64,000 nt of DNA from Gammaproteobacteria bacterium (GTDB lineage: Bacteria; Pseudomonadota; Gammaproteobacteria; HTCC5015), in NCBI GenBank assembly GCA_013817245.1, contig JACDDA010000001.1, positions 124,001 to 188,000 on the forward strand, written 5' to 3'. The first letter of the stretch is position 1; each line of letters begins with the position of its first letter. The notes below the pieces were generated by a model. It had not been told where the DNA came from and searched no databases. It saw only the letters and a list, made by a program, of their open reading frames with translations. A program made the translations under genes and the position numbers. Positions 1 through 64,000 of the stretch are shown one piece after another.

Positions 1-710
1 GATAATGCGGTAATTGCCAGCATTATGGTTATTGAAGGATATAAGCCATAAAACAATACATCTCGCATACTCGACATATACCAACTTAATGGATTTAACA
101 TGACGACATGCTGTACTTTTTCAGACAACATACGTGGCTCATACAAAATTGCACTAGCCCAAAATAATACTTGTAACCCGATCTCAACCAAATGTTTAAT
201 GTCTCGCAAAGAGACGTACATCACACTCAACAGTAAACTCAAACCAATAATCAACGCGAAATACAGCGTTACTATTACCGGATATAACCACAGTGTGTGG
301 AAAGGAATTTTCCCACCTAAGGGCACGTAACTCACGCAATAAATCATCATTGCTACGACCCAAAACACAACATTGACACCAAAATTAGATAATGGAACTA
401 AAATACGGGGAAAGTTTACTTTTTTTATGAGATCACCATTACTCGTCAACGACTCACTCGCTTGACTGATTGATTGCGCAAACAACGACCAATGCAAAAT
501 TCCGGTTAATACAAACAATGCAAAATTAGGTTGCCCACTTGGAAACACATACGTAAAAACAAAATAATAAACAAGTGTGAAAATTAATGGGTTACCAAAC
601 GACCATAAAAAACCCAACAACGCACCCATGTAACGTACTTTGACTTCTTTACGTACTAAATTAAAAAACAAATCTCGGTAACGCCAAATATTTTGTGGTG
701 TTTGATTCAT
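1..710 (-). CDS. ABC-2 type transporter permease, polysaccharide export type (C-terminus cut by window edge)
   Basis: An open frame runs from ATG at 710 to the left edge without a stop: 236 residues, C-terminus missing. It starts MNQTPQNIWRYRDLFFNLV and continues RKEVKVRYMGALLGFLWSF, the typical start of ABC-2 permeases of the Wzm/TagG/KpsM kind that export polysaccharide across the inner membrane. About five hydrophobic segments are visible (roughly residues 30-55, 60-80, 100-130, 135-165 and 170-190). The start lies 8 bp after the stop of the MFS gene, so both are probably co-transcribed. The partner ATPase would be expected just outside the window. The family call is good; the substrate is not known. 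Confidence 0.85.
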   Translation of the reverse strand, partial: MNQTPQNIWRYRDLFFNLVRKEVKVRYMGALLGFLWSFGNPLIFTLVYYFVFTYVFPSGQPNFALFVLTGILHWSLFAQSISQASESLTSNGDLIKKVNFPRILVPLSNFGVNVVFWVVAMMIYCVSYVPLGGKIPFHTLWLYPVIVTLYFALIIGLSLLLSVMYVSLRDIKHLVEIGLQVLFWASAILYEPRMLSEKVQHVVMLNPLSWYMSSMRDVLFYGLYPSITIMLAITAL

Positions 711-718
711 AACATTAC

Positions 719-1936
719 TCAATGAGAAACCGAGATAGGCGCGGAGATTAATGCTGCACGTTTCCACGTCATCCAAATCGCTAATACCGCCCAAACAGCA
801 ATCATGGCGATCATTAACCACAATACGCCACCCTTAAACTGTTGATAAATAGCGCCTGCGAGCACGCCGCCGGCAAAGCTGCCTAAAAACTGGCTAGTAG
901 AATACATGCCTAGCGCCGCACCTTTGATTTCCGGTGCAACATGCCGCGAAATGGTCGAAGGTAAAATCGCTTCTAAAGTGTTGAAGCCCGCAAAAAAAAC
1001 GAGCAACCCAAAACACACCGCCCATAAATGCTGTCCTGCTAACTCGGCAATCAGTGTACCAATTAACAATGCGCCGATAGCTAAACACATCAGTGTCGCA
1101 CTGCGTTTACGTCGTTCGAAATACATCAACGCAGGCACCATTATCAACAAAGCGAATAACATCACGCCTAAATACACTTTCCAATGCTCTGCCAAAGAGA
1201 GGCCCATACTGGTTAATTTCAGTGGAATCGAAAAAAAGCAGGCGGTAAGCACGAGATGTAAAACAAAAATCGAAAAATTTAAATACCACAAATAAGCATC
1301 CCGCCAGACGGTACTCAACGGGACTTGTATAGCTTGCGTAATCCGCACGGGCGAAGGCACCGCCCACACCACCAATACCAAGGCTACCAATGACAATGCA
1401 CCCGTCACCCAGAAAATCCCAGCACCGCCAATCCATCCATATAATAGTGGGCCCATGATCAACGCCACCACAAACGACAAACCAATGCTCGCGCCAATAA
1501 AAGCCATGACTTTAGAACGCTGTTCATCACGGGTCAGGTCCGCCGCCAAAGCTAAAACGACACCCGCCACCGCTCCACAACCTTGCAACGCCCGCCCTAC
1601 CAATAATTGGGTCATCGTATGGGCTTCAGCCGACACATAACTACCCACCGCAAAAAACAATAAACCTATTACAATCACAGGCTTACGTCCTACTCGATCT
1701 GACAACCAACCTGCTGGAATCTGCAAACAAGCCTGCGTCAGGCCATAAATACCCATCGCCAAGCCCATGCCAAGAGCGGTCGCACCGACCAAGTCTTGGG
1801 AATATAAAGCCAAAACTGGCAAGATCATGAACAAACCCAACATACGGGTGGCGTACACAAACGACAACATCAGGGCGCTGCGGCGCTCCAATGCATTCAA
1901 CTTAAAACTGGTGTTTTCCGGCTGTTCAGCAATCAC
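719..1936 (-). CDS. MFS transporter, YajR-like
   Basis: A 405-residue major facilitator protein with about 12 hydrophobic segments. The N-terminal half contains RRSALMLSFVYATRMLGLFM followed by the MFS motif A sequence GWLSDRVGRKPVIV near residues 77-90, close to E. coli YajR. It ends at 405 residues and so lacks the C-terminal ferredoxin-like domain of the ~454-residue YajR. The likely role is proton-driven efflux; no substrate can be deduced. It is divergent from uvrA and followed by the ABC permease after 8 bp. Other start codons near the N-terminus are possible, but the first transmembrane helix begins near residue 20, which fits this start. Confidence 0.85.
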   Translation of the reverse strand: MIAEQPENTSFKLNALERRSALMLSFVYATRMLGLFMILPVLALYSQDLVGATALGMGLAMGIYGLTQACLQIPAGWLSDRVGRKPVIVIGLLFFAVGSYVSAEAHTMTQLLVGRALQGCGAVAGVVLALAADLTRDEQRSKVMAFIGASIGLSFVVALIMGPLLYGWIGGAGIFWVTGALSLVALVLVVWAVPSPVRITQAIQVPLSTVWRDAYLWYLNFSIFVLHLVLTACFFSIPLKLTSMGLSLAEHWKVYLGVMLFALLIMVPALMYFERRKRSATLMCLAIGALLIGTLIAELAGQHLWAVCFGLLVFFAGFNTLEAILPSTISRHVAPEIKGAALGMYSTSQFLGSFAGGVLAGAIYQQFKGGVLWLMIAMIAVWAVLAIWMTWKRAALISAPISVSH

Positions 1937-2151
1937 TAGCTACATTTATCCTAGATAGCATCCCATCCACAAACAGATAGGCCACCAACTTTCTTATAAA
2001 TTCCCTGCAACCACATCGGGCATTAGGACCAAGCCGCGCAGTTTACCAAAAATGCTTCCTACAGGTGCCGCAAATTCTCAGGTTCTGCTGTTTCTTTCGT
2101 TCCCGTCAAATACAAAGCGGGATAGCCGACACATCAGATTACTGGCTCCTA

Positions 2152-2157
2152 TATAAT
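2152..2157 (+). promoter_or_regulatory. Candidate -10 box for uvrA
   Basis: A consensus TATAAT lies 27 bp before the uvrA ATG. No good -35 hexamer sits 16-18 bp upstream. I found no CTGT-N8-ACAG LexA box in the uvrA/MFS intergenic region, although uvrA is SOS-controlled in E. coli. Confidence 0.4.
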
Positions 2158-2183
2158 GTCGCGTTTATGTAGTCTGGAAGCTT

Positions 2184-5009
2184 ATGAATACCATCAAAAT
2201 TCGCGGCGCACGTACCCACAATCTCAAGAATATCGATCTTGACCTGCCACGCGACAAACTTATCGTTATCACCGGCTTATCAGGCTCTGGAAAATCCTCA
2301 TTGGCGTTCGACACCATTTTCGCCGAAGGTCAACGCCGTTACGTTGAATCATTATCATCGTATGCACGACAATTTTTATCGGTCATGGAAAAACCCGATG
2401 TCGATCATATTGAAGGCTTATCACCCGCCATTTCAATCGAACAAAAATCTACATCACATAATCCACGTTCGACCGTAGGTACTGTCACTGAAATTTATGA
2501 TTACCTACGACTCCTTTATGCGCGTGCGGGTACACCACGCTGCCCAGAACATGGCGTGTCATTAGACGCCCAAACCGTCAGTCAAATGGTGGATCATGTT
2601 TTAGCATTACCTGAAGACCGACGCCTGATGTTGTTAGCGCCGGTCATTCAAGATCGCAAAGGTGAATACGTACAATTACTAGAACAATTACACGCGCAGG
2701 GTTTTTTACGCGCGCGTATTGATGGTGATGTATTTGAATTAGACGATCCGCCAAAATTAGACTTACGGCGCAAACATACTATTGAAGTTGTCATTGATCG
2801 TTTTAAAGTCCGCGCGGATATTGCGCAACGCTTAGCAGAGTCTTTTGAAACGGCGCTCAATATGGCGGATGGCATCGCCATTATTGCACCCATGGATAAA
2901 AGCGATGGCGCAGAAATAATGTTTTCCGCAAAACTTGCGTGTCCACATTGTGGTTATAGCTTGTCTGAATTAGAGCCGCGTTTATTTTCTTTTAACAATC
3001 CATCCGGCGCATGTCCACGTTGCGATGGTTTAGGCGTTGAACAATTTTTTGATCCCGCCAAAGTAGCCAGCAATCCACAACTCAGCTTAGCCGGCGGCGC
3101 AGTGCGCGGCTGGGATCGGCGGAACGCATATTATTTTCAAATGCTCACCTCTTTAAGTAAACATTATAAATTCGATATTGAAACTCCTTTTGAAGATTTA
3201 CCGAAAAAAATTCAACACGTTATTTTATTGGGCAGCGGTGAAGATCCAATTGTATTTAATTACGTGGGGGATCGCGGTCAAAAAGTTAAAAAGACCCATC
3301 CTTTCGAAGGCATCATTCCCAACATGGAACGGCGCTATAAGGAAACCGAATCGCAAGCGGTACGAGAAGAACTCGCAAAATATTTAGCCGTACATTCTTG
3401 CTCTAGTTGCAATGGCACTCGTTTAAATGAAGCAGCACGAAATGTGTTTATTAGCGAAAAACCTTTGCCCAGTATTACTGCTATGGGAATTGGAGATACC
3501 AGTCGGTTTTTTCAAAAACTTACGTTGCCCGGGCATCGCGGCGAAATTGCCAAAAAAATTGTTGCCGAAATTAATTTGCGCTTATCATTTTTAGTCAACG
3601 TCGGTTTAGATTATTTAACGTTAGATCGCAGCGCAGAAACATTATCCGGTGGTGAAGCACAACGCATTCGTTTAGCGAGTCAAATTGGCGCTGGCTTAGT
3701 GGGTGTTATGTATGTATTAGATGAACCCTCCATTGGTTTGCACCAACGCGATAATGATCGTTTAATTACGACGCTTACTTATTTGCGCGACTTAGGTAAT
3801 ACCGTCATCGTGGTTGAACATGATGAAGACGCTATTTTACATGCAGACTACGTCGTCGATATTGGCCCTGGCGCAGGTGCACATGGTGGACAAATCATTG
3901 CACAAGGTACACCTCAACAAGTATTAGATAATCCCGCTTCTATTACCGGTCAATATCTGTCGGGCAAACGTCGTATTGCGGTGCCTACCAAACGCACGCC
4001 CTATGATGCAAAAAAGGTTTTAAAATTAATCGGCGCCAGCGGCAATAATTTAAAAAATGTGTCTGCTGAAATTCCTTGTGGCTTATTAACCTGCATTACC
4101 GGCGTTTCTGGTTCAGGAAAATCCACTTTAATTAACGATACTCTTTATCGACATTTTGCTAATTATTTAAATCGCTCTAGTTTGGATACCGCACCTTGCG
4201 AAAAAATTCAAGGTATGGAACATATTGATAAAGTAGTGGATATTGATCAAAGTCCTATTGGTCGTACACCGCGCTCTAATCCAGCAACCTACACAGGTTT
4301 GTTTACGCCCATTCGTGAATTATTTGCCGGCGCGCAAGAATCACGTGCGCGCGGTTATTTACCTGGTCGGTTTAGTTTTAATGTGCAAGGTGGCCGTTGT
4401 GAAGCCTGCCAAGGTGATGGCGTTATTAAAGTAGAAATGCATTTCTTGCCCGATATTTATGTGTCTTGCGATGTTTGCAAAGGCAAACGTTATAATCGTG
4501 AAACTTTAGATATTCGCTATAAAGGCAAAAACATTTTTGAAGTGTTGGAAATGACAGTAGAAACAGCTGCCGCTTTTTTTGAAAACATTCCAGTGATTCA
4601 TCGAAAGTTACAAACATTATTAGATGTCGGTTTGTCTTATATTACGCTAGGACAAAATGCGACAACATTGTCAGGCGGCGAAGCACAGCGCGTGAAGTTA
4701 TCACGCGAATTATCCAAACGAGATACAGGTAACACTTTATATATTCTCGACGAACCTACGACCGGATTGCATTTTCATGACATTGAACAATTATTAGCGG
4801 TGTTGCATCGCTTGCGCAATGATGGCAACACTATCGTCGTCATCGAACACAATCTCGACGTCATCAAAACAGCTGATTGGTTGATTGATCTCGGCCCAGA
4901 AGGTGGCGCAGGTGGCGGCGAAATTATTGCTTTTGGTCCACCTGAAACGATCGCAAAAAATCCCCGCTCTTATACGGGACATTATTTACGTGCAAAATTG
5001 CAGCAATAA
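2184..5009 (+). CDS. uvrA: UvrABC excinuclease subunit A
   Basis: 941 residues, essentially the length of E. coli UvrA (940). It is the DNA damage-sensing ATPase dimer that loads UvrB during nucleotide excision repair. The first Walker A is GLSGSGKSS at residues 31-39 and the second, GVSGSGKST, is near residue 640. Both ABC signatures are present ([13 protein letters not shown] and [12 protein letters not shown]). Zinc-binding CxxC pairs are seen in CPHCGYS...CPRCDG near 253-283 and CEACQGDG...CDVCKGK in the C-terminal half. The gene diverges from the MFS gene; ssb, often next to uvrA in gammaproteobacteria, is not adjacent here. The identification is secure. Confidence 0.99.
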
Positions 5010-5047
5010 GCAATGACCTTTACTGACTCACTGATAATATATTGCTT

Positions 5048-5524
5048 ATGACGCCATTAGATCAACAAGCTAAATTAGCCTTTCGACATTTTGCACACTC
5101 AGTGCACATTGTTACTGCGGTTAAAAACAATGGCGCACGACATGCCATGACCGCAACATCAATTACTTCATTATCGATGACGCCGCCATCATTATTAATC
5201 TGTGTCAATCGTCAAGGCGGCTTACATCAAGCTATTGAAGAAAGCGGTCAATTTTGCGTTAACACACTCAACCCAACACAACAGTCACTGGCTGATGATT
5301 GCGCATGGGGCGCAGAAGGCGAAGCCCGTTTTCAACAAGGCGAATGGCTTATGCGTCACGATTTACCCTTTTTACAACATGCGCAAACTAATATTTTCTG
5401 CAAGGCCGAAAGCTCGCTATGTTATGCTAGCCATAGTATTTTTATCGGGCGTATTATCGAAATTGTTATCGCACCCCAACTTGATCCTTTGATGTATTTG
5501 GATGGGACTTATTTTGTTAGATAA
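5048..5524 (+). CDS. Flavin reductase-like domain protein
   Basis: About 158 residues, the usual size of single-domain HpaC-type flavin reductases. These reduce free FMN or FAD with NAD(P)H, often for a partner monooxygenase. The N-terminal FRHFAHSVHIVTA, the SITSLSMTPPSLLICVN strand and FCVNTL match the family fold. ATG at 5048 is preferred; an in-frame TTG six bases earlier is possible. It follows uvrA by 38 bp and precedes the E1 alpha gene by about 50 bp, so all may share a transcript. No monooxygenase lies beside it, so the physiological partner is unknown. Confidence 0.8.
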   Translation: MTPLDQQAKLAFRHFAHSVHIVTAVKNNGARHAMTATSITSLSMTPPSLLICVNRQGGLHQAIEESGQFCVNTLNPTQQSLADDCAWGAEGEARFQQGEWLMRHDLPFLQHAQTNIFCKAESSLCYASHSIFIGRIIEIVIAPQLDPLMYLDGTYFVR

Positions 5525-5571
5525 TTTCCAGCATCCTATTTTAAATTGTTATAGTGCAACTGCATAATCCT

Positions 5572-6684
5572 ATGAGCATAAGCAAACTTAATACGTTTTC
5601 TGAGTGCAAATCAGTTGCACACTTTAATATAAACTTCATTCAATATCTAAATGAAGACGGCCAACTCTGTGCCGAAGCACCGGCATTTTGTCATGACAAA
5701 ATCTTGATGCTATCTTTATATCGCGCTATCAAATTACTGCACTTATTTGATCTTAAAGTACTCAACCTGCATCGCGCGGGACAAATGGGTACTTACACTG
5801 GAACCCTCGGTCAAGAAGCTGTGGGTATAGGCGCCGCAAGCTGTTTAACGGACAACGATGTGTTTGTACCTTATTATCGCAGCGCACCTGATCTTTATTG
5901 GCGTGGCGTCAAACTACATGAAATTTTAATGTACTGGGGCGGTGATGAACGCGGTTCAGATTTTGCGGATCCCCGTTTAATAAATGATTTTCCTATTCCC
6001 ATAGTTATTGCGAGCCAACTATTGCACGCGGCCGGCGTTGCTAGCGCAATTAAATTGCGCCAACAAAAAAATCGCGCTGTCTTAACTTTAGTCGGTGATG
6101 GTGGTACCTCAGAAGGTGATTTTTACGAAGCGCTTAATGTCGCAGGCGCGTGGCAATTACCATTGGTTATTATCATTAACAATAATCGCTGGGCTTTATC
6201 TGAACCAAATACTCGACAAACTGCTTGCCAAACCTTAGCGCAAAAAGCGATTGCCGGTGGTATTGAAGGCGTACAAGTTGACGGTAACGATGTGATTGCT
6301 ATGCGCGCAGTTACTGAAGCGGCGCTCGCCAAAGCGCGTGCCGGTGGTGGTGCAACATTAATCGAAGCACTAACCTATCGTTTATGTGCGCATACCACTA
6401 TCGATGATGCGACACGTTATGTTGCTAGCGAAGAATTAGATCAAGCATGGCAGCGCGAACCTTTAAAGCGCTTAAAAACGTGGTTAATAACAAATGAAAT
6501 GTTAGATGCGGCTCAAGATGCTAACTTAGAAATTGAATGTCGTGCTGAAGTAGAACGCGAAGTTGAGATATTCTTAAACATGCCGATCCAAGCGCCCACT
6601 GCTATTTTTGATTTTCTATATGCGGAATTACCGGAACGCTTATTGAGTCAACGCGATGATGTCATCAAACATCGAGGCTCATAA
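5572..6684 (+). CDS. 2-oxoacid (pyruvate-type) dehydrogenase E1 component, alpha subunit
   Basis: About 370 residues. This is the thiamine diphosphate-dependent decarboxylase alpha chain of a heterotetrameric E1. The TPP/Mg motif GDGGTSEGDFYEALNVAG ends in the expected asparagines (IIINNN), and the MGTYTGTLGQEAVGIGAA region is typical. ATG at 5572 is chosen; an in-frame GTG at 5554 would add six residues and neither has a clear Shine-Dalgarno. It is followed after 3 bp by E1 beta and then E2, so this is one operon. The heterotetrameric E1 differs from the AceE homodimer of enterobacteria. Pyruvate or branched-chain 2-oxoacids are possible substrates; sequence alone does not decide. Confidence 0.9.
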   Translation: MSISKLNTFSECKSVAHFNINFIQYLNEDGQLCAEAPAFCHDKILMLSLYRAIKLLHLFDLKVLNLHRAGQMGTYTGTLGQEAVGIGAASCLTDNDVFVPYYRSAPDLYWRGVKLHEILMYWGGDERGSDFADPRLINDFPIPIVIASQLLHAAGVASAIKLRQQKNRAVLTLVGDGGTSEGDFYEALNVAGAWQLPLVIIINNNRWALSEPNTRQTACQTLAQKAIAGGIEGVQVDGNDVIAMRAVTEAALAKARAGGGATLIEALTYRLCAHTTIDDATRYVASEELDQAWQREPLKRLKTWLITNEMLDAAQDANLEIECRAEVEREVEIFLNMPIQAPTAIFDFLYAELPERLLSQRDDVIKHRGS

Positions 6685-6687
6685 ATC

Positions 6688-7668
6688 ATGCAACTCTTAA
6701 GCATCGCAGAAAGTATTAATTTGGCCTTAGATCATGAAATGGCGAATAATCCTGACGTAGTTTTATTAGGCCAAGACATCGCTAAAACCGGCGGCGTGTT
6801 TCGCGTAACACAAGGCTTATACGAAAAATATGGCGAACAACGCGTACTGGATACACCTTTAGCGGAGTCAATGATTGTCGGTTTATCCGTTGGCATGGCA
6901 TCACAAGGTTTACGACCCATCGCTGAAATTCAATTTATGGGTTTTATTTTCCCCGGCTTTAATCAAATTGCTACGGCCGTCGCACGCATGCGTAATCGCA
7001 CCCGCGGTCGCATTACGTTACCGATGGTGATTCGCATGCCTTATGGCGGCGGCATTCATGCACCCGAACATCATTCAGAAAGCACCGAAGCGTTACTCGC
7101 GCATTTGCCTGGTTTAAAAATAGTCATTCCTTCTTCTCCTTCACGCGCGTATGGTTTATTACTCGCAGCAATTCGCGATCCTGATCCAGTGATTTTTTTA
7201 GAACCTAAACGTATTTATCGTTCACAAAAACATGCTTTAGGAAAGAATAACGAAGCCTATCCCATTGGCAGCTGTTTTATTGATCGCGTCGGCAGTGATA
7301 TAACCTTAGTTAGCTGGGGTGCCATGCTGCGTGAGACCCATCAAGTTGCTGATGAGCTAGCCAAAATGAGTATCGATTGTGAAGTCATTGATGTTGCAAC
7401 AATTAGCCCATTAGATATGCGCAGTATTTTTGAATCAGTTGCTAAAACAGGCCGCTGCGTTATCGTGCAAGAAGCCGCACGCAATTGCAGTGTGGCGTCC
7501 GAAATTGCTGCCGAATTAGTGGAACACGGCTTGAGATTATTAAAAGCTCCAGTAACACGCATCACCGGCTACGATACGATTATGCCTTATCCAAAAATGG
7601 AACATTATTATATGCCTAGCGTCGAACGTATCCGCGAAGCTGTTTTACGTGTCATGGAGTATCAATGA
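6688..7668 (+). CDS. 2-oxoacid (pyruvate-type) dehydrogenase E1 component, beta subunit
   Basis: 326 residues, the standard length for E1 beta. It pairs with E1 alpha to form the TPP site and dock to E2. Conserved blocks include VVLLGQDIAKTGGVFRVTQG, RVLDTPLAESMIVGLSVGMA and MPYGGGIHAPEHHSES. The stop overlaps the E2 start (ATGA), indicating translational coupling. A paralogue of nearly equal length is encoded at 43930-44904, so the window carries two separate E1 enzymes. Confidence 0.93.
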   Translation: MQLLSIAESINLALDHEMANNPDVVLLGQDIAKTGGVFRVTQGLYEKYGEQRVLDTPLAESMIVGLSVGMASQGLRPIAEIQFMGFIFPGFNQIATAVARMRNRTRGRITLPMVIRMPYGGGIHAPEHHSESTEALLAHLPGLKIVIPSSPSRAYGLLLAAIRDPDPVIFLEPKRIYRSQKHALGKNNEAYPIGSCFIDRVGSDITLVSWGAMLRETHQVADELAKMSIDCEVIDVATISPLDMRSIFESVAKTGRCVIVQEAARNCSVASEIAAELVEHGLRLLKAPVTRITGYDTIMPYPKMEHYYMPSVERIREAVLRVMEYQ

Positions 7669-8825
7669 GTATTTTTCGCTTACCTGATTTAGGTGAAGGT
7701 TTACCAGAAGCTGAAATTATTCGCTGGTTAGTTGCCGAAGGTGACGAAATACATGCGGAACAAGCCTTAGCCGAAATGGAGACCGCGAAAGCCGCGGTTG
7801 AAGTTTATTCTCCGTTTACGGGCAAGGTCGTTACGCTGCATGGAAAAGCAGGCGACATGGTTTCTACAGGAGCGCCGCTCGTAACATTTCTTACCACGAC
7901 AGAAGATACAGGCAGCGTGATTGCAGCACCTGTCTTTAACAATACAAAAATTGATCCTGCACAGCAACGCGAAAATATATTGAGCATTGCGGGTATTCAA
8001 ATTTCTAGTGTGGCGTATGCAATTGCACGCAAACAAAAATTAGACGATGCAGCATTAACGCGGATTCCACACACTAATATTATTGAATTAAATGATATCA
8101 CCGCTTATTTAGCCGGCAATATTCCCAATCTCCAACATGTAACGCAATATCCTAAACACAGCGTTAATAATGCGCAGCTCGCGGACGAGGATGTCACTGA
8201 AGTTGTTTTACAAGCTGAACGCCGCGCGATGGTATTCGCAATTGCGCAAGCACGTGACAACGTTATGAATACGACGATGACGGAAAAAGCGGATATTAGC
8301 GATTGGCCAGCCGGCACCGACATCACCGTTAAATTAATTCGTTCCATCATCACCGCATGCCAAGCAGTACCGGAAATGAATAGTTGGTTTGAATCAGAAA
8401 CACCCGCCTTACTCCAACACAAACATGTGCATTTAGGTTTAGCGGTTGATAGTCAGCGTGGTTTGAGCACACCCGTGATTCGTAGCGCAGATACTTTGTC
8501 GGATCTCGAACTGCGTGAAACCATTAATCAATTACGACTAGCAGTTAAAAATCGTACTTTAAAAACTAATCAAATTCGTGGCGCAACCATCAGCTTATCG
8601 AATTTCGGGATGTTAGCGGGAATTCATGCAACACCGATTGTAATGCCGCCGCAAGTAGCGATTGTGGGTACCGGTCGCATTTTACAAGAACCGCGCTGGC
8701 AAAATGACAGCTGGCAACGAGGACGCTTTTTGCCTTTATCATTAAGTTTTGATCATCGCGGCATTACGGGTGGTGATGCTGCACGTTTTCTCGCCGCTTT
8801 AGTTACGGCTTTATCTAACGTTTAA
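7665..8825 (+). CDS. 2-oxoacid dehydrogenase E2 component (dihydrolipoyl acyltransferase)
   Basis: 386 residues with one N-terminal lipoyl domain (DLGEGLPEAEI; lipoyl lysine K42 in METAKAAVEV). A weak peripheral-subunit-binding segment follows around residues 105-145, then the acyltransferase core. The catalytic segment reads FDHRGITGGDAARF with His364, but the usual Asp of HxxxDG is Thr368. No E3 gene follows: the operon ends at a hairpin 27 bp downstream, so E3 is presumably supplied by lpdA at 47432. It overlaps E1 beta by 4 bp. The E2 family call is firm; the substrate is not. Confidence 0.93.
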   Translation: MSIFRLPDLGEGLPEAEIIRWLVAEGDEIHAEQALAEMETAKAAVEVYSPFTGKVVTLHGKAGDMVSTGAPLVTFLTTTEDTGSVIAAPVFNNTKIDPAQQRENILSIAGIQISSVAYAIARKQKLDDAALTRIPHTNIIELNDITAYLAGNIPNLQHVTQYPKHSVNNAQLADEDVTEVVLQAERRAMVFAIAQARDNVMNTTMTEKADISDWPAGTDITVKLIRSIITACQAVPEMNSWFESETPALLQHKHVHLGLAVDSQRGLSTPVIRSADTLSDLELRETINQLRLAVKNRTLKTNQIRGATISLSNFGMLAGIHATPIVMPPQVAIVGTGRILQEPRWQNDSWQRGRFLPLSLSFDHRGITGGDAARFLAALVTALSNV

Positions 8826-8852
8826 AATATTTTATGCCAGTAGCTCTAAAAC

Positions 8853-8878
8853 AAAAAAGCACCTTTCGGTGCTTTTTT
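8853..8878. terminator. Bidirectional intrinsic terminator
   Basis: Perfect 11-bp stem AAAAAAGCACC / GGTGCTTTTTT with a TTTC loop. It lies between the convergent E2 gene and rplQ, and its A and T runs let it work in both directions. It would end both the dehydrogenase operon and the alpha ribosomal operon. Confidence 0.9.
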
Positions 8879-8904
8879 ATATTGCGTTCATTGCTTTATA
8901 AAAA

Positions 8905-9282
8905 CTAAGCAGCTTTAACGCCATCTGGACGATCTACCAATTCGACATACGCCATCGGCGCATTGTCACCAGGACGTGGGCCGCATTTCAAAATACGTAA
9001 ATAACCGCCCGTACGAGTTTTGTAACGTGGGCCTAATTCAACAAACAATTTACTGACAATTTTATTATCACGCAAACGTGCAAACGCTAAACGACGGCGT
9101 GCAACATTGTCTTCTTTGGCCATAGTGATCAAAGGTTCTGCTACGCGACGTAGTTCTTTTGCTTTAGGCAAAGTCGTTTTAATTAGTTCATGTTCGAACA
9201 ATGACGCTGCCATATTGCGAAACATAGCTTTACGATGCGTACTGTTACGATTAAGTTTTCTACCTGATTTACCGTGTCTCAT
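8905..9282 (-). CDS. rplQ: 50S ribosomal protein L17
   Basis: 125 residues, starting [20 protein letters not shown], the L17 signature. It is the last gene of the alpha operon, 40 bp after rpoA, and ends before the bidirectional terminator. L17 binds 23S rRNA near the peptide exit tunnel. The order rpsM-rpsK-rpsD-rpoA-rplQ is the common bacterial one. Confidence 0.99.
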
Positions 9283-9322
9283 ATTTCACCTAACGTGCAC
9301 GAAGTCTTGCTTTATAAAAGGA

Positions 9323-10324
9323 TTAGGCAATTGCCCGATCGCGACCTGCTTCTAAACCAGCCGGCGGCCAATTTTCCAAACGCATACCTAAAGATAAGCC
9401 ATAACTTGCGAGCACATCTTTGATTTCGTTCAGAGATTTTTTGCCTAAATTAGGTGTTTTCAACAACTCAACTTCTGTGCGTTGAATCAAATCACCAATG
9501 TAATAAATGTTTTCTGCTTTCAAACAATTCGCAGAACGCACTGTCAATTCCAAATCATCAACCGGACGCAACAAAATCGGATCAACTTCTGGGATTTGAT
9601 GCGCAGGTTCAATTTGTGTGGTCGCTTCTAAATCAACAAATACAGAGAGCTGTTGTTGTAAAATAGTCGCTGCACGACGAATTGCTTCTTCTGGATCTAA
9701 GGTTCCATTGGTTTCAATATCAATAACCAATTTATCTAAGTCGGTACGTTGTTCAACGCGCGCGCTTTCAACTGAATAAGAAACACGACGTACTGGGCTA
9801 AAGCTTGCATCTAATTGCAAAGTACCAATAGCTTTGGTGTCTTCTTCCGATTTTTGTTGAGTAGCAGGTTGATAACCACGACCTTTTGAAATCTTCAAGG
9901 TCATGTTCAATTCGCCGTCTTGCGTCAAATTCGCAATCACGTGTTGTGGGTTTTTAATTTCCACATCATGATCGGTGCTGATATCAGCTGCCGTCACTAC
10001 GCCTTGACCTTTTTTACGTAAGCTCAAAACCGTTTCGTTACGCGTATGCATAACAATTGCCAAACCTTTCAGGTTTAACAAAATTTCTAAAACGTCTTCT
10101 TGTACGCCTTCAATCGTAGTGTATTCATGTAACACACCTTCGATTTCTACTTCTGTCACTGCCGCACCCGGCATAGATGACAATAGAATGCGACGTAACG
10201 CATTACCCAAAGTATGGCCAAAGCCACGCTCCAAAGGTTCGAGCACTACGCGTGCACGCGTTTCACTTACATTCGCTACCTCAACTAAACGAGGTTTTAA
10301 AAATTCGGTCACTTTGCCTGACAT
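9323..10324 (-). CDS. rpoA: DNA-directed RNA polymerase subunit alpha
   Basis: 333 residues against 329 in E. coli. The N-terminal domain that dimerises and nucleates core assembly includes [20 protein letters not shown] (residues ~33-52). The C-terminal domain contains [16 protein letters not shown] and [19 protein letters not shown], the UP-element and activator contact module. It lies between rpsD and rplQ in the alpha operon. Confidence 0.99.
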
Positions 10325-10380
10325 TATTCGGCGTCTCCGTTAATACTGCGTTATTCGACTCGCTATCCCGGCGCTTAGTC

Positions 10381-11001
10381 TTACTTAGAGTACAATTCCA
10401 CTACCAGCGATTCATTGATTTCTGCTGGCAAGTCGCTGCGCTCTGGAACACGCTTAAACACACCACTCATTTTTTTGCTATCAACATCAATCCAATCAGA
10501 TATGCCACGTTGTTGTGCCAACTCGATTGCATCTTGAATACGGGCTTGGGCACGTGATTTTTCACGTACGGCAACTTCATCATTCGCTTGAACTTGATAA
10601 GAAGGAATGTTGACTTGCTTGCCGTTAACTAACAAAGCTTTATGACTAACTAATTGACGTGATTCTGCGCGAGTTGAACCAAAACCCATGCGATACGCAA
10701 CGTTATCTAAACGACATTCCAATAATTTCAACAAGTTTTCACCTGTTGAACCCGGACGGCGTGCTGCTTCTTTGTAATAGCTACGGAATTGACGTTCCAA
10801 TACACCATAGATACGACGCAATTTTTGTTTTTCACGTAACTGCAAACCGTAATCTGATAAACGCCCACGCTTAGCAGCATGTTGGCCAGGCGGACGTTCC
10901 ATATTACATTTAGATTCAATTGCGCGTGCACCTGACTTTAAAAACAGGTCCGTGCCTTCGCGGCGACTTAACTTACACTTGGGTCCGATATAACGTGCCA
11001 T
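10381..11001 (-). CDS. rpsD: 30S ribosomal protein S4
   Basis: 206 residues, the same length as E. coli S4, starting [20 protein letters not shown] with the S4 RNA-binding domain in the C-terminal half ([20 protein letters not shown]). It is a primary 16S rRNA binder and, in E. coli, the translational repressor of the alpha operon. Only one cysteine is near the N-terminus, so this is the zinc-free form. Confidence 0.99.
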
Positions 11002-11020
11002 AACTTATACTCTTCCCGTA

Positions 11021-11410
11021 TTAAACACGTCGACGCTTAGGCGGACGACAACCGTTATGAGGCAGTGGTGTTACGTCTTCGATATTCGTAACTTTAAAAC
11101 CCACTGTATTTAATCCACGCACTGCCGATTCACGACCAGGGCCTGGGCCTTTAACCATTACTTCTATTGTTTTAACGCCATATTCCTTCGCTGCTTCCGC
11201 TGCACGTTCCGCTGCTACTTGCGCAGCAAACGGGGTGCTTTTGCGTGAGCCACGAAAACCAGATCCACCCGAGGTCGCCCAGCTGAGCGTATTACCTTGA
11301 CGGTCAGTAATCGTCACAATCGTGTTATTAAACGAAGCAAAGATATGCGCTACCGCATCGGTAACAACGCGCTTTACTTTTTTGCGCTTAGTGGTCGATG
11401 GATTCGCCAT
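11021..11410 (-). CDS. rpsK: 30S ribosomal protein S11
   Basis: 129 residues, as in E. coli. It contains [20 protein letters not shown] and ends in the basic [15 protein letters not shown] tail. It forms part of the 30S platform near the E site. It lies 30 bp after rpsM and 19 bp before rpsD in the alpha operon. Confidence 0.99.
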
Positions 11411-11440
11411 GTGTTTTCAGATCCTCAACTAAAATTCGGT

Positions 11441-11797
11441 TTATTTCTTAATTGCTTTCCGCGGGCCCTTACGGGTACGCGCATTTGTTTTGGTGCGTTG
11501 ACCGCGGACAGGTAAGCCACGACGATGACGCATACCGCGATAACAGCCTAAGTCCATCAAACGCTTGATGCTCATAGACACTTCACGACGTAAATCACCT
11601 TCAACAGTAAACTTGGCAACTTCAACACGTAATACTTCAACTTGATCATCACCTAAATCACGCACTTTAGTTTCAGGCTTGATACCGGCTTGCTCGCAAA
11701 TCACATATGCACGCGTACGACCAATACCATAGATTGCAGTCAAGGCAACCCATGCATGTTTGTTAACTGGAATATTAATACCCGCAATACGAGCCAT
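11441..11797 (-). CDS. rpsM: 30S ribosomal protein S13
   Basis: 118 residues, as in E. coli: [19 protein letters not shown] at the start, [20 protein letters not shown] near the C-terminus. It sits in the head of the 30S subunit and bridges to the 50S. It is the first gene of the alpha operon, 22 bp after rpmJ. I do not see a separate strong promoter in that short gap. Confidence 0.99.
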
Positions 11798-11819
11798 TGC
11801 TTATTCTCCTAAAGTCTCT

Positions 11820-11933
11820 TTAACCTTGACGCTGTTTATGACGCGGATCGGTACAAATGACCCGAACGGCGCCTTTTCTGCGAACGATTTTGCAGTTGCG
11901 GCAGAGTTTTTTAATTGATGCACGTACTTTCAT
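11820..11933 (-). CDS. rpmJ: 50S ribosomal protein L36
   Basis: A 37-residue protein read directly from the minus strand, [20 protein letters not shown] then [17 protein letters not shown], ending in TAA at 11820-11822. The zinc ribbon residues (CxxC, a third Cys, then His) are all present, so this is the zinc-binding (C+) form. It lies between secY and rpsM exactly where rpmJ is expected at the end of the spc operon. Confidence 0.98.
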
Positions 11934-11952
11934 AACTCAACTCCCGTACTGG

Positions 11953-13293
11953 TTAGCGTGGCAAGCCAGCGCCACCCAAACCTTTAAAATTAGCTTTCTT
12001 CAATAAACTTTCGTATTGGTGACTTAACAGATGCGCTTGTACTTGCGCCATAAAATCCATTAATACTACTACTACGATCAGCAAGGATGTACCACCAAAA
12101 TAAAATTGCACGCTGGTAAACAAAATCAAAATTTCAGGCAATAAACATACGGTCGTAATATAAATTGCACCAATCAAGGTCAAACGCGTCATCACACTAT
12201 CAATGTAACGTGCCGTTTGGTCACCAGGACGAATACCTTGAATTAACGCGCCTTGTTTTTTCAAATTATCTGCAGTTTCGCGTGAATCAAATACTAGTGC
12301 CGTATAAAAGAAGCAAAAGAAAATAATCAAAAATGCATATAAAGCAATATAAATTGGTTGACCGGGTGACAACACAGCCACGGCATCACGCAACCAGCCC
12401 ATGCCTTCACCTTGCGCAAACCATTGACCAATAGTCGCCGGAAATAAAATAATCGACGAAGCAAAGATCGGTGGAATCACGCCCGCCATATTTAATTTCA
12501 ACGGAAAGTAACTACTTTGCGCGGTCGCCGTACGATTACCGTGCTGTTGTCTGGCGTAGTGCACTTGTATTCGTCGCTGGCTACGCTCAACAAATACAAC
12601 ACCATAAGTAACTGCCGCAACCATTACAAAAATTAAAATCACCACAAAACTACTTATTTCACCATTGCTAGCTTGTTGAATAAGGTTCGCAATAGATGTT
12701 GGCAAGCCTGCAACAATACCAGCGAAAATCAACATCGAAATACCATTACCAATTCCACGTTCAGTAATTTGCTCGCCTAACCACATCAAAAACATCGTGC
12801 CCGTGATTAAAGTAATCGCGGCTGTAAATACAAACGATCCATTATAAACCGGCACCAAACCAGGGCTCAGTTTGGGTAAATTCATCGCGATACCCACCGC
12901 CTGAACCGTCGCTAAAATCACGGTGAACCAGCGCGTATATTGAGTTAATTTGCGACGGCCGCTTTCGCCTTCTTTACGCAATTCAATCCATGGGCCATGC
13001 ACATGGCTGAGCATTTGGATAATGATCGATGCCGAGATGTAAGGCATTACGCCTAACGAAAACAACGACATTTTTTCCAATGCGCCGCCCGAGAAAATAT
13101 TGAACACACCTAAAAATGTGCCGCGCTGTTGTTCAAAAATTTGCGCCATCACCGACGCATCAACACCCGGAATAGTGATATGCACACCTAAGCGATAAAT
13201 CACTAAAGCTAACAGCAAAAAGACGAGCCGCTGACGCAATTCAGAGAATCGCCCCATGCTGCCACCGCCTAATTGTGCTGGAGTTTTAGCCAT
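11953..13293 (-). CDS. secY: Protein translocase subunit SecY
   Basis: 446 residues against 443 in E. coli, with ten predicted transmembrane helices. It is the channel of the SecYEG inner-membrane translocon. [28 protein letters not shown] (read in two parts) is the conserved TM2 region, and [20 protein letters not shown] marks the cytosolic loop before TM9. It follows rplO by 6 bp and precedes rpmJ, the normal spc operon position. Confidence 0.99.
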
Positions 13294-13299
13294 TACAAA

Positions 13300-13737
13300 T
13301 TATGCCTCTACGACCTTGCCGCCAGCTGCTTCAATAGCAGCGCGCGCGCCTTTAGTCACAGCAATGCCTTTAATCGTTAAGGCTTTTGTTACTTTGCCAG
13401 ACAAGAAAATTTTGGCTTGTTTGATTTTACGGCCAATAACATTCGCAGCTTCCAATGTTTCTAAAGTCACTTCATTGCCAACTATTTTATTTAATTCTTC
13501 TAACCGCACTTCTGCCATCGTTAACGAAACGCGTGAACGAAAACCAATTTTAGGCAAACGACGTTGCAAAGGCATCTGACCGCCTTCAAAACCTACTTTA
13601 TGATAACCACCTGAGCGTGCACGTTGACCTTTATGACCACGACCTGCAGTTTTACCTGTACCCGAACCAATACCGCGACCAACACGCAGTTTGTTGGTTT
13701 TGCTACCAACCGCTGGTTGGATAGTGTTTAATTTCAT
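13300..13737 (-). CDS. rplO: 50S ribosomal protein L15
   Basis: 145 residues from the start [20 protein letters not shown], matching the E. coli L15 N-terminus [20 protein letters not shown]. Further in-frame starts at 13740 and 13755 would add residues not found in the family. The glycine-rich [19 protein letters not shown] segment, extending into the 23S rRNA core, is diagnostic. It sits 4 bp after rpmD. Confidence 0.98.
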
Positions 13738-13741
13738 CATC

Positions 13742-13927
13742 TTAAGCGTCCTCAACCTTTACAAGATAGGAGATCTTATTGATCATCCCTCGGTTTTCTG
13801 GCGTATCAATTACTTCAACCGTTTTACGTATGCCGCGCAAACCCAAACCTCGTAAACACGCTTGATGATTTTTCAAACGGCCTGATGAGCTTTTTAATTG
13901 CGTTACTTTCAAAGTTTTTACTGCCAT
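13742..13927 (-). CDS. rpmD: 50S ribosomal protein L30
   Basis: 61 residues with [20 protein letters not shown] and [12 protein letters not shown], the standard L30 fold and near the usual 59 residues. It is between rpsE and rplO in the spc operon, as in other proteobacteria. Confidence 0.98.
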
Positions 13928-13955
13928 TGCTGCAAATTCCTGGTGTTATTCACGT

Positions 13956-14465
13956 TCAGGATAAAATATCTTCAACAGTCTTACCGCGTTTTGCGGCGAC
14001 CATTTCAGGTGAAACCATTTCTGTTAAACCACGAAAAGTTGCGCGCACCACATTGATGGGATTGCTTGAGCCAATCGCTTTTGCTAATACGTTCTTAACG
14101 CCTACCGCTTCAAATACAGCGCGCATCGCGCCACCAGCAATTACGCCAGTACCTTCTGATGCAGGACGCATAAATACTTTTGCGCCACCATGATTTGAAA
14201 ACACAACATGTTGCAAAGTGCCTTTGGTTAAACCTACGCTCTTCATAGATTTACGCGCTTTTTCTAATGATTTTTGGATCGCAATAGGGACTTCTTTCGC
14301 TTTGCCATATCCAAAACCCACACGGCCATTGCCATCGCCCACTACAGTTAACGCAGTAAAGCTAAATTGACGACCACCTTTAACAACTTTCGCAACACGA
14401 TTTACAGCAACCAGTTTTTCAACCATGCCATCTGCAGCAACATTGCTTTCGTCACGACCCGCCAT
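13956..14465 (-). CDS. rpsE: 30S ribosomal protein S5
   Basis: 169 residues (E. coli 167). The double-stranded RNA-binding region includes [20 protein letters not shown] and [20 protein letters not shown]5 contributes to decoding accuracy and mRNA unwinding. It follows rplR by 11 bp. Confidence 0.99.
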
Positions 14466-14476
14466 AATGTCCTACC

Positions 14477-14827
14477 TTAAAACACTAAACCGTTTTCACG
14501 CGCCGAATCGGCTAACGCCTTAATACGGCCGTGATACAAGAAACCCGAACGATCAAATGCAACTGTATTAATACCAGCGGCTTTTGCACGTTCAGCGATG
14601 AATTTACCCACAGCTTTCGCTGCTTCAACATTACCCGTAGATTTCAAACCACTACGTACATCTGCTTGCAAAGTTGATGCAGCTGCCAATACACGGCTAT
14701 CTGCAGAAATGATTTGCGCATAAATATGACGCGGTGTCCGATGCACAGACAAACGCGCAACACCCAGTTGGCGAATTTTCGAACGCGTTCTAAGACTGCG
14801 ACGAATACGTGATGTTTTCTTATCCAT
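14477..14827 (-). CDS. rplR: 50S ribosomal protein L18
   Basis: 116 residues, with [20 protein letters not shown] at the start and [20 protein letters not shown] at the end, both diagnostic. L18 binds 5S rRNA together with L5 and places it in the central protuberance. Spc operon position. Confidence 0.99.
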
Positions 14828-14849
14828 AATCTACCTACAAACCTGTCAA

Positions 14850-15377
14850 TTACTTCTTCTTGGCTTCTTTACGAAGAATCTTTTCATCAGAATATTTAAC
14901 GCCTTTGCCTTTATAAGGTTCAGGCGGACGGAAAGCGCGAATATCAGCGGCGACTTGACCTACTTTTTGTTTGTCAGTACCGGAAATTACAATTTCAGTT
15001 TGCGTTGGCGTTACGATCGTGATGCCTTCTGGTATTTCGTATTCCAAAGGATGCGAAAAACCTAATGTTAAGTTCAGCTTGTTACCTTGCGCTTGCGCAC
15101 GATAACCAACACCAACCAACAATAAACGACGATCAAAACCTTGGCTTACACCAATCACCATGTTGTTAACAATGGCGCGCGTAGTACCGGCCAAAGCAAT
15201 CGCTTCGTCGTTACTCGCAACCATGGTTAAAACACCATCCACTTGCTGTATTGATACAGAAGGATGCAATTGCATAGTCAAGCTACCTTTAGGACCTTTG
15301 ACCACAAACGCACCATCGGTAACGCTTGCTTCAACACCCTTAGGCAGATTAACGGGTTTTTTTGCTACTCTAGACAT
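14850..15377 (-). CDS. rplF: 50S ribosomal protein L6
   Basis: 175 residues (E. coli 177), starting [20 protein letters not shown] and carrying the C-terminal signature [20 protein letters not shown]6 lies near the factor-binding site at the base of the L7/L12 stalk. It lies 27 bp after rpsH and 22 bp before rplR. Confidence 0.99.
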
Positions 15378-15404
15378 TGTTCAGTTCTCGCTTTATCGAC
15401 TGGC

Positions 15405-15800
15405 TTAGGCGACGACACATAAAATTTCGCCACCTTGACCCAAAGTACGGGCTTGGCGATCCGACATCACACCTTTGGAAGTAGACACAATGGCGACGCC
15501 TAGACCATCCATTACGGTGGGAAGCTCATCTTTATTTTTATAGATACGCAAACCTGGTTTACTGACGCGCTTAAGCATTTCAATAACAGGGCGGCCTTCA
15601 AAATATTTTAACAACACGGTCAACGTTACTTTGCCATCTTGCGCAGAAACGCTGTAATCACTGATGTAACCTTCGTCTTTCAACACTTTCGCCAGAGCGA
15701 TTTTCAGCTTTGAAGAGGGTGAATTAACTTCGAGTTTATTGGCTGCCTGCGCATTACGAATACGCGTTAAAAAATCGGCAACGGGATCAGACATACTCAT
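15405..15800 (-). CDS. rpsH: 30S ribosomal protein S8
   Basis: 131 residues, starting [20 protein letters not shown] and ending [20 protein letters not shown], matching E. coli S8 throughout. It binds 16S rRNA helix 21. In E. coli S8 also represses the spc operon at a site in the rplE region; I did not fold that region here. Confidence 0.99.
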
Positions 15801-15825
15801 TATATCGATATCCTTTAAATTTAAA

Positions 15826-16131
15826 TTACCAGCTTGCTTTCTTCAGACCAGGAATATCCCCACGCATTGCCGTTTCACGTAACTTGTTACGACCCAAACC
15901 GAACTTACGGTAAAAACCGTGCGGACGACCTGTTAATGCACAACGATTACGCATCCGACTTGGACTGCTGTTGCGTGGTAATTTTTGCAATTTCAATACA
16001 GCAGCTTCAACTTCATCAAAACTACTTTTCGGACTCACAATGGTCGCTTTTAATTCAGCACGCTTAGCAGCATATTTATCAACCGCTTTTTTGCGCTTAA
16101 TTTCGCGTTGTACCATCGATAACTTTGCCAT
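15826..16131 (-). CDS. rpsN: 30S ribosomal protein S14 (long, zinc-free form)
   Basis: 101 residues with [20 protein letters not shown] near the C-terminus. The long length and the lack of the CxxC pairs of the short paralogue identify the C-minus S14 usual in gammaproteobacteria. It lies 17 bp after rplE and 25 bp before rpsH. Confidence 0.99.
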
Positions 16132-16148
16132 ATCCCGAAACCTGTCCG

Positions 16149-16688
16149 TTAATTCTTGAAAGGAAAACTAAAGCCCGCTAACAATGCTTTTGCTTCAGCA
16201 TCCGTTTTAGCAGTCGTTGTGATAGTAATGTCCATACCACGCAGTGCATCAATTTTATCGTAATCAATTTCTGGAAAAATAATTTGTTCGCGTACGCCCA
16301 TGCTGTAATTACCACGGCCATCAAACGATTTACCATTTAAGCCGCGAAAGTCACGAATACGTGGGATCGCAATACTAATTAAACGATCGAAAAATTCGTA
16401 CATCTGCGCACGGCGTAAGGTTACTTTGCAACCTACTGGCCAGCCTTCGCGGACTTTAAAACCTGCGATGGAATTACGCGCTAAAGTCACAACAGGTTTT
16501 TGACCCGAAATTTTGCTCATGTCGCTGACGGCATGATCAACTACTTTTTTGTCGCCTACCGCTTCACCCAGACCCATGTTTAATGTGATCTTGGTAATAC
16601 GCGGAACTTCCATCGCACTTTTGTAGTTAAACTGCTCCATCAAGCGTTTAACAACGACGTCTTTATAATGCTGCTGTAATCGTGCCAT
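16149..16688 (-). CDS. rplE: 50S ribosomal protein L5
   Basis: 179 residues from ATG at 16688 ([20 protein letters not shown]), identical in length to E. coli L5. An in-frame GTG at 16700 would add four residues not usual in the family. [20 protein letters not shown] is the family signature. L5 binds 5S rRNA and contacts P-site tRNA. Confidence 0.98.
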
Positions 16689-16702
16689 GACTATCGCCAC
16701 TC

Positions 16703-17023
16703 TTAAATATCAACGACTTCGTCGTTGGACTTGAAATAACGCACTTTGCGACCGTCTTCCAAAACTCTAAAGCCAACACGATCAGCTTTTTTGGTCAACG
16801 GGTTATAGTGCATAACGTTTGATGCATGAATAGAAGCTTCGCGCTCAACAATACCGCCTGCTTCACCGCGCATAGGATTAGGACGCGTGTGTTTTTTAAT
16901 CACTGCCACGTTTTCAACCACTACACGTTCGCCATCACCTGACACGGAAATAACCTTGCCAGTGCTGCCTTTATTTTTACCAGTAATAACGATTACCTGG
17001 TCACCTGATTTAATTCTGCGCAT
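16703..17023 (-). CDS. rplX: 50S ribosomal protein L24
   Basis: 106 residues with an N-terminal KOW motif ([19 protein letters not shown]). It is an assembly-initiator protein of the 50S subunit. It lies between rplN and rplE in the standard spc order. Confidence 0.99.
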
Positions 17024-17067
17024 AACTATGACTTCTCCAAATCGCTGCGATTTAGTTGCCTATGCAA

Positions 17068-17436
17068 CTAAAGTACTTCCGGTGCCAGCGAAATAATTTT
17101 CATAAACTGAGCGTTACGTAATTCACGCGTAACGGGTCCAAAAATACGAGTACCAATTGGCTCAAGTTTATTATTAAGCAATACCGCAGCATTGCTATCA
17201 AAACGAATCACTGAACCATCAGGACGACGTACACCTTTACGCGTACGCACTACAACAGCATTGTAAACTTCGCCTTTCTTTACTTTGCCGCGCGGAATAG
17301 CATCTTTGATACTGACTTTGATGACATCGCCTACGCCAGCATAACGACGCTTTGAGCCACCCAATACTTTAATGCACATCACTCTTTTTGCGCCGCTGTT
17401 ATCGGCCGCAGCGAGCATGGATTCCATTTGGATCAT
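17068..17436 (-). CDS. rplN: 50S ribosomal protein L14
   Basis: 122 residues from ATG at 17436 ([20 protein letters not shown]), the invariant L14 start. A longer open frame reaching 17481 overlaps rpsQ and has no counterpart in the family. First gene of the spc operon; it starts 3 bp after the rpsQ stop. Confidence 0.98.
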
Positions 17437-17438
17437 GA

Positions 17439-17726
17439 CTACACCTGATTCGCTTGTTCGAGGACTTTCACTAAACGCCAAGACTTTGTTTTAGACAAAG
17501 GCCGACATTCTTCAATCATTACTTTATCACCAGCGCCACAAACATTATTTTCATCATGCGCATGCAACTTGGTTGAACGACGGATAAATTTGCCATAACG
17601 CGGATGTTTAACCAAACGCTCAATTAATACCGTTACCGTTTTATCCATCTTGTCACTGACCACGCGCCCAACTAAGGTGCGATTCAGTTTTTTATCTTCG
17701 GTTGCTTGCACATCACTCATTTGCAT
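17439..17726 (-). CDS. rpsQ: 30S ribosomal protein S17
   Basis: About 95 residues. Its OB-fold core begins [20 protein letters not shown], the S17 signature. ATG at 17726 has a GAG six bases upstream; ATG at 17720 (93 residues) is equally plausible and TTG at 17732 is less likely. Last gene of the S10 operon proper. Confidence 0.97.
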
Positions 17727-17737
17727 CACCAACTCAA

Positions 17738-17938
17738 TTATTCCGCTGCTTGTGCTTTTTCATTTAGCACTGTTTTCACGCGTGCAATCGTACGACGCAC
17801 TCGTTTAAATTCATTACCACGCAATTCTTGACCACTGCCTTTTTGCATACGCAGTTGAAATTGCTCTTTATGTAACTTAACTAATTCATTTTGCAAATCA
17901 TCTACTGACTTGCCGCGTAATTCTTGGGCGTTCATCAC
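17738..17938 (-). CDS. rpmC: 50S ribosomal protein L29
   Basis: 66 residues with [20 protein letters not shown] and the long helical hairpin of L29, close to the exit tunnel where trigger factor and SRP bind. Its start overlaps the rplP stop by 4 bp (ATGA), indicating coupled translation. Confidence 0.98.
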
Positions 17939-18348
17939 AGCACCGTACGAGTTACAAAGGTTGTACCAATCGGCAACTTAGCAGCTGCCAGTTTAAATGC
18001 TTCACGCGCCGTTTCTTCAGACACGCCTTCCATTTCATACAAAACAAAACCAGGCTGAATTTTAGCTACCCAATATTCAACGTTGCCTTTACCACTACCC
18101 ATTCGAACTTCTAATGGTTTTTTGGTTACCGGCACGTCTGGGAAAATACGAATCCAGATTTTGCCACCACGTTTAACATGACGCGTCATGGCACGACGTG
18201 CTGCTTCGATTTGACGCGCCGTAATACGACCACGCTCAACGGCTTTTAAACCGAACTCACCGAAGCTGACTTTATTGCCCGCTTGCGCAAGACCACGATT
18301 ACGGCCTTTGTGCTGTTTGCGAAACTTTGTACGTTTTGGTTGCAACAT
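17935..18348 (-). CDS. rplP: 50S ribosomal protein L16
   Basis: 137 residues starting [20 protein letters not shown] (E. coli 136). It includes the [20 protein letters not shown] and [20 protein letters not shown] blocks. L16 is at the A site. It overlaps rpmC by 4 bp and follows rpsC by 24 bp. Confidence 0.99.
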
Positions 18349-18372
18349 TTGCTATGACCCTAAAATTTCGTC

Positions 18373-19050
18373 TTAAGCAGTCGTAGTATCGGAAGGGGCG
18401 TTCTTGCTTGCCAAATCAAATACTTCGCCTTTGAAAATCCATACTTTAATACCGATGATGCCGTAAGTTGTTTTCGCTTCAGCAAAACCGTAATCAATAT
18501 CAGCACGTAAGGTATGCAACGGTACGCGACCTTCGCGATACCATTCAGTACGCGCGATTTCAGCACCATTTAAACGACCCGCTAGATTTACTTTGATACC
18601 CAAAGCACCCATACGCATCGTATTAGTAACTGCACGACGCATCGCACGACGGAACATGATGCGACGCTCTAATTGTTGCGCAATACTTTCTGCAACTAAG
18701 TACGCATCCATTTCTGGTTTGCGAATTTCTTGAATGTTGATTTTGACGGAAGCCATTGGCAACTTCATCATGCGGGCAACTTCACCGCGCAATTTTTCAA
18801 CATCTTCACCTTTGCGACCAATCACGACGGCAGGACGCGCAGAATGCACGGTAATCACTGCTTGTTTCGCGGGCCGTTCGATCTGAATACGGCTTACTGA
18901 CGCTTGCGCTAATTTGGCGCGAACAAAATCACGGATTTTTAGATCTTCCAGTAAGCAACGCGCAAATTCGCCGCGTTCTGCAAACCACTTGGATTGCCAA
19001 TCTGTAGCAATGCCGAGTCGAAATCCAGTTGGATGTACCTTATGTCCCAT
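18373..19050 (-). CDS. rpsC: 30S ribosomal protein S3
   Basis: 225 residues (E. coli 233), starting [20 protein letters not shown]. The N-terminal KH domain includes [19 protein letters not shown] (GxxG = GRKG). S3 lines the mRNA entry channel with S4 and S5. It follows rplV by 23 bp. Confidence 0.99.
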
Positions 19051-19073
19051 AACGATGCTCTTTAAACTCTCGA

Positions 19074-19403
19074 TTAGTTACCAACGGATACCGTGATATG
19101 GCTGGTACGTTTCAAAATTTGTGCACCACGGCCTTTTGCACGTGCATGCCAACGCTTTAAGGTCGGACCTTCATCAATCATGACACGCGATACTTTTAAT
19201 TCATCAATATCTGCGCCGTCATTGTGTTCAGCATTTGCAATCGCTGACTCCAAAACTTTTTTCACTAACTCAGCAGCTTTCTTATCGCTAAACGTTAAAA
19301 GCTCTAACGCACGAGCAATTGATAAGCCACGCACTTGGTCAGCTACCAAGCGGCATTTTTGCGGTGAAATCCGCGCATAACGATGTACAGCAGTTGCATT
19401 CAT
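19074..19403 (-). CDS. rplV: 50S ribosomal protein L22
   Basis: 109 residues (E. coli 110), with [20 protein letters not shown] and the exit-tunnel beta-hairpin region [20 protein letters not shown]. It lies between rpsS and rpsC. Confidence 0.99.
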
Positions 19404-19421
19404 CTCAAATACCCAAGTTTT

Positions 19422-19694
19422 TTACTTGGCCTTTTTGTCTGCGACATGGCCTTTGAAAGTGCGGGTTACCGCAAATTCGCCGAGCTTATGGCCAACCATA
19501 TTTTCTGAAACCAATACTGGTATGTGTTGACGGCCGTTATGCACTGCAATGGTGTAACCCACCATGTCAGGAATAATGATCGAACGACGTGACCAAGTTT
19601 TGATCGGCTTTCTATCATTTACAGCCGCTGCTTTCGCAACCTTGGCTTGCAAATGATGATCAATAAACGGACCTTTCTTTAGTGAACGCGGCAC
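19422..19694 (-). CDS. rpsS: 30S ribosomal protein S19
   Basis: 90 residues starting [20 protein letters not shown], with [20 protein letters not shown] and [18 protein letters not shown]. It forms the 30S head complex with S13. S10 operon position between rplB and rplV. Confidence 0.99.
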
Positions 19695-19715
19695 AAATTA
19701 CCTCTTCACACCTAG

Positions 19716-20543
19716 TTATTTCTGTTTACGGCGGCGAACGATCATGCCAGCCGTACGTTTGTTTGAACGAGTCTTATAACCCTTCGTTGAGACGCCCCAC
19801 GGTGTTACCGGATGACGACCACCAGAAGTACGACCCTCACCACCACCATGCGGATGGTCAACCGGATTCATCACCACACCACGAACCGTAGGACGAATAC
19901 CGCGCCAGCGTTTTGCGCCAGCCTTACCATAAGACCGCAGATTGTGTTCGCCGTTACCGACTTCGCCAATCGTTGCGCGACAATCCACGTGAATTTTGCG
20001 GACTTCACCAGAACGCAAACGCACTGTTGCATAAGCACCTTCGCGAGCAATTAATTGCACTGCGGCGCCAGCACTGCGCGCAATTTGCGCACCTTTACCA
20101 GGACGCATTTCAACACAATGCATGCTGCTACCAATTGGTAGATTACGCAGCGGTAACGTGTTACCGACTTTAATGGGCGCATCAGGACCGGAAATAACTT
20201 GCGCACCCACTTCTAAACCTTTTGCAGCAATGATGTAACGGCGTTCGCCATCAACATACAACAACAATGCAATATGCGCGCTACGATTAGGATCATATTC
20301 AAGACGCTCTACTACCGCCGGAATACCATCTTTATTACGCTTAAAATCAATCAAACGATACAAGCGCTTATGTCCGCCACCTTGATGACGTACTGAAATG
20401 CGACCGCTATTATTACGGCCACCATTTTTAGCTTGACGCTCAACCAACGGCCAATGTGGGTCGCCTTTATGCAGACCAGGCGTTACCACCTTTTCTACAA
20501 AGCGACGGCCTGGTGACGTGGGTTTACATTTTACGATTGCCAT
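19716..20543 (-). CDS. rplB: 50S ribosomal protein L2
   Basis: 275 residues (E. coli 273) ending in the signature [18 protein letters not shown], which contains the conserved histidine near the peptidyl transferase centre. It follows rplW by 18 bp. Confidence 0.99.
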
Positions 20544-20561
20544 TGTTCCCGCACCTTAACC

Positions 20562-20858
20562 TTATTCGCCGCCGTTAAAACGGATGTCTTGGCCTTTAGC
20601 CAACGTTACATAAGCTTTTTTCCAATCTTGACGACGGCCTAAAGCTTGTTGAAAACGTTTACTTTTGCCTTTCATATTCAGAACGCGGACCTGCTCAACT
20701 TGTACAGAGAACAATGTTTCGACCGCTTTCTTAATTTCTAATTTGCTTGCGTCACGTAATACTTTAAACACGTGTTGGTTCGCAGTATCTGCAGCTCGCG
20801 TGCCCTTTTCAGAGATATGCGGCGCCACTAAAACTCGTAATAAACGCTCATGATTCAT
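20562..20858 (-). CDS. rplW: 50S ribosomal protein L23
   Basis: 98 residues with [20 protein letters not shown] and [21 protein letters not shown]23 is the trigger factor and SRP docking site. Its start overlaps the rplD stop (4-bp ATGA). Confidence 0.99.
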
Positions 20859-21460
20859 GACAACAGCTCCTCGATACGCTTAGCTGAATCAACTGTCATT
20901 AAGACTTTTTCAAAACGCAATAAGTCGACAGGATTTACACCGCTCGCATCAACCACATCAACATCGCGCAGATTGCGCGCAGCGAGATACAAATTAATAT
21001 CTTCGCTCTCAGTCACAATTAAAGCGCTTTGCAATTCCAGCGAACCTAATTTTTCAATCAGTTGCTTGGTTTTAGGTGCGTCAATTCTAATGTCAGAAAC
21101 AATCAACAAACGACCTTGACGTAGTAACTCGGACAAAATTGCCTGCATCGCACCGCGATACATTTTACGATTTACTTTTTGCGAATGGTCTTGAGGACGC
21201 GCAGCGAAAGTAGTACCACCACTACGCCATAAAGGGCTACGAATAGAACCCGCACGTGCACGACCACTACCTTTTTGCTTCCAAGGTTTGGCGCCACCAC
21301 CACTCACGTCAGAGCGATTTTTTTGTGCACGGGTACCAGCGCGTGCGCCAGCCATATATGCCACAACTACCTGATGCACCAACGCTTCGTTATATTCACG
21401 ACCGAAAGCAACTTCAGAAAGTTGAATTTTTTTACTATCTTTATGCAGGGTTAATTCCAT
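20855..21460 (-). CDS. rplD: 50S ribosomal protein L4
   Basis: 201 residues, as in E. coli. It contains the exit-tunnel loop region [20 protein letters not shown]. In E. coli, L4 represses the S10 operon by acting on its leader RNA. Here a structured leader with a candidate promoter lies before rplC rather than before rpsJ, and L4 would be the first candidate ligand. That regulatory link is an inference. Confidence 0.98.
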
Positions 21461-21474
21461 GAATGCCTACCCGA

Positions 21475-22122
21475 TTATCGCACTACAGCTTTAACAGCTG
21501 GATGAACAATCACATGACCACCAGGCGCGCCTGGAACCGAACCTTTAATTAACAACAAGCCGCGCTCAAGATCTACGCGCACAACTTCAAGATTTTGCGT
21601 TGTGACCTGCTCATTACCCATTTGACCAGCCATTTTCTTACCCTTAAATACACGACCCGGGCTTTGATTTTGGCCAGTAGAACCTGCTGCACGATGAGAA
21701 CGTGAGTTACCATGTGTCGCATCTTGCATACTGAAGTTGTAACGTTTAATTACACCTTGGAAACCTTTACCTTTTGAGATGCCAGTGACATCTACTACTT
21801 GACCCGCTTGGAACAGGTCAACTTTGATCTCTGAGCCTGCTTGCAAGTCAGCACCTTCGTCGCCATTCAAACGAAATTCCCACATGCCCAAACCAGCTTC
21901 TACACCTGCTTTAGCATAATGACCCGCTAAAGCTTTAGTTACACGACTAGCACGACGTGATCCGCGCGTTACTTGCACAGCGCGATAACCATCAACATCC
22001 GGCGTTTTAACTTGCGTTACGTGATTGCTACCAACCTCAATCACTGTCACAGGTAACGAGGCACCGTCTTCAATGAAGACGCGCGTCATACCTGCTTTAC
22101 GACCTACTAAACCAATTGCCAT
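21475..22122 (-). CDS. rplC: 50S ribosomal protein L3
   Basis: 215 residues (E. coli 209), starting [20 protein letters not shown] and with the signature [20 protein letters not shown]; this glutamine region is the PrmB methylation site in E. coli. The gene is preceded by an unusually long 321-bp gap after rpsJ, described separately. Confidence 0.99.
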
Positions 22123-22337
22123 AACCTGTTACCCGGTATTCAATCCAAGCACAAAAAGCGGGCTGACTCATAAGATATCAGCGACTATCAAACAGGGTCA
22201 TCATTTAAAGCGTAAAAACCAGCCGGAGCATCCTATAGGAGCACCTGACCGGGAAGCCGGAAAATGATGTCGCAATATCTGCGACCTGTAGCCAATCGCG
22301 TAACCGCTGATTGGGAGGCATTTCAACCCCTGGAACG
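22123..22337 (-). promoter_or_regulatory. Structured leader of rplC, possible ribosomal-protein autoregulatory element
   Basis: About 215 nt between the candidate promoter and rplC. Read on the minus strand it can form several hairpins. CCAATC...GATTGG encloses an 11-nt loop; GTCGCA-GATAT-TGCGAC is a 6-bp stem; TCC-TATA-GGA lies inside flanking CCGG pairs and is followed by GGTTTTT; further on is CTGA...TCAG. There is no convincing ORF. This much secondary structure before a ribosomal operon suggests feedback control, as known for the L4-responsive S10 leader of E. coli. I cannot match it to that leader by eye. Confidence 0.45.
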
Positions 22338-22343
22338 GCGCGA

Positions 22344-22372
22344 ATCTTAGCCAGTTCCGATCTTATTTGCAA
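22344..22372 (-). promoter_or_regulatory. Candidate promoter for rplC and downstream S10 operon genes
   Basis: On the minus strand a -35 TTGCAA (22367-22372) is separated by 17 bp from a -10 TAAGAT (22344-22349). The -10 is followed by the GC-rich stretch TCGCGCCG, typical of stringently controlled promoters. It lies inside the rpsJ-rplC gap. Confidence 0.5.
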
Positions 22373-22414
22373 AGGAAAATTACAACTTTTTGCAAAAAAC
22401 TTAAACATTCACAA

Positions 22415-22435
22415 GGGCAGCGGTGAACGCTGCCC
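22415..22435 (-). terminator. Hairpin after rpsJ, possible terminator or attenuator
   Basis: Perfect 8-bp GC-rich stem GGGCAGCG / CGCTGCCC with a 5-nt loop, beginning about 9 bp after the rpsJ stop. It is followed on the transcript by a U-rich stretch that only starts after ~9 nt, so it could be a weak terminator, an mRNA 3'-end stabiliser or a processing site. Confidence 0.55.
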
Positions 22436-22443
22436 GCGTAAAC

Positions 22444-22761
22444 TTAATTCAACTTAATTTGTACGTCTACACCAGCTGCTAAATCCAACTTCATCAAAGC
22501 ATCAACCGTTTTATCAGTAGGCTCAATGATGTCCATCAAACGCTTGTGTGTACGTATTTCGTACTGATCACGCGCATCTTTATCAGCATGAGGTGACACC
22601 AAAATAGTGAAACGCTCTTTCTTAGTCGGCAATGGAATTGGACCATGCACTCGAGCGCCAGTACGTTTTGCGGTTTCCACGATTTCTTGAGCCGAACGAT
22701 CAATTAAACGATGATCGAACGCTTTCAAGCGAATCCGGATAGTTTGAGCTTTCTTTGCCAT
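22444..22761 (-). CDS. rpsJ: 30S ribosomal protein S10
   Basis: 105 residues (E. coli 103), with [20 protein letters not shown] and [20 protein letters not shown]. It is both a 30S head protein and, as NusE, a transcription antitermination factor. It starts only 20 bp after the tuf stop, so it is co-transcribed with tuf. It is separated from rplC by 321 bp, the reverse of the usual spacing. Confidence 0.99.
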
Positions 22762-22781
22762 TAATTAAGACTCCGGTTCCC

Positions 22782-23972
22782 TTACAAAATAATTTTCGCA
22801 ACGACACCCGCGCCGACGGTACGACCGCCTTCACGAATAGCAAAGCGCAGACCGTCTTCCATTGCAATTGGGTTGATCAAGGTAATGGTCAATCCAATGT
22901 TGTCGCCGGGCATAACCATTTCAGTGCCAGAAGGCAGGTCAACAGCGCCGGTAACGTCGGTGGTACGGAAGTAGAACTGCGGACGATAGCCGTTAAAGAA
23001 CGGGGTATGACGACCGCCTTCTTCTTTCGATAATACGTACACTTCGGCTTCAAACTTGGTGTGCGGTTTGATGGTGCCGGGTTTGCATAATACTTGACCA
23101 CGTTCAACGTCATCGCGCTTGGTGCCGCGCAATAACACGCCAACGTTGTCACCTGCGCGACCTTCGTCGAGCAGTTTGCGGAACATTTCTACGCCGGTCA
23201 CGATGGTTTTTTGGACGTCGCGGATACCGACGATTTCAATTTCTTCGCCGACTTTAACAATACCGCGATCAATACGACCGGTCACAACGGTGCCACGACC
23301 CGAGATAGAGAAAACGTCTTCGATAGGCATTAAGAACGGTAAATCAACAGCGCGTTCTGGGATCGGGATGTACGAATCCATGGCCGCAACTAAACGTTCA
23401 ATCGCAGGAACACCAATTTCAGAGGTGTCGCCTTCGAGGGCTTTTAACGCAGAGCCGGTCACAATCGGGGTATCGTCGCCAGGGAAGTTGTAGCTGGTGA
23501 GCAGGTCACGCACTTCCATTTCAACGAGTTCGAGTAGTTCGGCGTCATCGACCATGTCGGCTTTGTTTAAGAACACGACAATATAAGGTACGCCGACTTG
23601 GCGAGATAACAGGATGTGTTCACGGGTTTGCGGCATAGGGCCGTCAGCCGCAGAACACACTAAAATAGCGCCGTCCATTTGCGCAGCACCGGTGATCATG
23701 TTTTTAACATAGTCAGCATGGCCGGGGCAGTCTACGTGGGCGTAGTGGCGGTTTTCAGATTCGTATTCAACGTGCGCGGTAGCAATGGTGATACCACGGG
23801 CGCGTTCTTCAGGGGCAGCGTCAATTTGGTCGTAGGCTTTGAATTCACCACCGTATTTCTGCGCCATGACTTTCGTCAATGCGGCAGTTAAGGTGGTTTT
23901 GCCATGATCCACGTGACCAATGGTGCCCACATTGATATGCGGCTTTTTTCTTTCAAATTTACTTTTAGACAT
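22782..23972 (-). CDS. tuf: Elongation factor Tu
   Basis: 396 residues. GTP-binding motifs are GHVDHGKTT (G1), DCPGHADY (G3) and NKAD (G4). It delivers aminoacyl-tRNA to the ribosome. Third codon positions are visibly richer in G/C than in neighbouring genes, as expected for very high expression. Upstream neighbours are tRNA-Thr, tRNA-Gly and tRNA-Tyr (a tufB-type context); downstream is rpsJ (a tufA-type context). rpsL, rpsG and fusA are not adjacent. A second tuf copy elsewhere is likely but unseen. Confidence 0.99.
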
Positions 23973-24126
23973 GACGGCTACCTGCTGCTCTCATTATTTA
24001 AAATTAACTCAAAAAACAAATTTCAAGTTGCTTGCTCTCCGAAGCTTATCTTCAGAGAATTTTTCACAAAGCCACGCGCACTTTTCACAACACTTTCATA
24101 ACGCGAGCACTGCACTAACATCTAAA

Positions 24127-24202
<76 letters not shown>

Positions 24203-24373
24203 CCTGACGGCTTGAGCCGACACGTCAGCTCACCCTCGCTCAGCGGAACTCAGCGTAGGCTGGCTCAGCTTGCTTCGAGCCATTTGCCTTGCTAATCAAA
24301 AACTTACCTCACAACACCCCAGCTCATCGAATCCCTAATAACACGCGGCTATCAGAGAAAAAACGCAGCACAT

Positions 24374-24447
<74 letters not shown>

Positions 24448-24596
24448 TTGGGGCAAAACTCAGGACAACCTACAGCAACAAACAAACTCTGCAACTCGTC
24501 TCTGGCAATACACGTACTTCACCAGATATGTACAACACATTTACAACTTTGCTCTCGGTTCTCCACCGCAACCCTCAAAACTAAGGCTGATCAGAC

Positions 24597-24682
24597 TGGT
24601 GGAGGGGGTAGGATTCGAACCTACGAAGGCATAAGCCGACAAATTTACAGTCTGTTCCCGTTGGCCGCTTGGGTACCCCTCC
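24597..24682 (-). tRNA. tRNA-Tyr(GUA)
   Basis: 86 nt class II tRNA with encoded CCA, acceptor GGAGGGG / CCCCTCC, anticodon GTA in ACTGTAAAT, a long variable arm and T arm GGTTCGAATCC. First tRNA of the cluster, directly behind the promoter at 24699-24727. Confidence 0.98.
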
Positions 24683-24698
24683 GAAAAGCAAGGCGCGG

Positions 24699-24727
24699 AT
24701 TTTGCCCTAGCTAGCACCACACGTCAA
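24699..24727 (-). promoter_or_regulatory. Promoter of the tRNA-Tyr-Gly-Thr-tuf operon
   Basis: Minus strand: -35 TTGACG (24722-24727), 17-bp spacer, -10 CAAAAT (24699-24704), then the GC-rich discriminator CCGCGCC. The layout fits a stringent-type stable RNA promoter and lies 16 bp before tRNA-Tyr. Confidence 0.7.
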
Positions 24728-24963
24728 CAGACAAAATAAAGCAGTCGCTAGACAAAACCTAATGTTTTCAAGCGTTTGTTTAATTTTCTGTATTTAAAAA
24801 TCTATTTGCGATCAAGGCCTGCCGAATCGCGTAGTCGCATCGACCCGTTCACATAGCGACGCGCAGTTTACTCAACATCCGCTAAAAATCCACCGAATGA
24901 TGAGCTAAACGAAGCGCATGATCGGCCGCTAGCCTGACAACACTAATGTTTTGAGGTCATGGC

Positions 24964-25200
24964 ATGTCAGCAATCAATAAAACACCACAAGAAGGCGCGC
25001 AACATTCCATTAACGCCTTACATACTGCACTCATGGGACTTGCAAGTGATTTAGATGCACTCGAAAAAATGGCACTAGCCACACTCGACGGACATCCGCA
25101 CGCCGCCAGCAATTTACTTGAACAATGTTATGACATGAAAGCGCGCGTGCATGATGCGCTGATGGTGATTCAACAATTGAGCGATCAATTTAAAACGTAG
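24964..25200 (+). CDS. Small helical protein of unknown function
   Basis: 78 residues, with GAGGT placed 6-7 bases before ATG at 24964. The sequence is predicted mostly alpha-helical and soluble, without signal peptide or membrane segment. The C-terminal part NLLEQCYDMKARVHDALMVI recurs in a second small ORF at 25818-25967 (NLLQQSYDMKAQINDALRVI). The BLUF gene lies between the two copies. I recognise no family. It is the only larger plus-strand gene in the island. Confidence 0.65.
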   Translation: MSAINKTPQEGAQHSINALHTALMGLASDLDALEKMALATLDGHPHAASNLLEQCYDMKARVHDALMVIQQLSDQFKT

Positions 25201-25217
25201 CAATGCACCACGCTAAA

Positions 25218-25640
25218 CTACGATTTAATTTGCACCGAACGCTGCAATAATTCCAACAACAAATCTAACGCAGAATCTGGCGACATACTGTAGGGATCAA
25301 ATTTTCCATCCGTCGTATATTTAAACAACACTTCTTTATTAAAAATACCTTCACCAATATAACCCATGCGCCACTGACCAAACTGCCGTGACACAATCGG
25401 CTCGTAACGAATCATACAAGCATCTTCATGACGCTTATCCACCAAAATACGCGCATAAGCACGATTCACCGCACGACGCGGCCCTTCCAACAATTGCAAA
25501 AAATACGAACTGCTGAATAACAACACACCCGAAACATTATCGATCATGTTGTTTTGCTCAGATACTCGCAAAATATCCTTGATCACCGTGGCTTCAATAT
25601 TATTAGTCACACGCGAGGTATAAATCAGTCTTACCAACAT
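25218..25640 (-). CDS. BLUF-domain blue-light sensor protein
   Basis: 140 residues from ATG at 25640, chosen because GGAG lies 7 bases upstream; a longer frame to 25709 lacks such a site. A single BLUF domain covers residues 2-95. Flavin-binding and photocycle residues are all present: Tyr7 (LIYTS), Asn35 (DNVSGVLL), Gln49 (FLQLLEG), Trp90 and Met92 (QWRMGYIG). BLUF proteins sense blue light through FAD and act on a partner protein. No output domain is fused; the diguanylate cyclase downstream is one possible partner, by proximity only. Confidence 0.92.
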   Translation of the reverse strand: MLVRLIYTSRVTNNIEATVIKDILRVSEQNNMIDNVSGVLLFSSSYFLQLLEGPRRAVNRAYARILVDKRHEDACMIRYEPIVSRQFGQWRMGYIGEGIFNKEVLFKYTTDGKFDPYSMSPDSALDLLLELLQRSVQIKS

Positions 25641-25737
25641 AGCGATCTCCGAAAAGATAAACGACACAGCCAATCTAATCGGGTTTAGTGAAGAGCACAA
25701 CGTGAACAAAAGCTATACAGCAACACAACTCTCTTGT

Positions 25738-25754
25738 TTGATGCAGGGCATCAA
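25738..25754. promoter_or_regulatory. Perfect inverted repeat upstream of the BLUF gene
   Basis: TTGATGC-AGG-GCATCAA, a 7-bp perfect dyad about 100 bp before the BLUF start and about 65 bp before the 49-residue ORF at 25818. It could be an operator for either gene. No regulator can be named. Confidence 0.3.
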
Positions 25755-25817
25755 TAAGCGCAGCGCATTGCGGACGTATAATTTTTTCAGATTAGATGAA
25801 ACAAAATGATATCCAAC

Positions 25818-25967
25818 ATGCTTTTTTTAATAACAGAACAAAAGCGTTTCGCTCGTCGCTACGCAACTACAGCGATTAATTTATTACAACAATCTTACGA
25901 CATGAAAGCGCAAATCAATGATGCGCTGAGGGTGATTCAAAAATTGAACAAAAATTTGCGGGAGTAA
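25818..25967 (+). CDS. Short paralogue or remnant of the 24964 gene
   Basis: A 49-residue frame from ATG at 25818 to TAA at 25965-25967. Its last ~30 residues (INLLQQSYDMKAQINDALRV and on) align with the end of the 78-residue protein at 24964. The N-terminal half (MLFLITEQKRFARRY) does not match. It is best read as a truncated duplicate that could still be translated. No clear Shine-Dalgarno is visible. The DNA is also clearly similar over about 90 bp. Confidence 0.5.
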   Translation: MLFLITEQKRFARRYATTAINLLQQSYDMKAQINDALRVIQKLNKNLRE

Positions 25968-26109
25968 TTTTAAATCGCAAAAAAAGATATTAGTTAATAC
26001 AAGTTCTTTTCGAAGTGATCGTTAAAGCCGGCCAAGCCACTATCGATCACTGTTGGAATTTGAGAAACAAGCCCCTAACTAGGTGCTCGTTTTATCGGGG
26101 TAAGATCAA

Positions 26110-27450
26110 CTATTTTTCTGTTTTCTCGGATGTATCGTAAAAATACATCCGATTAGAACCGGATTTTTTAGCTTTATACATCGCCTGATCCGCGGCTTGC
26201 AGCAAAGCGACAGGAGAGGATGCGTCCTGAGGGTAAAGCGCGATCCCAATGCTGACGGAAATCTGGACCCGCTGTTGCGCGAGATGAAAGGGCACCGCAA
26301 GTGCATCAATAATAGTCTTGGCTACCAGCTCAACATCCGCGCGCAGCGTAGCGCCGGTGAGAATCACGGTAAATTCATCGCCGCCCAAGCGAGCAACCGT
26401 ATCATTCTCCCGAACACAATCAGTGAGGCGCTTTGCCATCTCAGACAATAATGAGTCCCCCACTTCATGGCCCAGCGAATCATTAACTTCTTTGAAACCA
26501 TCAAGATCCATGAAAAGTACGGAAACAGGTAGGCTACTGCGCTTTGCCTGTTTGACCTCCTGCTCCAGACGATCCAGAAAAAGACGTCTATTCGGCAACC
26601 CGGTTAAAAAGTCATGGTAGGCGTTGTACCAAATTTTTTCTTCGGCAAGCGCCTGCTCGGTAATATCCCGGGAAATGCAGACGGTCGCTTCGGTGTTTTG
26701 ATGCTCATCCAGCACGGGCGCAAGCAGATACTCGAATCTTTCACCCTTTCCAGAAGCAAAAGTGTGAACGAACTTGCCTCGGTAAGTGGACTGATCAGCA
26801 ATCACCTTTTCAAGATTGCGTTGAAAGTCTGAGGCGAACGAAAACCCGAGGTCAAAGGTGGATTTTCCGATTATCGCTCCGGGCTCCAGAGCGAAAAGAT
26901 CGGCAGTGGCCTTGTTGGCATAGATAAATCGGCCTTTGAGATCCAGCACATAAATCGGATCAGGCGATGCGACCAGAATCGCTCCGAACAACCGGGTTTC
27001 CATCTCCTTTACGATCGCATACTGCTCCAGCGATTCGGCAACGGCCTGGTCTATCGCTTCATGAAACCGAGTGAGATCTTCAAGCTGTTGGCCGGCAATC
27101 GTTGGATAAGCTTTCGTCCAGTGGGAAACCACGCTCGCGCGCAAAGCGCGAAACTCGGAAACGGTCTCAACAACGCTGAAGCCACTCGTTTGACGATCGC
27201 CACCGTGCACTTCTGCCCAAGATTCCTCCCCTTCTTTATGCTGACGGCCTTTCGATTTGGCGGCCTGTTGTGATTCACTCTGACGTGAATCGAGATCGTC
27301 AGCAATTTCTAGCAGCATATCTCTGGCGTGGTCGCGCAGCCCGCTCTTACTCATATACTTGGCAGAATGGATGGTTTTAGCAAAGGCTTCCCAATCCTGA
27401 AGAATCGGCTCTATCTCTGCTCGAATAAAATCAGCTAACCGCATATTCAT
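26110..27450 (-). CDS. PAS-GGDEF diguanylate cyclase with RsbRD-like N-terminal domain
   Basis: About 446 residues from ATG at 27450, chosen because AAGGA lies six bases upstream; a frame to 27570 has no such support. Domains in order: an RsbR/RsbRD-type helical sensor (RLADFIRAEIEPILQDWEAF, ~1-150), a PAS domain (SPDPIYVLDLKGRFIYANKA, ~165-280), and GGDEF (~300-446) with the active motif RLGGDEF and an RxxD inhibitory site (REND) five residues before it. It makes cyclic di-GMP from GTP with product feedback. GC content is visibly higher than in flanking genes, suggesting separate origin. No EAL domain. Confidence 0.92.
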   Translation of the reverse strand: MNMRLADFIRAEIEPILQDWEAFAKTIHSAKYMSKSGLRDHARDMLLEIADDLDSRQSESQQAAKSKGRQHKEGEESWAEVHGGDRQTSGFSVVETVSEFRALRASVVSHWTKAYPTIAGQQLEDLTRFHEAIDQAVAESLEQYAIVKEMETRLFGAILVASPDPIYVLDLKGRFIYANKATADLFALEPGAIIGKSTFDLGFSFASDFQRNLEKVIADQSTYRGKFVHTFASGKGERFEYLLAPVLDEHQNTEATVCISRDITEQALAEEKIWYNAYHDFLTGLPNRRLFLDRLEQEVKQAKRSSLPVSVLFMDLDGFKEVNDSLGHEVGDSLLSEMAKRLTDCVRENDTVARLGGDEFTVILTGATLRADVELVAKTIIDALAVPFHLAQQRVQISVSIGIALYPQDASSPVALLQAADQAMYKAKKSGSNRMYFYDTSEKTEK

Positions 27451-27868
27451 CTGCATTCCTTTGTCCCTCAATGAGAATAGCCTTAAAAGGGTCAGCTTAA
27501 AAGCAATGCTTCCCATCCCTTTATTCAGACTAACAAACTCTTTACTTTTTTTTAAATTAAATCGGGGCAAAACAGCTGCTATTTTTTGGCATCTACCAAA
27601 TGATCGGTTAGCGACAATACATGAAAGTAAACTTCCTATACATCATCTATAACTAGGTTTGCTTATCTAAATTCACTTCGAGCGTGCTTAAAAACTCACC
27701 CACCTGAAAATTAGTTTTACTCACCATTTGAAATGGTCGCTTTAATAACACGACCATTTAAATCAAACGCTGCTCGACTTTTAATTGATTCAAGATTTTA
27801 AATTAAAATATTAATTCTCAAATTTGTTAAAGGGATCAGCGCTCATAAATACCCGCATACTGAAAAGC
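27451..27868. other. Gene-free AT-rich spacer
   Basis: 418 bp between the diguanylate cyclase start and the YehS-like gene stop. It is strongly AT-rich with no convincing ORF or RNA. The only notable element is a copy of GTTAAAGGGATCA at 27826-27838, matching 12 of 13 bases with one at 29430-29442. Confidence 0.6.
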
Positions 27869-28399
27869 CTACGTGTTATTTTTTCTATAATGCTTTTCCA
27901 TTCCATCAAGAACATTACGTAGCAATTGATCCAAACATTCTCGATAGTGTTTATGGTCAGGGCGTCGAAATAAGGAGCTCAACTCATGCTTACTTAAAGT
28001 GAACTCACTCAGCTTAAGTATCTCAAGCAAATCATCTGCCTGTAGGTTTAGAGCGATTTTCAACTTCCGCAACACTATGTTGTTGGTCAAAATACGTTCA
28101 GGCTCTGGTGTGTCGTCACCTAAAGCACCTCTATTCTTTATGATCAGTCCATTTAAAAAGCGAGCAAGTTTTTCGTCTTCACACAAAACAAACCCAGCCT
28201 CATCTTCGCGCGCCAACCAAGTAGCCAGCTCTGCCTTATTTCCTTCATGCCCACCCAGTTTAAATAGTGAAAGCATAAGCTGATCGCTAAAATCAAAAAT
28301 ATAGCGCACTCGGCGCAAGATATCGTTATTGTTAATAATTAGTTCTCCTGTGTGATAGGGTTCAATGATAGAAATTTCAATTTGATGCCGCTGGGGCAT
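27869..28399 (-). CDS. YehS-like DUF1456 family protein
   Basis: 176 residues from ATG at 28399. From residue 22 on it aligns with E. coli YehS: NNNDILRRVRYI, WLAREDEAGF, FLNGLIIKNRG, PEPERILTNNIVLRKLKIAL and RRPDHKHYRECLDQLLRN. Two copies of the DUF1456 repeat are present; the molecular function is unknown. The first 21 residues have no counterpart. A strong AGGAG (28345-28349) sits 5 and 8 bases before two in-frame ATT codons exactly where homology begins, so translation may start at AUU. The ATG overlaps the attC-like site at 28396-28456. Confidence 0.85.
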   Translation of the reverse strand: MPQRHQIEISIIEPYHTGELIINNNDILRRVRYIFDFSDQLMLSLFKLGGHEGNKAELATWLAREDEAGFVLCEDEKLARFLNGLIIKNRGALGDDTPEPERILTNNIVLRKLKIALNLQADDLLEILKLSEFTLSKHELSSLFRRPDHKHYRECLDQLLRNVLDGMEKHYRKNNT

Positions 28400-28456
28400 G
28401 ACACTTGAATTCAGCCCGCCTCGATTTTTACGGTCAGGCGCAATGATTGGTTATAC
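28396..28456 (-). other. attC-like recombination site 1
   Basis: 61 bp on the minus strand running from GTATAAC (R''-like, 28450-28456) to GTCATGC (R'-like, 28396-28402). The 3' arm GGCGGGCTGAATTCAAG closely resembles the L' arm of integron attC sites. It aligns without gaps with the site at 28953-29013, 45 of 61 positions identical. The stop codon of the upstream gene lies within the R''-like box, a common cassette arrangement. Confidence 0.6.
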
Positions 28457-28942
28457 AGCTTTTAAACATAATAAATCTTTCTCGTGTTTTTCAGCTTCAC
28501 TAGTAATCTCATTTAAAGTTTCTTCCTTGATTTTTATTAAATCTACCAATGAAAGTATATCTACTTTACTATTGCCAATATACGAAATATTGGATTCATT
28601 TTTCATGGATTTATAATCTTGATTATTCTTAGGAGTTAAAATATCCACGTTACAAAAATTACATTTTATAGGTATTTGTTTTGCTGGTTTTTCAAGTTCA
28701 GAGGATTGCCATTTCACACTTATATGCATATTCGATAATGTGCGTATGACTTTTTCTCCATTTTCCTTTGTTGGATTAATAAGTAAATCTAGATCATTAA
28801 TTTCATCTAACTCTCGACACTTATAATATGCTGCTGCGACACTGCCAATTACTATAAAATCAACACCATTCCTAATCGCCGTTTCAAGGAATTGTTGGTT
28901 ATCACCGCGAATTACCAATCCACCCGTATCGTCGATGTTCAT
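28451..28942 (-). CDS. Nucleotidyltransferase-fold protein, probable cassette gene
   Basis: 163 residues. FIVIGSVAAAYY followed by EINDLDLLINP resembles the GS...DxD-type active site of minimal nucleotidyltransferases (AbiEii/MNT-like). A later acidic residue in CNVDILTP could be the third catalytic aspartate. The gene is AT-rich compared with housekeeping neighbours and is bracketed by two attC-like sites, its stop falling in one of them. There is no antitoxin-like partner next to it. The fold is likely; the activity is unknown. Confidence 0.65.
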   Translation of the reverse strand: MNIDDTGGLVIRGDNQQFLETAIRNGVDFIVIGSVAAAYYKCRELDEINDLDLLINPTKENGEKVIRTLSNMHISVKWQSSELEKPAKQIPIKCNFCNVDILTPKNNQDYKSMKNESNISYIGNSKVDILSLVDLIKIKEETLNEITSEAEKHEKDLLCLKAV

Positions 28943-28952
28943 TATTCAAACC

Positions 28953-29013
28953 GTATAACATGTGAATCCAGCCGGCCGTGCTTTTTACGGTCAGTTGGAA
29001 TGATTAGTTTTTG
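28953..29013 (-). other. attC-like recombination site 2
   Basis: 61 bp on the minus strand from CAAAAAC (R''-like, 29007-29013) to GTTATAC (R'-like, 28953-28959), with 3' arm GGCCGGCTGGATTCACAT. It has the same length as site 1 and shares AATCATT near the start, CTGACCGTAAAAA in the centre and GGCTG.ATTCA in the 3' arm. It begins within the end of the 29004 gene and ends 11 bp before the 28451-28942 start codon. Confidence 0.6.
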
Positions 29014-29396
29014 TTCCACAAGCTAAAAACACCCCGACGAATATAATTTATAGATATGGGAATAACTAAAAGCAATAGAATACTGATAGTATAAATTGCA
29101 ATATCTACTAGCTCTGAAGTGTTAACTCTAACCGATACATTACCCGAAGGTTTATATACACTTTTTAATATCTCTTCTATTCTATATGCATCCGAGTATT
29201 CGTTTTTTGATTGGGCATTTTTTATAGCGGTTAGGAGCTGTTCAGAGGTATATTCTTTTTCCGCATCTTCAATTACAACCCACGACTGTTCCCACGACTC
29301 AACTTTAAGCCATGCAATATATGTATTTGACATCAACACAATTAGCGCCAACAGCAAAAAGAGTAACGTAATTAGATTTATTGCTCGGTCGATCAT
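29004..29396 (-). CDS. Small two-helix membrane protein of unknown function, probable cassette gene
   Basis: 130 residues with a hydrophobic helix near each end (INLITLLFLLLALIVLM at ~7-23, IAIYTISILLLLVIPISINY at ~98-117). A polar segment of about 70 residues between them is rich in Glu and Lys. No family recognised. It is AT-rich. The start lies eight bases after the AGG of GTTAGGT, a heptamer that fits the integron R' consensus (29404-29410), so the recombination box may also supply the ribosome binding site. Confidence 0.6.
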   Translation of the reverse strand: MIDRAINLITLLFLLLALIVLMSNTYIAWLKVESWEQSWVVIEDAEKEYTSEQLLTAIKNAQSKNEYSDAYRIEEILKSVYKPSGNVSVRVNTSELVDIAIYTISILLLLVIPISINYIRRGVFSLWNKN

Positions 29397-29463
29397 ATTG
29401 ATTACCTAACGTTTTGATAAACGAAAAAAGTTAAAGGGGTCACAAACCGTAAAAGCGAGAACA

Positions 29464-30096
29464 TCACCACCACTCATTCCCACCTTTAAATTTCTCAATC
29501 CTCTGCGATTTTCTGCTGGGCGGATAATGATTCAATATTCCTGTTACTGATTTATTAATTAGTTTGACACGCTGCTGCTCATTCAACTGCTTCAATGTGT
29601 CACCTGAAAATTTTGCGTCGGCTCGGCCACGCCAAATTAATACTCTTGTTTGAGCATCAACGATATAAACCACTAAATTTGACCCAGCATAATCAACCAA
29701 ACGGAAATCTTTTTGCTGGGCATTGGAGCGGGTGGGTGCAGGTACAGATGCGCAATAAGAACAATTTTCATTATTATAAGAAACGTTAGGTGCTTGAAAA
29801 ACTTCTACGCTCTGAGCTTGCTTGTCCGCTATGAAATAACTTACCAAAATATCAGCATCTTCGAACGACGCACTAACAAAGCTCTTGGCCTCAAGCTGGC
29901 TTATTATTTCCTTTTCAAGCTCAACACTGACAGGCGTTTTTTTAACGGGGTGTGGATTAGCGGCTAGCGCTATTGCAAATTTTTTCTTATGAAGAAAATC
30001 AAAACCACTGACATATTCACTTTCCACATTGTAAGTAGTTGCACAACCACTTAATAAGAACAGCCACAACCAAAAGATTGGTTTTTTATTATTCAT
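29464..30096 (-). CDS. DUF4136-type lipoprotein
   Basis: 210 residues. The N-terminus has lysines, a hydrophobic stretch and the lipobox LSGC (cleavage before Cys18), so it is a lipoprotein, probably in the outer membrane. The body resembles DUF4136 proteins: a folded domain with SFVSASFEDADILVSYFI, DYAGSNLVVYIVDAQTRVLI and WRGRADAK. Function unknown. It is preceded by tRNA-Thr(UGU) after about 70 bp on the same strand. Confidence 0.75.
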   Translation of the reverse strand: MNNKKPIFWLWLFLLSGCATTYNVESEYVSGFDFLHKKKFAIALAANPHPVKKTPVSVELEKEIISQLEAKSFVSASFEDADILVSYFIADKQAQSVEVFQAPNVSYNNENCSYCASVPAPTRSNAQQKDFRLVDYAGSNLVVYIVDAQTRVLIWRGRADAKFSGDTLKQLNEQQRVKLINKSVTGILNHYPPSRKSQRIEKFKGGNEWW

Positions 30097-30168
30097 TTTT
30101 GGTCTCTTTTCTAAAACAAAAAATGCTAATTGATAAAAAATAGCGCCCTTACTTTAATATTATGAATA

Positions 30169-30244
30169 TGGAGCTGGTGATAGGATTCGAACCTACGACC
30201 TGCTGATTACAAATCAGCTGCTCTACCAACTGAGCTACACCAGC
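30169..30244 (-). tRNA. tRNA-Thr(UGU)
   Basis: 76 nt with encoded CCA. Acceptor GCTGGTG / CACCAGC, D arm AGCTCAGTTGGTAGAGC, anticodon TGT in the arm CTGATTTGTAATCAG, T arm GGTTCGAATCC. It lies upstream of tRNA-Tyr as in the Thr-Tyr-Gly-Thr-tufB clusters of other gammaproteobacteria, but 5.5 kb of accessory DNA now separates them. Confidence 0.98.
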
Positions 30245-30304
30245 TTAACGACACTTCTTTCTTCTTTTAAATGTGAGAGCCTTTAAAAGCACTTTCCCGT
30301 TTCA

Positions 30305-30615
30305 CTTACACTTTCAAAACGCCTTGTGTAGATATGCTACACAAATCAGCTGCTCTACCAACTGAGCTACACCAGCTTAACAACACTTACACTTTCAGAA
30401 CGCCTGCTGTAGATATGCTACACAAATCAGCTGCTCTACCCACTAAGCTACACCAGCCTAACAAACTTACACTTTCAAAAATCCTGTGTAGATATGCTAC
30501 ACAAATCAGCTGCTCTACCAAAGAACTACACCAGCCTAACAACAACTTACACTTTCAAAACGCCTTGTGTAGACATGCTACACAAATCAGCTGTTTTACC
30601 GAAGCCCCAGCCCAC
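30305..30615 (-). repeat. Four tandem ~80-bp units each containing the 5' half of tRNA-Thr(UGU)
   Basis: Units begin at 30305, 30386, 30466 and 30546 (periods 81, 80 and 80 bp). On the minus strand each unit has a short leader, the first ~36 nt of tRNA-Thr(UGU) up to the anticodon, then a hairpin TTGTGTAG-CATAT-CTACACAA and a TGAAAGTGTAAG tail. The 3' half of the tRNA is missing in all. The unit nearest the real gene (30305) is identical to it over the 36 nt (30341-30376); the furthest (30546) has lost most of the D-arm sequence, a gradient of decay. Nothing else occupies 30245-30680. Confidence 0.9.
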
Positions 30616-30680
30616 TACGGCGCGAATTGTAATGGATGCTTTAATTGGCCGCCAGCGCGTAACGATGAATTAATGGTTTT

Positions 30681-31556
30681 TTAATTGATCGGGCAATCAC
30701 GTGAGAGGCGTTGCAAATCGGGAATGCCTTCGGCGATTTCGCGCCAGCCATTTTCACTCAAGGGCGCGGTGGTTTCGCTGTAGTCCAGCCAATGAATTTC
30801 TTGTTCGCGATAACGCGTTTCCATAATCGGTTTAAAGCCATAACGTCGTACTGATGCCATGCGTTTAATAGCGCCGTCTTTTTGTCTGAATAAACCGAGG
30901 GAAATTCCGTTTTCTTTATCGGCTTCGTCGGTAATCACAAAATAGTCACGAATGTCATGCGTGGCTAATTGGGCAGCGGCTTCGGTGGCTTTATCACGTG
31001 AACCAAATGAGGGTAAATACACACGATAACCCGATTGTTCGCGTTCGACTTTCACGCGCTCATCCACTTTTAAACCTTTTTCACGTAGTTGACGGATGGC
31101 GTCTTTCGCAAATTGCGCATCACGAAATGGACCAATGGTGTAACACGCGCGTGCTACTGTGGTTTTGGTTGTTGGTTTTTCGCTGGGTTTTTCAATAGGT
31201 TTTGCATTGAGTTTGTCGGCAACAGAATTAACGGAATTTTCCGCCAGTTTCTCGCCTGGCTTCAGCGCTGCTTTATCCGTTGCTGTTTCTGCTGCGTTAA
31301 TCGCTGCATCATTATTCATGCTGCTCATGGGTGCTTCTAATAAATCAGCGCCCTGCGTTACTTCGGTAATCGGCGCGATCTCAGGCGTTGGTGTGACTGT
31401 TGCAGTATCGTTAATACGTTCGGATAACAACTGCAATTCTCGCTCGGGTGCAACGCTAGGCAATATTGTTTCCGCCGAATGCGGTTCTGGTTTTTGTACC
31501 CACCACAACAGCACTACTAAATTCGCTAATAATAAAACTAAGAATAAGCTTCGCAT
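30681..31556 (-). CDS. SPOR-domain membrane protein
   Basis: 291 residues: a short N-terminal membrane anchor (LFLVLLLANLVVLLWWV), a low-complexity linker rich in Ala, Glu, Pro and Thr (~25-135), and a SPOR-like domain beginning CYTIGPFRDAQFAKDAIRQL (~138-215), which in other proteins binds denuded peptidoglycan. The SPOR-birA-coaX neighbourhood is typical of Pseudomonas-like gammaproteobacteria. It overlaps the coaX end by 19 bp, so the three are one operon. Confidence 0.85.
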   Translation of the reverse strand: MRSLFLVLLLANLVVLLWWVQKPEPHSAETILPSVAPERELQLLSERINDTATVTPTPEIAPITEVTQGADLLEAPMSSMNNDAAINAAETATDKAALKPGEKLAENSVNSVADKLNAKPIEKPSEKPTTKTTVARACYTIGPFRDAQFAKDAIRQLREKGLKVDERVKVEREQSGYRVYLPSFGSRDKATEAAAQLATHDIRDYFVITDEADKENGISLGLFRQKDGAIKRMASVRRYGFKPIMETRYREQEIHWLDYSETTAPLSENGWREIAEGIPDLQRLSRDCPIN

Positions 31557-32314
31557 AAATTCGCTTCTGTAAGTTGCGCAGCGCCCAACAAGGTTAATGC
31601 CGGCATTATGACACAGTCTCGCGTTAAACCTGTGCGCAACAATTGTGCGTCACCGCCGGTTAATACACAGCTTAAGGTACTTGCTAACTGTTGTTCGGTT
31701 TGTTGCCACGTCCGTTCAATCAAGGCAATGGCGCTATTGAGAGTGCCATGTGCAATCGCAGCGTTCGTATTTTTCCCTAATGTTAAACCCGTTCCTTGCG
31801 CATCGGGTAATGCAGCAGTGCCTTGCGCTAACGCAGCGCGCATCATGTGAATACCCGGCACGATATAACCGCCGAGATGTTCGCCATCATTGCGCAACAC
31901 GTCTAAGGTCAAAGCAGTACCGGCATCCACAATCAAAACATGTGATTTAATAATGTGATGCGCGGCAATTAATGCTGCCCATCGATCCACGCCTAAGCGC
32001 GTGGGTTCTGCGTAAGCATTACGCACACCGCAAGCCTGCGCGCTACTTTTAACACAACAAACGCTAACGCCGCGTTGCTGCCACCATTGCGCAAGTTGTT
32101 GTACTAAGGAAATATTCGCAACGCTGACAATCGTTACGCTTTGTGGGTTTAATGTATTCCACCAATGCGAAAATAAAGTGGTATTTAATTCCGCGTGCAT
32201 GGCCGTAATCATCGGCGTGTTTAATGCGTCACCTGCTTGCCAACATGCCCACTTCAAGCGGCTGTTACCAATATCAATAATCAAACGTGCTGTGTTAGTT
32301 ATATTTTTGCTCAT
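31538..32314 (-). CDS. coaX: Type III pantothenate kinase
   Basis: 258 residues. It phosphorylates pantothenate in the first step of CoA synthesis. N-terminal phosphate-binding motif IDIGNSRLKWACW; further conserved blocks LGVDRWAALIAAHH and VLIVDAGTALTLDVL with catalytic aspartates. The start overlaps the birA stop by 4 bp. Type III enzymes are the usual form in Pseudomonas relatives. Confidence 0.95.
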   Translation of the reverse strand: MSKNITNTARLIIDIGNSRLKWACWQAGDALNTPMITAMHAELNTTLFSHWWNTLNPQSVTIVSVANISLVQQLAQWWQQRGVSVCCVKSSAQACGVRNAYAEPTRLGVDRWAALIAAHHIIKSHVLIVDAGTALTLDVLRNDGEHLGGYIVPGIHMMRAALAQGTAALPDAQGTGLTLGKNTNAAIAHGTLNSAIALIERTWQQTEQQLASTLSCVLTGGDAQLLRTGLTRDCVIMPALTLLGAAQLTEANLCEAYS

Positions 32315-33300
32315 GAATTAACTCGCACGCTGACTTCACCGGCCGTGACTTTTTTTATGCCATCAAACGTAGCAACACATAAAGCGCCTTGTTCATCCAC
32401 GCCTTGCGCAAGACCACTGAAGCTACGTTCGCCTTGTGAAATCTGAATCGTTTTATGTTGCAACACATCATAGTCAGGCCACGCCGATATAAAATCGACA
32501 AAACCATATTGCTCAAAGCGATGTAAGTTTTGCGCAAAACTATCCAGCAATGCAGCGCTTAATTGATTTCGCGAGTAGTTTTTTTGCGTGATGCTATATA
32601 AATCTGTCCACGCTTGTTCAATATTTTGCATTTCAGCATTCGCGCTAGCGGTAATATTTAAACCCACACCAATAACCACATCACTAGGACCATTTGCTTC
32701 CGCACTAAGATCAATCAAAATGCCGCCCAATTTAGCGCCATCGACCAATATATCATTTGGCCATTTTAGTCCTGCGCCAGACACGCCTTGCACACGCAAT
32801 ACATCAACCACCGCCATGCCGATAACTAAACTTAAACCCGCTAAATTCATCGGCGCTAATGCTAAGCGTGCCATATACGATAAAGCTAAACTTGCGCCCC
32901 ACGATGTGTGCCACACACGCCCGCGCCGACCACGACCTGCGCTTTGTTGTTCTGCTAAACAGACGTAATGTTTTTGCCAATCACTGATCTGCAACAGGCT
33001 ACGACGACGCAACAACTCGGCATTGGTTGAATCAACTTTATCTAAAATAATTAATTCTAATGGAACATTAAATTGTCGCGCCGCATGAATTTGTTCGGCA
33101 TCTAACGCTTCATAACGTTGCGCTAATTGATAACCGCGTCCGACGATCGCTTGAATCGGCACACCCTCGGCTTGCAAATGTTGAATATGTTTCCACACCG
33201 CCGCACGACTCATACCCAATTGCTCGCCTAACCAAGAACCAGAATAACAAGCACCATCCGCAAGGTGTTGCAATAACTGTTGGCGTAGCGCGGACTGCAT
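32311..33300 (-). CDS. birA: Biotin protein ligase / biotin operon repressor
   Basis: 329 residues. Residues ~1-60 form a winged helix (WLGEQLGMSRAAVWKHIQHL), so it may repress biotin genes as well as biotinylate acetyl-CoA carboxylase. The catalytic domain has the biotinyl-AMP loop SAGRGRRGRVWHTSWGASLA and GLKWPNDILVDGAKLGGIL. The C-terminal SH3-like domain is present. It starts just after the M61 peptidase stop and overlaps coaX by 4 bp. Confidence 0.96.
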   Translation of the reverse strand: MQSALRQQLLQHLADGACYSGSWLGEQLGMSRAAVWKHIQHLQAEGVPIQAIVGRGYQLAQRYEALDAEQIHAARQFNVPLELIILDKVDSTNAELLRRRSLLQISDWQKHYVCLAEQQSAGRGRRGRVWHTSWGASLALSYMARLALAPMNLAGLSLVIGMAVVDVLRVQGVSGAGLKWPNDILVDGAKLGGILIDLSAEANGPSDVVIGVGLNITASANAEMQNIEQAWTDLYSITQKNYSRNQLSAALLDSFAQNLHRFEQYGFVDFISAWPDYDVLQHKTIQISQGERSFSGLAQGVDEQGALCVATFDGIKKVTAGEVSVRVNS

Positions 33301-33303
33301 CTA

Positions 33304-35121
33304 TTATTGACCGTGCAACCAAACATGTCGGTGTTGCGCTAAAGACGTATCAGCAACATCGGCGATAAATAAATTACACGTATCCAATATCGGCGCCGCA
33401 ATCGTTAACTGGGTTTGACGCAGTTCATCGCGCCGAAAATAATGTACGTCTACTATTTTACCCGGCGCACTACGTTGCAAAATAGGCTCAACGCCGCGCG
33501 CATCTACGCGCCACGCATCCCAAGCAATGATCACATCACCGGCCGACAAACCTGCGACATGTGCGGCACGACCATTAAACACGTGCGTAATTTTCCAAGC
33601 ACCTTCACTCGCCTGAATACGCATGCCGACATCCGGCAACATGTTCATACTGGCATTTGCTTCACCATACGCGCCTTGGTCTTGCAAAGTTTGTGCTGCG
33701 CGACGTTGCATGGCGATGCCCACGCTGGATAACAAAGTAGAAAAATCTATTTCATCGGTGCTGTACAACCATGCATTTAACGCATTACTCAAGGCAGCGC
33801 CGCCTATTTCTAAAATAATTTCATCTATGCCGTTTTCTGGCACGCCTATCATTTGCGTACCATAACGCTGCCACAAACACCGCATTACTTCATCGAGGGA
33901 TTTTTTATTTTGTTGACGCAAGCTTAAATCTATCGCCAACGCGACTAAGGCGCCTTTGTTGTAATAACTAACAATGGCGTTCGGCGAATTTTCATCTTGT
34001 TTATAAAATTTTGTCCATGCATCAAAACTCGAATCAGTAACGCTTTGCACTTGTCGACCGGGCGCACGCCACAAGCGTGTAATATTGCGCGCCAATAATT
34101 CTAAATAACTTTCGTCGTTAATTAAGCCTGCGCGCAATAGCATCAAATCATCGTAGTAAGACGTAAAACCTTCGAACGCCCACAATAAGCGCGTGTAGTT
34201 TTCTTGTTGGAAATCATACGGCATGAACGCGGCAGGTTTGAGGCGCTTAACATTCCAGGTATGAAAATATTCATGACTACACAAACCCAAGAATTCGCGA
34301 TAGTTTTCCGAAACCGCGAGCTCGCCTACTAAGGGCAAATGTTTACGGCCGCATAACAAAGCGCATGACGCACGATGTTCTAAACCACCATAACCCTCTG
34401 TTAACACGGTCACTAAAAATAAATAACGCGATAAATCTGCGGGCGCAGCGCCCCAAAATTGTATTTGTTGTTCGCAGATGCGCTGCAAATCATCGCAGAC
34501 GCGTTGCGCATCAAATTCAATGCGGCCATTAATGACCAATTCATGCGGGATGCCGGCCACTGTAAATGACCAACGTCGTAATAAACCCATTTCAACAGGA
34601 TGATCAACTAATTCATCGTAATTAACTGCGTCGTATAAACCAAACCCAGCATCGGCAACGTTTAAGGATTTGCGCGACAAACTCGTTGCTACTTGCCACT
34701 GCGCATAGTGCAAACCAATAGGCGGCAATATTTCCAAGCTACAACTTTGCTGTTCTTTGCCATGCACACGTAAAAACACGCTGGTGCCATTAAAAAAACC
34801 ATGCGTGTCATCTAAGTGCGCGGCGCGCACGGACAAATCCCACGCATATACTTGATAAATAATCGTCAACGTTGCGCCAGCAATATTATCAATGCGCCAT
34901 GTATTTTTATCTTGCTTCTGTACAGACAGCGCATGACCATCGCTATGCACTTGCAGCGTCACAATATGTTTAGCAAATTCTCGCAGCATGTAACTACCGG
35001 GTATCCACGCGGGCAACGATACAACTTGTTGCAATTGCGCTTGCACAATCGTTAACCGAATTTCAAATAAATGCGCTGCCGGATCAATCGGCTGAATAAC
35101 GTAATGCACAGGATGCGTCAT
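33304..35121 (-). CDS. M61 family peptidase (glycyl aminopeptidase type) with PDZ domain
   Basis: About 605 residues from ATG at 35121 (a TTG eight codons upstream is possible). The N-terminal beta-rich domain is followed by the zinc site HEYFHTWNVKRLKP (HExxH) near residue 290, with the third zinc ligand expected in ALLWAFEGFTSYYDDLMLLR (Glu). A C-terminal PDZ domain spans ~500-580 (GMRIQASEGAWKITHVFNGR, AGDVIIAWDAWRVD). M61 enzymes cut N-terminal glycine or alanine. No signal peptide, so probably cytoplasmic. It lies 3 bp before birA. Confidence 0.92.
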   Translation of the reverse strand: MTHPVHYVIQPIDPAAHLFEIRLTIVQAQLQQVVSLPAWIPGSYMLREFAKHIVTLQVHSDGHALSVQKQDKNTWRIDNIAGATLTIIYQVYAWDLSVRAAHLDDTHGFFNGTSVFLRVHGKEQQSCSLEILPPIGLHYAQWQVATSLSRKSLNVADAGFGLYDAVNYDELVDHPVEMGLLRRWSFTVAGIPHELVINGRIEFDAQRVCDDLQRICEQQIQFWGAAPADLSRYLFLVTVLTEGYGGLEHRASCALLCGRKHLPLVGELAVSENYREFLGLCSHEYFHTWNVKRLKPAAFMPYDFQQENYTRLLWAFEGFTSYYDDLMLLRAGLINDESYLELLARNITRLWRAPGRQVQSVTDSSFDAWTKFYKQDENSPNAIVSYYNKGALVALAIDLSLRQQNKKSLDEVMRCLWQRYGTQMIGVPENGIDEIILEIGGAALSNALNAWLYSTDEIDFSTLLSSVGIAMQRRAAQTLQDQGAYGEANASMNMLPDVGMRIQASEGAWKITHVFNGRAAHVAGLSAGDVIIAWDAWRVDARGVEPILQRSAPGKIVDVHYFRRDELRQTQLTIAAPILDTCNLFIADVADTSLAQHRHVWLHGQ

Positions 35122-35168
35122 AAGTAGCTGCTTAGTTTTTTTCAATCAAAATCGAAGTAACAATAATG

Positions 35169-36335
35169 TTATGCGGATGGTAGTTCAATGTAGTCGGTAA
35201 CACGGTTACGGCCATTTTCTTTAGATGCGTATAACGCTGCGTCGGCGCAATTAACTAATTTGTCACCTAACTCTTGCGGCTCGCCGACAATTTGCGCCAA
35301 CGCTAAATGCGCCATACCAATTGAAACGGTGATAGGCACTTTGCTGTCGATAGTTAATTCGCAGGGATTTTTTTGCACTAAACTGCGCACTCGCTCTGCA
35401 ATATCGCGCATACCTTCAGGCGTTATTTCCGGCAAAATCACCGCAAATTCTTCACCGCCTAAACGCGCAAAAATATCGCAACTGCGCACCGCGCTCTGCA
35501 CTACTTTCGTTAAATGCACTAACACCCTATCACCGGCCGCGTGGCCATAGTGATCGTTAATGCTCTTGAAAAAATCGATATCAATATATAAACACGCAAC
35601 GCCATGACCTTGACGCTGGCCACGATTTAATTCTTCTTCCATACGTTTGAAAAAATAACGCCGATTATTTGCTGAAGTCAGTGGATCTCGTAACGTTAGT
35701 TGCTGCAAGTATTCCGTGTTGGCAACATTTTCAATCGCAATGCCCACTACTTCTGCGGCGCGACACAAAAAATCAGTGCTGATATCGGGCGTAAAACGTT
35801 GTTCGTCTTGACTACCAAAACTTAAAAATCCTGACAATAAACCATGCGCTTGTAACGGCAAAATTGCCACGCTACCTAATGCCAATTCTTTACGTGCGAC
35901 TGCTTTAGAAAAAAAGCGACCATGATCGGCTACATCAAATTTCGCTAAGCGCGGAATTTTGGCGTACGTCTCTAATGATTGAATCAACGCATAATCATTA
36001 ATAATACGAAAATTCTGGCGCACTAAACGCTCAAACTCACCGCGTCCATTAATTAAGCTTTCGAGAGTGTCACGAAAAATTTGCGCGGTGGAATCAGCGC
36101 CGTCAATTAACAACAACGACACTGTTTGTAATTCAAAGGTCTGTTTGTAGTCTTGCAATAACACACGGCATAGCTCCGCTATGCTAGGGGACTTTAATAA
36201 TTTTAATTCTAGATCTTGAAACGAGCGCAGCTTAGTTTCATTGCTGCGCGCTTGATCCATATATGTTTCCAATCGGTACTTAAGCCGACTGACGGATAAA
36301 TCATGTTCTGTCATGGGATCAACATCTCCACGCAT
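35169..36335 (-). CDS. GAF/DUF484-like GGDEF diguanylate cyclase
   Basis: 388 residues. Helical N-terminus (~10-50), a GAF/DUF484-like sensor (~50-215), then GGDEF (~220-385) with RLGGEEFAVIL and an intact RxxD inhibitory site (RSCD) five residues upstream. It probably makes cyclic di-GMP. ATG at 36314 is an alternative start with GGAG 11 bases upstream. The gene diverges from the nitroreductase and precedes the M61 peptidase. Confidence 0.92.
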   Translation of the reverse strand: MRGDVDPMTEHDLSVSRLKYRLETYMDQARSNETKLRSFQDLELKLLKSPSIAELCRVLLQDYKQTFELQTVSLLLIDGADSTAQIFRDTLESLINGRGEFERLVRQNFRIINDYALIQSLETYAKIPRLAKFDVADHGRFFSKAVARKELALGSVAILPLQAHGLLSGFLSFGSQDEQRFTPDISTDFLCRAAEVVGIAIENVANTEYLQQLTLRDPLTSANNRRYFFKRMEEELNRGQRQGHGVACLYIDIDFFKSINDHYGHAAGDRVLVHLTKVVQSAVRSCDIFARLGGEEFAVILPEITPEGMRDIAERVRSLVQKNPCELTIDSKVPITVSIGMAHLALAQIVGEPQELGDKLVNCADAALYASKENGRNRVTDYIELPSA

Positions 36336-36359
36336 AAAGTTAACCCCTTATTAACCTGA

Positions 36360-36390
36360 CTGACAGCTACACAAGCGAGCAGGTTATACT
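36360..36390 (+). promoter_or_regulatory. Candidate promoter for the nitroreductase gene
   Basis: CTGACA (36360-36365), 19-bp spacer, TATACT (36385-36390). The -10 box overlaps the right arm of an inverted repeat TAACCTG...CAGGTTA (36352-36358 and 36380-36386), which could be an operator. The spacer is longer than ideal. Confidence 0.4.
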
Positions 36391-36446
36391 AACGTTCATA
36401 TTCTAAGGTAAGCCTTGCAAATTACCATCACTGACACGAGTTGCCC

Positions 36447-37025
36447 ATGCTAGAACAATTATTGAATCGCGTCTCGGTACCCGCGAAATTACTCCATGAG
36501 CCCGCGCCCCGCGGCCATGAGTTACAACAGATTCTGCAAGCGGCTGTTTCGGTACCGGATCACGGCGAACTACGGCCTTGGCGATTTTTAATTATTGATG
36601 GTGATGCACGCGCACAACTAGGCGACATTTTCGTGAGTGCTGCGCAACAGCTAGAACCCGACATGGCGGCTCACAAGCTAGAAGACATTCGCAGCAAACC
36701 TATCCGCTCGCCGCTCATTATTGCGGTGATCGCACGGCTACGTGATGATCCAAAAATTCCCCAGCATGAACAATTATTATCAGCGGGTTTAAGCGCCTAT
36801 AACATTTTGCTCGCCGCCAATGCGTTAAATTATCACGGCATTTGGGTAACCGGGCCACTGGCCACCCATGCTCATACTTTGCAGGCATTAGGTTTAACGC
36901 CCACCGAAACCGTGGTTGGTTTTATCTACTTAGGCACGCCTTCCGTCGAAGACTTGGCCAAAACCAAGGTCAAACTAAAGCATCGGCCTAATGCTGCCGA
37001 CTATACTGAGCACTGGACAGGATGA
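36447..37025 (+). CDS. Nitroreductase family protein, YdjA-like
   Basis: 192 residues from ATG at 36447 (GAG six bases upstream; a TTG two codons earlier is less likely). The N-terminal SVPDHGELRPWRFLIIDG is the FMN-phosphate binding region seen in the compact YdjA subfamily. SAGLSAYNILLAANALNYHG is the dimer core and HGIWVTGP the second flavin segment. An FMN-dependent NAD(P)H oxidoreductase is expected; the physiological substrate is unknown. The lytic transglycosylase starts 9 bp downstream. Confidence 0.9.
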   Translation: MLEQLLNRVSVPAKLLHEPAPRGHELQQILQAAVSVPDHGELRPWRFLIIDGDARAQLGDIFVSAAQQLEPDMAAHKLEDIRSKPIRSPLIIAVIARLRDDPKIPQHEQLLSAGLSAYNILLAANALNYHGIWVTGPLATHAHTLQALGLTPTETVVGFIYLGTPSVEDLAKTKVKLKHRPNAADYTEHWTG

Positions 37026-37034
37026 ATCGCTCAT

Positions 37035-37682
37035 ATGCATTTTTTAACTTCTTTATTTTTCGCGGCATCCCTTGTATGGGCATTGGCATTGGCATTCGCT
37101 ATACCCGCCGCGCACGCGGGTGATACTTATATATACCAAGAAAAAGACGGTACTCGCTGGTTAACAGATCGACCCTTAAATCATGCTGACTATACCTATA
37201 TAGATAGGTATGGCCGGGTTACCGCGCTTAGTTCCTGCAAAGGTGTCAATGCGGACATCATGGAACAACGAGCCAGCAAACACATGGCACTCGTAGAACA
37301 ATTCGCGAGCGATCAGCAAGTCGACAGTTTAATGATTAAAGCCATTATCAGCGCGGAGTCCTGCTTTGATAGCCGCGCCATTTCACGCACCGACGCGCGT
37401 GGACTGATGCAACTCATGCCCGCCACCGCTAGACAATATCAAGTAATAGATCGCTTTGATCCCGAACAAAATATCCGTGCGGGCGTACAACACTTTAGTG
37501 AGTTATTAGTGCGCTTTAAACAAAACGCGCGTCTCGCGGTTGCCGCCTATAACGCAGGCGCAATGGCAGTTGATAAATACGGCGGCATTCCACCCTATCG
37601 CGAAACCCAGACCTACGTTACTCGGGTTTTTAATTACTATCAGCGTTATCAGCAACAAAACAATCAACAAGCGGCGCGCTAA
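37035..37682 (+). CDS. Lytic transglycosylase, SLT domain
   Basis: 215 residues with a signal peptide (FFAASLVWALALAFAIPAAH, cleavage near AHAG). A short DUF4124-like stretch (YIYQEKDGTRWLTDRPL) is followed by the SLT domain from ~90. Catalytic Glu is in AIISAESCFDSRAIS; GLMQLMPATARQY and AVAAYNAGAMAVDKYGGIPP are the remaining family motifs. It cleaves the glycan strands of periplasmic murein. It may be co-transcribed with the nitroreductase, and prc follows after 109 bp. Confidence 0.95.
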   Translation: MHFLTSLFFAASLVWALALAFAIPAAHAGDTYIYQEKDGTRWLTDRPLNHADYTYIDRYGRVTALSSCKGVNADIMEQRASKHMALVEQFASDQQVDSLMIKAIISAESCFDSRAISRTDARGLMQLMPATARQYQVIDRFDPEQNIRAGVQHFSELLVRFKQNARLAVAAYNAGAMAVDKYGGIPPYRETQTYVTRVFNYYQRYQQQNNQQAAR

Positions 37683-37712
37683 AAACTTTCCTGCCTTTGG
37701 GTACAACCCCCT

Positions 37713-37743
37713 AGCGAATCCATGAGCGAATCCATTAGCGAAT
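37713..37743 (+). repeat. Three direct AGCGAAT repeats at 12-bp spacing
   Basis: AGCGAAT starts at 37713, 37725 and 37737. They lie 49-79 bp before the prc start, where a promoter would be expected, so they may bind a regulator or may just be a chance slippage product. Confidence 0.5.
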
Positions 37744-37791
37744 TGGGGAGCCGATCCGTTATGATGAGCGTCCTTATATAGACCTACTCGC

Positions 37792-39903
37792 ATGAGCACA
37801 AAAATGGCTTTGGCATCGTTAACACGTACGCGCATTATTATTGCACTAACACTGCTTGTTTCTTTACTGGGTGGTTTAGCTTATACCGCCCCCAATGTCA
37901 GCCCCTTTACGCTGGTTGCCGAAGAGACTTATGCGCCTACCACCCGCCAAATTGCGCGTTATTTACAAGCCTTTCATTATCAAAAGCTCAGCATTGATGA
38001 CGCTATGTCATCTAAGTTACTGGATCAATATTTAAAACAACTGGATCCGGGTCGCAGTTATTTTTTGCAAGCAGATATCGCTGAGTTTGAAAAATATCGA
38101 AACACGCTGGATGACGACTTAAAATCCGGGCAACTCACTTCTGCGTTTATCATGTTTAATCGTTTAAAAGAACGCCGTACGCAGCAACTCAATTTCTTTT
38201 TAGAAAGCTTGCCGCAACGCATTCAACAATTTGATTATAAAAAAGAGGAAGCGCTCGAATTAAAACGTGAAGATGCTCCTTGGCCAGCAAACACTGCAGA
38301 CGCTTATGATTTATGGCGCCGCCAATTAAAAGCCGAGGTTTTAAATTTACGTCTCGCGAACAATGACTGGCCTAAAATCACAACTGATTTACAAAAACGT
38401 TATCGCAATCAACTTAATCGTTTAAATCAAATTAAGAACGATGATGTGTTTCAATCTTTTATTGGTGTCTACACCCATCTTTATGATCCACATACTGACT
38501 ATATGTCGCCTAAAGATGTAGCAAATTTTGAAATTCATATGAGCAATAAACTCGAAGGCATAGGCGCGGAATTACAAGGTGAAGAAGACTACACAAAAAT
38601 TGTGCGCGTCATTCCTGGCAGTCCGGCGGAAAAAACTAATCAACTTAATCCTGCTGATCGTGTCATTGGTGTAGGTCAAAATGACAAAGGCGAAATCATC
38701 GACGTGGTGGGTTGGCGTTTAGATGAAGTCGTCGAACTCATTCGCGGCAAAAAAGGCACGACGGTGCGTTTGCAAATTCAACCCGCTAATACGGTTGATA
38801 CCAGCAAAGTGCGGATTGTTTCTATCGTGCGCGATGAAATTCGCTTGGAAGATCAATATGCTCAAAAGAAAATTATTGAAATTAAACGTGGCAACAAAAA
38901 CTATCGCATTGGCGTTATTGAATTAAAAACATTTTATCTCGACTGGAACGCCTTGCGTGCTAACGACCCCAATTATGCTAGCTCGTTGCGCGATGTGTCG
39001 CGTATTTTAAGTGAATTACAAGATGAAAACGTAGATGGCATCGTGATGGATCTGCGCGATAACGGCGGCGGTTCTTTACCTGAAGTCAGTGCGATGATGG
39101 GTTTGTTTATTCCATCCGGCCCCGTGGTGCAAATTCGTTATCAAAATGAACGTGTCGAAGCCATGGGTGATGACGACAAACGCGTGTTATACGCAGGCCC
39201 TCTCGTTGTCGTTGTGAACCGCTTAAGCGCATCGGCTTCTGAAATTTTAGCCGGCGCTATTCAAGATTATCGCCGCGGTTTAGTAGTAGGCGGACAGACT
39301 TTTGGTAAAGGCACAGTACAATCATTAGAAGATTTAGCGCCGGGACAAATTAAACTCACTCAAGCCAAGTTTTATCGCATTTCCGGAGACAGCACTCAAT
39401 CACGCGGTGTAGTGCCAGACATTAGCTTTCCCGACATGATGCATAACAGTGAAATCGGCGAAGCTGCTTTACCCAATGCGTTGCCGTGGGATCAAATTAA
39501 ACCTGCGAACTATCAACCCATCAGTCGCTTACACACAGTAGTACCTGCTTTACAAAAGAAACATACGCAGCGTGTTCTGAATAATCCTGATTTCAAATTC
39601 TTGAATGACCGGATTGTTTTATTAGACGAAATTCAGAAAACCACGCAAATGTCACTGAGCGAAACCACTCGCCGTAAAGAACAGCAAAAATTAGAACAGC
39701 GTCAGTTAGATATGGAAAACAATCGGCGCATCGCGAAAAATTTAAAGCCGTTTAAAACATTTGCAGAATACGAAACTGATCAAACTGAAAATAAAAAAAC
39801 CGATACACGCGCCGATGACGTTAGTAATAGCTTAATCACCGAAAGTGCGCATATTGTTGTCGACATGATTCAAACGCCTGCGCCTAAAAAATCCAAACGT
39901 TAG
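37792..39903 (+). CDS. prc: Tail-specific periplasmic protease (Prc/Tsp)
   Basis: 703 residues (E. coli Prc 682). An N-terminal membrane or signal helix (TRIIIALTLLVSLLGGLAY) is followed by the TSP N-terminal domain, a PDZ domain (~225-315, GIGAELQGEEDYTKIVRVIP) and the S41 peptidase core. The nucleophile is in VNRLSASASEILAGAIQDYR, the general-base Lys in GQTFGKGTVQSLEDL. DNGGGSLPEV is the oxyanion strand. It degrades proteins with nonpolar C-termini, including penicillin-binding proteins and murein hydrolase regulators, which fits the adjacent lytic transglycosylase. Confidence 0.96.
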   Translation: MSTKMALASLTRTRIIIALTLLVSLLGGLAYTAPNVSPFTLVAEETYAPTTRQIARYLQAFHYQKLSIDDAMSSKLLDQYLKQLDPGRSYFLQADIAEFEKYRNTLDDDLKSGQLTSAFIMFNRLKERRTQQLNFFLESLPQRIQQFDYKKEEALELKREDAPWPANTADAYDLWRRQLKAEVLNLRLANNDWPKITTDLQKRYRNQLNRLNQIKNDDVFQSFIGVYTHLYDPHTDYMSPKDVANFEIHMSNKLEGIGAELQGEEDYTKIVRVIPGSPAEKTNQLNPADRVIGVGQNDKGEIIDVVGWRLDEVVELIRGKKGTTVRLQIQPANTVDTSKVRIVSIVRDEIRLEDQYAQKKIIEIKRGNKNYRIGVIELKTFYLDWNALRANDPNYASSLRDVSRILSELQDENVDGIVMDLRDNGGGSLPEVSAMMGLFIPSGPVVQIRYQNERVEAMGDDDKRVLYAGPLVVVVNRLSASASEILAGAIQDYRRGLVVGGQTFGKGTVQSLEDLAPGQIKLTQAKFYRISGDSTQSRGVVPDISFPDMMHNSEIGEAALPNALPWDQIKPANYQPISRLHTVVPALQKKHTQRVLNNPDFKFLNDRIVLLDEIQKTTQMSLSETTRRKEQQKLEQRQLDMENNRRIAKNLKPFKTFAEYETDQTENKKTDTRADDVSNSLITESAHIVVDMIQTPAPKKSKR

Positions 39904-39987
39904 TAAACTTTTTTGATTCGCACGGTGATGGAAAATCCACCACTGTGCGAAATCTCTTTTCTATTTTGAAATATATCGAGGTTTATT

Positions 39988-41013
39988 GTGAATAAACTTA
40001 ATCAGCAAATTCTAGTTCATCGTTATCCTGACGGTTTGCCGGCTAAAGAACATTTCGCTTTTGTGGAAACGCCGTTAAGCGAACCTAAAGAAGGTGAAAT
40101 TAGCGTCGAAGTCATTTATTTATCAATGGATCCATTTCCCAGGCTGCGCCTTAATCCGAAGGGTGCAATGCCACCCTTGCCATTAAATAGCTTAATGATT
40201 TCTCGTGGCGTAGCGCGCGTAACCGCTAGCCGCGATGTTAATTTCCAAATCGGTGATTACGTCGCAGGCGAAGTGGGTTGGCAACAATACGCCACCGTCG
40301 CTGGCACCAGCATGCGCAAAGTTGATCCTACGCTAGCACCTATTTCAACGTGTTTGGGTGTCTTAGGTCCTTCTGGCATCGCTGCGTATTTCGCCTTATT
40401 AGACTTAGGTCAACCCAAAGCAGGCGAAACCGTTTTAATCGCCGCGGCCGCAGGTTCAGTGGGATCGGTGGCTTGTCAAATTGCCAAACTTAAAGGCTGT
40501 CGCGTAGTTGGTATCGCGGGCGGCGCCATTGAAACGGCTTATTTACGAGATGAGTTAAAAATAGATGCCGCAGTGGATTGGCAACAAGCCAATTTTGCTG
40601 AAGATTTAGCGCAAGCCCTCAACAGCGGCGTCGACGTATTTTTCGACAGCGTCGGCGGCAAAACTCATGACTTAGCGATGGCGCATTTAAATGTACACGC
40701 ACGTATCGCGTTAGTCGGTTACATCTCCGCCTACAATCCAGAAGGCGGCGAACCGGTTAACTACGGCAAAATTTTACCCGTCATTCATAAACGCGCACGC
40801 ATGCAAGGTTTTCTCGCCACTGACTATTTAGATCGCGGCGTTGAAGCGATGCAAGCCTTGGCGCAATGGGTAAAAAATGGACAAATTAGTTATGTTGAAG
40901 ACATTGTTGTAGGAATCGACAAAGTACCTGATGCTTTTGCGAGTTTATTCAGCGGCTTCAAACCAGGCAAAAAACTCGTGCAACTTGCAAATGATCCCAC
41001 GCTAAATAAATAG
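39988..41013 (+). CDS. NADP-dependent oxidoreductase, MDR superfamily (CurA/leukotriene B4 dehydrogenase-like)
   Basis: 341 residues starting at GTG with GAGG six bases upstream. YLSMDPFPRLRL is the subfamily hallmark. The Rossmann segment is GETVLIAAAAGSVGSVACQIAK, with the AAAGSVGS nucleotide loop and FFDSVGGKTHDLAM further on. No zinc ligands. Such enzymes reduce the double bond of enones or alkenals with NADPH. It follows prc by 84 bp and is ended by the hairpin at 41031-41055. Confidence 0.9.
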   Translation: MNKLNQQILVHRYPDGLPAKEHFAFVETPLSEPKEGEISVEVIYLSMDPFPRLRLNPKGAMPPLPLNSLMISRGVARVTASRDVNFQIGDYVAGEVGWQQYATVAGTSMRKVDPTLAPISTCLGVLGPSGIAAYFALLDLGQPKAGETVLIAAAAGSVGSVACQIAKLKGCRVVGIAGGAIETAYLRDELKIDAAVDWQQANFAEDLAQALNSGVDVFFDSVGGKTHDLAMAHLNVHARIALVGYISAYNPEGGEPVNYGKILPVIHKRARMQGFLATDYLDRGVEAMQALAQWVKNGQISYVEDIVVGIDKVPDAFASLFSGFKPGKKLVQLANDPTLNK

Positions 41014-41030
41014 ACCATCCGCTCATCCTG

Positions 41031-41055
41031 AAAACGCGACGGTAAGTCGCGTTTT
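41031..41055 (+). terminator. Intrinsic terminator after the MDR oxidoreductase
   Basis: Perfect 10-bp stem AAAACGCGAC / GTCGCGTTTT with GGTAA loop, followed by TT. The A-rich 5' side would also allow weak function in reverse. Confidence 0.88.
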
Positions 41056-41322
41056 TATACCTCATGTCTCAACCAAAAAACGAAACTGAACATTCGCACA
41101 GCCTATTACTCGTCTATTTTTACGTCTCATAATTCCCCGTAAGATTTTGCCTTTATTTATAGCGTTTACTGGTGTTGAATTTGTAACCACTTATAGAGTA
41201 CCCTCCCTGAACGCTTGTTAAATGAGCGTGGCTCTAAGTAGCTTTATGGGACGTGCGCGATAATCGGCGACAACGGCAGATCATCAAACACAAGTTACAA
41301 ACTAAGACGGGGGCTCTACCTA
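41056..41322. other. Intergenic region before the TonB-dependent receptor
   Basis: 267 bp without a convincing ORF, tRNA or repeat. A promoter and possible regulator site for the receptor should lie here, but I cannot point to a clear -10/-35 pair. GGGGGC 8-9 bases before the receptor ATG could serve as ribosome binding site. Confidence 0.5.
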
Positions 41323-43659
41323 ATGAAACATTTACCAAACTTAACAGCTCTGCGCAGCTCTGGCGTAGCAGCGGCTATAGCGACCATGCTGGTCGCAACG
41401 CCGTTTGCACAAGTCGCAGCACAAGAACAATCCAATAAATTGCTAGAAGAAGTTATTGTTACTGCCACTAAAAAAGAAACCAATTTACAAGCAACACCTA
41501 TCGCAATATCTGCTTTAACGGCATCACAATTAGAAGCCCGCTCTATAACGGATATCAGCAGCTTGGGCGACGCATTACCCAACGTGAATTTTCAAACCAG
41601 CAACGGCAACACAGGTGATAGTCGCGCCAACATCTTTATTCGTGGCGTAGGTCAAGCTGAACCCTTTATCTATAATGATCCTGCTGTCGCAATTTATGTC
41701 GATGGTGTTTACATTGGCCGCTCGGTAGGTGCTGTATTCAACACTTTGTCATTAGAACGTGTAGAAGTACTACGCGGTCCACAAGGTACTTTATTCGGTC
41801 GCAATACAGTCGCTGGCGCAGTCAGCTTAATTACCAAAAAACCTAATAATGAATTCACAGGTTTTGCTTCTGCTGAAGTGGGTAATTACAACACTATGAA
41901 CCTATCTGCTGGCGTCAATATTCCTTTCTCAGACACAGTCTTCAGTTCAGTATCGTTAACTCATCGCCAACATGATGGTTATATTGAATCAGACGCTGTG
42001 GTACCCGGCGCAAGTCTTGCTGCTGGCACAGATTACGTGGCAGGTTCTGAAACTGAACAATACGACGAAGGTGTCACCATCGGCCGAGTCGCATTACGTT
42101 GGGAAGCCAGTGATAACTTTGCCTTAGATACGGCTATTGATTTCACCAAACAACGTCAAGCACCGCATGGTCAAAAACTCGCGTGGACAGGTACCCCTAC
42201 TGACGCGATGACAGGTCAGCTTGTAAAAGGCCAATATGCTGCGCTGGGCTATAACTATGATGATTATCTAAACGATGATTATCAAAAAAATTCATCTTCT
42301 TATGTAGGTCATGATGATCAAGATATTGCGGGCCTTAACATCACCGCAACGTGGGATCTAGATGCTTTCACCGTTAAATCTATTACGGGTTATCGTACAC
42401 TGGAACAAAGTTACTCCGGTGACAACGATGGATTACCCATTACCTTCAACACTATTTTCGAACAAAAAGTTGAACAAGATCAAACCAGTCAAGAAGTACA
42501 GTTTTTAGGTAATGCTTTTGACGGCATATTTGATTGGTTAACTGGTGCATACTGGTATAAAGAAAATGCCACTGATAATATTGCGATCTCATCATTCGGC
42601 ATGGATCTTCCACCACCATTACCTGGTGTTGTCGGTAATCACAGAGACTATTACGATATCGACATTGCTAGCACCGCTATCTTTGCGCAAGGCTCCGTGC
42701 ATTTAGGTGACTGGACAGCTACTTTGGGTTTTCGTAGCAGTCAGGAAGAAAAAGAGATGAAAAAAACCATTGGTAATCTAGATGGAACTACACCTCACTT
42801 TATATATACAAGCCCAGCAGCTCCAGATTTTGTTAAAGCCGCTTATGCACCATCACAAAACTTTAGCGGTGATTGGTCATCTACCACACCTAAAGTGAGC
42901 GTTGACTGGCAAATGACAGAAGACAAATTACTTTACATATCTTATTCAGAAGGTTTCAAGAGCGGCACATTTAACGCCAATACTGGGGTAGCCGTTGCAG
43001 CTAGTGCCGCTATCGGTAACTCACCCACAGTAGAACCAGAAGAGGTTAACGCCATTGAGTTTGGTGGTAAATTCCAATTTAGCGATGTTATTCGCTGGAA
43101 TTGGGCTTTATTTGATTACTCTTACGAGAATCAGCAGCTCTTCGCTTTTCCAGTACCCGCTTCTCCGCCCGTTCTTGATAACGTCGGTAAATCAAGCATT
43201 CAAGGCGTAGAATCTGAACTCTGGTGGGATATTGCTAGTGGCTGGGCTTTACAATGGTCGCTCGGTTATATCACCACTGAAATAGAAGAAGCTGATAGCT
43301 CCACCAATGCAAAAGTAGGCGGCGAACTGCCTTATGTTCCTGAACTTACTAGCAGCTTAGGTGGAAGTTACGAGTTCAATGTAGCGAGTAATCCAACCAG
43401 TGTGCGCGCCGATTACCTTTATCACGGCGAACAATACAATGACATCCAAAACTCCGAAGCGGGTAAAAGTGATGGTTATGGCGTTTGGAATTTACGTGGA
43501 ACCGTAGATTTAGAAGCTTGGCAATTGTGGGTCTACGTCAATAACGTCGCTGATGAAAAATACTATGACGCACTGCAATTTAGTGGCGATATTGGTATTG
43601 CATTAGGTTCACCTGGTGCACCACGCACCTTCGGTACAGGTGTTCGCTATAACTTCTAA
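41323..43659 (+). CDS. TonB-dependent outer-membrane receptor
   Basis: 778 residues. Signal peptide (~1-35, AAAIATMLVATPFAQVAAQ), TonB-box region EEVIVTATKKETNLQATPI (~40-58), plug domain (~60-165, SRANIFIRGVGQAEPFIYND and RGPQGTLFGRNTVAGAVSLI), and a ~600-residue barrel ending in a terminal aromatic (RTFGTGVRYNF). It imports a scarce nutrient using TonB energy. This sequence type is common in marine gammaproteobacteria and sphingomonads; siderophore, sterol or lipid-like ligands are all possible. It precedes the second 2-oxoacid dehydrogenase locus but is separated from it by a strong terminator. Confidence 0.95.
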   Translation: MKHLPNLTALRSSGVAAAIATMLVATPFAQVAAQEQSNKLLEEVIVTATKKETNLQATPIAISALTASQLEARSITDISSLGDALPNVNFQTSNGNTGDSRANIFIRGVGQAEPFIYNDPAVAIYVDGVYIGRSVGAVFNTLSLERVEVLRGPQGTLFGRNTVAGAVSLITKKPNNEFTGFASAEVGNYNTMNLSAGVNIPFSDTVFSSVSLTHRQHDGYIESDAVVPGASLAAGTDYVAGSETEQYDEGVTIGRVALRWEASDNFALDTAIDFTKQRQAPHGQKLAWTGTPTDAMTGQLVKGQYAALGYNYDDYLNDDYQKNSSSYVGHDDQDIAGLNITATWDLDAFTVKSITGYRTLEQSYSGDNDGLPITFNTIFEQKVEQDQTSQEVQFLGNAFDGIFDWLTGAYWYKENATDNIAISSFGMDLPPPLPGVVGNHRDYYDIDIASTAIFAQGSVHLGDWTATLGFRSSQEEKEMKKTIGNLDGTTPHFIYTSPAAPDFVKAAYAPSQNFSGDWSSTTPKVSVDWQMTEDKLLYISYSEGFKSGTFNANTGVAVAASAAIGNSPTVEPEEVNAIEFGGKFQFSDVIRWNWALFDYSYENQQLFAFPVPASPPVLDNVGKSSIQGVESELWWDIASGWALQWSLGYITTEIEEADSSTNAKVGGELPYVPELTSSLGGSYEFNVASNPTSVRADYLYHGEQYNDIQNSEAGKSDGYGVWNLRGTVDLEAWQLWVYVNNVADEKYYDALQFSGDIGIALGSPGAPRTFGTGVRYNF

Positions 43660-43683
43660 GCACTGAGTCATTCTATCGACGCT

Positions 43684-43720
43684 AAACCGCCGGGGTTACG
43701 CTTAACCCGGCGGTTTTTTT
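43684..43720 (+). terminator. Intrinsic terminator after the TonB receptor
   Basis: GC-rich hairpin AAACCGCCGGG...CCCGGCGGTTT followed by TTTT. The stem is 11 bp, extended by GTT/AAC pairing towards the loop. It ends the receptor transcript. Confidence 0.92.
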
Positions 43721-43929
43721 ATACTGATTACGCTATGATTTTCCTTGAATTCGCGCCTAACGTTAGCATTGTGGTCTATGGCTTCGGCCTGCACCCATAC
43801 AGAAAAATTATGCTAGACTCGCCCGCTTTCAGAAAATAGAAAATGGCGCTAGCGCGCGCTTTTAGACGTTTATTAAGGTGTTTTTAAACACTTTTATAGA
43901 TTCGATAAAACAGCTTCGGACATTGCATT

Positions 43930-44904
43930 ATGGCAACAATGACTTTAATTCAAGCACTCACTGATGGCATGCGCACGGCGCTGTTGCATGATGAATCAGT
44001 GCTGATTATGGGTGAAGACGTAGGTCGCAAAGGCGGCGTATTTCTCGCGACCCAAGGTTTACAAGAAGAGTTTGGTGAAGATCGAGTTATTGACACACCA
44101 TTAACCGAAGACGGTTTAGTCGGCAGCGCCATTGGCATGGCCACGAATGGTTTAAAGCCGATTGTTGAAATTCAATTTCAAGATTTTATTTATCCCGCTT
44201 TCGATCAGATAGTCAGTGAAGCTGCGAAGTTACGTTATCGTTCCGGCAATCAATATTCCGCGCCTTTAGTCATTCGCACGCCTTACGGTGGCGGTATTCG
44301 CGGTGGCTTGTATCACAGCCAATCAGCAGAAGCTTATTTCTGTCATACACCCGGTTTAAAAGTAGTGATCCCTTCCACTCCGTATGACGCGAAAGGTTTA
44401 TTACTCGCCGCCATCGCGGATCCAGATCCCGTTATTTTCCTCGAACCAAAAGCGTTATATCGCGCCGTTAAAGGCGAAGTACCTGAAGGTTATTACACGG
44501 TAGATTTATCCACTTTACGGACTGTGCGTGATGGCAAAGACGTCACTGTTTTTTGTTATGGTGCGATGGTGCCCATTGCGAGCAAAGCCGCTGAACTCGC
44601 CGCTGCGCAAGGTATTGATGTAGAAATAATTGATTTACGCACCTTGTTACCATTAGATGAAGAAGGTGTATTAGAAGCGGCGCGTAAAACCGGCCGTGTG
44701 GTGGTCTTACATGAAGCGCCACGTTTTTGTGGTTATGGCGGCGAAATCAGCGCCTTAATTGCTGAGCATGCAATTGAATATATGGAAGCGCCGGTCAAAC
44801 GCGTAACAGGTTTTGATACACCGTTTCCAAATACCTTAGAACACCATTACATTCCGAATGAGCATCGCGTGTTAGATGCCATCGAATACGTTTACCACTA
44901 TTGA
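43930..44904 (+). CDS. 2-oxoacid dehydrogenase E1 beta subunit (second complex, branched-chain type)
   Basis: 324 residues. SVLIMGEDVGRKGGVFLATQ, RVIDTPLTEDGLVGSAIGMA and RTPYGGGIRGGLYHSQSAEA match E1 beta of branched-chain 2-oxoacid or pyruvate dehydrogenases. The HSQSAEAYFCHTPGLKVVIP form is more common in branched-chain enzymes, so valine, leucine and isoleucine degradation is favoured but not proven. First gene of the order E1 beta-E2-E1 alpha-E3, with E2 27 bp downstream. Confidence 0.92.
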   Translation: MATMTLIQALTDGMRTALLHDESVLIMGEDVGRKGGVFLATQGLQEEFGEDRVIDTPLTEDGLVGSAIGMATNGLKPIVEIQFQDFIYPAFDQIVSEAAKLRYRSGNQYSAPLVIRTPYGGGIRGGLYHSQSAEAYFCHTPGLKVVIPSTPYDAKGLLLAAIADPDPVIFLEPKALYRAVKGEVPEGYYTVDLSTLRTVRDGKDVTVFCYGAMVPIASKAAELAAAQGIDVEIIDLRTLLPLDEEGVLEAARKTGRVVVLHEAPRFCGYGGEISALIAEHAIEYMEAPVKRVTGFDTPFPNTLEHHYIPNEHRVLDAIEYVYHY

Positions 44905-44931
44905 TCTCCTTCGCGATCAGGAGCAAAACCT

Positions 44932-46194
44932 ATGGCATTAGAATTTAGATTACCGGATATTGGCGAAGGTCTCACCGAAGGTGAAATCATTAAATGGTGC
45001 GTGAAGATTGGCGACAAAGTCGCTGAGCATCAAACTGTATTAGAAGTCATGACCGACAAAGCAGCGGTAGAATTGCCTTCACCTAAAGCCGGCATCATTA
45101 AAGAAATTCTCGCCAAAGAAGGCGATGTTGTGCCAGTCGGCACTGTGATTTTTATTTTAGACGATGGTCAAACCGCCGTTACTAGCGCAGGACACAGCGG
45201 CCACGGTCACGCGAAACCTGCTGCTAAAACAGAAACTAAAACAGAAACTAAAACAGAAACTAAAACAGAAACTAAAACAGCAACCGCTGTGAGCGCACAC
45301 GACGATAAAGTGCGTGCGGTTCCGAGTGCACGTCGTAGTGCACGCGATTTAAATGTAACACTCGCTGATGTTGAAGGCTCCGGCCGCAACGGCGTAATTC
45401 GTCGCAGTGATGTAGAAGCCGTTGCAAAATCGGGACGCAATGTCAGCAGCAATAATAACGCTAGTCAAATCAGCATTCCTGCCGGCACTCGCGAAACGCG
45501 CACGCCATTTGTAGGTTTGCGTCGTAAAATTGCCGAACAAATGACACGTTCAAAATTTACGGCCACTCACTTTACGGTTGTAGAAGAAATTGATGTCACT
45601 GAATTAGTGCGTTTACGTCAACGCGCTAAAGCGATCGGCGAAAAAGAAGGCACTAAATTAACCTTCACCGCTTTTATTATGAAAGCATGCGCCAGCGCTT
45701 TAATAAAATATCCCGAACTCAACAGCATGCTGGATGAAAAAAATAACGAAATCGTTACTTATCATTACAGCAATCTCGGCATTGCAACGGATACGCCCAA
45801 CGGCTTAGTCGTGCCAGTGATTCGTGATGCACAAGCTAAAAGTGTATTAACGCTTAGCAAAGAATTGGATGCGATGGCCGACAAAGCGCGTAATGGTCAA
45901 CTCAAAGCAGAAGATTTTCAAGGCGGCACCTTTACGATTTCAAATGCCGGTCAAATCGGTAGCATTCACGCCACGCCTATTATCAACTTCCCACAAGTGG
46001 CTATCTTAGGTGTACATCGCTTAATGAAAAAACCAGGTGTAGTAGAAACACCGGAAGGCGATAAAATCGAAGTTCGTCAATACATGAATTTTTCCATCAG
46101 CGTTGATCATCGCTTAGCGGATGGTGTTTCTGCCGTTCGTTTATTAGTACACATCAAGCAATTACTTGAAGATCCGGGGTTGTTAGCATTATGA
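44932..46194 (+). CDS. 2-oxoacid dehydrogenase E2 (second complex)
   Basis: 420 residues with AGGAG eight bases before the ATG. N-terminal lipoyl domain with Lys43 (MTDKAAVEL), a linker with a KTET repeat (~99-117), a clear E3/E1-binding domain (PSARRSARDLNVTLADVEGS, ~128-165), and the acyltransferase core ending in SVDHRLADGVSAVRLL with canonical His393 and Asp397. Unlike the first E2, both the binding domain and the catalytic HxxxDG are typical. The stop overlaps the E1 alpha start by 4 bp. Confidence 0.95.
   Translation: MALEFRLPDIGEGLTEGEIIKWCVKIGDKVAEHQTVLEVMTDKAAVELPSPKAGIIKEILAKEGDVVPVGTVIFILDDGQTAVTSAGHSGHGHAKPAAKTETKTETKTETKTETKTATAVSAHDDKVRAVPSARRSARDLNVTLADVEGSGRNGVIRRSDVEAVAKSGRNVSSNNNASQISIPAGTRETRTPFVGLRRKIAEQMTRSKFTATHFTVVEEIDVTELVRLRQRAKAIGEKEGTKLTFTAFIMKACASALIKYPELNSMLDEKNNEIVTYHYSNLGIATDTPNGLVVPVIRDAQAKSVLTLSKELDAMADKARNGQLKAEDFQGGTFTISNAGQIGSIHATPIINFPQVAILGVHRLMKKPGVVETPEGDKIEVRQYMNFSISVDHRLADGVSAVRLLVHIKQLLEDPGLLAL
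45224..45283 (+). repeat. Five 12-bp tandem repeats in the E2 linker
   Basis: Unit CTAAAACAGAAA, four exact copies then CTAAAACAGCAA. Translated it gives the KTET run between lipoyl and binding domains. Because 12 bp is a multiple of three, copy-number change would lengthen or shorten the flexible linker without breaking the frame. Confidence 0.95.
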
Positions 46195-47318
46195 GTATCA
46201 AAACTTTAGACATTGCCAAAGAAGTATTTGACGGCAAAGGCGGCGCTAAAGTCGCACTGCCTAAAGAACTCACCAAATCTGCGTTGCGCGATTTGTTAGT
46301 GCACATGGTGCGTGTACGTTGTATTGATCAACGCATGTTGAAATTGCAACGCGCCGGTCGTATTGGTTTTGTTGGTTCCATGCTCGGCATGGAAGCAGCC
46401 ATGATTGGTACTGCTGCTGGATTGCGCCAACAAGATTGGATGTGGTCAGGCTTACGTGAAGGCGGCGCAGCATTAATGCGCGGCTTACCTTTATCTGAAT
46501 ACATTGCGCAAATGTACTGCAACTCCAATGATTCGGCGAAAGGTCGCCAAATGAATAATCACTTCCAACACAAAGGCAGTCATTATCCTAGTTGGTCCTC
46601 TGTAATTGGCACACAAATTCCGCACGGCGTAGGCGCAGCATTCGCGGCGAAACGCGCGAAGAAAGATGAAGTACATGGTATTTATTTTGGTGATGGCGCA
46701 ACCAGTTCGAACGGCTTTCACAGCGGCATGAATATGGCAGCTGTATGGAAAGCACCGGCGATTTTTGTTTGTGTTAATAATGGTTGGGCAATTTCAGTAC
46801 CTTCTTGCAATCAAACGGCTGCCGCGTCTTATGCTGACAAAGCCATTGGTTATGGCATGGCGGGTTATGATGTTGATGGTAATGACGTCTTAGCTTGTTA
46901 CCTTGCAATGAAAGTGCTGGTTGAACAAGCCCGCAAAGGTGGCGGCCCTTCTTTGTTAGTGGTGAACACTTATCGCATGATGGGTCATTCAAGCTCTGAT
47001 GATCCAAGTAAATACCGTGATGCTAAAGAAGTTGAAATGTGGCAGAAGCGCGATCCAATTGATCGGTTTAATTTATATCTAGTGAAACAAGGCATTATCA
47101 AAACGGATGAACTCGCCGCTATTGAAGCGCAGATTTATCAGGAAATTGATGATGAAATTCATGTGCAAGAAGCAGCGCCTGCGATGCCATTAAAATCATT
47201 GGTAGAAGATATTTACGCTGAAATGCCACGTCATTTAATGAAGCAATATAATGACTTCATCCGCATCGTCGAACGTTATGGCGAAGCAGAACAAGGCGAT
47301 GGCGCCTTCCCTTTATAA
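46191..47318 (+). CDS. 2-oxoacid dehydrogenase E1 alpha subunit (second complex)
   Basis: 375 residues. TPP-binding motif GDGATSSNGFHSGMNMAAVW followed by FVCVNN. RAGRIGFVGSMLGMEAAMIG and NHFQHKGSHYPSWSSVIGTQ are family blocks. The regulatory loop YRMMGHSSSDDPSKYRDAKE resembles that of branched-chain E1. Overlaps E2 by 4 bp; lpdA follows after 113 bp. Placing alpha after E2 is unusual. Confidence 0.93.
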   Translation: MSIKTLDIAKEVFDGKGGAKVALPKELTKSALRDLLVHMVRVRCIDQRMLKLQRAGRIGFVGSMLGMEAAMIGTAAGLRQQDWMWSGLREGGAALMRGLPLSEYIAQMYCNSNDSAKGRQMNNHFQHKGSHYPSWSSVIGTQIPHGVGAAFAAKRAKKDEVHGIYFGDGATSSNGFHSGMNMAAVWKAPAIFVCVNNGWAISVPSCNQTAAASYADKAIGYGMAGYDVDGNDVLACYLAMKVLVEQARKGGGPSLLVVNTYRMMGHSSSDDPSKYRDAKEVEMWQKRDPIDRFNLYLVKQGIIKTDELAAIEAQIYQEIDDEIHVQEAAPAMPLKSLVEDIYAEMPRHLMKQYNDFIRIVERYGEAEQGDGAFPL

Positions 47319-47431
47319 AAAATTCCATTATAAAATAAGTGCTGTGTTGAATTAACCATTCAGCACAGCAAACATTATTTTATCTGTTTGACTCTGTTAT
47401 TTATTAAGACTGAATAAAATAAGGAACCGTT

Positions 47432-48835
47432 ATGAGCAAGCCTTCACACACTGTGGTTATTGGCGCCGGCCCTGCTGGTTATGTTTGCGCGATTCGTTTA
47501 GCGCAACTCGGTCAACAAGTTACCGTCATTGAAAAAGAAGAAGTGGGTGGTACTTGTTTAAACGTCGGTTGTATTCCTTCCAAAGCATTAATTGCTGCCG
47601 GTAATTTATTAGAAAAAATGCACAAGGCCAGCGCCATGGGCATTCAAGTCAAAGATGTAAGCTTAGACATCAATACACTGGTGAACTGGAAAAGCAGTAT
47701 TGTTAAAAAATTAACCAGTGGCGTTGCGGGTTTATTAAAAAATCATAATGTTACGCATGTGCAAGGTCACGCACGCTTAGTAAGCAAAACCCAAGTAGAA
47801 GTCACGAGTGGCAAAAATAAACAAATAATTACTTGCGACAATATCGTCATAGCCACTGGTTCGGTACCCGTAAGCGTACCCGGTTTTGATTTTGATGGTG
47901 AAAATGTTTGGTCATCAACTGAAGCGTTATCACCGACACGTATTCCAAAACATTTAGTCGTTATTGGTGGTGGTTATATTGGTTTAGAACTGGGTTGTTT
48001 ATATCGCAAACTCGGCAGTGAAGTTACCGTGGTCGAATTCACCAAAGGCGCTTTGCCGGGTCAAGATGCAGATTGCATTAAAGTAATTGAGCGCTCCTTA
48101 AAACAACAAGGTATTAATTTAATCACTGAAGCGGCTGCCAAGAGCTACAAAAAATCCGGCAATCAATACAGCGTTACCATTAAAACACCCAAGGGTGATG
48201 AAATCATTAACTGCGATCAAATCTTATGCACTGTCGGCCGCAAAGCTTTTAGCGACGGTTTAGGTTTAGAAAACGTTGGATTAAAAACGGATGAGCGCGG
48301 TTTTTTAGTCACCGACAAACAAACGCGTACTTCCGTATCAAATATTTATGCGATTGGTGATATTGCTGGTCAGCCCATGTTAGCGCACAAAGGCAGTCGC
48401 GAAGGTTTAGTTGCGGCGGCGGTGATTGCAGGACAAAAAGATGAATATGATGTGCGTTGTGTGCCTGCCGTCATTTTCACTTCACCTGAAATGGCGTCTG
48501 TTGGTTTATTAGAACAACAAGCAAAAGATAAAGGTCATGAAATTAAAATCGGACAATTCCCATTTGCTGCATCAGGACGTGCGATGAGCTTGATGGAAAC
48601 CGATGGTTTTATAAAAATTATTGCTGATGCAAATACTGATGAAGTACTCGGGGTGCACATGGTGGGTCCCGAAGTAACTGAGCTTATTGCCGAAGCAACA
48701 TTAGCAATCGAAATGGGAGCTACCGCAGAAGATATCGCACGTACTATCCACGCGCATCCCACATTACCTGAAGCGATGATGGAAGCAGCTGAAGCGGTGC
48801 ACAAAATGGCCGTGCACATTTATCAAAAACGTTAA
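47432..48835 (+). CDS. lpdA: Dihydrolipoyl dehydrogenase (E3)
   Basis: 467 residues with AAGGA six bases before the ATG. FAD dinucleotide motif GAGPAGYVCAIRLAQLG at the N-terminus, redox-active cysteines Cys42 and Cys47 in GGTCLNVGCIPSK, NAD motif VIGGGYIGLELG near 178-190, and the active-site HAHPTLPEA in the C-terminal interface domain. It re-oxidises the E2 lipoyl group. As the only E3 in the window it may serve both dehydrogenase complexes, and also 2-oxoglutarate dehydrogenase or glycine cleavage elsewhere. Confidence 0.97.
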   Translation: MSKPSHTVVIGAGPAGYVCAIRLAQLGQQVTVIEKEEVGGTCLNVGCIPSKALIAAGNLLEKMHKASAMGIQVKDVSLDINTLVNWKSSIVKKLTSGVAGLLKNHNVTHVQGHARLVSKTQVEVTSGKNKQIITCDNIVIATGSVPVSVPGFDFDGENVWSSTEALSPTRIPKHLVVIGGGYIGLELGCLYRKLGSEVTVVEFTKGALPGQDADCIKVIERSLKQQGINLITEAAAKSYKKSGNQYSVTIKTPKGDEIINCDQILCTVGRKAFSDGLGLENVGLKTDERGFLVTDKQTRTSVSNIYAIGDIAGQPMLAHKGSREGLVAAAVIAGQKDEYDVRCVPAVIFTSPEMASVGLLEQQAKDKGHEIKIGQFPFAASGRAMSLMETDGFIKIIADANTDEVLGVHMVGPEVTELIAEATLAIEMGATAEDIARTIHAHPTLPEAMMEAAEAVHKMAVHIYQKR

Positions 48836-48853
48836 ATTTTTTTATATCTTGAT

Positions 48854-50038
48854 TTAAAGACTAGCGCTGCTTTTAGCTGTCGGCCACCATAGTTGGCGTG
48901 GTAACCAAGCTACTATGCTGAGCGCTGCAAAACACATTGCAATTAAACCGAAAGTGGCGGGATAACCTAATATCTCAGTTAAAGGTTGCGTTAAAGCGAC
49001 GGATAAAAACTGTGATAAAAATATCGTGCTGGTGACGCCCGCTATCAAACGTCCCCGCCACGCGGGATCCACAGACATCAAAATTAAAGTATTAATATGC
49101 GGTGTCACTAAACCCATACCGATACCAGCTAAGGCAGCACCCACAATAATCACGGTGTATTGAGGCCATAATGCGCACAATCCAAAACCTAATGCCGAAA
49201 ACATAAAAATTACCGCGAATACTTGTTGTTGATTCAAGCGTTTTAATAACCAGCTATAACTTAATGCGCTTAGACCACCGGTTAGGGTTGATAAAGCAAA
49301 CACAGCGGCAATTTTGGTTGGGTCCATAACATGTAAATGATCATTTAAATAAAATGGCATGTGCACAATCAATGCAAAAAAGAATGTTACCGTCACTAAC
49401 AAAATAGGATACAAATACCAAATGCCTTGAATGGCTTGTTTAAAGGTCAGCTGACTTTGTTGCTGCGTCATTTGCAGTTTTTCAACTTCTGGGAATAAAC
49501 GCCAAACAAACACTAATAAAATTAACGGTAACGTATATAAAGCAAATACTGCACGCCAACCAAAATATTGCCCTAATCCACCGGCACTCATCGCGACCAC
49601 AAAACCCGCTAAGGTTCCCATGCCCGCTAATAAAGCAATCACACGACGACGTTGGTCACCTGCGTAATAATCACCAATCAGGGCAATCGGTAACGTCATA
49701 GAAGCTGCAACACCCACACCCATTAATGCACGTGCGCCAAGGATCCAATAAATAGATTCAGCATATAAACCCACCGTGCCCGTGATGCCGTATATAAACA
49801 AACCGCCCATTAATAAACGTACCCGCCCAAAACGATCACCCAACCAGCCCACAAAAGGCGCGCTGAATGCGCAGACTAAACTAGGTAAGCCCATTAACAT
49901 TTTAGCTAAACGTTCTATGGCAGCAGGGTCGCCTTGCTGATGAAAATAATCACGAATTTGCGGAAGCACGGGGTCAATTGCGGCCGAAGCCAAAGCACCT
50001 AAGGCCGCCAAGGCGATTAAAATAATGATGCGTAACAT
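48854..50038 (-). CDS. MFS transporter, DHA1 (Bcr/CflA-like) drug efflux type
   Basis: 394 residues with 12 predicted helices. Motif A GWLGDRFGRVRLLMGGLF at ~65-80 and motif C-like GALASAAIDPVLPQIRDYF at the N-terminus. AAGG precedes the ATG. It is convergent with lpdA (18-bp gap, no clear terminator). Probably proton-driven efflux of an organic compound; substrate not deducible. Confidence 0.88.
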   Translation of the reverse strand: MLRIIILIALAALGALASAAIDPVLPQIRDYFHQQGDPAAIERLAKMLMGLPSLVCAFSAPFVGWLGDRFGRVRLLMGGLFIYGITGTVGLYAESIYWILGARALMGVGVAASMTLPIALIGDYYAGDQRRRVIALLAGMGTLAGFVVAMSAGGLGQYFGWRAVFALYTLPLILLVFVWRLFPEVEKLQMTQQQSQLTFKQAIQGIWYLYPILLVTVTFFFALIVHMPFYLNDHLHVMDPTKIAAVFALSTLTGGLSALSYSWLLKRLNQQQVFAVIFMFSALGFGLCALWPQYTVIIVGAALAGIGMGLVTPHINTLILMSVDPAWRGRLIAGVTSTIFLSQFLSVALTQPLTEILGYPATFGLIAMCFAALSIVAWLPRQLWWPTAKSSASL

Positions 50039-50243
50039 ACAGGCCCTTCTATTATGAGTTTTTATTTAAACTTTGCTTTCGCATTCCGTTGTCGGATTGT
50101 ACGTCAGCTCGCGTGCCGGCTCAAACACCCTGCGTCGGAATAAAGCCTCTGTTATCATAAGCAGCATTTCAATGCTCGCTTTTTAGCCTAATAACCGCTT
50201 TGCGGAAAACACTCAACACGCTCACGCTATGGTGAATTAAACA

Positions 50244-51773
50244 ATGAATAAATCTAATTTCCTGCAAGACTTAACAGTAGGTGTCATCGGCGCAGGTGCC
50301 ATGGGTCGTGGCATTGTACAAATTTTAGTACAAGCAAATGTTACAGTGCGTTTATATGATGTATCTGCGGACGCGGTAAAAGAAGCCGCAAATTTTGTTG
50401 AAAAAATGATTCAACGCGCTGCCGACAAAGGTGTATTGACGGCTGAACAAGCCAGCAGTGCGATTGCACGCATCCAACCGGCTAGCAATACTCAAGCACT
50501 GCACGATTGCCATCTTATTATTGAAGCTATTGTTGAGCGCTTAGACGTTAAACAAAACTTATTTAAAGAATTAGAAAGCATTGTCAGTGCTGATTGCATT
50601 TTAGCCAGCAACACTTCTTCCTTATCAATCACCTCTATTGCAGCAGGCTGCCAACATCCAGCGCGTGTTGCGGGTTTACATTTTTTCAATCCTGTGCCTT
50701 TGATGAAATTAGTAGAAATCATTCCTGGTGTTAAAACTAATAACGTCGTTGTCGAAAATTTAATGACTTTAGTAAAACACGTTGGTCACACGCCTGTGCA
50801 CGCAACGGATACGCCGGGTTTTTTAGTTAATCACGCAGGACGCGCCTATGGCCCCGAAGCCTTACGTATTGTCAGCGAAGGCATTGCAGAGTTTCATGAG
50901 ATAGACAACATCATGCGCGAAGCCGCTGGTTTCCGCATGGGGCCTTTTGAGTTGTTTGACCTGACGGGTTTAGATGTTTCATTATCAGTAATGGAATCTA
51001 TCTATAAACAATATTACGAAGAACCTCGTTATCGCCCTACCTATATTGCACAACAACGTGTTACCGCAGGTTTATTGGGACGCAAAACCGGTGAAGGTTT
51101 TTATCTTTATAAAGATAATGAACAACAACGTCCGGCTGAAAAATCCGCACCGACGCTGCTGCCTAAAAGTATTTGGCTAAGTGAAATGGATGACGAAGCG
51201 CGTAATATTATTAATGAGCTCGCTAAAAAAGCGAAAGTCGTAATCGAAAAAGGTGACGCACCTTCTAATAATGCTTTAATTATTATTGCGCCTATTGGTC
51301 AAGACGCTACCACAACTGCAATTGAGCATTCGTTAGACGCAAACCACGTGGTCGCCATTGATACTTTATTTGGTTTAAGTAAAGGTCGCCGCACCTTGAT
51401 GACCACACCAATTACCAAGGTAGAATACCGTGATGCGGCGCATGCATTTTTTGCTTATGATGGCGCTCAAGTTACTGTGATCAACGATAGTCCTGGATTT
51501 ATTGCGCAACGTATTGTTGCGATGATAATCAACGTGGCCTGCGAAATTGCACAACAAAAAATAGCCACACCTGCTGATATTGATATCGCCATTAAAACCG
51601 CATTAGCTTATCCGCAAGGCCCCTTAAGTTGGGGTGATGCCTTAGGTGCCGCGACAATATTACAAATATTAGAAGGCTTAGAAAGTTTTTATGGAGATCC
51701 GCGTTATCGTCCTTCAGCGTGGTTAAGTCGCCGCGCAGCCTTAGACATTTCTTTAAAAACGGTTGCAAATTAA
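50244..51773 (+). CDS. 3-hydroxyacyl-CoA dehydrogenase (PaaH/3-hydroxybutyryl-CoA type, two C-terminal domains)
   Basis: 509 residues. NAD-binding VGVIGAGAMGRGIVQILVQA at the N-terminus, the catalytic His in GLHFFNPVPLMKLVEIIPG, and TPGFLVNHAGRAYGPEALRI of the first C-terminal domain. A second, divergent NAD-like segment and C-terminal domain (~330-500) duplicate the fold, as in PaaH/PhbH-type enzymes of ~500 residues. It oxidises 3-hydroxyacyl-CoA in beta-oxidation or phenylacetate-type pathways. No paa genes are nearby. Confidence 0.92.
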   Translation: MNKSNFLQDLTVGVIGAGAMGRGIVQILVQANVTVRLYDVSADAVKEAANFVEKMIQRAADKGVLTAEQASSAIARIQPASNTQALHDCHLIIEAIVERLDVKQNLFKELESIVSADCILASNTSSLSITSIAAGCQHPARVAGLHFFNPVPLMKLVEIIPGVKTNNVVVENLMTLVKHVGHTPVHATDTPGFLVNHAGRAYGPEALRIVSEGIAEFHEIDNIMREAAGFRMGPFELFDLTGLDVSLSVMESIYKQYYEEPRYRPTYIAQQRVTAGLLGRKTGEGFYLYKDNEQQRPAEKSAPTLLPKSIWLSEMDDEARNIINELAKKAKVVIEKGDAPSNNALIIIAPIGQDATTTAIEHSLDANHVVAIDTLFGLSKGRRTLMTTPITKVEYRDAAHAFFAYDGAQVTVINDSPGFIAQRIVAMIINVACEIAQQKIATPADIDIAIKTALAYPQGPLSWGDALGAATILQILEGLESFYGDPRYRPSAWLSRRAALDISLKTVAN

Positions 51774-51778
51774 TATCT

Positions 51779-51804
51779 AAAGCCCTGTTTACAGGGCTTT
51801 TTTT
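51779..51804 (+). terminator. Intrinsic terminator after the hydroxyacyl-CoA dehydrogenase
   Basis: Perfect 9-bp stem AAAGCCCTG / CAGGGCTTT with TTTA loop and a run of seven T from 51798. Confidence 0.92.
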
Positions 51805-52086
51805 AACCTTACTAAAATAAAAAAACTATTTTTAAATTTTTCGATATACGAAGGCAAAATACAAAAAATTACTTTTATTATTTTTCTCACAGCTGTTGTA
51901 AATTAGGCAGCACTTTTGTTGAAAAAATTCATAAAATAATTTAAGCAAAAGCTTGTGCTGTACACCTAATACCACTTATAAAGTCAGTGCGGCTGTTAAT
52001 AAACATGACTAGGGCTAACCATGACATCGCCATTTTCAGCCACACCTTTTATTTATTTAAAAACAATACTCAATGGAGCACACAGT
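51805..52086. other. AT-rich intergenic region with A/T tracts
   Basis: 282 bp, very AT-rich to about 51900 with repeated A and T tracts, suggesting curved DNA or an H-NS-like target. An in-frame ATG at 52021 exists but lacks a ribosome binding site and would push the signal peptide inward. No RNA gene seen. Confidence 0.5.
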
Positions 52087-52713
52087 ATGAGAACAAATTA
52101 TTTTGTTAAAAGCTTAGCGGGCGCTATATTATCAATGGCTTTATTAAGCGGGGCATATGCTGAAACACCTTACGATGTTAAAAAACCTGCTTGGTTCGGT
52201 GGTATTACCGTATGGGTATTTGCACAATTTCCTGCAATCGCAGGTGGCAGCGGCCCCGCAGATGCGTCACCCACATTACGTGATGTTGATGCTTACTTGG
52301 TTGGACCTATTGACGCGAACAATCCGTATGGCCAAGAAGTTCCTATTCCCGCTATAGATCCAAACACTGGTGCGCCGATTTTAGATGCAAATGGGAATGT
52401 CATTATTGTCGCCCGCGGACCTGCTCACGATAATACGTTTACTCAATTTATTCCAAAAAACAATATTGCAGATATTTTTGGTTATTGGGTAATAGCAGGT
52501 CCTAATGCAACACCTGATAAAGTGCATACTCGTCCCGCCCCCGAAAATAGCTTAGCAGGTGGTGCATTAGCGTATGAAATTAAAATCGGTAACAAATTTC
52601 GCCCCTTAACCAGCAACGCTGTGATTCAATATGGTTTGAAAACCGGTTTATTAACAGCGAATCCTTTCGGTTGGGGTGGTGTTGCATGGACTCAGATTAT
52701 GTATCCGCAATAA
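52087..52713 (+). CDS. Exported protein of unknown function
   Basis: 208 residues from ATG at 52087, chosen because GGAG lies eight bases upstream and a clear signal peptide begins there (MRTNYFVKSLAGAILSMALL, cleavage near AYAE). The mature part is rich in Pro, Gly, Asn and Ala with few charged residues, no cysteine and no transmembrane helix. A central block PIPAIDPNTGAPILDANGNV resembles a calcium-type loop, but I make no claim. Its own terminator follows, so it is a single-gene transcript. No family recognised. Confidence 0.8.
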   Translation: MRTNYFVKSLAGAILSMALLSGAYAETPYDVKKPAWFGGITVWVFAQFPAIAGGSGPADASPTLRDVDAYLVGPIDANNPYGQEVPIPAIDPNTGAPILDANGNVIIVARGPAHDNTFTQFIPKNNIADIFGYWVIAGPNATPDKVHTRPAPENSLAGGALAYEIKIGNKFRPLTSNAVIQYGLKTGLLTANPFGWGGVAWTQIMYPQ

Positions 52714-52729
52714 TTTTTTAATGAGCAAT

Positions 52730-52757
52730 AAAAAAGCCCGAGCAATCGGGCTTTTTT
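52730..52757. terminator. Bidirectional intrinsic terminator
   Basis: Perfect 12-bp stem AAAAAAGCCCGA / TCGGGCTTTTTT with GCAA loop, between the convergent exported protein and MFS genes. Confidence 0.92.
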
Positions 52758-52787
52758 ATTTATTAACTTTATATAACGCTTAAATAA

Positions 52788-54041
52788 TTATTTGCTGAGT
52801 TGCCAATTAGGATATGCGCTGATGCGGGATAACAAAATACAACACACGACTAGTGCGGCAACAAAACCCATTAAAGCATTATTATAATTATGAGTCGTAT
52901 CATAGGCGATGCCCATTAATACTGGCCCGACGCCAGATCCCACCGAAAATGCTGCGAAGATATACCCGTAAATTTGACTATAAGCTTTAACACCAAAATA
53001 ACGTCCAACAAAATATGCGACGATATCAATTTCACCACCAATCGCAAAACCAATACACGCAGCTGCCAGATAGGTTAATGGTCCAATAGGCGCAAACATA
53101 AACAATAAAATGCCGATGATAGGTACGCTCATAAATGTTAAAGCAACGCGCGGCGCAAAAAACTTATCCATGCATGCGCCTAACACTAAGCGCCCCACGC
53201 TTACTGACAAACCTAATACAGCGGCCATACCAGCAGCGGCTTGTGGCGTAACGCCTTTGTCAGTCAACATGGGCACTAAATGCAGCATTAATCCATTTAA
53301 TGAAACGCCTGCTAAAAAGAAAGTGGCGATCATCAACCAGAAATTTTTATTGCGACGAGCTTCTTTCGGGGTTAAACCATAATTTTCTGAATCAACGGTC
53401 TTATTTACATCCTGCCCATAGGCAATTAGATTTTTTTGTTTAGGTGTATTAACCAATAATAAACTGATGATAGGAAAACTAATTGCAAAACTGGTTAAGG
53501 CTAACGCGGCATACGCAACACGCCAACCATAGGTTTGAACATAATGAGTTGCCAATTCCGGCATTAAACCACCGCCGATGCCCACGCCTAATAAACTTAA
53601 ACTTAAAGCAATACCACGACGCGCTGTAAACCATTCGGTAATTACTTTGCAATAGGTGATCGGCGAAGTGCCAGCGCCGGTGGCTGTTAGCAAAGCAAAC
53701 ACAATATAAAGATGCCAAAGGTTCGGCGTTAAGAAATATAGGGAAGCAAAGACTAAATTAAACCCAACAATAGAACACAAAATTACGCGCTTAGGTCCAA
53801 CGCGATCTGACCAATAACCCGCCACTGGCTGCATAACCATTGAAGTTAAGGTTGCAAAAATTAAGGCCGCAGAAATACTCGTGCGTGACCAAGCAAATTC
53901 ATTTTGTAATGCTGTTAAAAAAATACCGAAAGTAAAAAAAACTAAGGTGGAAACCCCCATCAGATGTCCGACACCGGCCGTACCTACGTTAACCCAACCA
54001 TAGAAAAAACCAGATTGTTTTGTTTGATTATTCGTCGTCAT
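52788..54041 (-). CDS. MFS transporter, monocarboxylate/oxalate-formate antiporter type
   Basis: 417 residues, 12 helices. YGWVNVGTAGVGHLMGVSTL in the first helix and GYWSDRVGPKRVILCSIVG (motif A) resemble the OFA/MCT-like branch that moves small carboxylates. A central cytosolic loop (NLIAYGQDVNKTVDSENYGL) separates the halves, and NKNFWLMIATFFLAGVSLNG is a typical TM7 start. GAGGGG precedes the ATG. Substrate unknown. Confidence 0.88.
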   Translation of the reverse strand: MTTNNQTKQSGFFYGWVNVGTAGVGHLMGVSTLVFFTFGIFLTALQNEFAWSRTSISAALIFATLTSMVMQPVAGYWSDRVGPKRVILCSIVGFNLVFASLYFLTPNLWHLYIVFALLTATGAGTSPITYCKVITEWFTARRGIALSLSLLGVGIGGGLMPELATHYVQTYGWRVAYAALALTSFAISFPIISLLLVNTPKQKNLIAYGQDVNKTVDSENYGLTPKEARRNKNFWLMIATFFLAGVSLNGLMLHLVPMLTDKGVTPQAAAGMAAVLGLSVSVGRLVLGACMDKFFAPRVALTFMSVPIIGILLFMFAPIGPLTYLAAACIGFAIGGEIDIVAYFVGRYFGVKAYSQIYGYIFAAFSVGSGVGPVLMGIAYDTTHNYNNALMGFVAALVVCCILLSRISAYPNWQLSK

Positions 54042-54126
54042 TTTATGCCCCTCTAAATAAAGGAAGGGTGTGAACCAGCCACACCCTATAAAAAATATTC
54101 ACTTTATAATCTAGCCAACACCTAAC

Positions 54127-55542
54127 TTAATCTAACGATTTAACAATACCTTCAACCATTTTCTTGGCATCACCAAATAACATCATAGTGTTGTCGTTAA
54201 AAAATAGTTCATTTTGTACGCCTGCATAACCCGTTGCCATACCGCGTTTCACAAACAATACTGTTCGCGCTTTTTCTACTTCCAAAATCGGCATACCAAA
54301 AATCGGACTAGTAGGATCAGTTTTTGCCGCCGGATTAGTCACGTCATTGGCACCAATCACAAACGCTACATCAGCTGTTTGGAAATCGTTATTAATATCT
54401 TCTAATTCAAAAACTTCGTCATACGGTACGTTTGCTTCCGCGAGCAATACGTTCATATGACCGGGCATACGACCTGCTACCGGATGAATCGCATATTTCA
54501 CGGTAACGCCGTGATGTTTTAACACATCAGCCATTTCACGTAAGGCGTGTTGCGCTTGCGCAACTGCCATCCCATAACCGGGCACAATCACCACGGAGCC
54601 TGCGTTTTTCATAATGAAAGCAGCGTCTTCTGCGCTACCTACTTTTATAGGACGTTCGACGTAATCACCCGCAGCAGCCGCGCTTTCAGCATCTGCACCA
54701 AAGCCACCGAGAATGACATTGAAGAATGAACGATTCATACCTTTGCACATAATGTACGAAAGAATTGCACCGGAAGAACCAACCAACGCACCGGTCACAA
54801 TCAAGGCATTATTTTGCAAAGTAAAACCAATGCCGGCTGCTGCCCAACCCGAATAACTATTGAGCATCGACACTACAACAGGCATATCGGCGCCACCAAT
54901 CGGCAGAATCAATAAGAAGCCAGCAACAAAAGCTAAGACCGTCATCGTCCAGAAAATATAAGGGTTAGCGTCAAAACAGAAATACACCAGCAACGCTAAA
55001 ATTTCTAAGCCAATCACTAAATTTAATATATGTTGACCACGAAACACTAAAGGTTTACCAGAAACTAAACCTTGCAGTTTAGTAAACGCGACTAAAGAAC
55101 CTGAAAAAGTAATTGCGCCAATCACTACGCCCAATCCCATTTCGATTCGACTAGAAATAAAAATTTGTCCAACATCATTTAACAGACCAAACGATATTGG
55201 ATTACTAAACGCAGCCGCCGCGACGAGTACCGCAGCTAAACCTACTAAGCTATGAAATGCTGCAACCAATTGCGGCATAGCCGTCATCGGGATTTTTAAC
55301 GCGATGCTAATACCAATAACAGCACCAATAGCTAACGCAATTAAAATCCAAACATAAGACACCACTTCGGGACTTAACATGGTCGTGACAATCGCGATGC
55401 CCATACCGAGCATGCCGAAAAAATTACCACGTCGTGATGTGACAGGTGATGACAAACCACGTAAGGCTAAAATAAATAATACTGCTGCAACCAGATACGC
55501 TAATGCAGTCAGGTCGGCGATCCAATGTGTTGCTAAGGTCAT
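54127..55542 (-). CDS. pntB: NAD(P) transhydrogenase subunit beta
   Basis: 471 residues with AGGAG before the ATG. Nine or so N-terminal membrane helices (domain II) form the proton path; the C-terminal domain III binds NADP(H) through [20 protein letters not shown] (~310-330), [19 protein letters not shown] and [19 protein letters not shown]. Works with the two upstream subunits to make NADPH from NADH using the proton gradient. It is the third gene of the operon, 15 bp after the small subunit. Confidence 0.97.
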
Positions 55543-55557
55543 AAAGATTCTCCTGAC

Positions 55558-55842
55558 TTACTTTTTCTTTTTGTACATGGCCAGCATGCGCTGGGTTACA
55601 GCAAAACCACCAAAAATATTGATAGATGCCAAAATCATTGCAACAAAACCCAAACCTTTTGCGAAAGTAAAGTCTGCTGGCCCGGTGGCAATTAAAGCCC
55701 CCACAATAATCACGCTAGAAATAGCGTTCGTCACCGCCATTAATGGAGTGTGTAACGCGGGCGTTACGCTCCATACGACGTAATAACCAACAAACACAGC
55801 CATTACAAAAATGGATAACTGCGCGACAAAATGCGAAGCCAT
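55558..55842 (-). CDS. NAD(P) transhydrogenase subunit alpha part 2
   Basis: 94 residues, three to four membrane helices (FVGYYVVWSVTPALHTPLMA, NAISSVIIVGALIA, FVAMILASINIFGGFAVTQR). It corresponds to the membrane tail that is fused to PntA in E. coli but is a separate protein in three-subunit transhydrogenases such as that of Rhodospirillum. AGGAG precedes the ATG. Confidence 0.95.
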   Translation of the reverse strand: MASHFVAQLSIFVMAVFVGYYVVWSVTPALHTPLMAVTNAISSVIIVGALIATGPADFTFAKGLGFVAMILASINIFGGFAVTQRMLAMYKKKK

Positions 55843-55872
55843 AAAATCTCTCCTAAATTTTTTGCGGAAACG

Positions 55873-57003
55873 TTACGACAGCAACGCGGGATGAATAACT
55901 TGACCATCACGCGTCAATGCAGTGCCTTTGATGATTTCATCCGACCAATCGATAGTGAGTGCTTGCGCATCTTTAGCGATTAATGGCGTTAAGAAATTAA
56001 ATAAATTTTTCGCGTATAACTGACTGGCATCACGCGCGATACGACTTGGCATATTGAGATAACCAACAATTTTTACACCATTGATTTCAACAATCTCGCC
56101 GGGCTTAGATAAAGTGCAATTACCACCTTGCTCCACCGCTAAATCAATAATGATGGAACCGGGTTGCATGCTATGCACCATTTCATCGGTAATTAATATC
56201 GGCGCTTTGCGGCCAGGAATTAACGCCGTACAAATCGCGATATCTTGTTTCTTTAAAGTGTCCGCCACTAAAGCAGCTTGTTTCTGGCGATAGTCTTCGC
56301 TCATTTCTTTAGCGTAACCACCAGCCGTTTCAGCGGCTTTGGTTTCTTCGCTTTCGACCATGACGAATTTACCGCCCAATGATTCCACTTGTTCTTTCGC
56401 AGCTGCCCGTACGTCGGTTGCCGATACCACCGCACCCATACGTTTAGCGGTTGCAATGGCTTGCAAGCCAGCCACTCCCGCACCTAAGACCATGATTTTT
56501 GCCGGAGCAATGGTGCCAGCAGCCGTCATCATCATTGGGAACGCCCGATCAAATACGGCAGCCGCATCAATCACGGCGCGGTAACCGGCTAAATTACTTT
56601 GCGAACTCAATACATCCATACTTTGAGCGCGCGTAATACGCGGAATAAATTCCATCGCAAACGCATTTACTTGTTTATGTGCATAAGCCTGCACGCTTTC
56701 TTTATCGCCATAAGGCGACAACATGCCAATTAAAGCGGCGCCAGATTTTAACCACGCTAATTCATCCGCATCGGGACGTTGTACTTTGAGCACGATATCG
56801 GCATCTTTAGCAGCATCAGCACCATTCGCGGCAATCGTTGCGCCAGCGGCAATAAATGCTGCATCCGAAATTTGGCTACCCGCACCCGCTTGGGTTTCCA
56901 CAACGACTTGTAGGCCGAGGCTAATATATTTTTTAATAATATCGGGGGTTGCAGCGACCCGTTGTTCGTGACTGCGGCGTTCTTTTAATACAGCTATTTT
57001 CAT
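55873..57003 (-). CDS. pntA: NAD(P) transhydrogenase subunit alpha part 1
   Basis: 376 residues from ATG at 57003 (MKIAVLKERRSHEQRVAATP), which is the family start; GAGAG lies six bases upstream. A longer frame to 57051 would add 16 non-conserved residues. Domain I binds NAD(H): RITRAQSMDVLSSQSNLAGY, MVLGAGVAGLQAIATAKRMG (Rossmann) and VTATDVR-like VSATDVRAAA. Cytoplasmic, first gene of the operon, diverging from hisC. Confidence 0.96.
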   Translation of the reverse strand: MKIAVLKERRSHEQRVAATPDIIKKYISLGLQVVVETQAGAGSQISDAAFIAAGATIAANGADAAKDADIVLKVQRPDADELAWLKSGAALIGMLSPYGDKESVQAYAHKQVNAFAMEFIPRITRAQSMDVLSSQSNLAGYRAVIDAAAVFDRAFPMMMTAAGTIAPAKIMVLGAGVAGLQAIATAKRMGAVVSATDVRAAAKEQVESLGGKFVMVESEETKAAETAGGYAKEMSEDYRQKQAALVADTLKKQDIAICTALIPGRKAPILITDEMVHSMQPGSIIIDLAVEQGGNCTLSKPGEIVEINGVKIVGYLNMPSRIARDASQLYAKNLFNFLTPLIAKDAQALTIDWSDEIIKGTALTRDGQVIHPALLS

Positions 57004-57356
57004 AATGTTCTCTCGCTGAACCACATGACCCCAGCCACTCGTAAAAAACAACTAGTGAGGCATTTTTGCGCGCGGCCATTATTGTATGGTGCCCATGCAA
57101 TTGTCAAAGCTATTCATACGCTTTCCTGAATTGCCTTAATCTACGTAAGTCCTTCAATTTATTAGAATTTACATAATACCTCGAATGTTAAACAGACTTC
57201 ATGTTCAGCTAAGCCATCACTTCCAGTAGCTGAATAAATCGTTAAATTTAATAGAGCTAACCTATTCCTCACCATTGATGCGTTCGTTCCTAAAGACTGG
57301 TTTTCCCAAGCTAGGCTGATATAGTAGCCGCCTTTTTACGACCAGCTGACTGACTC
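57004..57356. other. Divergent intergenic region between pntA and hisC
   Basis: 353 bp without a supported gene, RNA or repeat. Promoters for both operons must lie here. TATAGT near 57321-57327 is a weak -10 candidate for hisC; no convincing -35 accompanies it. Confidence 0.5.
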
Positions 57357-58451
57357 ATGACAAACTTAGTAACGCCCCGCCCCGGCATTCTCGACCTTAA
57401 ACCTTATGTACCCGGTAACGCAGGGCTCGATAATTCACGGCCTGTCATGCAATTGGCCTCCAACGAATCGGCCTTAGGTCCCAGTCCACTAGCGATTGAA
57501 GCTTATCGCACGGTGGCTGCACGTTTAAATCGTTATCCCGATGGTGGTTGCAGTGAATTACGCAGCGCCATCGCCGCTCGTTATCAATTAGCTGCAGATC
57601 ATTTAGTGTTCGCTAATGGTTCAGAACATTTGATCGATTTAATTTGTCACGCATATGCGGGTCCAGGCGATGACGTGTTATTCAGTGAATACGCTTTTTT
57701 AATGTATCGCGTCTCAACGTTGGCCGCCGGCGCCCGTCCTATTACTGCACCGGAACAAAATTTTCACGCCAGCGTTGATGCGCTGCTTGCTGCCGTTACG
57801 CCGCAAACCCGCATTGTGTTTTTAGCTAACCCCAATAATCCTACTGGCACTTATCAAGCAGCCAGCGAAATTCAACGCTTACGTCAGCAACTACGCGCAG
57901 ATATTTTATTGGTCATCGATTCTGCTTATGCTGAATTTGTTGATAAAGCGGATTACAGTGCAGGTTACGAATTAGTCAACGACACTACACCCAACGTTAT
58001 TGTGCTGCACACTTTCTCAAAAATTTTTGGTCTTGCTGCGCTGCGAGCTGGCTGGGGTTACGGCGCGCAAGAAGTGATTGATGTTATTAATCGCATCCGC
58101 GGCGCATTTACGGTGAATGCGCCTGCGCAAGCGGCCGCTGTTGCTGCTCTGAATGATCTGACGCATATGCGCAAAGTCAAACAACATAACGATCAATGGC
58201 TGCCATGGTTAAGCAATGCTATCAGTGAGTTAGGTATCCGCATTACACCTAGTATTGGGAATTTTGTTTTAACGCATCATGCCAATGCCGACACCGCGAA
58301 CGCTTTAGTCAATTATTTAAAAGCCCGCGACATCATCGTTCGCCCCATGGCGGGTTTTGGTATTCCCAATGCTGTGCGTATTTCTGTCGGTTTAGAACAT
58401 GAAAATCATGCGTGTATAGAAGGCGTTCGTGATTTTTTAGCTACTCGCTAA
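57357..58451 (+). CDS. hisC: Histidinol-phosphate aminotransferase
   Basis: 364 residues, class II PLP aminotransferase. N-terminal LKPYVPG and LASNESALGPSPLAIEA bind the substrate phosphate; FANGSEHLIDLICHAY and FLANPNNPTGTY are family motifs. The PLP lysine is in TFSKIFGLAALRAGWGYG. It converts histidinol phosphate and 2-oxoglutarate to imidazole-acetol phosphate and glutamate; close paralogues also handle aromatic amino acids. It is isolated from other his genes here. Convergent with the sensor kinase, only 13 bp apart. Confidence 0.92.
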   Translation: MTNLVTPRPGILDLKPYVPGNAGLDNSRPVMQLASNESALGPSPLAIEAYRTVAARLNRYPDGGCSELRSAIAARYQLAADHLVFANGSEHLIDLICHAYAGPGDDVLFSEYAFLMYRVSTLAAGARPITAPEQNFHASVDALLAAVTPQTRIVFLANPNNPTGTYQAASEIQRLRQQLRADILLVIDSAYAEFVDKADYSAGYELVNDTTPNVIVLHTFSKIFGLAALRAGWGYGAQEVIDVINRIRGAFTVNAPAQAAAVAALNDLTHMRKVKQHNDQWLPWLSNAISELGIRITPSIGNFVLTHHANADTANALVNYLKARDIIVRPMAGFGIPNAVRISVGLEHENHACIEGVRDFLATR

Positions 58452-58464
58452 TAATTCACGGGCG

Positions 58465-60879
58465 CTACGCAGTTTCCGAACTCGCTTTATCCAACGGCAC
58501 GTAAGGCAACTCTAAAATAAAACACGCGCCTAACCCTTCGCCGGCGCTTTCAAAATATAATTTTCCGCCCAACGCTTTCGCCGTATTGGCGCACGCATGC
58601 AAACCAAAACCATGGCCATCTTTTTTAGTCGTAAAACCAAACTGAAATAATTTTTCTTGAATATGTTGCGGAATGCCACAACCCGTATCTTGCACTTCTA
58701 TGCGAATCCAATTTCCATCAATTAAGCGCGTGCGCAAAACAATTTTCTTTATCGAGCTGCTGACGCCATCCATTGCGTGTTTAGCATTGCTAATAAGATT
58801 TCCTACAATTTGTAAAATATCATGGCGATCGGCCATTAATGCCGGAAATTCTCCATAGTCTTTTTGCACTTCAATGTAACTACGCTCCAGTTTTGGCGCA
58901 TTCATTTCTAACGCATCTTCTACCAAATCATTAATCAACACGGGCTCCAACACCGACATTGTTTTTGCGTAATTTTGTTGGCGATACACAATGCTTTTAA
59001 TATGCTCAATATTATCAGCTACTGCACGCAGCTCTTCTAAAGCGACCTCGCGCTGACCAATAAAACTGTTATGCAGCATTTCCATATAAGCTAATAGCTT
59101 GGGCAATTTAGTGGGTTCTTTAAAAAACTCATCTAAATGCCCAGCATTCTCACTCAGCATGCTGCGTACTTTTTCAATGCCTGCGGCGTTTAATTCACGC
59201 ACCTTATCGCTCGCAACTGACACAGACACATTCACGCTATTTAAAACATTACCTACATTATGTAATACGCCCGACGCAATTTCTGACATCCCCGCTTGAC
59301 GTGAAGTTTTCACTAATTGTGAATTTAATATTGCGCGCTCTTCATTTGCCAAGTGACGCTCAAAAACACGACCCAACAATAAACCCGTTTGCGCCACTAT
59401 ATTTAATAAAGCCTCATCAGGTTGCTGATCGCCAACTGTAAAATATTCAACAATCGCAACCACGCGATTACCTGCCAATACCGGAAATAAAAATACACTG
59501 GATAACCCTACGCTAATTGCTTGCTGGGCGCGTTTATCTGATTTAGACCACAAATTATTCCAACTCGGTTTTTCCTCTTGCCAAACACTGCCGACTAAAT
59601 CTTCGCCACAACGATAAACAATATGTTGATGCATTTCTTTAAAGTCATTGTAATCATGATCGGTGGCCGCATACCAAACACTTAATGGCTGCATGCGAGC
59701 ATCACTTTCCGCATCGATCAATATGTAAACATGTCCCAAAGACCAGCCCGCATAAACGCCGATCCGTTCTAACACGATAGGGATTACTTTTTCGGCGCGC
59801 GTAGCATCATTTGCCGCTGCGGCAATATCTTGTAATAATGCGATATCAAGAATTTTTCTAGCGCGTGTATCAACTTCTACTGTGAGCTGCTCATTCACAC
59901 TGACTAATTGCTGCGTTCGCTCCAGCACGCGTTGCTCTAACGAAGTATTTAATACTAATAACTCGCGACTCTTTTGTTTATGTTCGTAACTAATAGCTGC
60001 CACAAAATAAGTAACAACCGTGATGAACCCCGTAAAAAAGTGTGCGCTGAAAATACTTTGATAAGCATCAGTATGAATAAATGGCCCATAACCCGCACTG
60101 GTGCCTACTAACATAGCTATCGATGTTAAAAATGTTACTAAAAATAATTCACGATGCTGAAAACGAACAATCGCCCACGCGCCCAGCACTACAAATTCCA
60201 AGGGATACTGATTAAAAAACTCATTTAAAAAATGCCCGCCAAAATGCAAATACCCCAAAGCTAGGGTAATAGTAATTAAAGCCGCATATTCATAAGCATT
60301 TTCACGTTTAATAGGCGCTTTTAGTGAAGTAAACCAAACGCTAATAAAGGGCATCAGTACTATTAAAGAAGTAAAGTCTGCAAAAAACCATACAGCAAAA
60401 TTAGTTCCGAAATTTTCAAAGGTGTGCGTTTTAACCACTAGAATAGAAAATAATAAATTACAAAGACTAGCGCCAAAACAAACCACTAATGCAATCAATA
60501 TGAACGTAGCTACATCACGAAAACGATCCCACAATTGTGGCGATCGCACAAAACGTTTAATTAAATAAACGCCCACTCCAATTTTTATAACTTCCGTCAC
60601 TGCCAAAATAAAAACAGCCAACGCCGAACTCCAGCTCACGCCCTGTTCATGAAAAACCATGCCGCCTGCCGCCACCGACGCGCCCAATAACACGCCCAAT
60701 AACACACGGCGATAACCAAACACATAACACATCGCGAATGCCACACCATTTGGCACCCACAATAAAACTGTGTGCGTGTTTTTCATCATGAATGACAAGC
60801 TCAAGGCTACGCAGGCGATATGCAGCAGCGCAAAACCGAGCACAATCATCAGTGTTCTAATAGGTGGTGGTAGTCTCAT
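58465..60879 (-). CDS. MASE1-type membrane sensor histidine kinase with GAF domain
   Basis: About 804 residues from ATG at 60879 (AGGT upstream; a TTG at 60924 is less likely). N-terminal MASE1-like membrane region of about eight helices (~1-310, LLWVPNGVAFAMCYVFGYRR), a coiled coil (~315-360), a GAF domain (~365-525), and a kinase core. The phosphoacceptor is probably the His of SGVLHNVGNVLNSVNV. The ATPase has N box LIGNLISNAKHAMDG, G1 DTGCGIP and G2 KDGHGFGLHACANTAKALGG. No response regulator gene is adjacent. The stimulus is unknown. Confidence 0.9.
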   Translation of the reverse strand: MRLPPPIRTLMIVLGFALLHIACVALSLSFMMKNTHTVLLWVPNGVAFAMCYVFGYRRVLLGVLLGASVAAGGMVFHEQGVSWSSALAVFILAVTEVIKIGVGVYLIKRFVRSPQLWDRFRDVATFILIALVVCFGASLCNLLFSILVVKTHTFENFGTNFAVWFFADFTSLIVLMPFISVWFTSLKAPIKRENAYEYAALITITLALGYLHFGGHFLNEFFNQYPLEFVVLGAWAIVRFQHRELFLVTFLTSIAMLVGTSAGYGPFIHTDAYQSIFSAHFFTGFITVVTYFVAAISYEHKQKSRELLVLNTSLEQRVLERTQQLVSVNEQLTVEVDTRARKILDIALLQDIAAAANDATRAEKVIPIVLERIGVYAGWSLGHVYILIDAESDARMQPLSVWYAATDHDYNDFKEMHQHIVYRCGEDLVGSVWQEEKPSWNNLWSKSDKRAQQAISVGLSSVFLFPVLAGNRVVAIVEYFTVGDQQPDEALLNIVAQTGLLLGRVFERHLANEERAILNSQLVKTSRQAGMSEIASGVLHNVGNVLNSVNVSVSVASDKVRELNAAGIEKVRSMLSENAGHLDEFFKEPTKLPKLLAYMEMLHNSFIGQREVALEELRAVADNIEHIKSIVYRQQNYAKTMSVLEPVLINDLVEDALEMNAPKLERSYIEVQKDYGEFPALMADRHDILQIVGNLISNAKHAMDGVSSSIKKIVLRTRLIDGNWIRIEVQDTGCGIPQHIQEKLFQFGFTTKKDGHGFGLHACANTAKALGGKLYFESAGEGLGACFILELPYVPLDKASSETA

Positions 60880-61030
60880 CGCGACCTGTCGCTTAGCATT
60901 ACCTTCAGCATAGCGGCCAGTCAATCGCGAAATTAAGCCTTAACTGTTTTTATTAGGCGCCTAAGACTAGGGGTTGCCCCAATAACGATTCCGTGTTTGA
61001 CTGACCACTTTATCGACCGGGAATATTGAG

Positions 61031-61900
61031 ATGACCGTTATTAACTGCGCCTTTAAACGTCATTACAGATTAGTCGCCCTATTCGCATGTGCTGTGGGCG
61101 GATTTTTCAGCAACGTCTGGGCAATCACACCAACGACAGAAGCACTGCCTACTTGGGAATTAGGAATAGGGGGTGGTGCATTAAATATTCCCGATTATCG
61201 CGGTTCCAATCGTGATCAAGTTTTATTAGTACCGATACCTTATATAGTGTATCGCAGCGAATTATTTAAAGCCGATCGCGACGGCATTCGCGGCGAACTA
61301 GCTGCGCTGCCCAGAATAGAATTAAATATCAGCATCAGCGGTTCGTTGGCTTATGCTGCCGATGACAATCCTTTACGTGTGGGTATGCCAGAATTAGATC
61401 CTACTTTTGAATTAGGACCTTCGCTCAACATTGATCTCTCGCCCAAACAAGATAAACAAATTCAGCTCAAACTGCCTTTACGTGCGGTATATAGTTTTGG
61501 CGCAGAAGGTATCGGTACGGTTGGCACTGTGTTTCATCCTCATCTTGCTTATCGCGAATCACTCAGAAATGATTGGCGATTCAAAGCCAGCGTTGGTCCT
61601 TATTATGCAAGCGATAATTATCACGACTATTATTATACCGTGGCACCGCAATACGCATTGGCAGATCGTCCCAGCTATGAAGCCGATGTAGGATACAGCG
61701 GCTGGTCAGCGAATGTATCGTTAAGTCGTCGCATCAAAAAATTCTGGTATGGCGGTTTTGTGCGTTACGATAATTTAGCCGACGCTACTTTTAAAGAAAG
61801 CCCCTTAGTCGAAACGAATCATTACTGGGTCTATGGTATTGCTGGTAGTTGGATATTTGGCCAATCAAAAAGCACCGTAGGCAATGACGATAGTCCGTAG
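61031..61900 (+). CDS. MipA/OmpV family outer-membrane protein
   Basis: 289 residues with a signal peptide (YRLVALFACAVGGFFSNVWA) and alternating beta strands of a small barrel. WELGIGGGALNIPDYRGSNR, PIPYIVYRSELFKADRDGIR and the C-terminal VYGIAGSWIF are the family hallmarks. MipA relatives are linked to murein-synthesising complexes; others bind no known ligand. It heads a tight plus-strand run (6 bp to the next gene, then 2 bp). Confidence 0.93.
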   Translation: MTVINCAFKRHYRLVALFACAVGGFFSNVWAITPTTEALPTWELGIGGGALNIPDYRGSNRDQVLLVPIPYIVYRSELFKADRDGIRGELAALPRIELNISISGSLAYAADDNPLRVGMPELDPTFELGPSLNIDLSPKQDKQIQLKLPLRAVYSFGAEGIGTVGTVFHPHLAYRESLRNDWRFKASVGPYYASDNYHDYYYTVAPQYALADRPSYEADVGYSGWSANVSLSRRIKKFWYGGFVRYDNLADATFKESPLVETNHYWVYGIAGSWIFGQSKSTVGNDDSP

Positions 61901-61906
61901 GCTCTT

Positions 61907-62386
61907 ATGCTGCGTAATAAATTCATCTTCGCATTCGTTGTAATTATCATAGCGATACAAATCATTGGCATGGCGCCATTATTACCATCCCTAGTCGCTG
62001 CGCATTTTGATGCACAAGGCCACGCCAATGGCTGGATGTCAAAAGCCGCATTCTTTTATTTATATCTCGGCATCCAAAGTTTCTATTGTTTATTGTATTA
62101 CCTACCCCGCCAGTGGTTGGTTCGCAACAACAATAAAATAATCAACTGGGAATATTGGTTAAGCCCAGAACATCAACAAAAAACCTTACACACGCTGCGT
62201 TTTTTTATACAACGCTTTAGTCTCGTTTCATTATTATTTATGGCAGTGATTTTCCAGCTCGCCATGCAAGCCAATTTAGTATCACCACCACAATTCAACG
62301 CCACTTATTTTTTGGTGCTGCTCATTGCATATTTAATTTATATCGGACTTTTTATCTTGCGATTTTTTAAACGATTCAAACTATAG
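61907..62386 (+). CDS. DUF1648 domain membrane protein
   Basis: 159 residues. The block LPSLVAAHFDAQGHANGWMSK (20 of its residues fit the DUF1648 pattern of HFD..G..NGW.SK) follows the first helix. Four predicted helices in total. DUF1648 proteins are uncharacterised, although some relatives act as SdpI-type immunity proteins. Co-transcribed with MipA and the hemolysin III gene. Confidence 0.82.
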   Translation: MLRNKFIFAFVVIIIAIQIIGMAPLLPSLVAAHFDAQGHANGWMSKAAFFYLYLGIQSFYCLLYYLPRQWLVRNNNKIINWEYWLSPEHQQKTLHTLRFFIQRFSLVSLLFMAVIFQLAMQANLVSPPQFNATYFLVLLIAYLIYIGLFILRFFKRFKL

Positions 62387-62388
62387 GC

Positions 62389-63012
62389 ATGCATTACATG
62401 TATCACGGCGAAAAACTGAATACTTTAACCCACCTTATCGGCACTGCTTTAGCTATCATCGGTACGGCAATATTAATTAATGCTGCGTGGGCACAGGCCA
62501 GCATTATTAAACTTATGGCGGCGAGCATATTTGGCGCCAGCCTTATTTTATTATACGGCGCATCCACCTTGTATCATTGGACGCACGGCGAATTGAAAAG
62601 TTTTTTCGCCAAATGTGATCACTGCGCGATTTATATACTCATCGCCGGCACTTACACACCGTTTACGTTAATAACCTTACACGATAATTGGGGTGGGTTA
62701 TTATTTTCAGTAGTATGGCTAATCGCCCTCATAGGCGTCGCTCGCGAATTGTGGTGGAATAAATTTGCACCACCCGCCGTATGGTTATATTTATTGATGG
62801 GGTGGATTGGCATTGTCGCCGCTATCCCTTTATTCCAAAAGCTCGGTGTTGCAGGACTCAGTTATTTAGTCGCAGGTTGTTTGTTATACAGCATCGGCGT
62901 TATTTTTTATTTACCTAGTAGCCGCTGGCCACACACGCATGGCATCTGGCACTTGTTTGTGATGGCTGGCAGCATCGTGCATTTTTTTACAGTGTTGTAT
63001 TTTGTAATATAA
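62389..63012 (+). CDS. Hemolysin III family / PAQR-like membrane protein (TrhA)
   Basis: 207 residues with seven helices. Conserved features include EKLNTLTHLIGTALAIIG, ASTLYHWTHGELKSFFAKCD, HCAIYILIAGTYTPFTLI and the C-terminal histidines in HGIWHLFVMAGSIVHFF, which are the metal-binding sites of the PAQR superfamily. ATG at 62398 is an alternative start with better spacing to the AGG. E. coli TrhA affects membrane energetics; no haemolytic role is implied. Confidence 0.92.
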   Translation: MHYMYHGEKLNTLTHLIGTALAIIGTAILINAAWAQASIIKLMAASIFGASLILLYGASTLYHWTHGELKSFFAKCDHCAIYILIAGTYTPFTLITLHDNWGGLLFSVVWLIALIGVARELWWNKFAPPAVWLYLLMGWIGIVAAIPLFQKLGVAGLSYLVAGCLLYSIGVIFYLPSSRWPHTHGIWHLFVMAGSIVHFFTVLYFVI

Positions 63013-63013
63013 A

Positions 63014-63040
63014 AAAACAGCCGGTCTAGCCGGCTGTTTT
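63014..63040. terminator. Bidirectional intrinsic terminator
   Basis: Perfect 11-bp stem AAAACAGCCGG / CCGGCTGTTTT with TCTAG loop, between the convergent TrhA and hydroxyacyl-CoA dehydrogenase genes. Confidence 0.92.
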
Positions 63041-63065
63041 AAACTTACTTATCTTTCGTCAAAAC

Positions 63066-64000
63066 TTATTCACCACCAAACGATTTACCTTGTTTGGCTA
63101 ATTTTTCAATTAACGGTGCCGGTTTCCAGTAGCCGAATTTATCTTGTGTTTGATCTTGGTATTTCACAAGTAATTCATGCACTTTTTTCACGCCTAAGGT
63201 GTCGGCATAAAACATGGGGCCGCCACGGAAACCAGGGAATCCGTAACCATTGGTCCACACGATGTCGATGTCACCTGGACGCAAGGCAATACCTTCTTCC
63301 AGAATTAAAGCGGCTTCGTTAATCAAAGGTAAAACACAACGTTCAATAATTTCTTGTTCGCTGATTTCACGACGTTTGATACCTAAGCGTTTAGATTCAC
63401 CTTCAATGAAGGCAAGTACTTCAGGATCATTAATAGGTTTACGATTACCCGCTTCGTATTTATAAAAACCTTTATTGGTTTTTTGTCCCATGCGGCCTTG
63501 TTTCGCTAATGAATCGCATAATAAATAATAACGTTCATCATTAGGAATGTGCTCGCGGCGTGATTCACGAATGCGGAAACCAACGTCGATACCTGCCATG
63601 TCTTGCATTGCAATGGGACCCATCGCCATACCAAAACCCACTAATGCAGCATCAACTTGTTCTGGTGTTGCGCCTTCGAGTAATAACATGTCGGCTTCGC
63701 GGCAATAACCTTCTAACATGCGATTACCGATAAATCCGTAACACACGCCTGACTGCACGCCCACTTTCTTAATGGTTTTGGCAATGCTCATCGCGGTAGC
63801 CATCACATCTTTAGAGGTGGTTTTAGGACGCACGATTTCCAACAAACGCATAACGTTAGCGGGACTGAAAAAATGTAGACCAATCACATCTGATGCGCGT
63901 TTGATTGATTGCGCGATTTCGTCTAAGTCTAAGGTCGAGGTGTTTGAACCGATGATGGCGCCTGGTTTTGCATTCGCATCAATTTTAGCGAAGATGTCTT
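63066..64000 (-). CDS. 3-hydroxyacyl-CoA dehydrogenase, FadB/FadJ type (N-terminus outside window)
   Basis: The frame is open from the right edge to TAA at 63066, about 311 residues. It includes GAIIGSNTSTLDLDEIAQ upstream of VIGLHFFSPANVMRLLEIVR with the catalytic His, then GFIGNRMLEGYCREADMLL and the second C-terminal domain GYGFPGFRGGPMFYADTLG. This matches the dehydrogenase half of the ~700-residue bifunctional beta-oxidation enzymes; the enoyl-CoA hydratase half would be beyond the window. Internal GTG or ATG codons are not the real start. Confidence 0.93.
   Translation of the reverse strand, partial: DIFAKIDANAKPGAIIGSNTSTLDLDEIAQSIKRASDVIGLHFFSPANVMRLLEIVRPKTTSKDVMATAMSIAKTIKKVGVQSGVCYGFIGNRMLEGYCREADMLLLEGATPEQVDAALVGFGMAMGPIAMQDMAGIDVGFRIRESRREHIPNDERYYLLCDSLAKQGRMGQKTNKGFYKYEAGNRKPINDPEVLAFIEGESKRLGIKRREISEQEIIERCVLPLINEAALILEEGIALRPGDIDIVWTNGYGFPGFRGGPMFYADTLGVKKVHELLVKYQDQTQDKFGYWKPAPLIEKLAKQGKSFGGE

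Follow-up and report, generated by a model that had tools for sequence, protein, structure and literature searches.

A probable decayed integrase-less cassette cluster between DUF4136 and DUF1456 genes in a gammaproteobacterial genome

Two kinds of described cassette arrangement come closest to the locus reported here. The first is the CALIN, which the portion of the IntegronFinder description drawn on here defines as a cluster of attC sites lacking an integron-integrase (PMC9024848). The second is the insertion of single cassettes at secondary, non-classical attG sites, as related in sections of two papers that cite this work (Loot et al. 2024, cited in PMC12901181 and PMC11023631). The same sections of one of these papers give the attC consensus, RYYYAAC for R'' and GTTRRRY for R', and place the integron crossover after the first G of R' (PMC12901181).

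In the stretch of DNA analyzed here (the window; 64,000 nucleotides), the region flanked by DUF4136 and DUF1456 genes very probably holds a small, decayed, integrase-less cassette cluster (CALIN) of two cassettes. A preliminary description had proposed attC-derived sites, a cassette organization, and an old cluster, a proposal borne out by matches to attC models, by boundary and R'' boxes that agree within cassette 2, and by a genome in which no integrase was found. The two 61-bp sites it described, both on the minus strand at 28953 to 29013 (site A) and 28396 to 28456 (site B), were recovered with an ungapped match of 45/61. Lying 557 bp apart on the same strand with no integrase nearby, they correspond to the CALIN criterion of at least two close attC sites, conditional on accepting decayed sites as attC. 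In an ungapped self-comparison of positions 22001 to 36000 (offsets 20 to 2999), background pairs reached 34 to 37 of 61, and just two further features attained the level of A and B: a tRNA-derived tandem repeat at about 30.3 kb, and a pair of stretches with an offset of 767 (about 25.1 and 25.9 kb). That pair is a 61-bp stretch repeated with 51/61 identity (about 25120 to 25180 and 25887 to 25947); it lies in two small ORFs whose proteins have similar ends. The tandem array (30303 to 30600) contains 3.7 copies of an 81-bp unit with 88% matches beside tRNA-Thr(TGT) at 30169 to 30244, and the 5' half of this tRNA is copied in every unit. BLAST and pattern searches of the genome itself recovered just the two sites, the remaining BLAST matches being short and weak; an exact pattern match at C4:120262 was rejected as an extra copy because it had no visible attC context.

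To score the sites, covariance models were built from other genomes of the same class. Integron integrases (TIGR02249) exceeded the cut-off in 136 of 369 such genomes, and the neighboring regions of some were used to harvest attC sites by geometry and pairing, yielding 48 sites with a score of at least 9.5 in 39 loci. At a score of at least 10, 47 were in the expected orientation and one in the opposite orientation, with none in shuffled sequences; three of the 48, all from locus L079, were later found to be in the wrong register. Model R1 was built from 13 sites and model R2 from 135 R1 matches in 33 loci, the window contributing to neither. With default filters, R1 found site A alone within the window (17.2 bits; E value, 0.062), and with filters off on 20 to 40 kb it ranked A (17.2 bits) and B (14.9 bits) first and second, followed by a match at 12.4 bits. 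The two best R2 matches in the window were exactly sites A and B, at 18.5 bits each over their full length (next, 12.2 bits). Hence the two sites come out on top in an attC-model check of the kind that the preliminary description had called for, and the absence of a match that it would have counted against itself was not observed. When R2 was run on 1,652,896 of the 2,271,746 bases of the genome (73%), A and B were the sole matches with an E value of 10 or less (1.5 and 1.6). Neither site appeared for this genome in a whole-genome attC search in which 150 of 299 candidates were scored. Both sites fit the attC model, with weak scores from a home-made model that lie at the low end for attC (18.5 bits, against 26.8 to 74.6 bits for the R2 training matches as scored by R1), and since A and B are related to each other, they are not independent matches. 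Their internal spacing, AAC-N14-GAC with L' starting 15 nucleotides before R', is the commonest spacing pair among the harvested sites (14/48). A likeness of the CAAAAAC of site A to the L079 sites was considered and rejected, because the R'' boxes of L079 lie further upstream (e.g., CATAAC) and its CAAAAAC is within the arm. L079 itself is, at positions 1 to 6000, an integron array with highly uniform attC sites (AACAAGTTCAAAAAC ... CCCGTTTTAAAGGCGTTA) and numerous small cassettes.

The R boxes are CAAAAAC (R'') and GTTATAC (R') in site A and GTATAAC (R'') and GTCATGC (R') in site B. As already pointed out in the preliminary description, they fail RYYYAAC/GTTRRRY; AAC is retained in both R'' boxes and GTT in one of the two R' boxes, and we therefore class the sites as decayed rather than canonical attC. 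GTTATAC is complementary to GTATAAC at all seven positions, as had been claimed, and because the crossover falls after the first G of R', these two boxes would have belonged to one cassette (cassette 2) once it was circular; the terminal six bases of site A, TTATAC, form the 5' end of this cassette. The 5' boundary of cassette 2 thus complements its own R'' at 7/7 positions. For cassette 1, the candidate outer 5' boundary is GTTAGGT (29404 to 29410, minus strand), which fits GTTRRRY and complements CAAAAAC at 3/7 positions (expected partner, ACCTAAC). GTTAGGT is present as described, but loose 7-mers of this kind are expected about once per 1,024 bases per strand, and it is a plausible though unconfirmed third boundary. 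In real arrays, 64 of 95 consecutive site pairs had 7/7 complementarity between a cassette's own boundary and its R''. Among the 79 pairs with differing neighboring R' boxes, the cassette's own box fitted better in 61 and the next one in 14, with 4 ties. This comparison may aid the recognition of other decayed cassettes.

Stop codons lie at both R'' boxes: TAA at 28451 to 28453 falls within the GTATAAC of site B, and TAA at 29004 to 29006 immediately follows the CAAAAAC of site A. Start codons had also been placed next to both sites; the ATG at 28942 is indeed about 11 nucleotides past site A, and the ATG at 28399, which overlaps the end of site B, is unlikely to be where its gene natively starts. 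These features bear on the possibility that the pair is a non-integron 61-bp repeat, MITE-like or regulatory, that was duplicated once and resembles attC by chance. Such an origin would suit the strong likeness of A and B, the genome-wide model E value of about 1.5, the off-consensus R boxes, and the lack of a nearby third copy proving an array. We consider it improbable, however, because the attC model matches all 61 bp from one end to the other with canonical spacing, because stop codons sit at the R'' boxes, and because a repeat would not predict the 7/7 agreement of the own-cassette R box, which with four free positions has a chance of about 1 in 256.

The three ORFs that had been noted share one strand (minus), and the cassette stretch is AT-rich, in line with a decayed cassette cluster. 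Positions 28402 to 29409 have a GC content of 33.9% compared with 44.1% for the window, and 0.16% of 1,008-bp windows are as low. The cassette 1 ORF (29004 to 29396, minus strand; 34.4% GC) encodes 130 amino acids of no known family, with probable membrane segments as judged by eye from the sequence. Its product had no Pfam match over the cut-off and none in NCBIfam or PADLOC. Among the 369 genomes of the class it matched its own genome and gave five weak matches, four of which lay within frames that were broken or much longer; these five were judged to be background rather than homologues. The cassette 2 ORF (28451 to 28942, minus strand; 30.9% GC; 23% GC3) encodes a nucleotidyltransferase-like protein of 163 amino acids with a G..D-x-D..D pattern that shows up when it is aligned with three distant relatives. 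These relatives give matches close to the cut-offs with DUF6036, AbiEii, or the aminoglycoside adenylyltransferase family, and cassette 2 itself exceeded no family cut-off in Pfam, NCBIfam, or PADLOC. No attC-model match was found near the distant relatives (four loci), cassette 2 was not found in plasmids or viral contigs, and a search of solved structures returned nothing convincing. Promoters and terminators were no more frequent than in shuffles, and Rfam matches were tRNAs only.

The flanks of the cluster are both intact, and the locus lies inside a 597-kb contig. On one side is a DUF4136 lipoprotein-like gene (29464 to 30096, minus strand; Pfam DUF4136, 8.3e-16) and on the other, downstream of the cassettes, a yehS-like DUF1456 gene (27869 to 28399, minus strand; Pfam DUF1456, 2.2e-51). 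The latter had been included among the cassettes, a placement that we reject: a relative in genome G003, from the same taxonomic family, aligns with it only from residue 21 and begins at the counterpart of codon 22, and no attC-model match follows the gene. On these grounds, the DUF1456 gene is probably chromosomal backbone rather than a third cassette. In the 28334 to 28399 interval, the position of the relative's ATG start is occupied by ATT in the window, and AGGAG closely precedes it. Judged from the sequence, translation would begin either at this ATT, a rare start codon, or at the ATG bordering site B, which would add about 21 residues; the native start is probably near 28336.

A search with TIGR02249 agrees with the earlier view of the cluster as integrase-less. 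No integron integrase exceeded the cut-off in the genome, and the locus is accordingly not a complete integron (intI plus attI). The six weak matches fell within three other tyrosine recombinases. Two of these appear to be XerC/XerD-like, and the third adjoins a presumably IS91-like transposase on a 3,140-bp contig (L003, G000:C15); this contig may be a stray one or represent a mobile element. Within the family, one of four genomes, G002, has an integrase match over the cut-off (C22:17119-17937, covering 2 to 275 of 315 positions). Its 40-kb integrase neighborhood contained no clear attC, and attC-like sites of a sequence type other than A and B occur on several of its contigs (L081, L083, L085, L087, L089, L090, L091, and L092). 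Sites of the attC kind are also present in G003, and together these matches indicate that the family has, or once had, integrons. An empty site was not found in relatives; the genus consists of this one genome, and the sole family relative with a DUF1456 gene (G003) has other genes upstream and so does not bear on the gene-order comparison that the preliminary description had proposed. Since no empty site was found, we infer the insertion history of the locus; the loss of activity is an inference too.

Folding of the bottom strands revealed that arm-to-arm pairing exceeded 198 of 200 shuffles for site A, 157 of 200 for site B (no better than 43 of 200), and 199 of 200 for the circle form of site B. 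The R box pairing probability of the cassette 2 site was 0.97 in the excised-circle form and 0.01 in place. All 81 real sites of similar length had stronger folding energies than A and B; relative to these sites, the arm pairing of A fell in the lower fifth and that of B in the lowest 3%. Unconstrained folding gave no excess stability over shuffles. Site B did not form a canonical stem, its L''/L' pairing being poor, and in the minimum-free-energy fold of A, mismatches and internal loops occupy the positions where single-base bulges are expected in the L''/L' stem. Of the predicted hairpin with extrahelical bases, a hairpin appears for A and weakly for B, and clear extrahelical bulges were not seen. 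A loop and the departure from the usual bulges are common to A and B, and the circle form of cassette 2 folds well, as might be expected of a distinct, lineage-private attC class in which mismatches replace the bulges and the R boxes deviate, still functional and with a divergent integrase that would be unsampled or would act on it in trans. The preliminary description had raised a distinct attC class; we regard this reading as highly improbable: the genome has no integrase over the cut-off, the site-type pattern had a single exact match in the genome_contigs collection (Citreicella; about chance level), and the sites of the family relative G002 are of another sequence type. Moreover, A and B deviate from the consensus differently from each other, as decay would give, and given this and their canonical geometry, a distinct attC class finds no support here.

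Collectively, these findings favor a decayed CALIN. An integron integrase, acting from elsewhere or later lost, would have inserted two cassettes between the DUF4136 and DUF1456 genes, one for a small protein of no known family and one for a nucleotidyltransferase-like protein, each with an attC site at its 3' end. GTTATAC would mark the boundary of cassette 2 and pair with its R'', GTATAAC, in the circle. With no integrase left, the sites would have drifted, giving the poor L''/L' pairing of B, the off-consensus R'' of A, and the last R', GTCATGC. Because the R boxes are eroded, as is the hairpin of site B, the downstream one, present-day mobility of the cassettes appears unlikely. Against a CALIN stand the genome-wide E values of only 1.5 and 1.6, the kinship of the two sites, the off-consensus R boxes, the weak folding, the 3/7 boundary of cassette 1, the lack of attC-model matches near the distant relatives of cassette 2, and the empty site that was not found. 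On balance, a 2.3-Mb genome without a detectable integrase would retain a fossil of cassette capture, one more case beside the thousands of CALINs already counted, of a well-known type and opening no new question.

The integron of G002 resembles this locus in belonging to the same taxonomic family and in its scattered attC sites, but it differs in having an integrase match over the cut-off and attC sites of another sequence type. Set against those parts of the published descriptions drawn on here, the locus is like a CALIN in having two same-orientation attC-like sites around small AT-rich genes with no integrase found, and unlike one in that its sites lie at the low end of attC scores with R boxes off consensus. 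As with attG insertions in the same sources, the cassettes lie in the chromosome away from an integron platform; in contrast to them, two cassettes stand in a row, the rejoined target would read G^TC, and no empty site was found. As far as these descriptions extend, the locus fits them except for its eroded R boxes.

Follow-up and report, generated by a model that had tools for sequence, protein, structure and literature searches.

Most of the partial tRNA gene copies known from bacteria are either 3'-end repeats or relics left by the integration of elements. The rtT repeats (RtT, RF00391) of the E. coli tyrT-tyrV locus consist of 178-nt tandem units that lie downstream of the tRNA and carry ~20 nt of its 3' end, and small RNA, sponge or decoy roles have been proposed for rtT and for the spacers of tRNA operons in E. 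coli. Integrating elements also leave behind partial tRNA genes and non-canonical fragments (PMC9897764). The window analyzed here, a 64,000-nucleotide stretch of a gammaproteobacterial genome (G000), contains a tandem array beside an intact tRNA-Thr(UGU) gene that resembles both systems in part. Like rtT, the array repeats a piece of the adjacent tRNA on the same strand; unlike rtT, its units are ~80 nt long, lie upstream of the gene and carry the tRNA 5' half, where the E. coli repeats carry the 3' end downstream. The RF00391 covariance model, which recovers four copies in E. coli, has no match in the window, and no Rfam family other than tRNA exceeds threshold there. The comparison with rtT made in an earlier note on this DNA is fair at the level of a tRNA-derived tandem repeat. 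Like the partial tRNA genes of integrating elements (PMC9897764), the array places tRNA fragments beside an intact gene, but no element or integrase was found with it, and its several tandem copies lie in the leader. The general kind, partial tRNA duplication, is known; the multi-copy 5' form is new. The features of the locus are as follows.

30169–30244, minus strand: intact tRNA-Thr(UGU) gene at the thrU position (ARAGORN; Rfam, 77.2 bits)
30245–30303, minus strand: part of the leader next to the gene, including a 51-nt stretch that has AAGTG direct repeats at its borders (from the sequence)
30303–30383, minus strand: unit 1, with a tRNA-Thr 5' half equal to the gene, an intact hairpin (30324–30344) and the spacer
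30384–30464, minus strand: unit 2, with three changes in the tRNA part and its 5' flank, and a hairpin (30405–30425) in which 2 of 8 pairs are broken
30463–30543, minus strand: unit 3, with four changes in the tRNA part including a 1-nt deletion, a hairpin (30484–30504) with one wobble pair, and a T-run next to it
30544–30624, minus strand: unit 4, with hairpin (30565–30585) and spacer intact, a changed loop, and a tRNA part recognizable over ~19 nt only
30618–30660, minus strand: candidate for the ancestral promoter of thrU, CTGGCG-18-TACAAT with a TCGCGCC discriminator after it

The four tandem units lie 5' of tRNA-Thr(UGU) between 30303 and 30624, at spacings of 81, 79 and 81 bp, and are also detected by Tandem Repeats Finder with scores of 468–494. 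Judged by its sequence, this structure is far beyond chance, and the four-unit array reported earlier is real, with its spacing now refined to 79–81 bp. On the minus strand, each unit reads TTGTTAAG, the tRNA 5' half (GCTGGTGTAGCTCAGTTGGTAGAGCAGCTGAT), the palindrome TTGTGTAG-CATAT-CTACACAA and a 20-nt spacer, GGCGTTTTGAAAGTGTAAGT, with palindrome and spacer in place of the tRNA 3' half. The tRNA 5' half is present in units 1–3, and TTGTGTAG-N5-CTACACAA in all four units. The earlier note had described units made of a tRNA half and a hairpin, ending at 30615; the hairpin does belong to the repeat and does replace the 3' half, but the array reaches ~30624 and the 20-nt spacer is equally part of the repeat. 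The spacer also precedes the real gene, where a 51-nt stretch ending in the second AAGTG intervenes before the tRNA; this stretch is missing from the unit junctions. The array had further been placed directly upstream of the gene, which is correct for the gene's strand, but between the unit 1 hairpin and the gene there are ~80 nt of leader, including the 51-nt stretch. Unit 2 retains a weak tRNA match (19.2 bits), and the unit 3 hairpin with its T-run is called as terminator-like, while the hairpins of the other units are not called. A 116-aa open reading frame crosses the array on the plus strand; it has no Pfam match, and at the 79-bp spacing the reading frame is not kept from one copy to the next.

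The units diverge with distance from the gene. Unit 1 matches the gene exactly across the tRNA 5' half, units 2 and 3 carry three and four changes in the tRNA part, and this part is largely lost in unit 4, an outward decay in agreement with the earlier description. The furthest unit had been taken as a tRNA half with a scrambled D arm. It is indeed diverged, but clear tRNA identity is confined to the ~19 nt beside the hairpin; the 25 nt upstream of that stretch match the gene at chance level (p=0.41 by shuffling, p=0.10 against 25-mers of the window), and a comparison of the same part with unit 3 gives a weak match (p=0.007). Units 2 and 3 have the motif GTTAGGC in common. Two histories would fit this gradient, in both of which the older copies decay outward: the array grew on the side of the gene, or the gene has corrected unit 1.

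A selective preservation of the hairpin, rather than of the tRNA fold, had been suggested for these copies, and a direct count of changes does not bear it out. Relative to unit 1, the hairpin has 4 changes in 63 sites and the spacer 4 in 60 (units 2–4), and the tRNA half has 7 in 72 (units 2 and 3); the differences are not significant (Fisher, p=0.54 for hairpin versus tRNA half, p=1.0 for hairpin versus spacer), in a comparison of four copies whose low power would let modest constraint escape. The hairpin is thus not preferentially conserved. It had also been said to stay intact in most copies, which holds in that three of the four hairpins are fully paired, but unit 2 has lost 2 of its 8 stem pairs and one T-A pair in the unit 3 stem has become T-G. 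Compensatory changes, sought among the four units, are absent: no stem pair is altered in both of its bases. The folding of individual units is not significantly better than that of their shuffles (z from -1.26 to +0.92), compared with z = -3.19 for the tRNA. As in a pseudogene array, the tandem units share homology with part of the neighboring gene and drift at equal rates in all three parts with no preserved element, within the low power of four copies. Nevertheless, the palindrome is mostly retained in 4/4 copies, which is as compatible with weak selection as with youth. Two other identities of the repeat were rejected. Alignment of the hairpin as a decayed tRNA T arm is no better than chance (p 0.08–0.77), and a resemblance to integron attC fails by eye, as GTTAAGC is nothing more than sequence flanking the tRNA on its 5' side and has no partner RYYYAAC box.

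Among the genomes scanned, the array is restricted to its own lineage. The junction of tRNA half and hairpin is present in 1 of 273 genomes of the class, the window's own, and the proposed search of relatives for hairpin plus tRNA-Thr 5' half gave no match in the other 272 or at the thrU locus of the related genome G001. The exact hairpin followed by GG is in no GTDB contig scanned, in a set from which near-identical records may be left out, and neighbor-gene loci from GTDB contigs contain no tRNA. Similar arrays are absent from the other G000 tRNA loci among the stretches checked, and plasmid and phage searches return only short stretches of 34–44 bases within the tRNA part of a unit. In G001, the locus reads SPOR gene, tRNA-Thr(UGU), Tyr, Gly, Thr(GGU) and then a gene reading as EF-Tu, with a promoter-like TTGACC-17-TAGAAT 39 nt before tRNA-Thr and no array. 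The tRNA-Thr(UGU) gene and the tRNA-Tyr-Gly-Thr cluster, which adjoin in G001, are separated in the window by a 5.5-kb stretch (24683–30168) that encodes BLUF, PAS-GGDEF and DUF1456 proteins, a DUF4136 lipoprotein and two proteins without a Pfam match.

Hairpins similar to that of the array have other origins. The array hairpin itself is not a dispersed MITE, as it has no copy in G000 outside the array. G001 contains 45 look-alike hairpins, which belong to an unrelated MITE that is without tRNA and absent from G000; this element (L031–L050) is ~160 bp or more in length, has at least 40 near-identical copies and is centered on CCGTGTAG-N5-CTACACAA. An exact 21-nt match to the hairpin, TTGTGTAGCATATCTACACAA, is present in a viral contig (L051, 7547–7567), without tRNA and with different flanks. 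It is followed by a second inverted repeat, GTGTAG, and lies beside a phage gene; it is possibly an operator and is unlikely to be related to the array.

The position of the array relative to the likely thrU promoter points to its transcription. A -10 element with a GCGC discriminator is present within 75 nt upstream of 8 of the 37 tRNA genes checked in this genome, versus 1.6 expected, and tRNA genes having such a site nearby have it 19–69 nt from the gene. The only such site within 400 nt of thrU is TACAAT-TCGCGCC, 387 nt upstream and beyond the array. The tRNA-like part of unit 4 begins 20 nt from the start of this -10, the usual place for a tRNA gene to begin, and the -35 of the site (CTGGCG) is poor, with 3/6 matches. 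The array likely sits between the gene and this candidate promoter and, because of that position, is probably transcribed as a pre-tRNA leader of ~370 nt. The earlier suggestion that the array may be transcribed is thus plausible on sequence grounds.

The best explanation, and in our judgment a probable one, is a private tandem partial duplication of tRNA-Thr(UGU) that has been amplified, is drifting and is discarded as leader RNA. The tRNA 5' half up to the anticodon loop would have been joined to a short palindrome and spacer, and the resulting ~80-bp unit would have multiplied between promoter and gene via slippage or unequal exchange, the copy closest to the gene being the newest and the older ones drifting. 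Transcription from the promoter beyond unit 4 would include the units in the 5' leader, which would be discarded as RNase P and endonucleases mature the tRNA. The array is probably non-functional, lineage-private and located in the gene's own leader. With compensatory changes absent and the array without a relative among the genomes scanned, there is no sign that a small RNA or decoy is being maintained, and a regulatory or decoy role finds no positive support.

An unlikely alternative to this discarded-leader explanation is that the leader RNA is functional and that its processing frees hairpin fragments acting as small RNAs, sponges or RNase decoys. The gene is presumably highly expressed and the array does lie in what is probably its leader, three of the four hairpins are fully paired, and E. 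coli rtT, annotated with the RNA rttR, shows that tRNA-derived arrays can yield RNAs; yet the hairpin is not preferentially conserved, shows no covariation and is broken in unit 2, and the non-significant unit folding (z -1.26 to +0.92), the absence of Rfam matches beyond tRNA and the lack of relatives among the genomes scanned all argue against function. It is similarly doubtful that this is a young tRNA-derived leader array whose fragments, released in tRNA-Thr maturation, form a multi-copy RNA sponge or tune tRNA-Thr, as an independent 5' counterpart of rtT. The half-copies could instead lower tRNA-Thr output, either as decoy 5' halves competing for the 3' half or through weak termination at the hairpins, but this is quite improbable. 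In equilibrium folding, the mean native pair probability is 0.84 for the tRNA by itself and drops to 0.23 once the full leader is included; however, this decoy effect is not specific, because 10 of 100 shuffled leaders (10%) are as disruptive to the tRNA fold, and folding whole transcripts at equilibrium ignores co-transcriptional folding. The terminator-like hairpin and T-run of unit 3 would suit termination, but the other units have no T-run next to the stem.

The anticodon loop is a known target of tyrosine recombinases, and the units could be a series of att sites, or leftovers of an element that integrated there, with the palindrome as recombinase site. The breakpoint in the anticodon loop, the 5-nt center of the palindrome and the 5.5-kb stretch between thrU and tyrU that is not found at the G001 locus are consistent with this idea. 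It is nonetheless very unlikely: the intervening genes (BLUF, GGDEF, DUF1456, DUF4136) include no integrase, 80-bp units are too small to hold an integrase or element inside the array, tRNA integrations usually duplicate the 3' part, the hairpin has no other copy in the genome, and the plasmid and phage matches are short tRNA stretches only. Hardly credible is the reading of each unit as a new promoter, in which the D-loop TTGGTA would serve as -35 and the TAGCAT within the hairpin as -10. By a simple matrix, units 1 and 3 score 8.56, above the 7.35 of the promoter beyond unit 4, but the background upstream of other tRNA genes scores up to 8.8, units 2 and 4 fall to 4.79, and the GCGC discriminator is missing.

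Partial 5' copies of tRNA genes also occur elsewhere. A search for pairs of D-arm motifs spaced too closely to belong to two complete tRNAs gives a frequency that is a lower bound, since the 81-bp period of the array itself lies outside this narrower scan. In genome G349 (L101), a copy of the 5' half of tRNA-Lys(UUU) lies 64 nt upstream of that gene, ends just past the anticodon and is unique among 60 genomes of its family; in G657 (L114), tRNA-Thr(UGU) is preceded by its own 5' part including the anticodon arm. Like the array, both loci consist of a 5' part reaching as far as the anticodon loop or arm, a short filler and the intact gene, with copy and gene 64–67 nt apart; unlike the array, each has a single copy and a different filler, without the TTGTGTAG hairpin. 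Thus, 5' partial tRNA copies arise separately now and then, and the array in the window is an amplified case. The four-copy 5'-half array and these two independent single-copy parallels, with breaks in the anticodon loop or arm, suggest that partial duplication of tRNA genes recurs by a route which annotation misses; the biological weight of the array is modest unless it proves to yield an RNA product.

Several smaller features accompany these loci. At L101 (1480–1632), CTTTCTCTCC after the tRNA-Lys(UUU) 5'-half copy looks complementary to GGAAAGAAAG before it, again an inverted repeat beside a broken tRNA half. Elsewhere in G000 (L074, 486–512 and 663–688), the 3' end of a tRNA-Arg gene is repeated downstream of it in a 27-bp copy (93%), following a hairpin-rich stretch; the arrangement recalls the rtT repeats of E. 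coli or a former att site, and the RtT model has no match at this locus. Within the window, a separate short repeat at 45224–45284 consists of five tandem 12-bp units of CTAAAACAGAAA with 97% matches.
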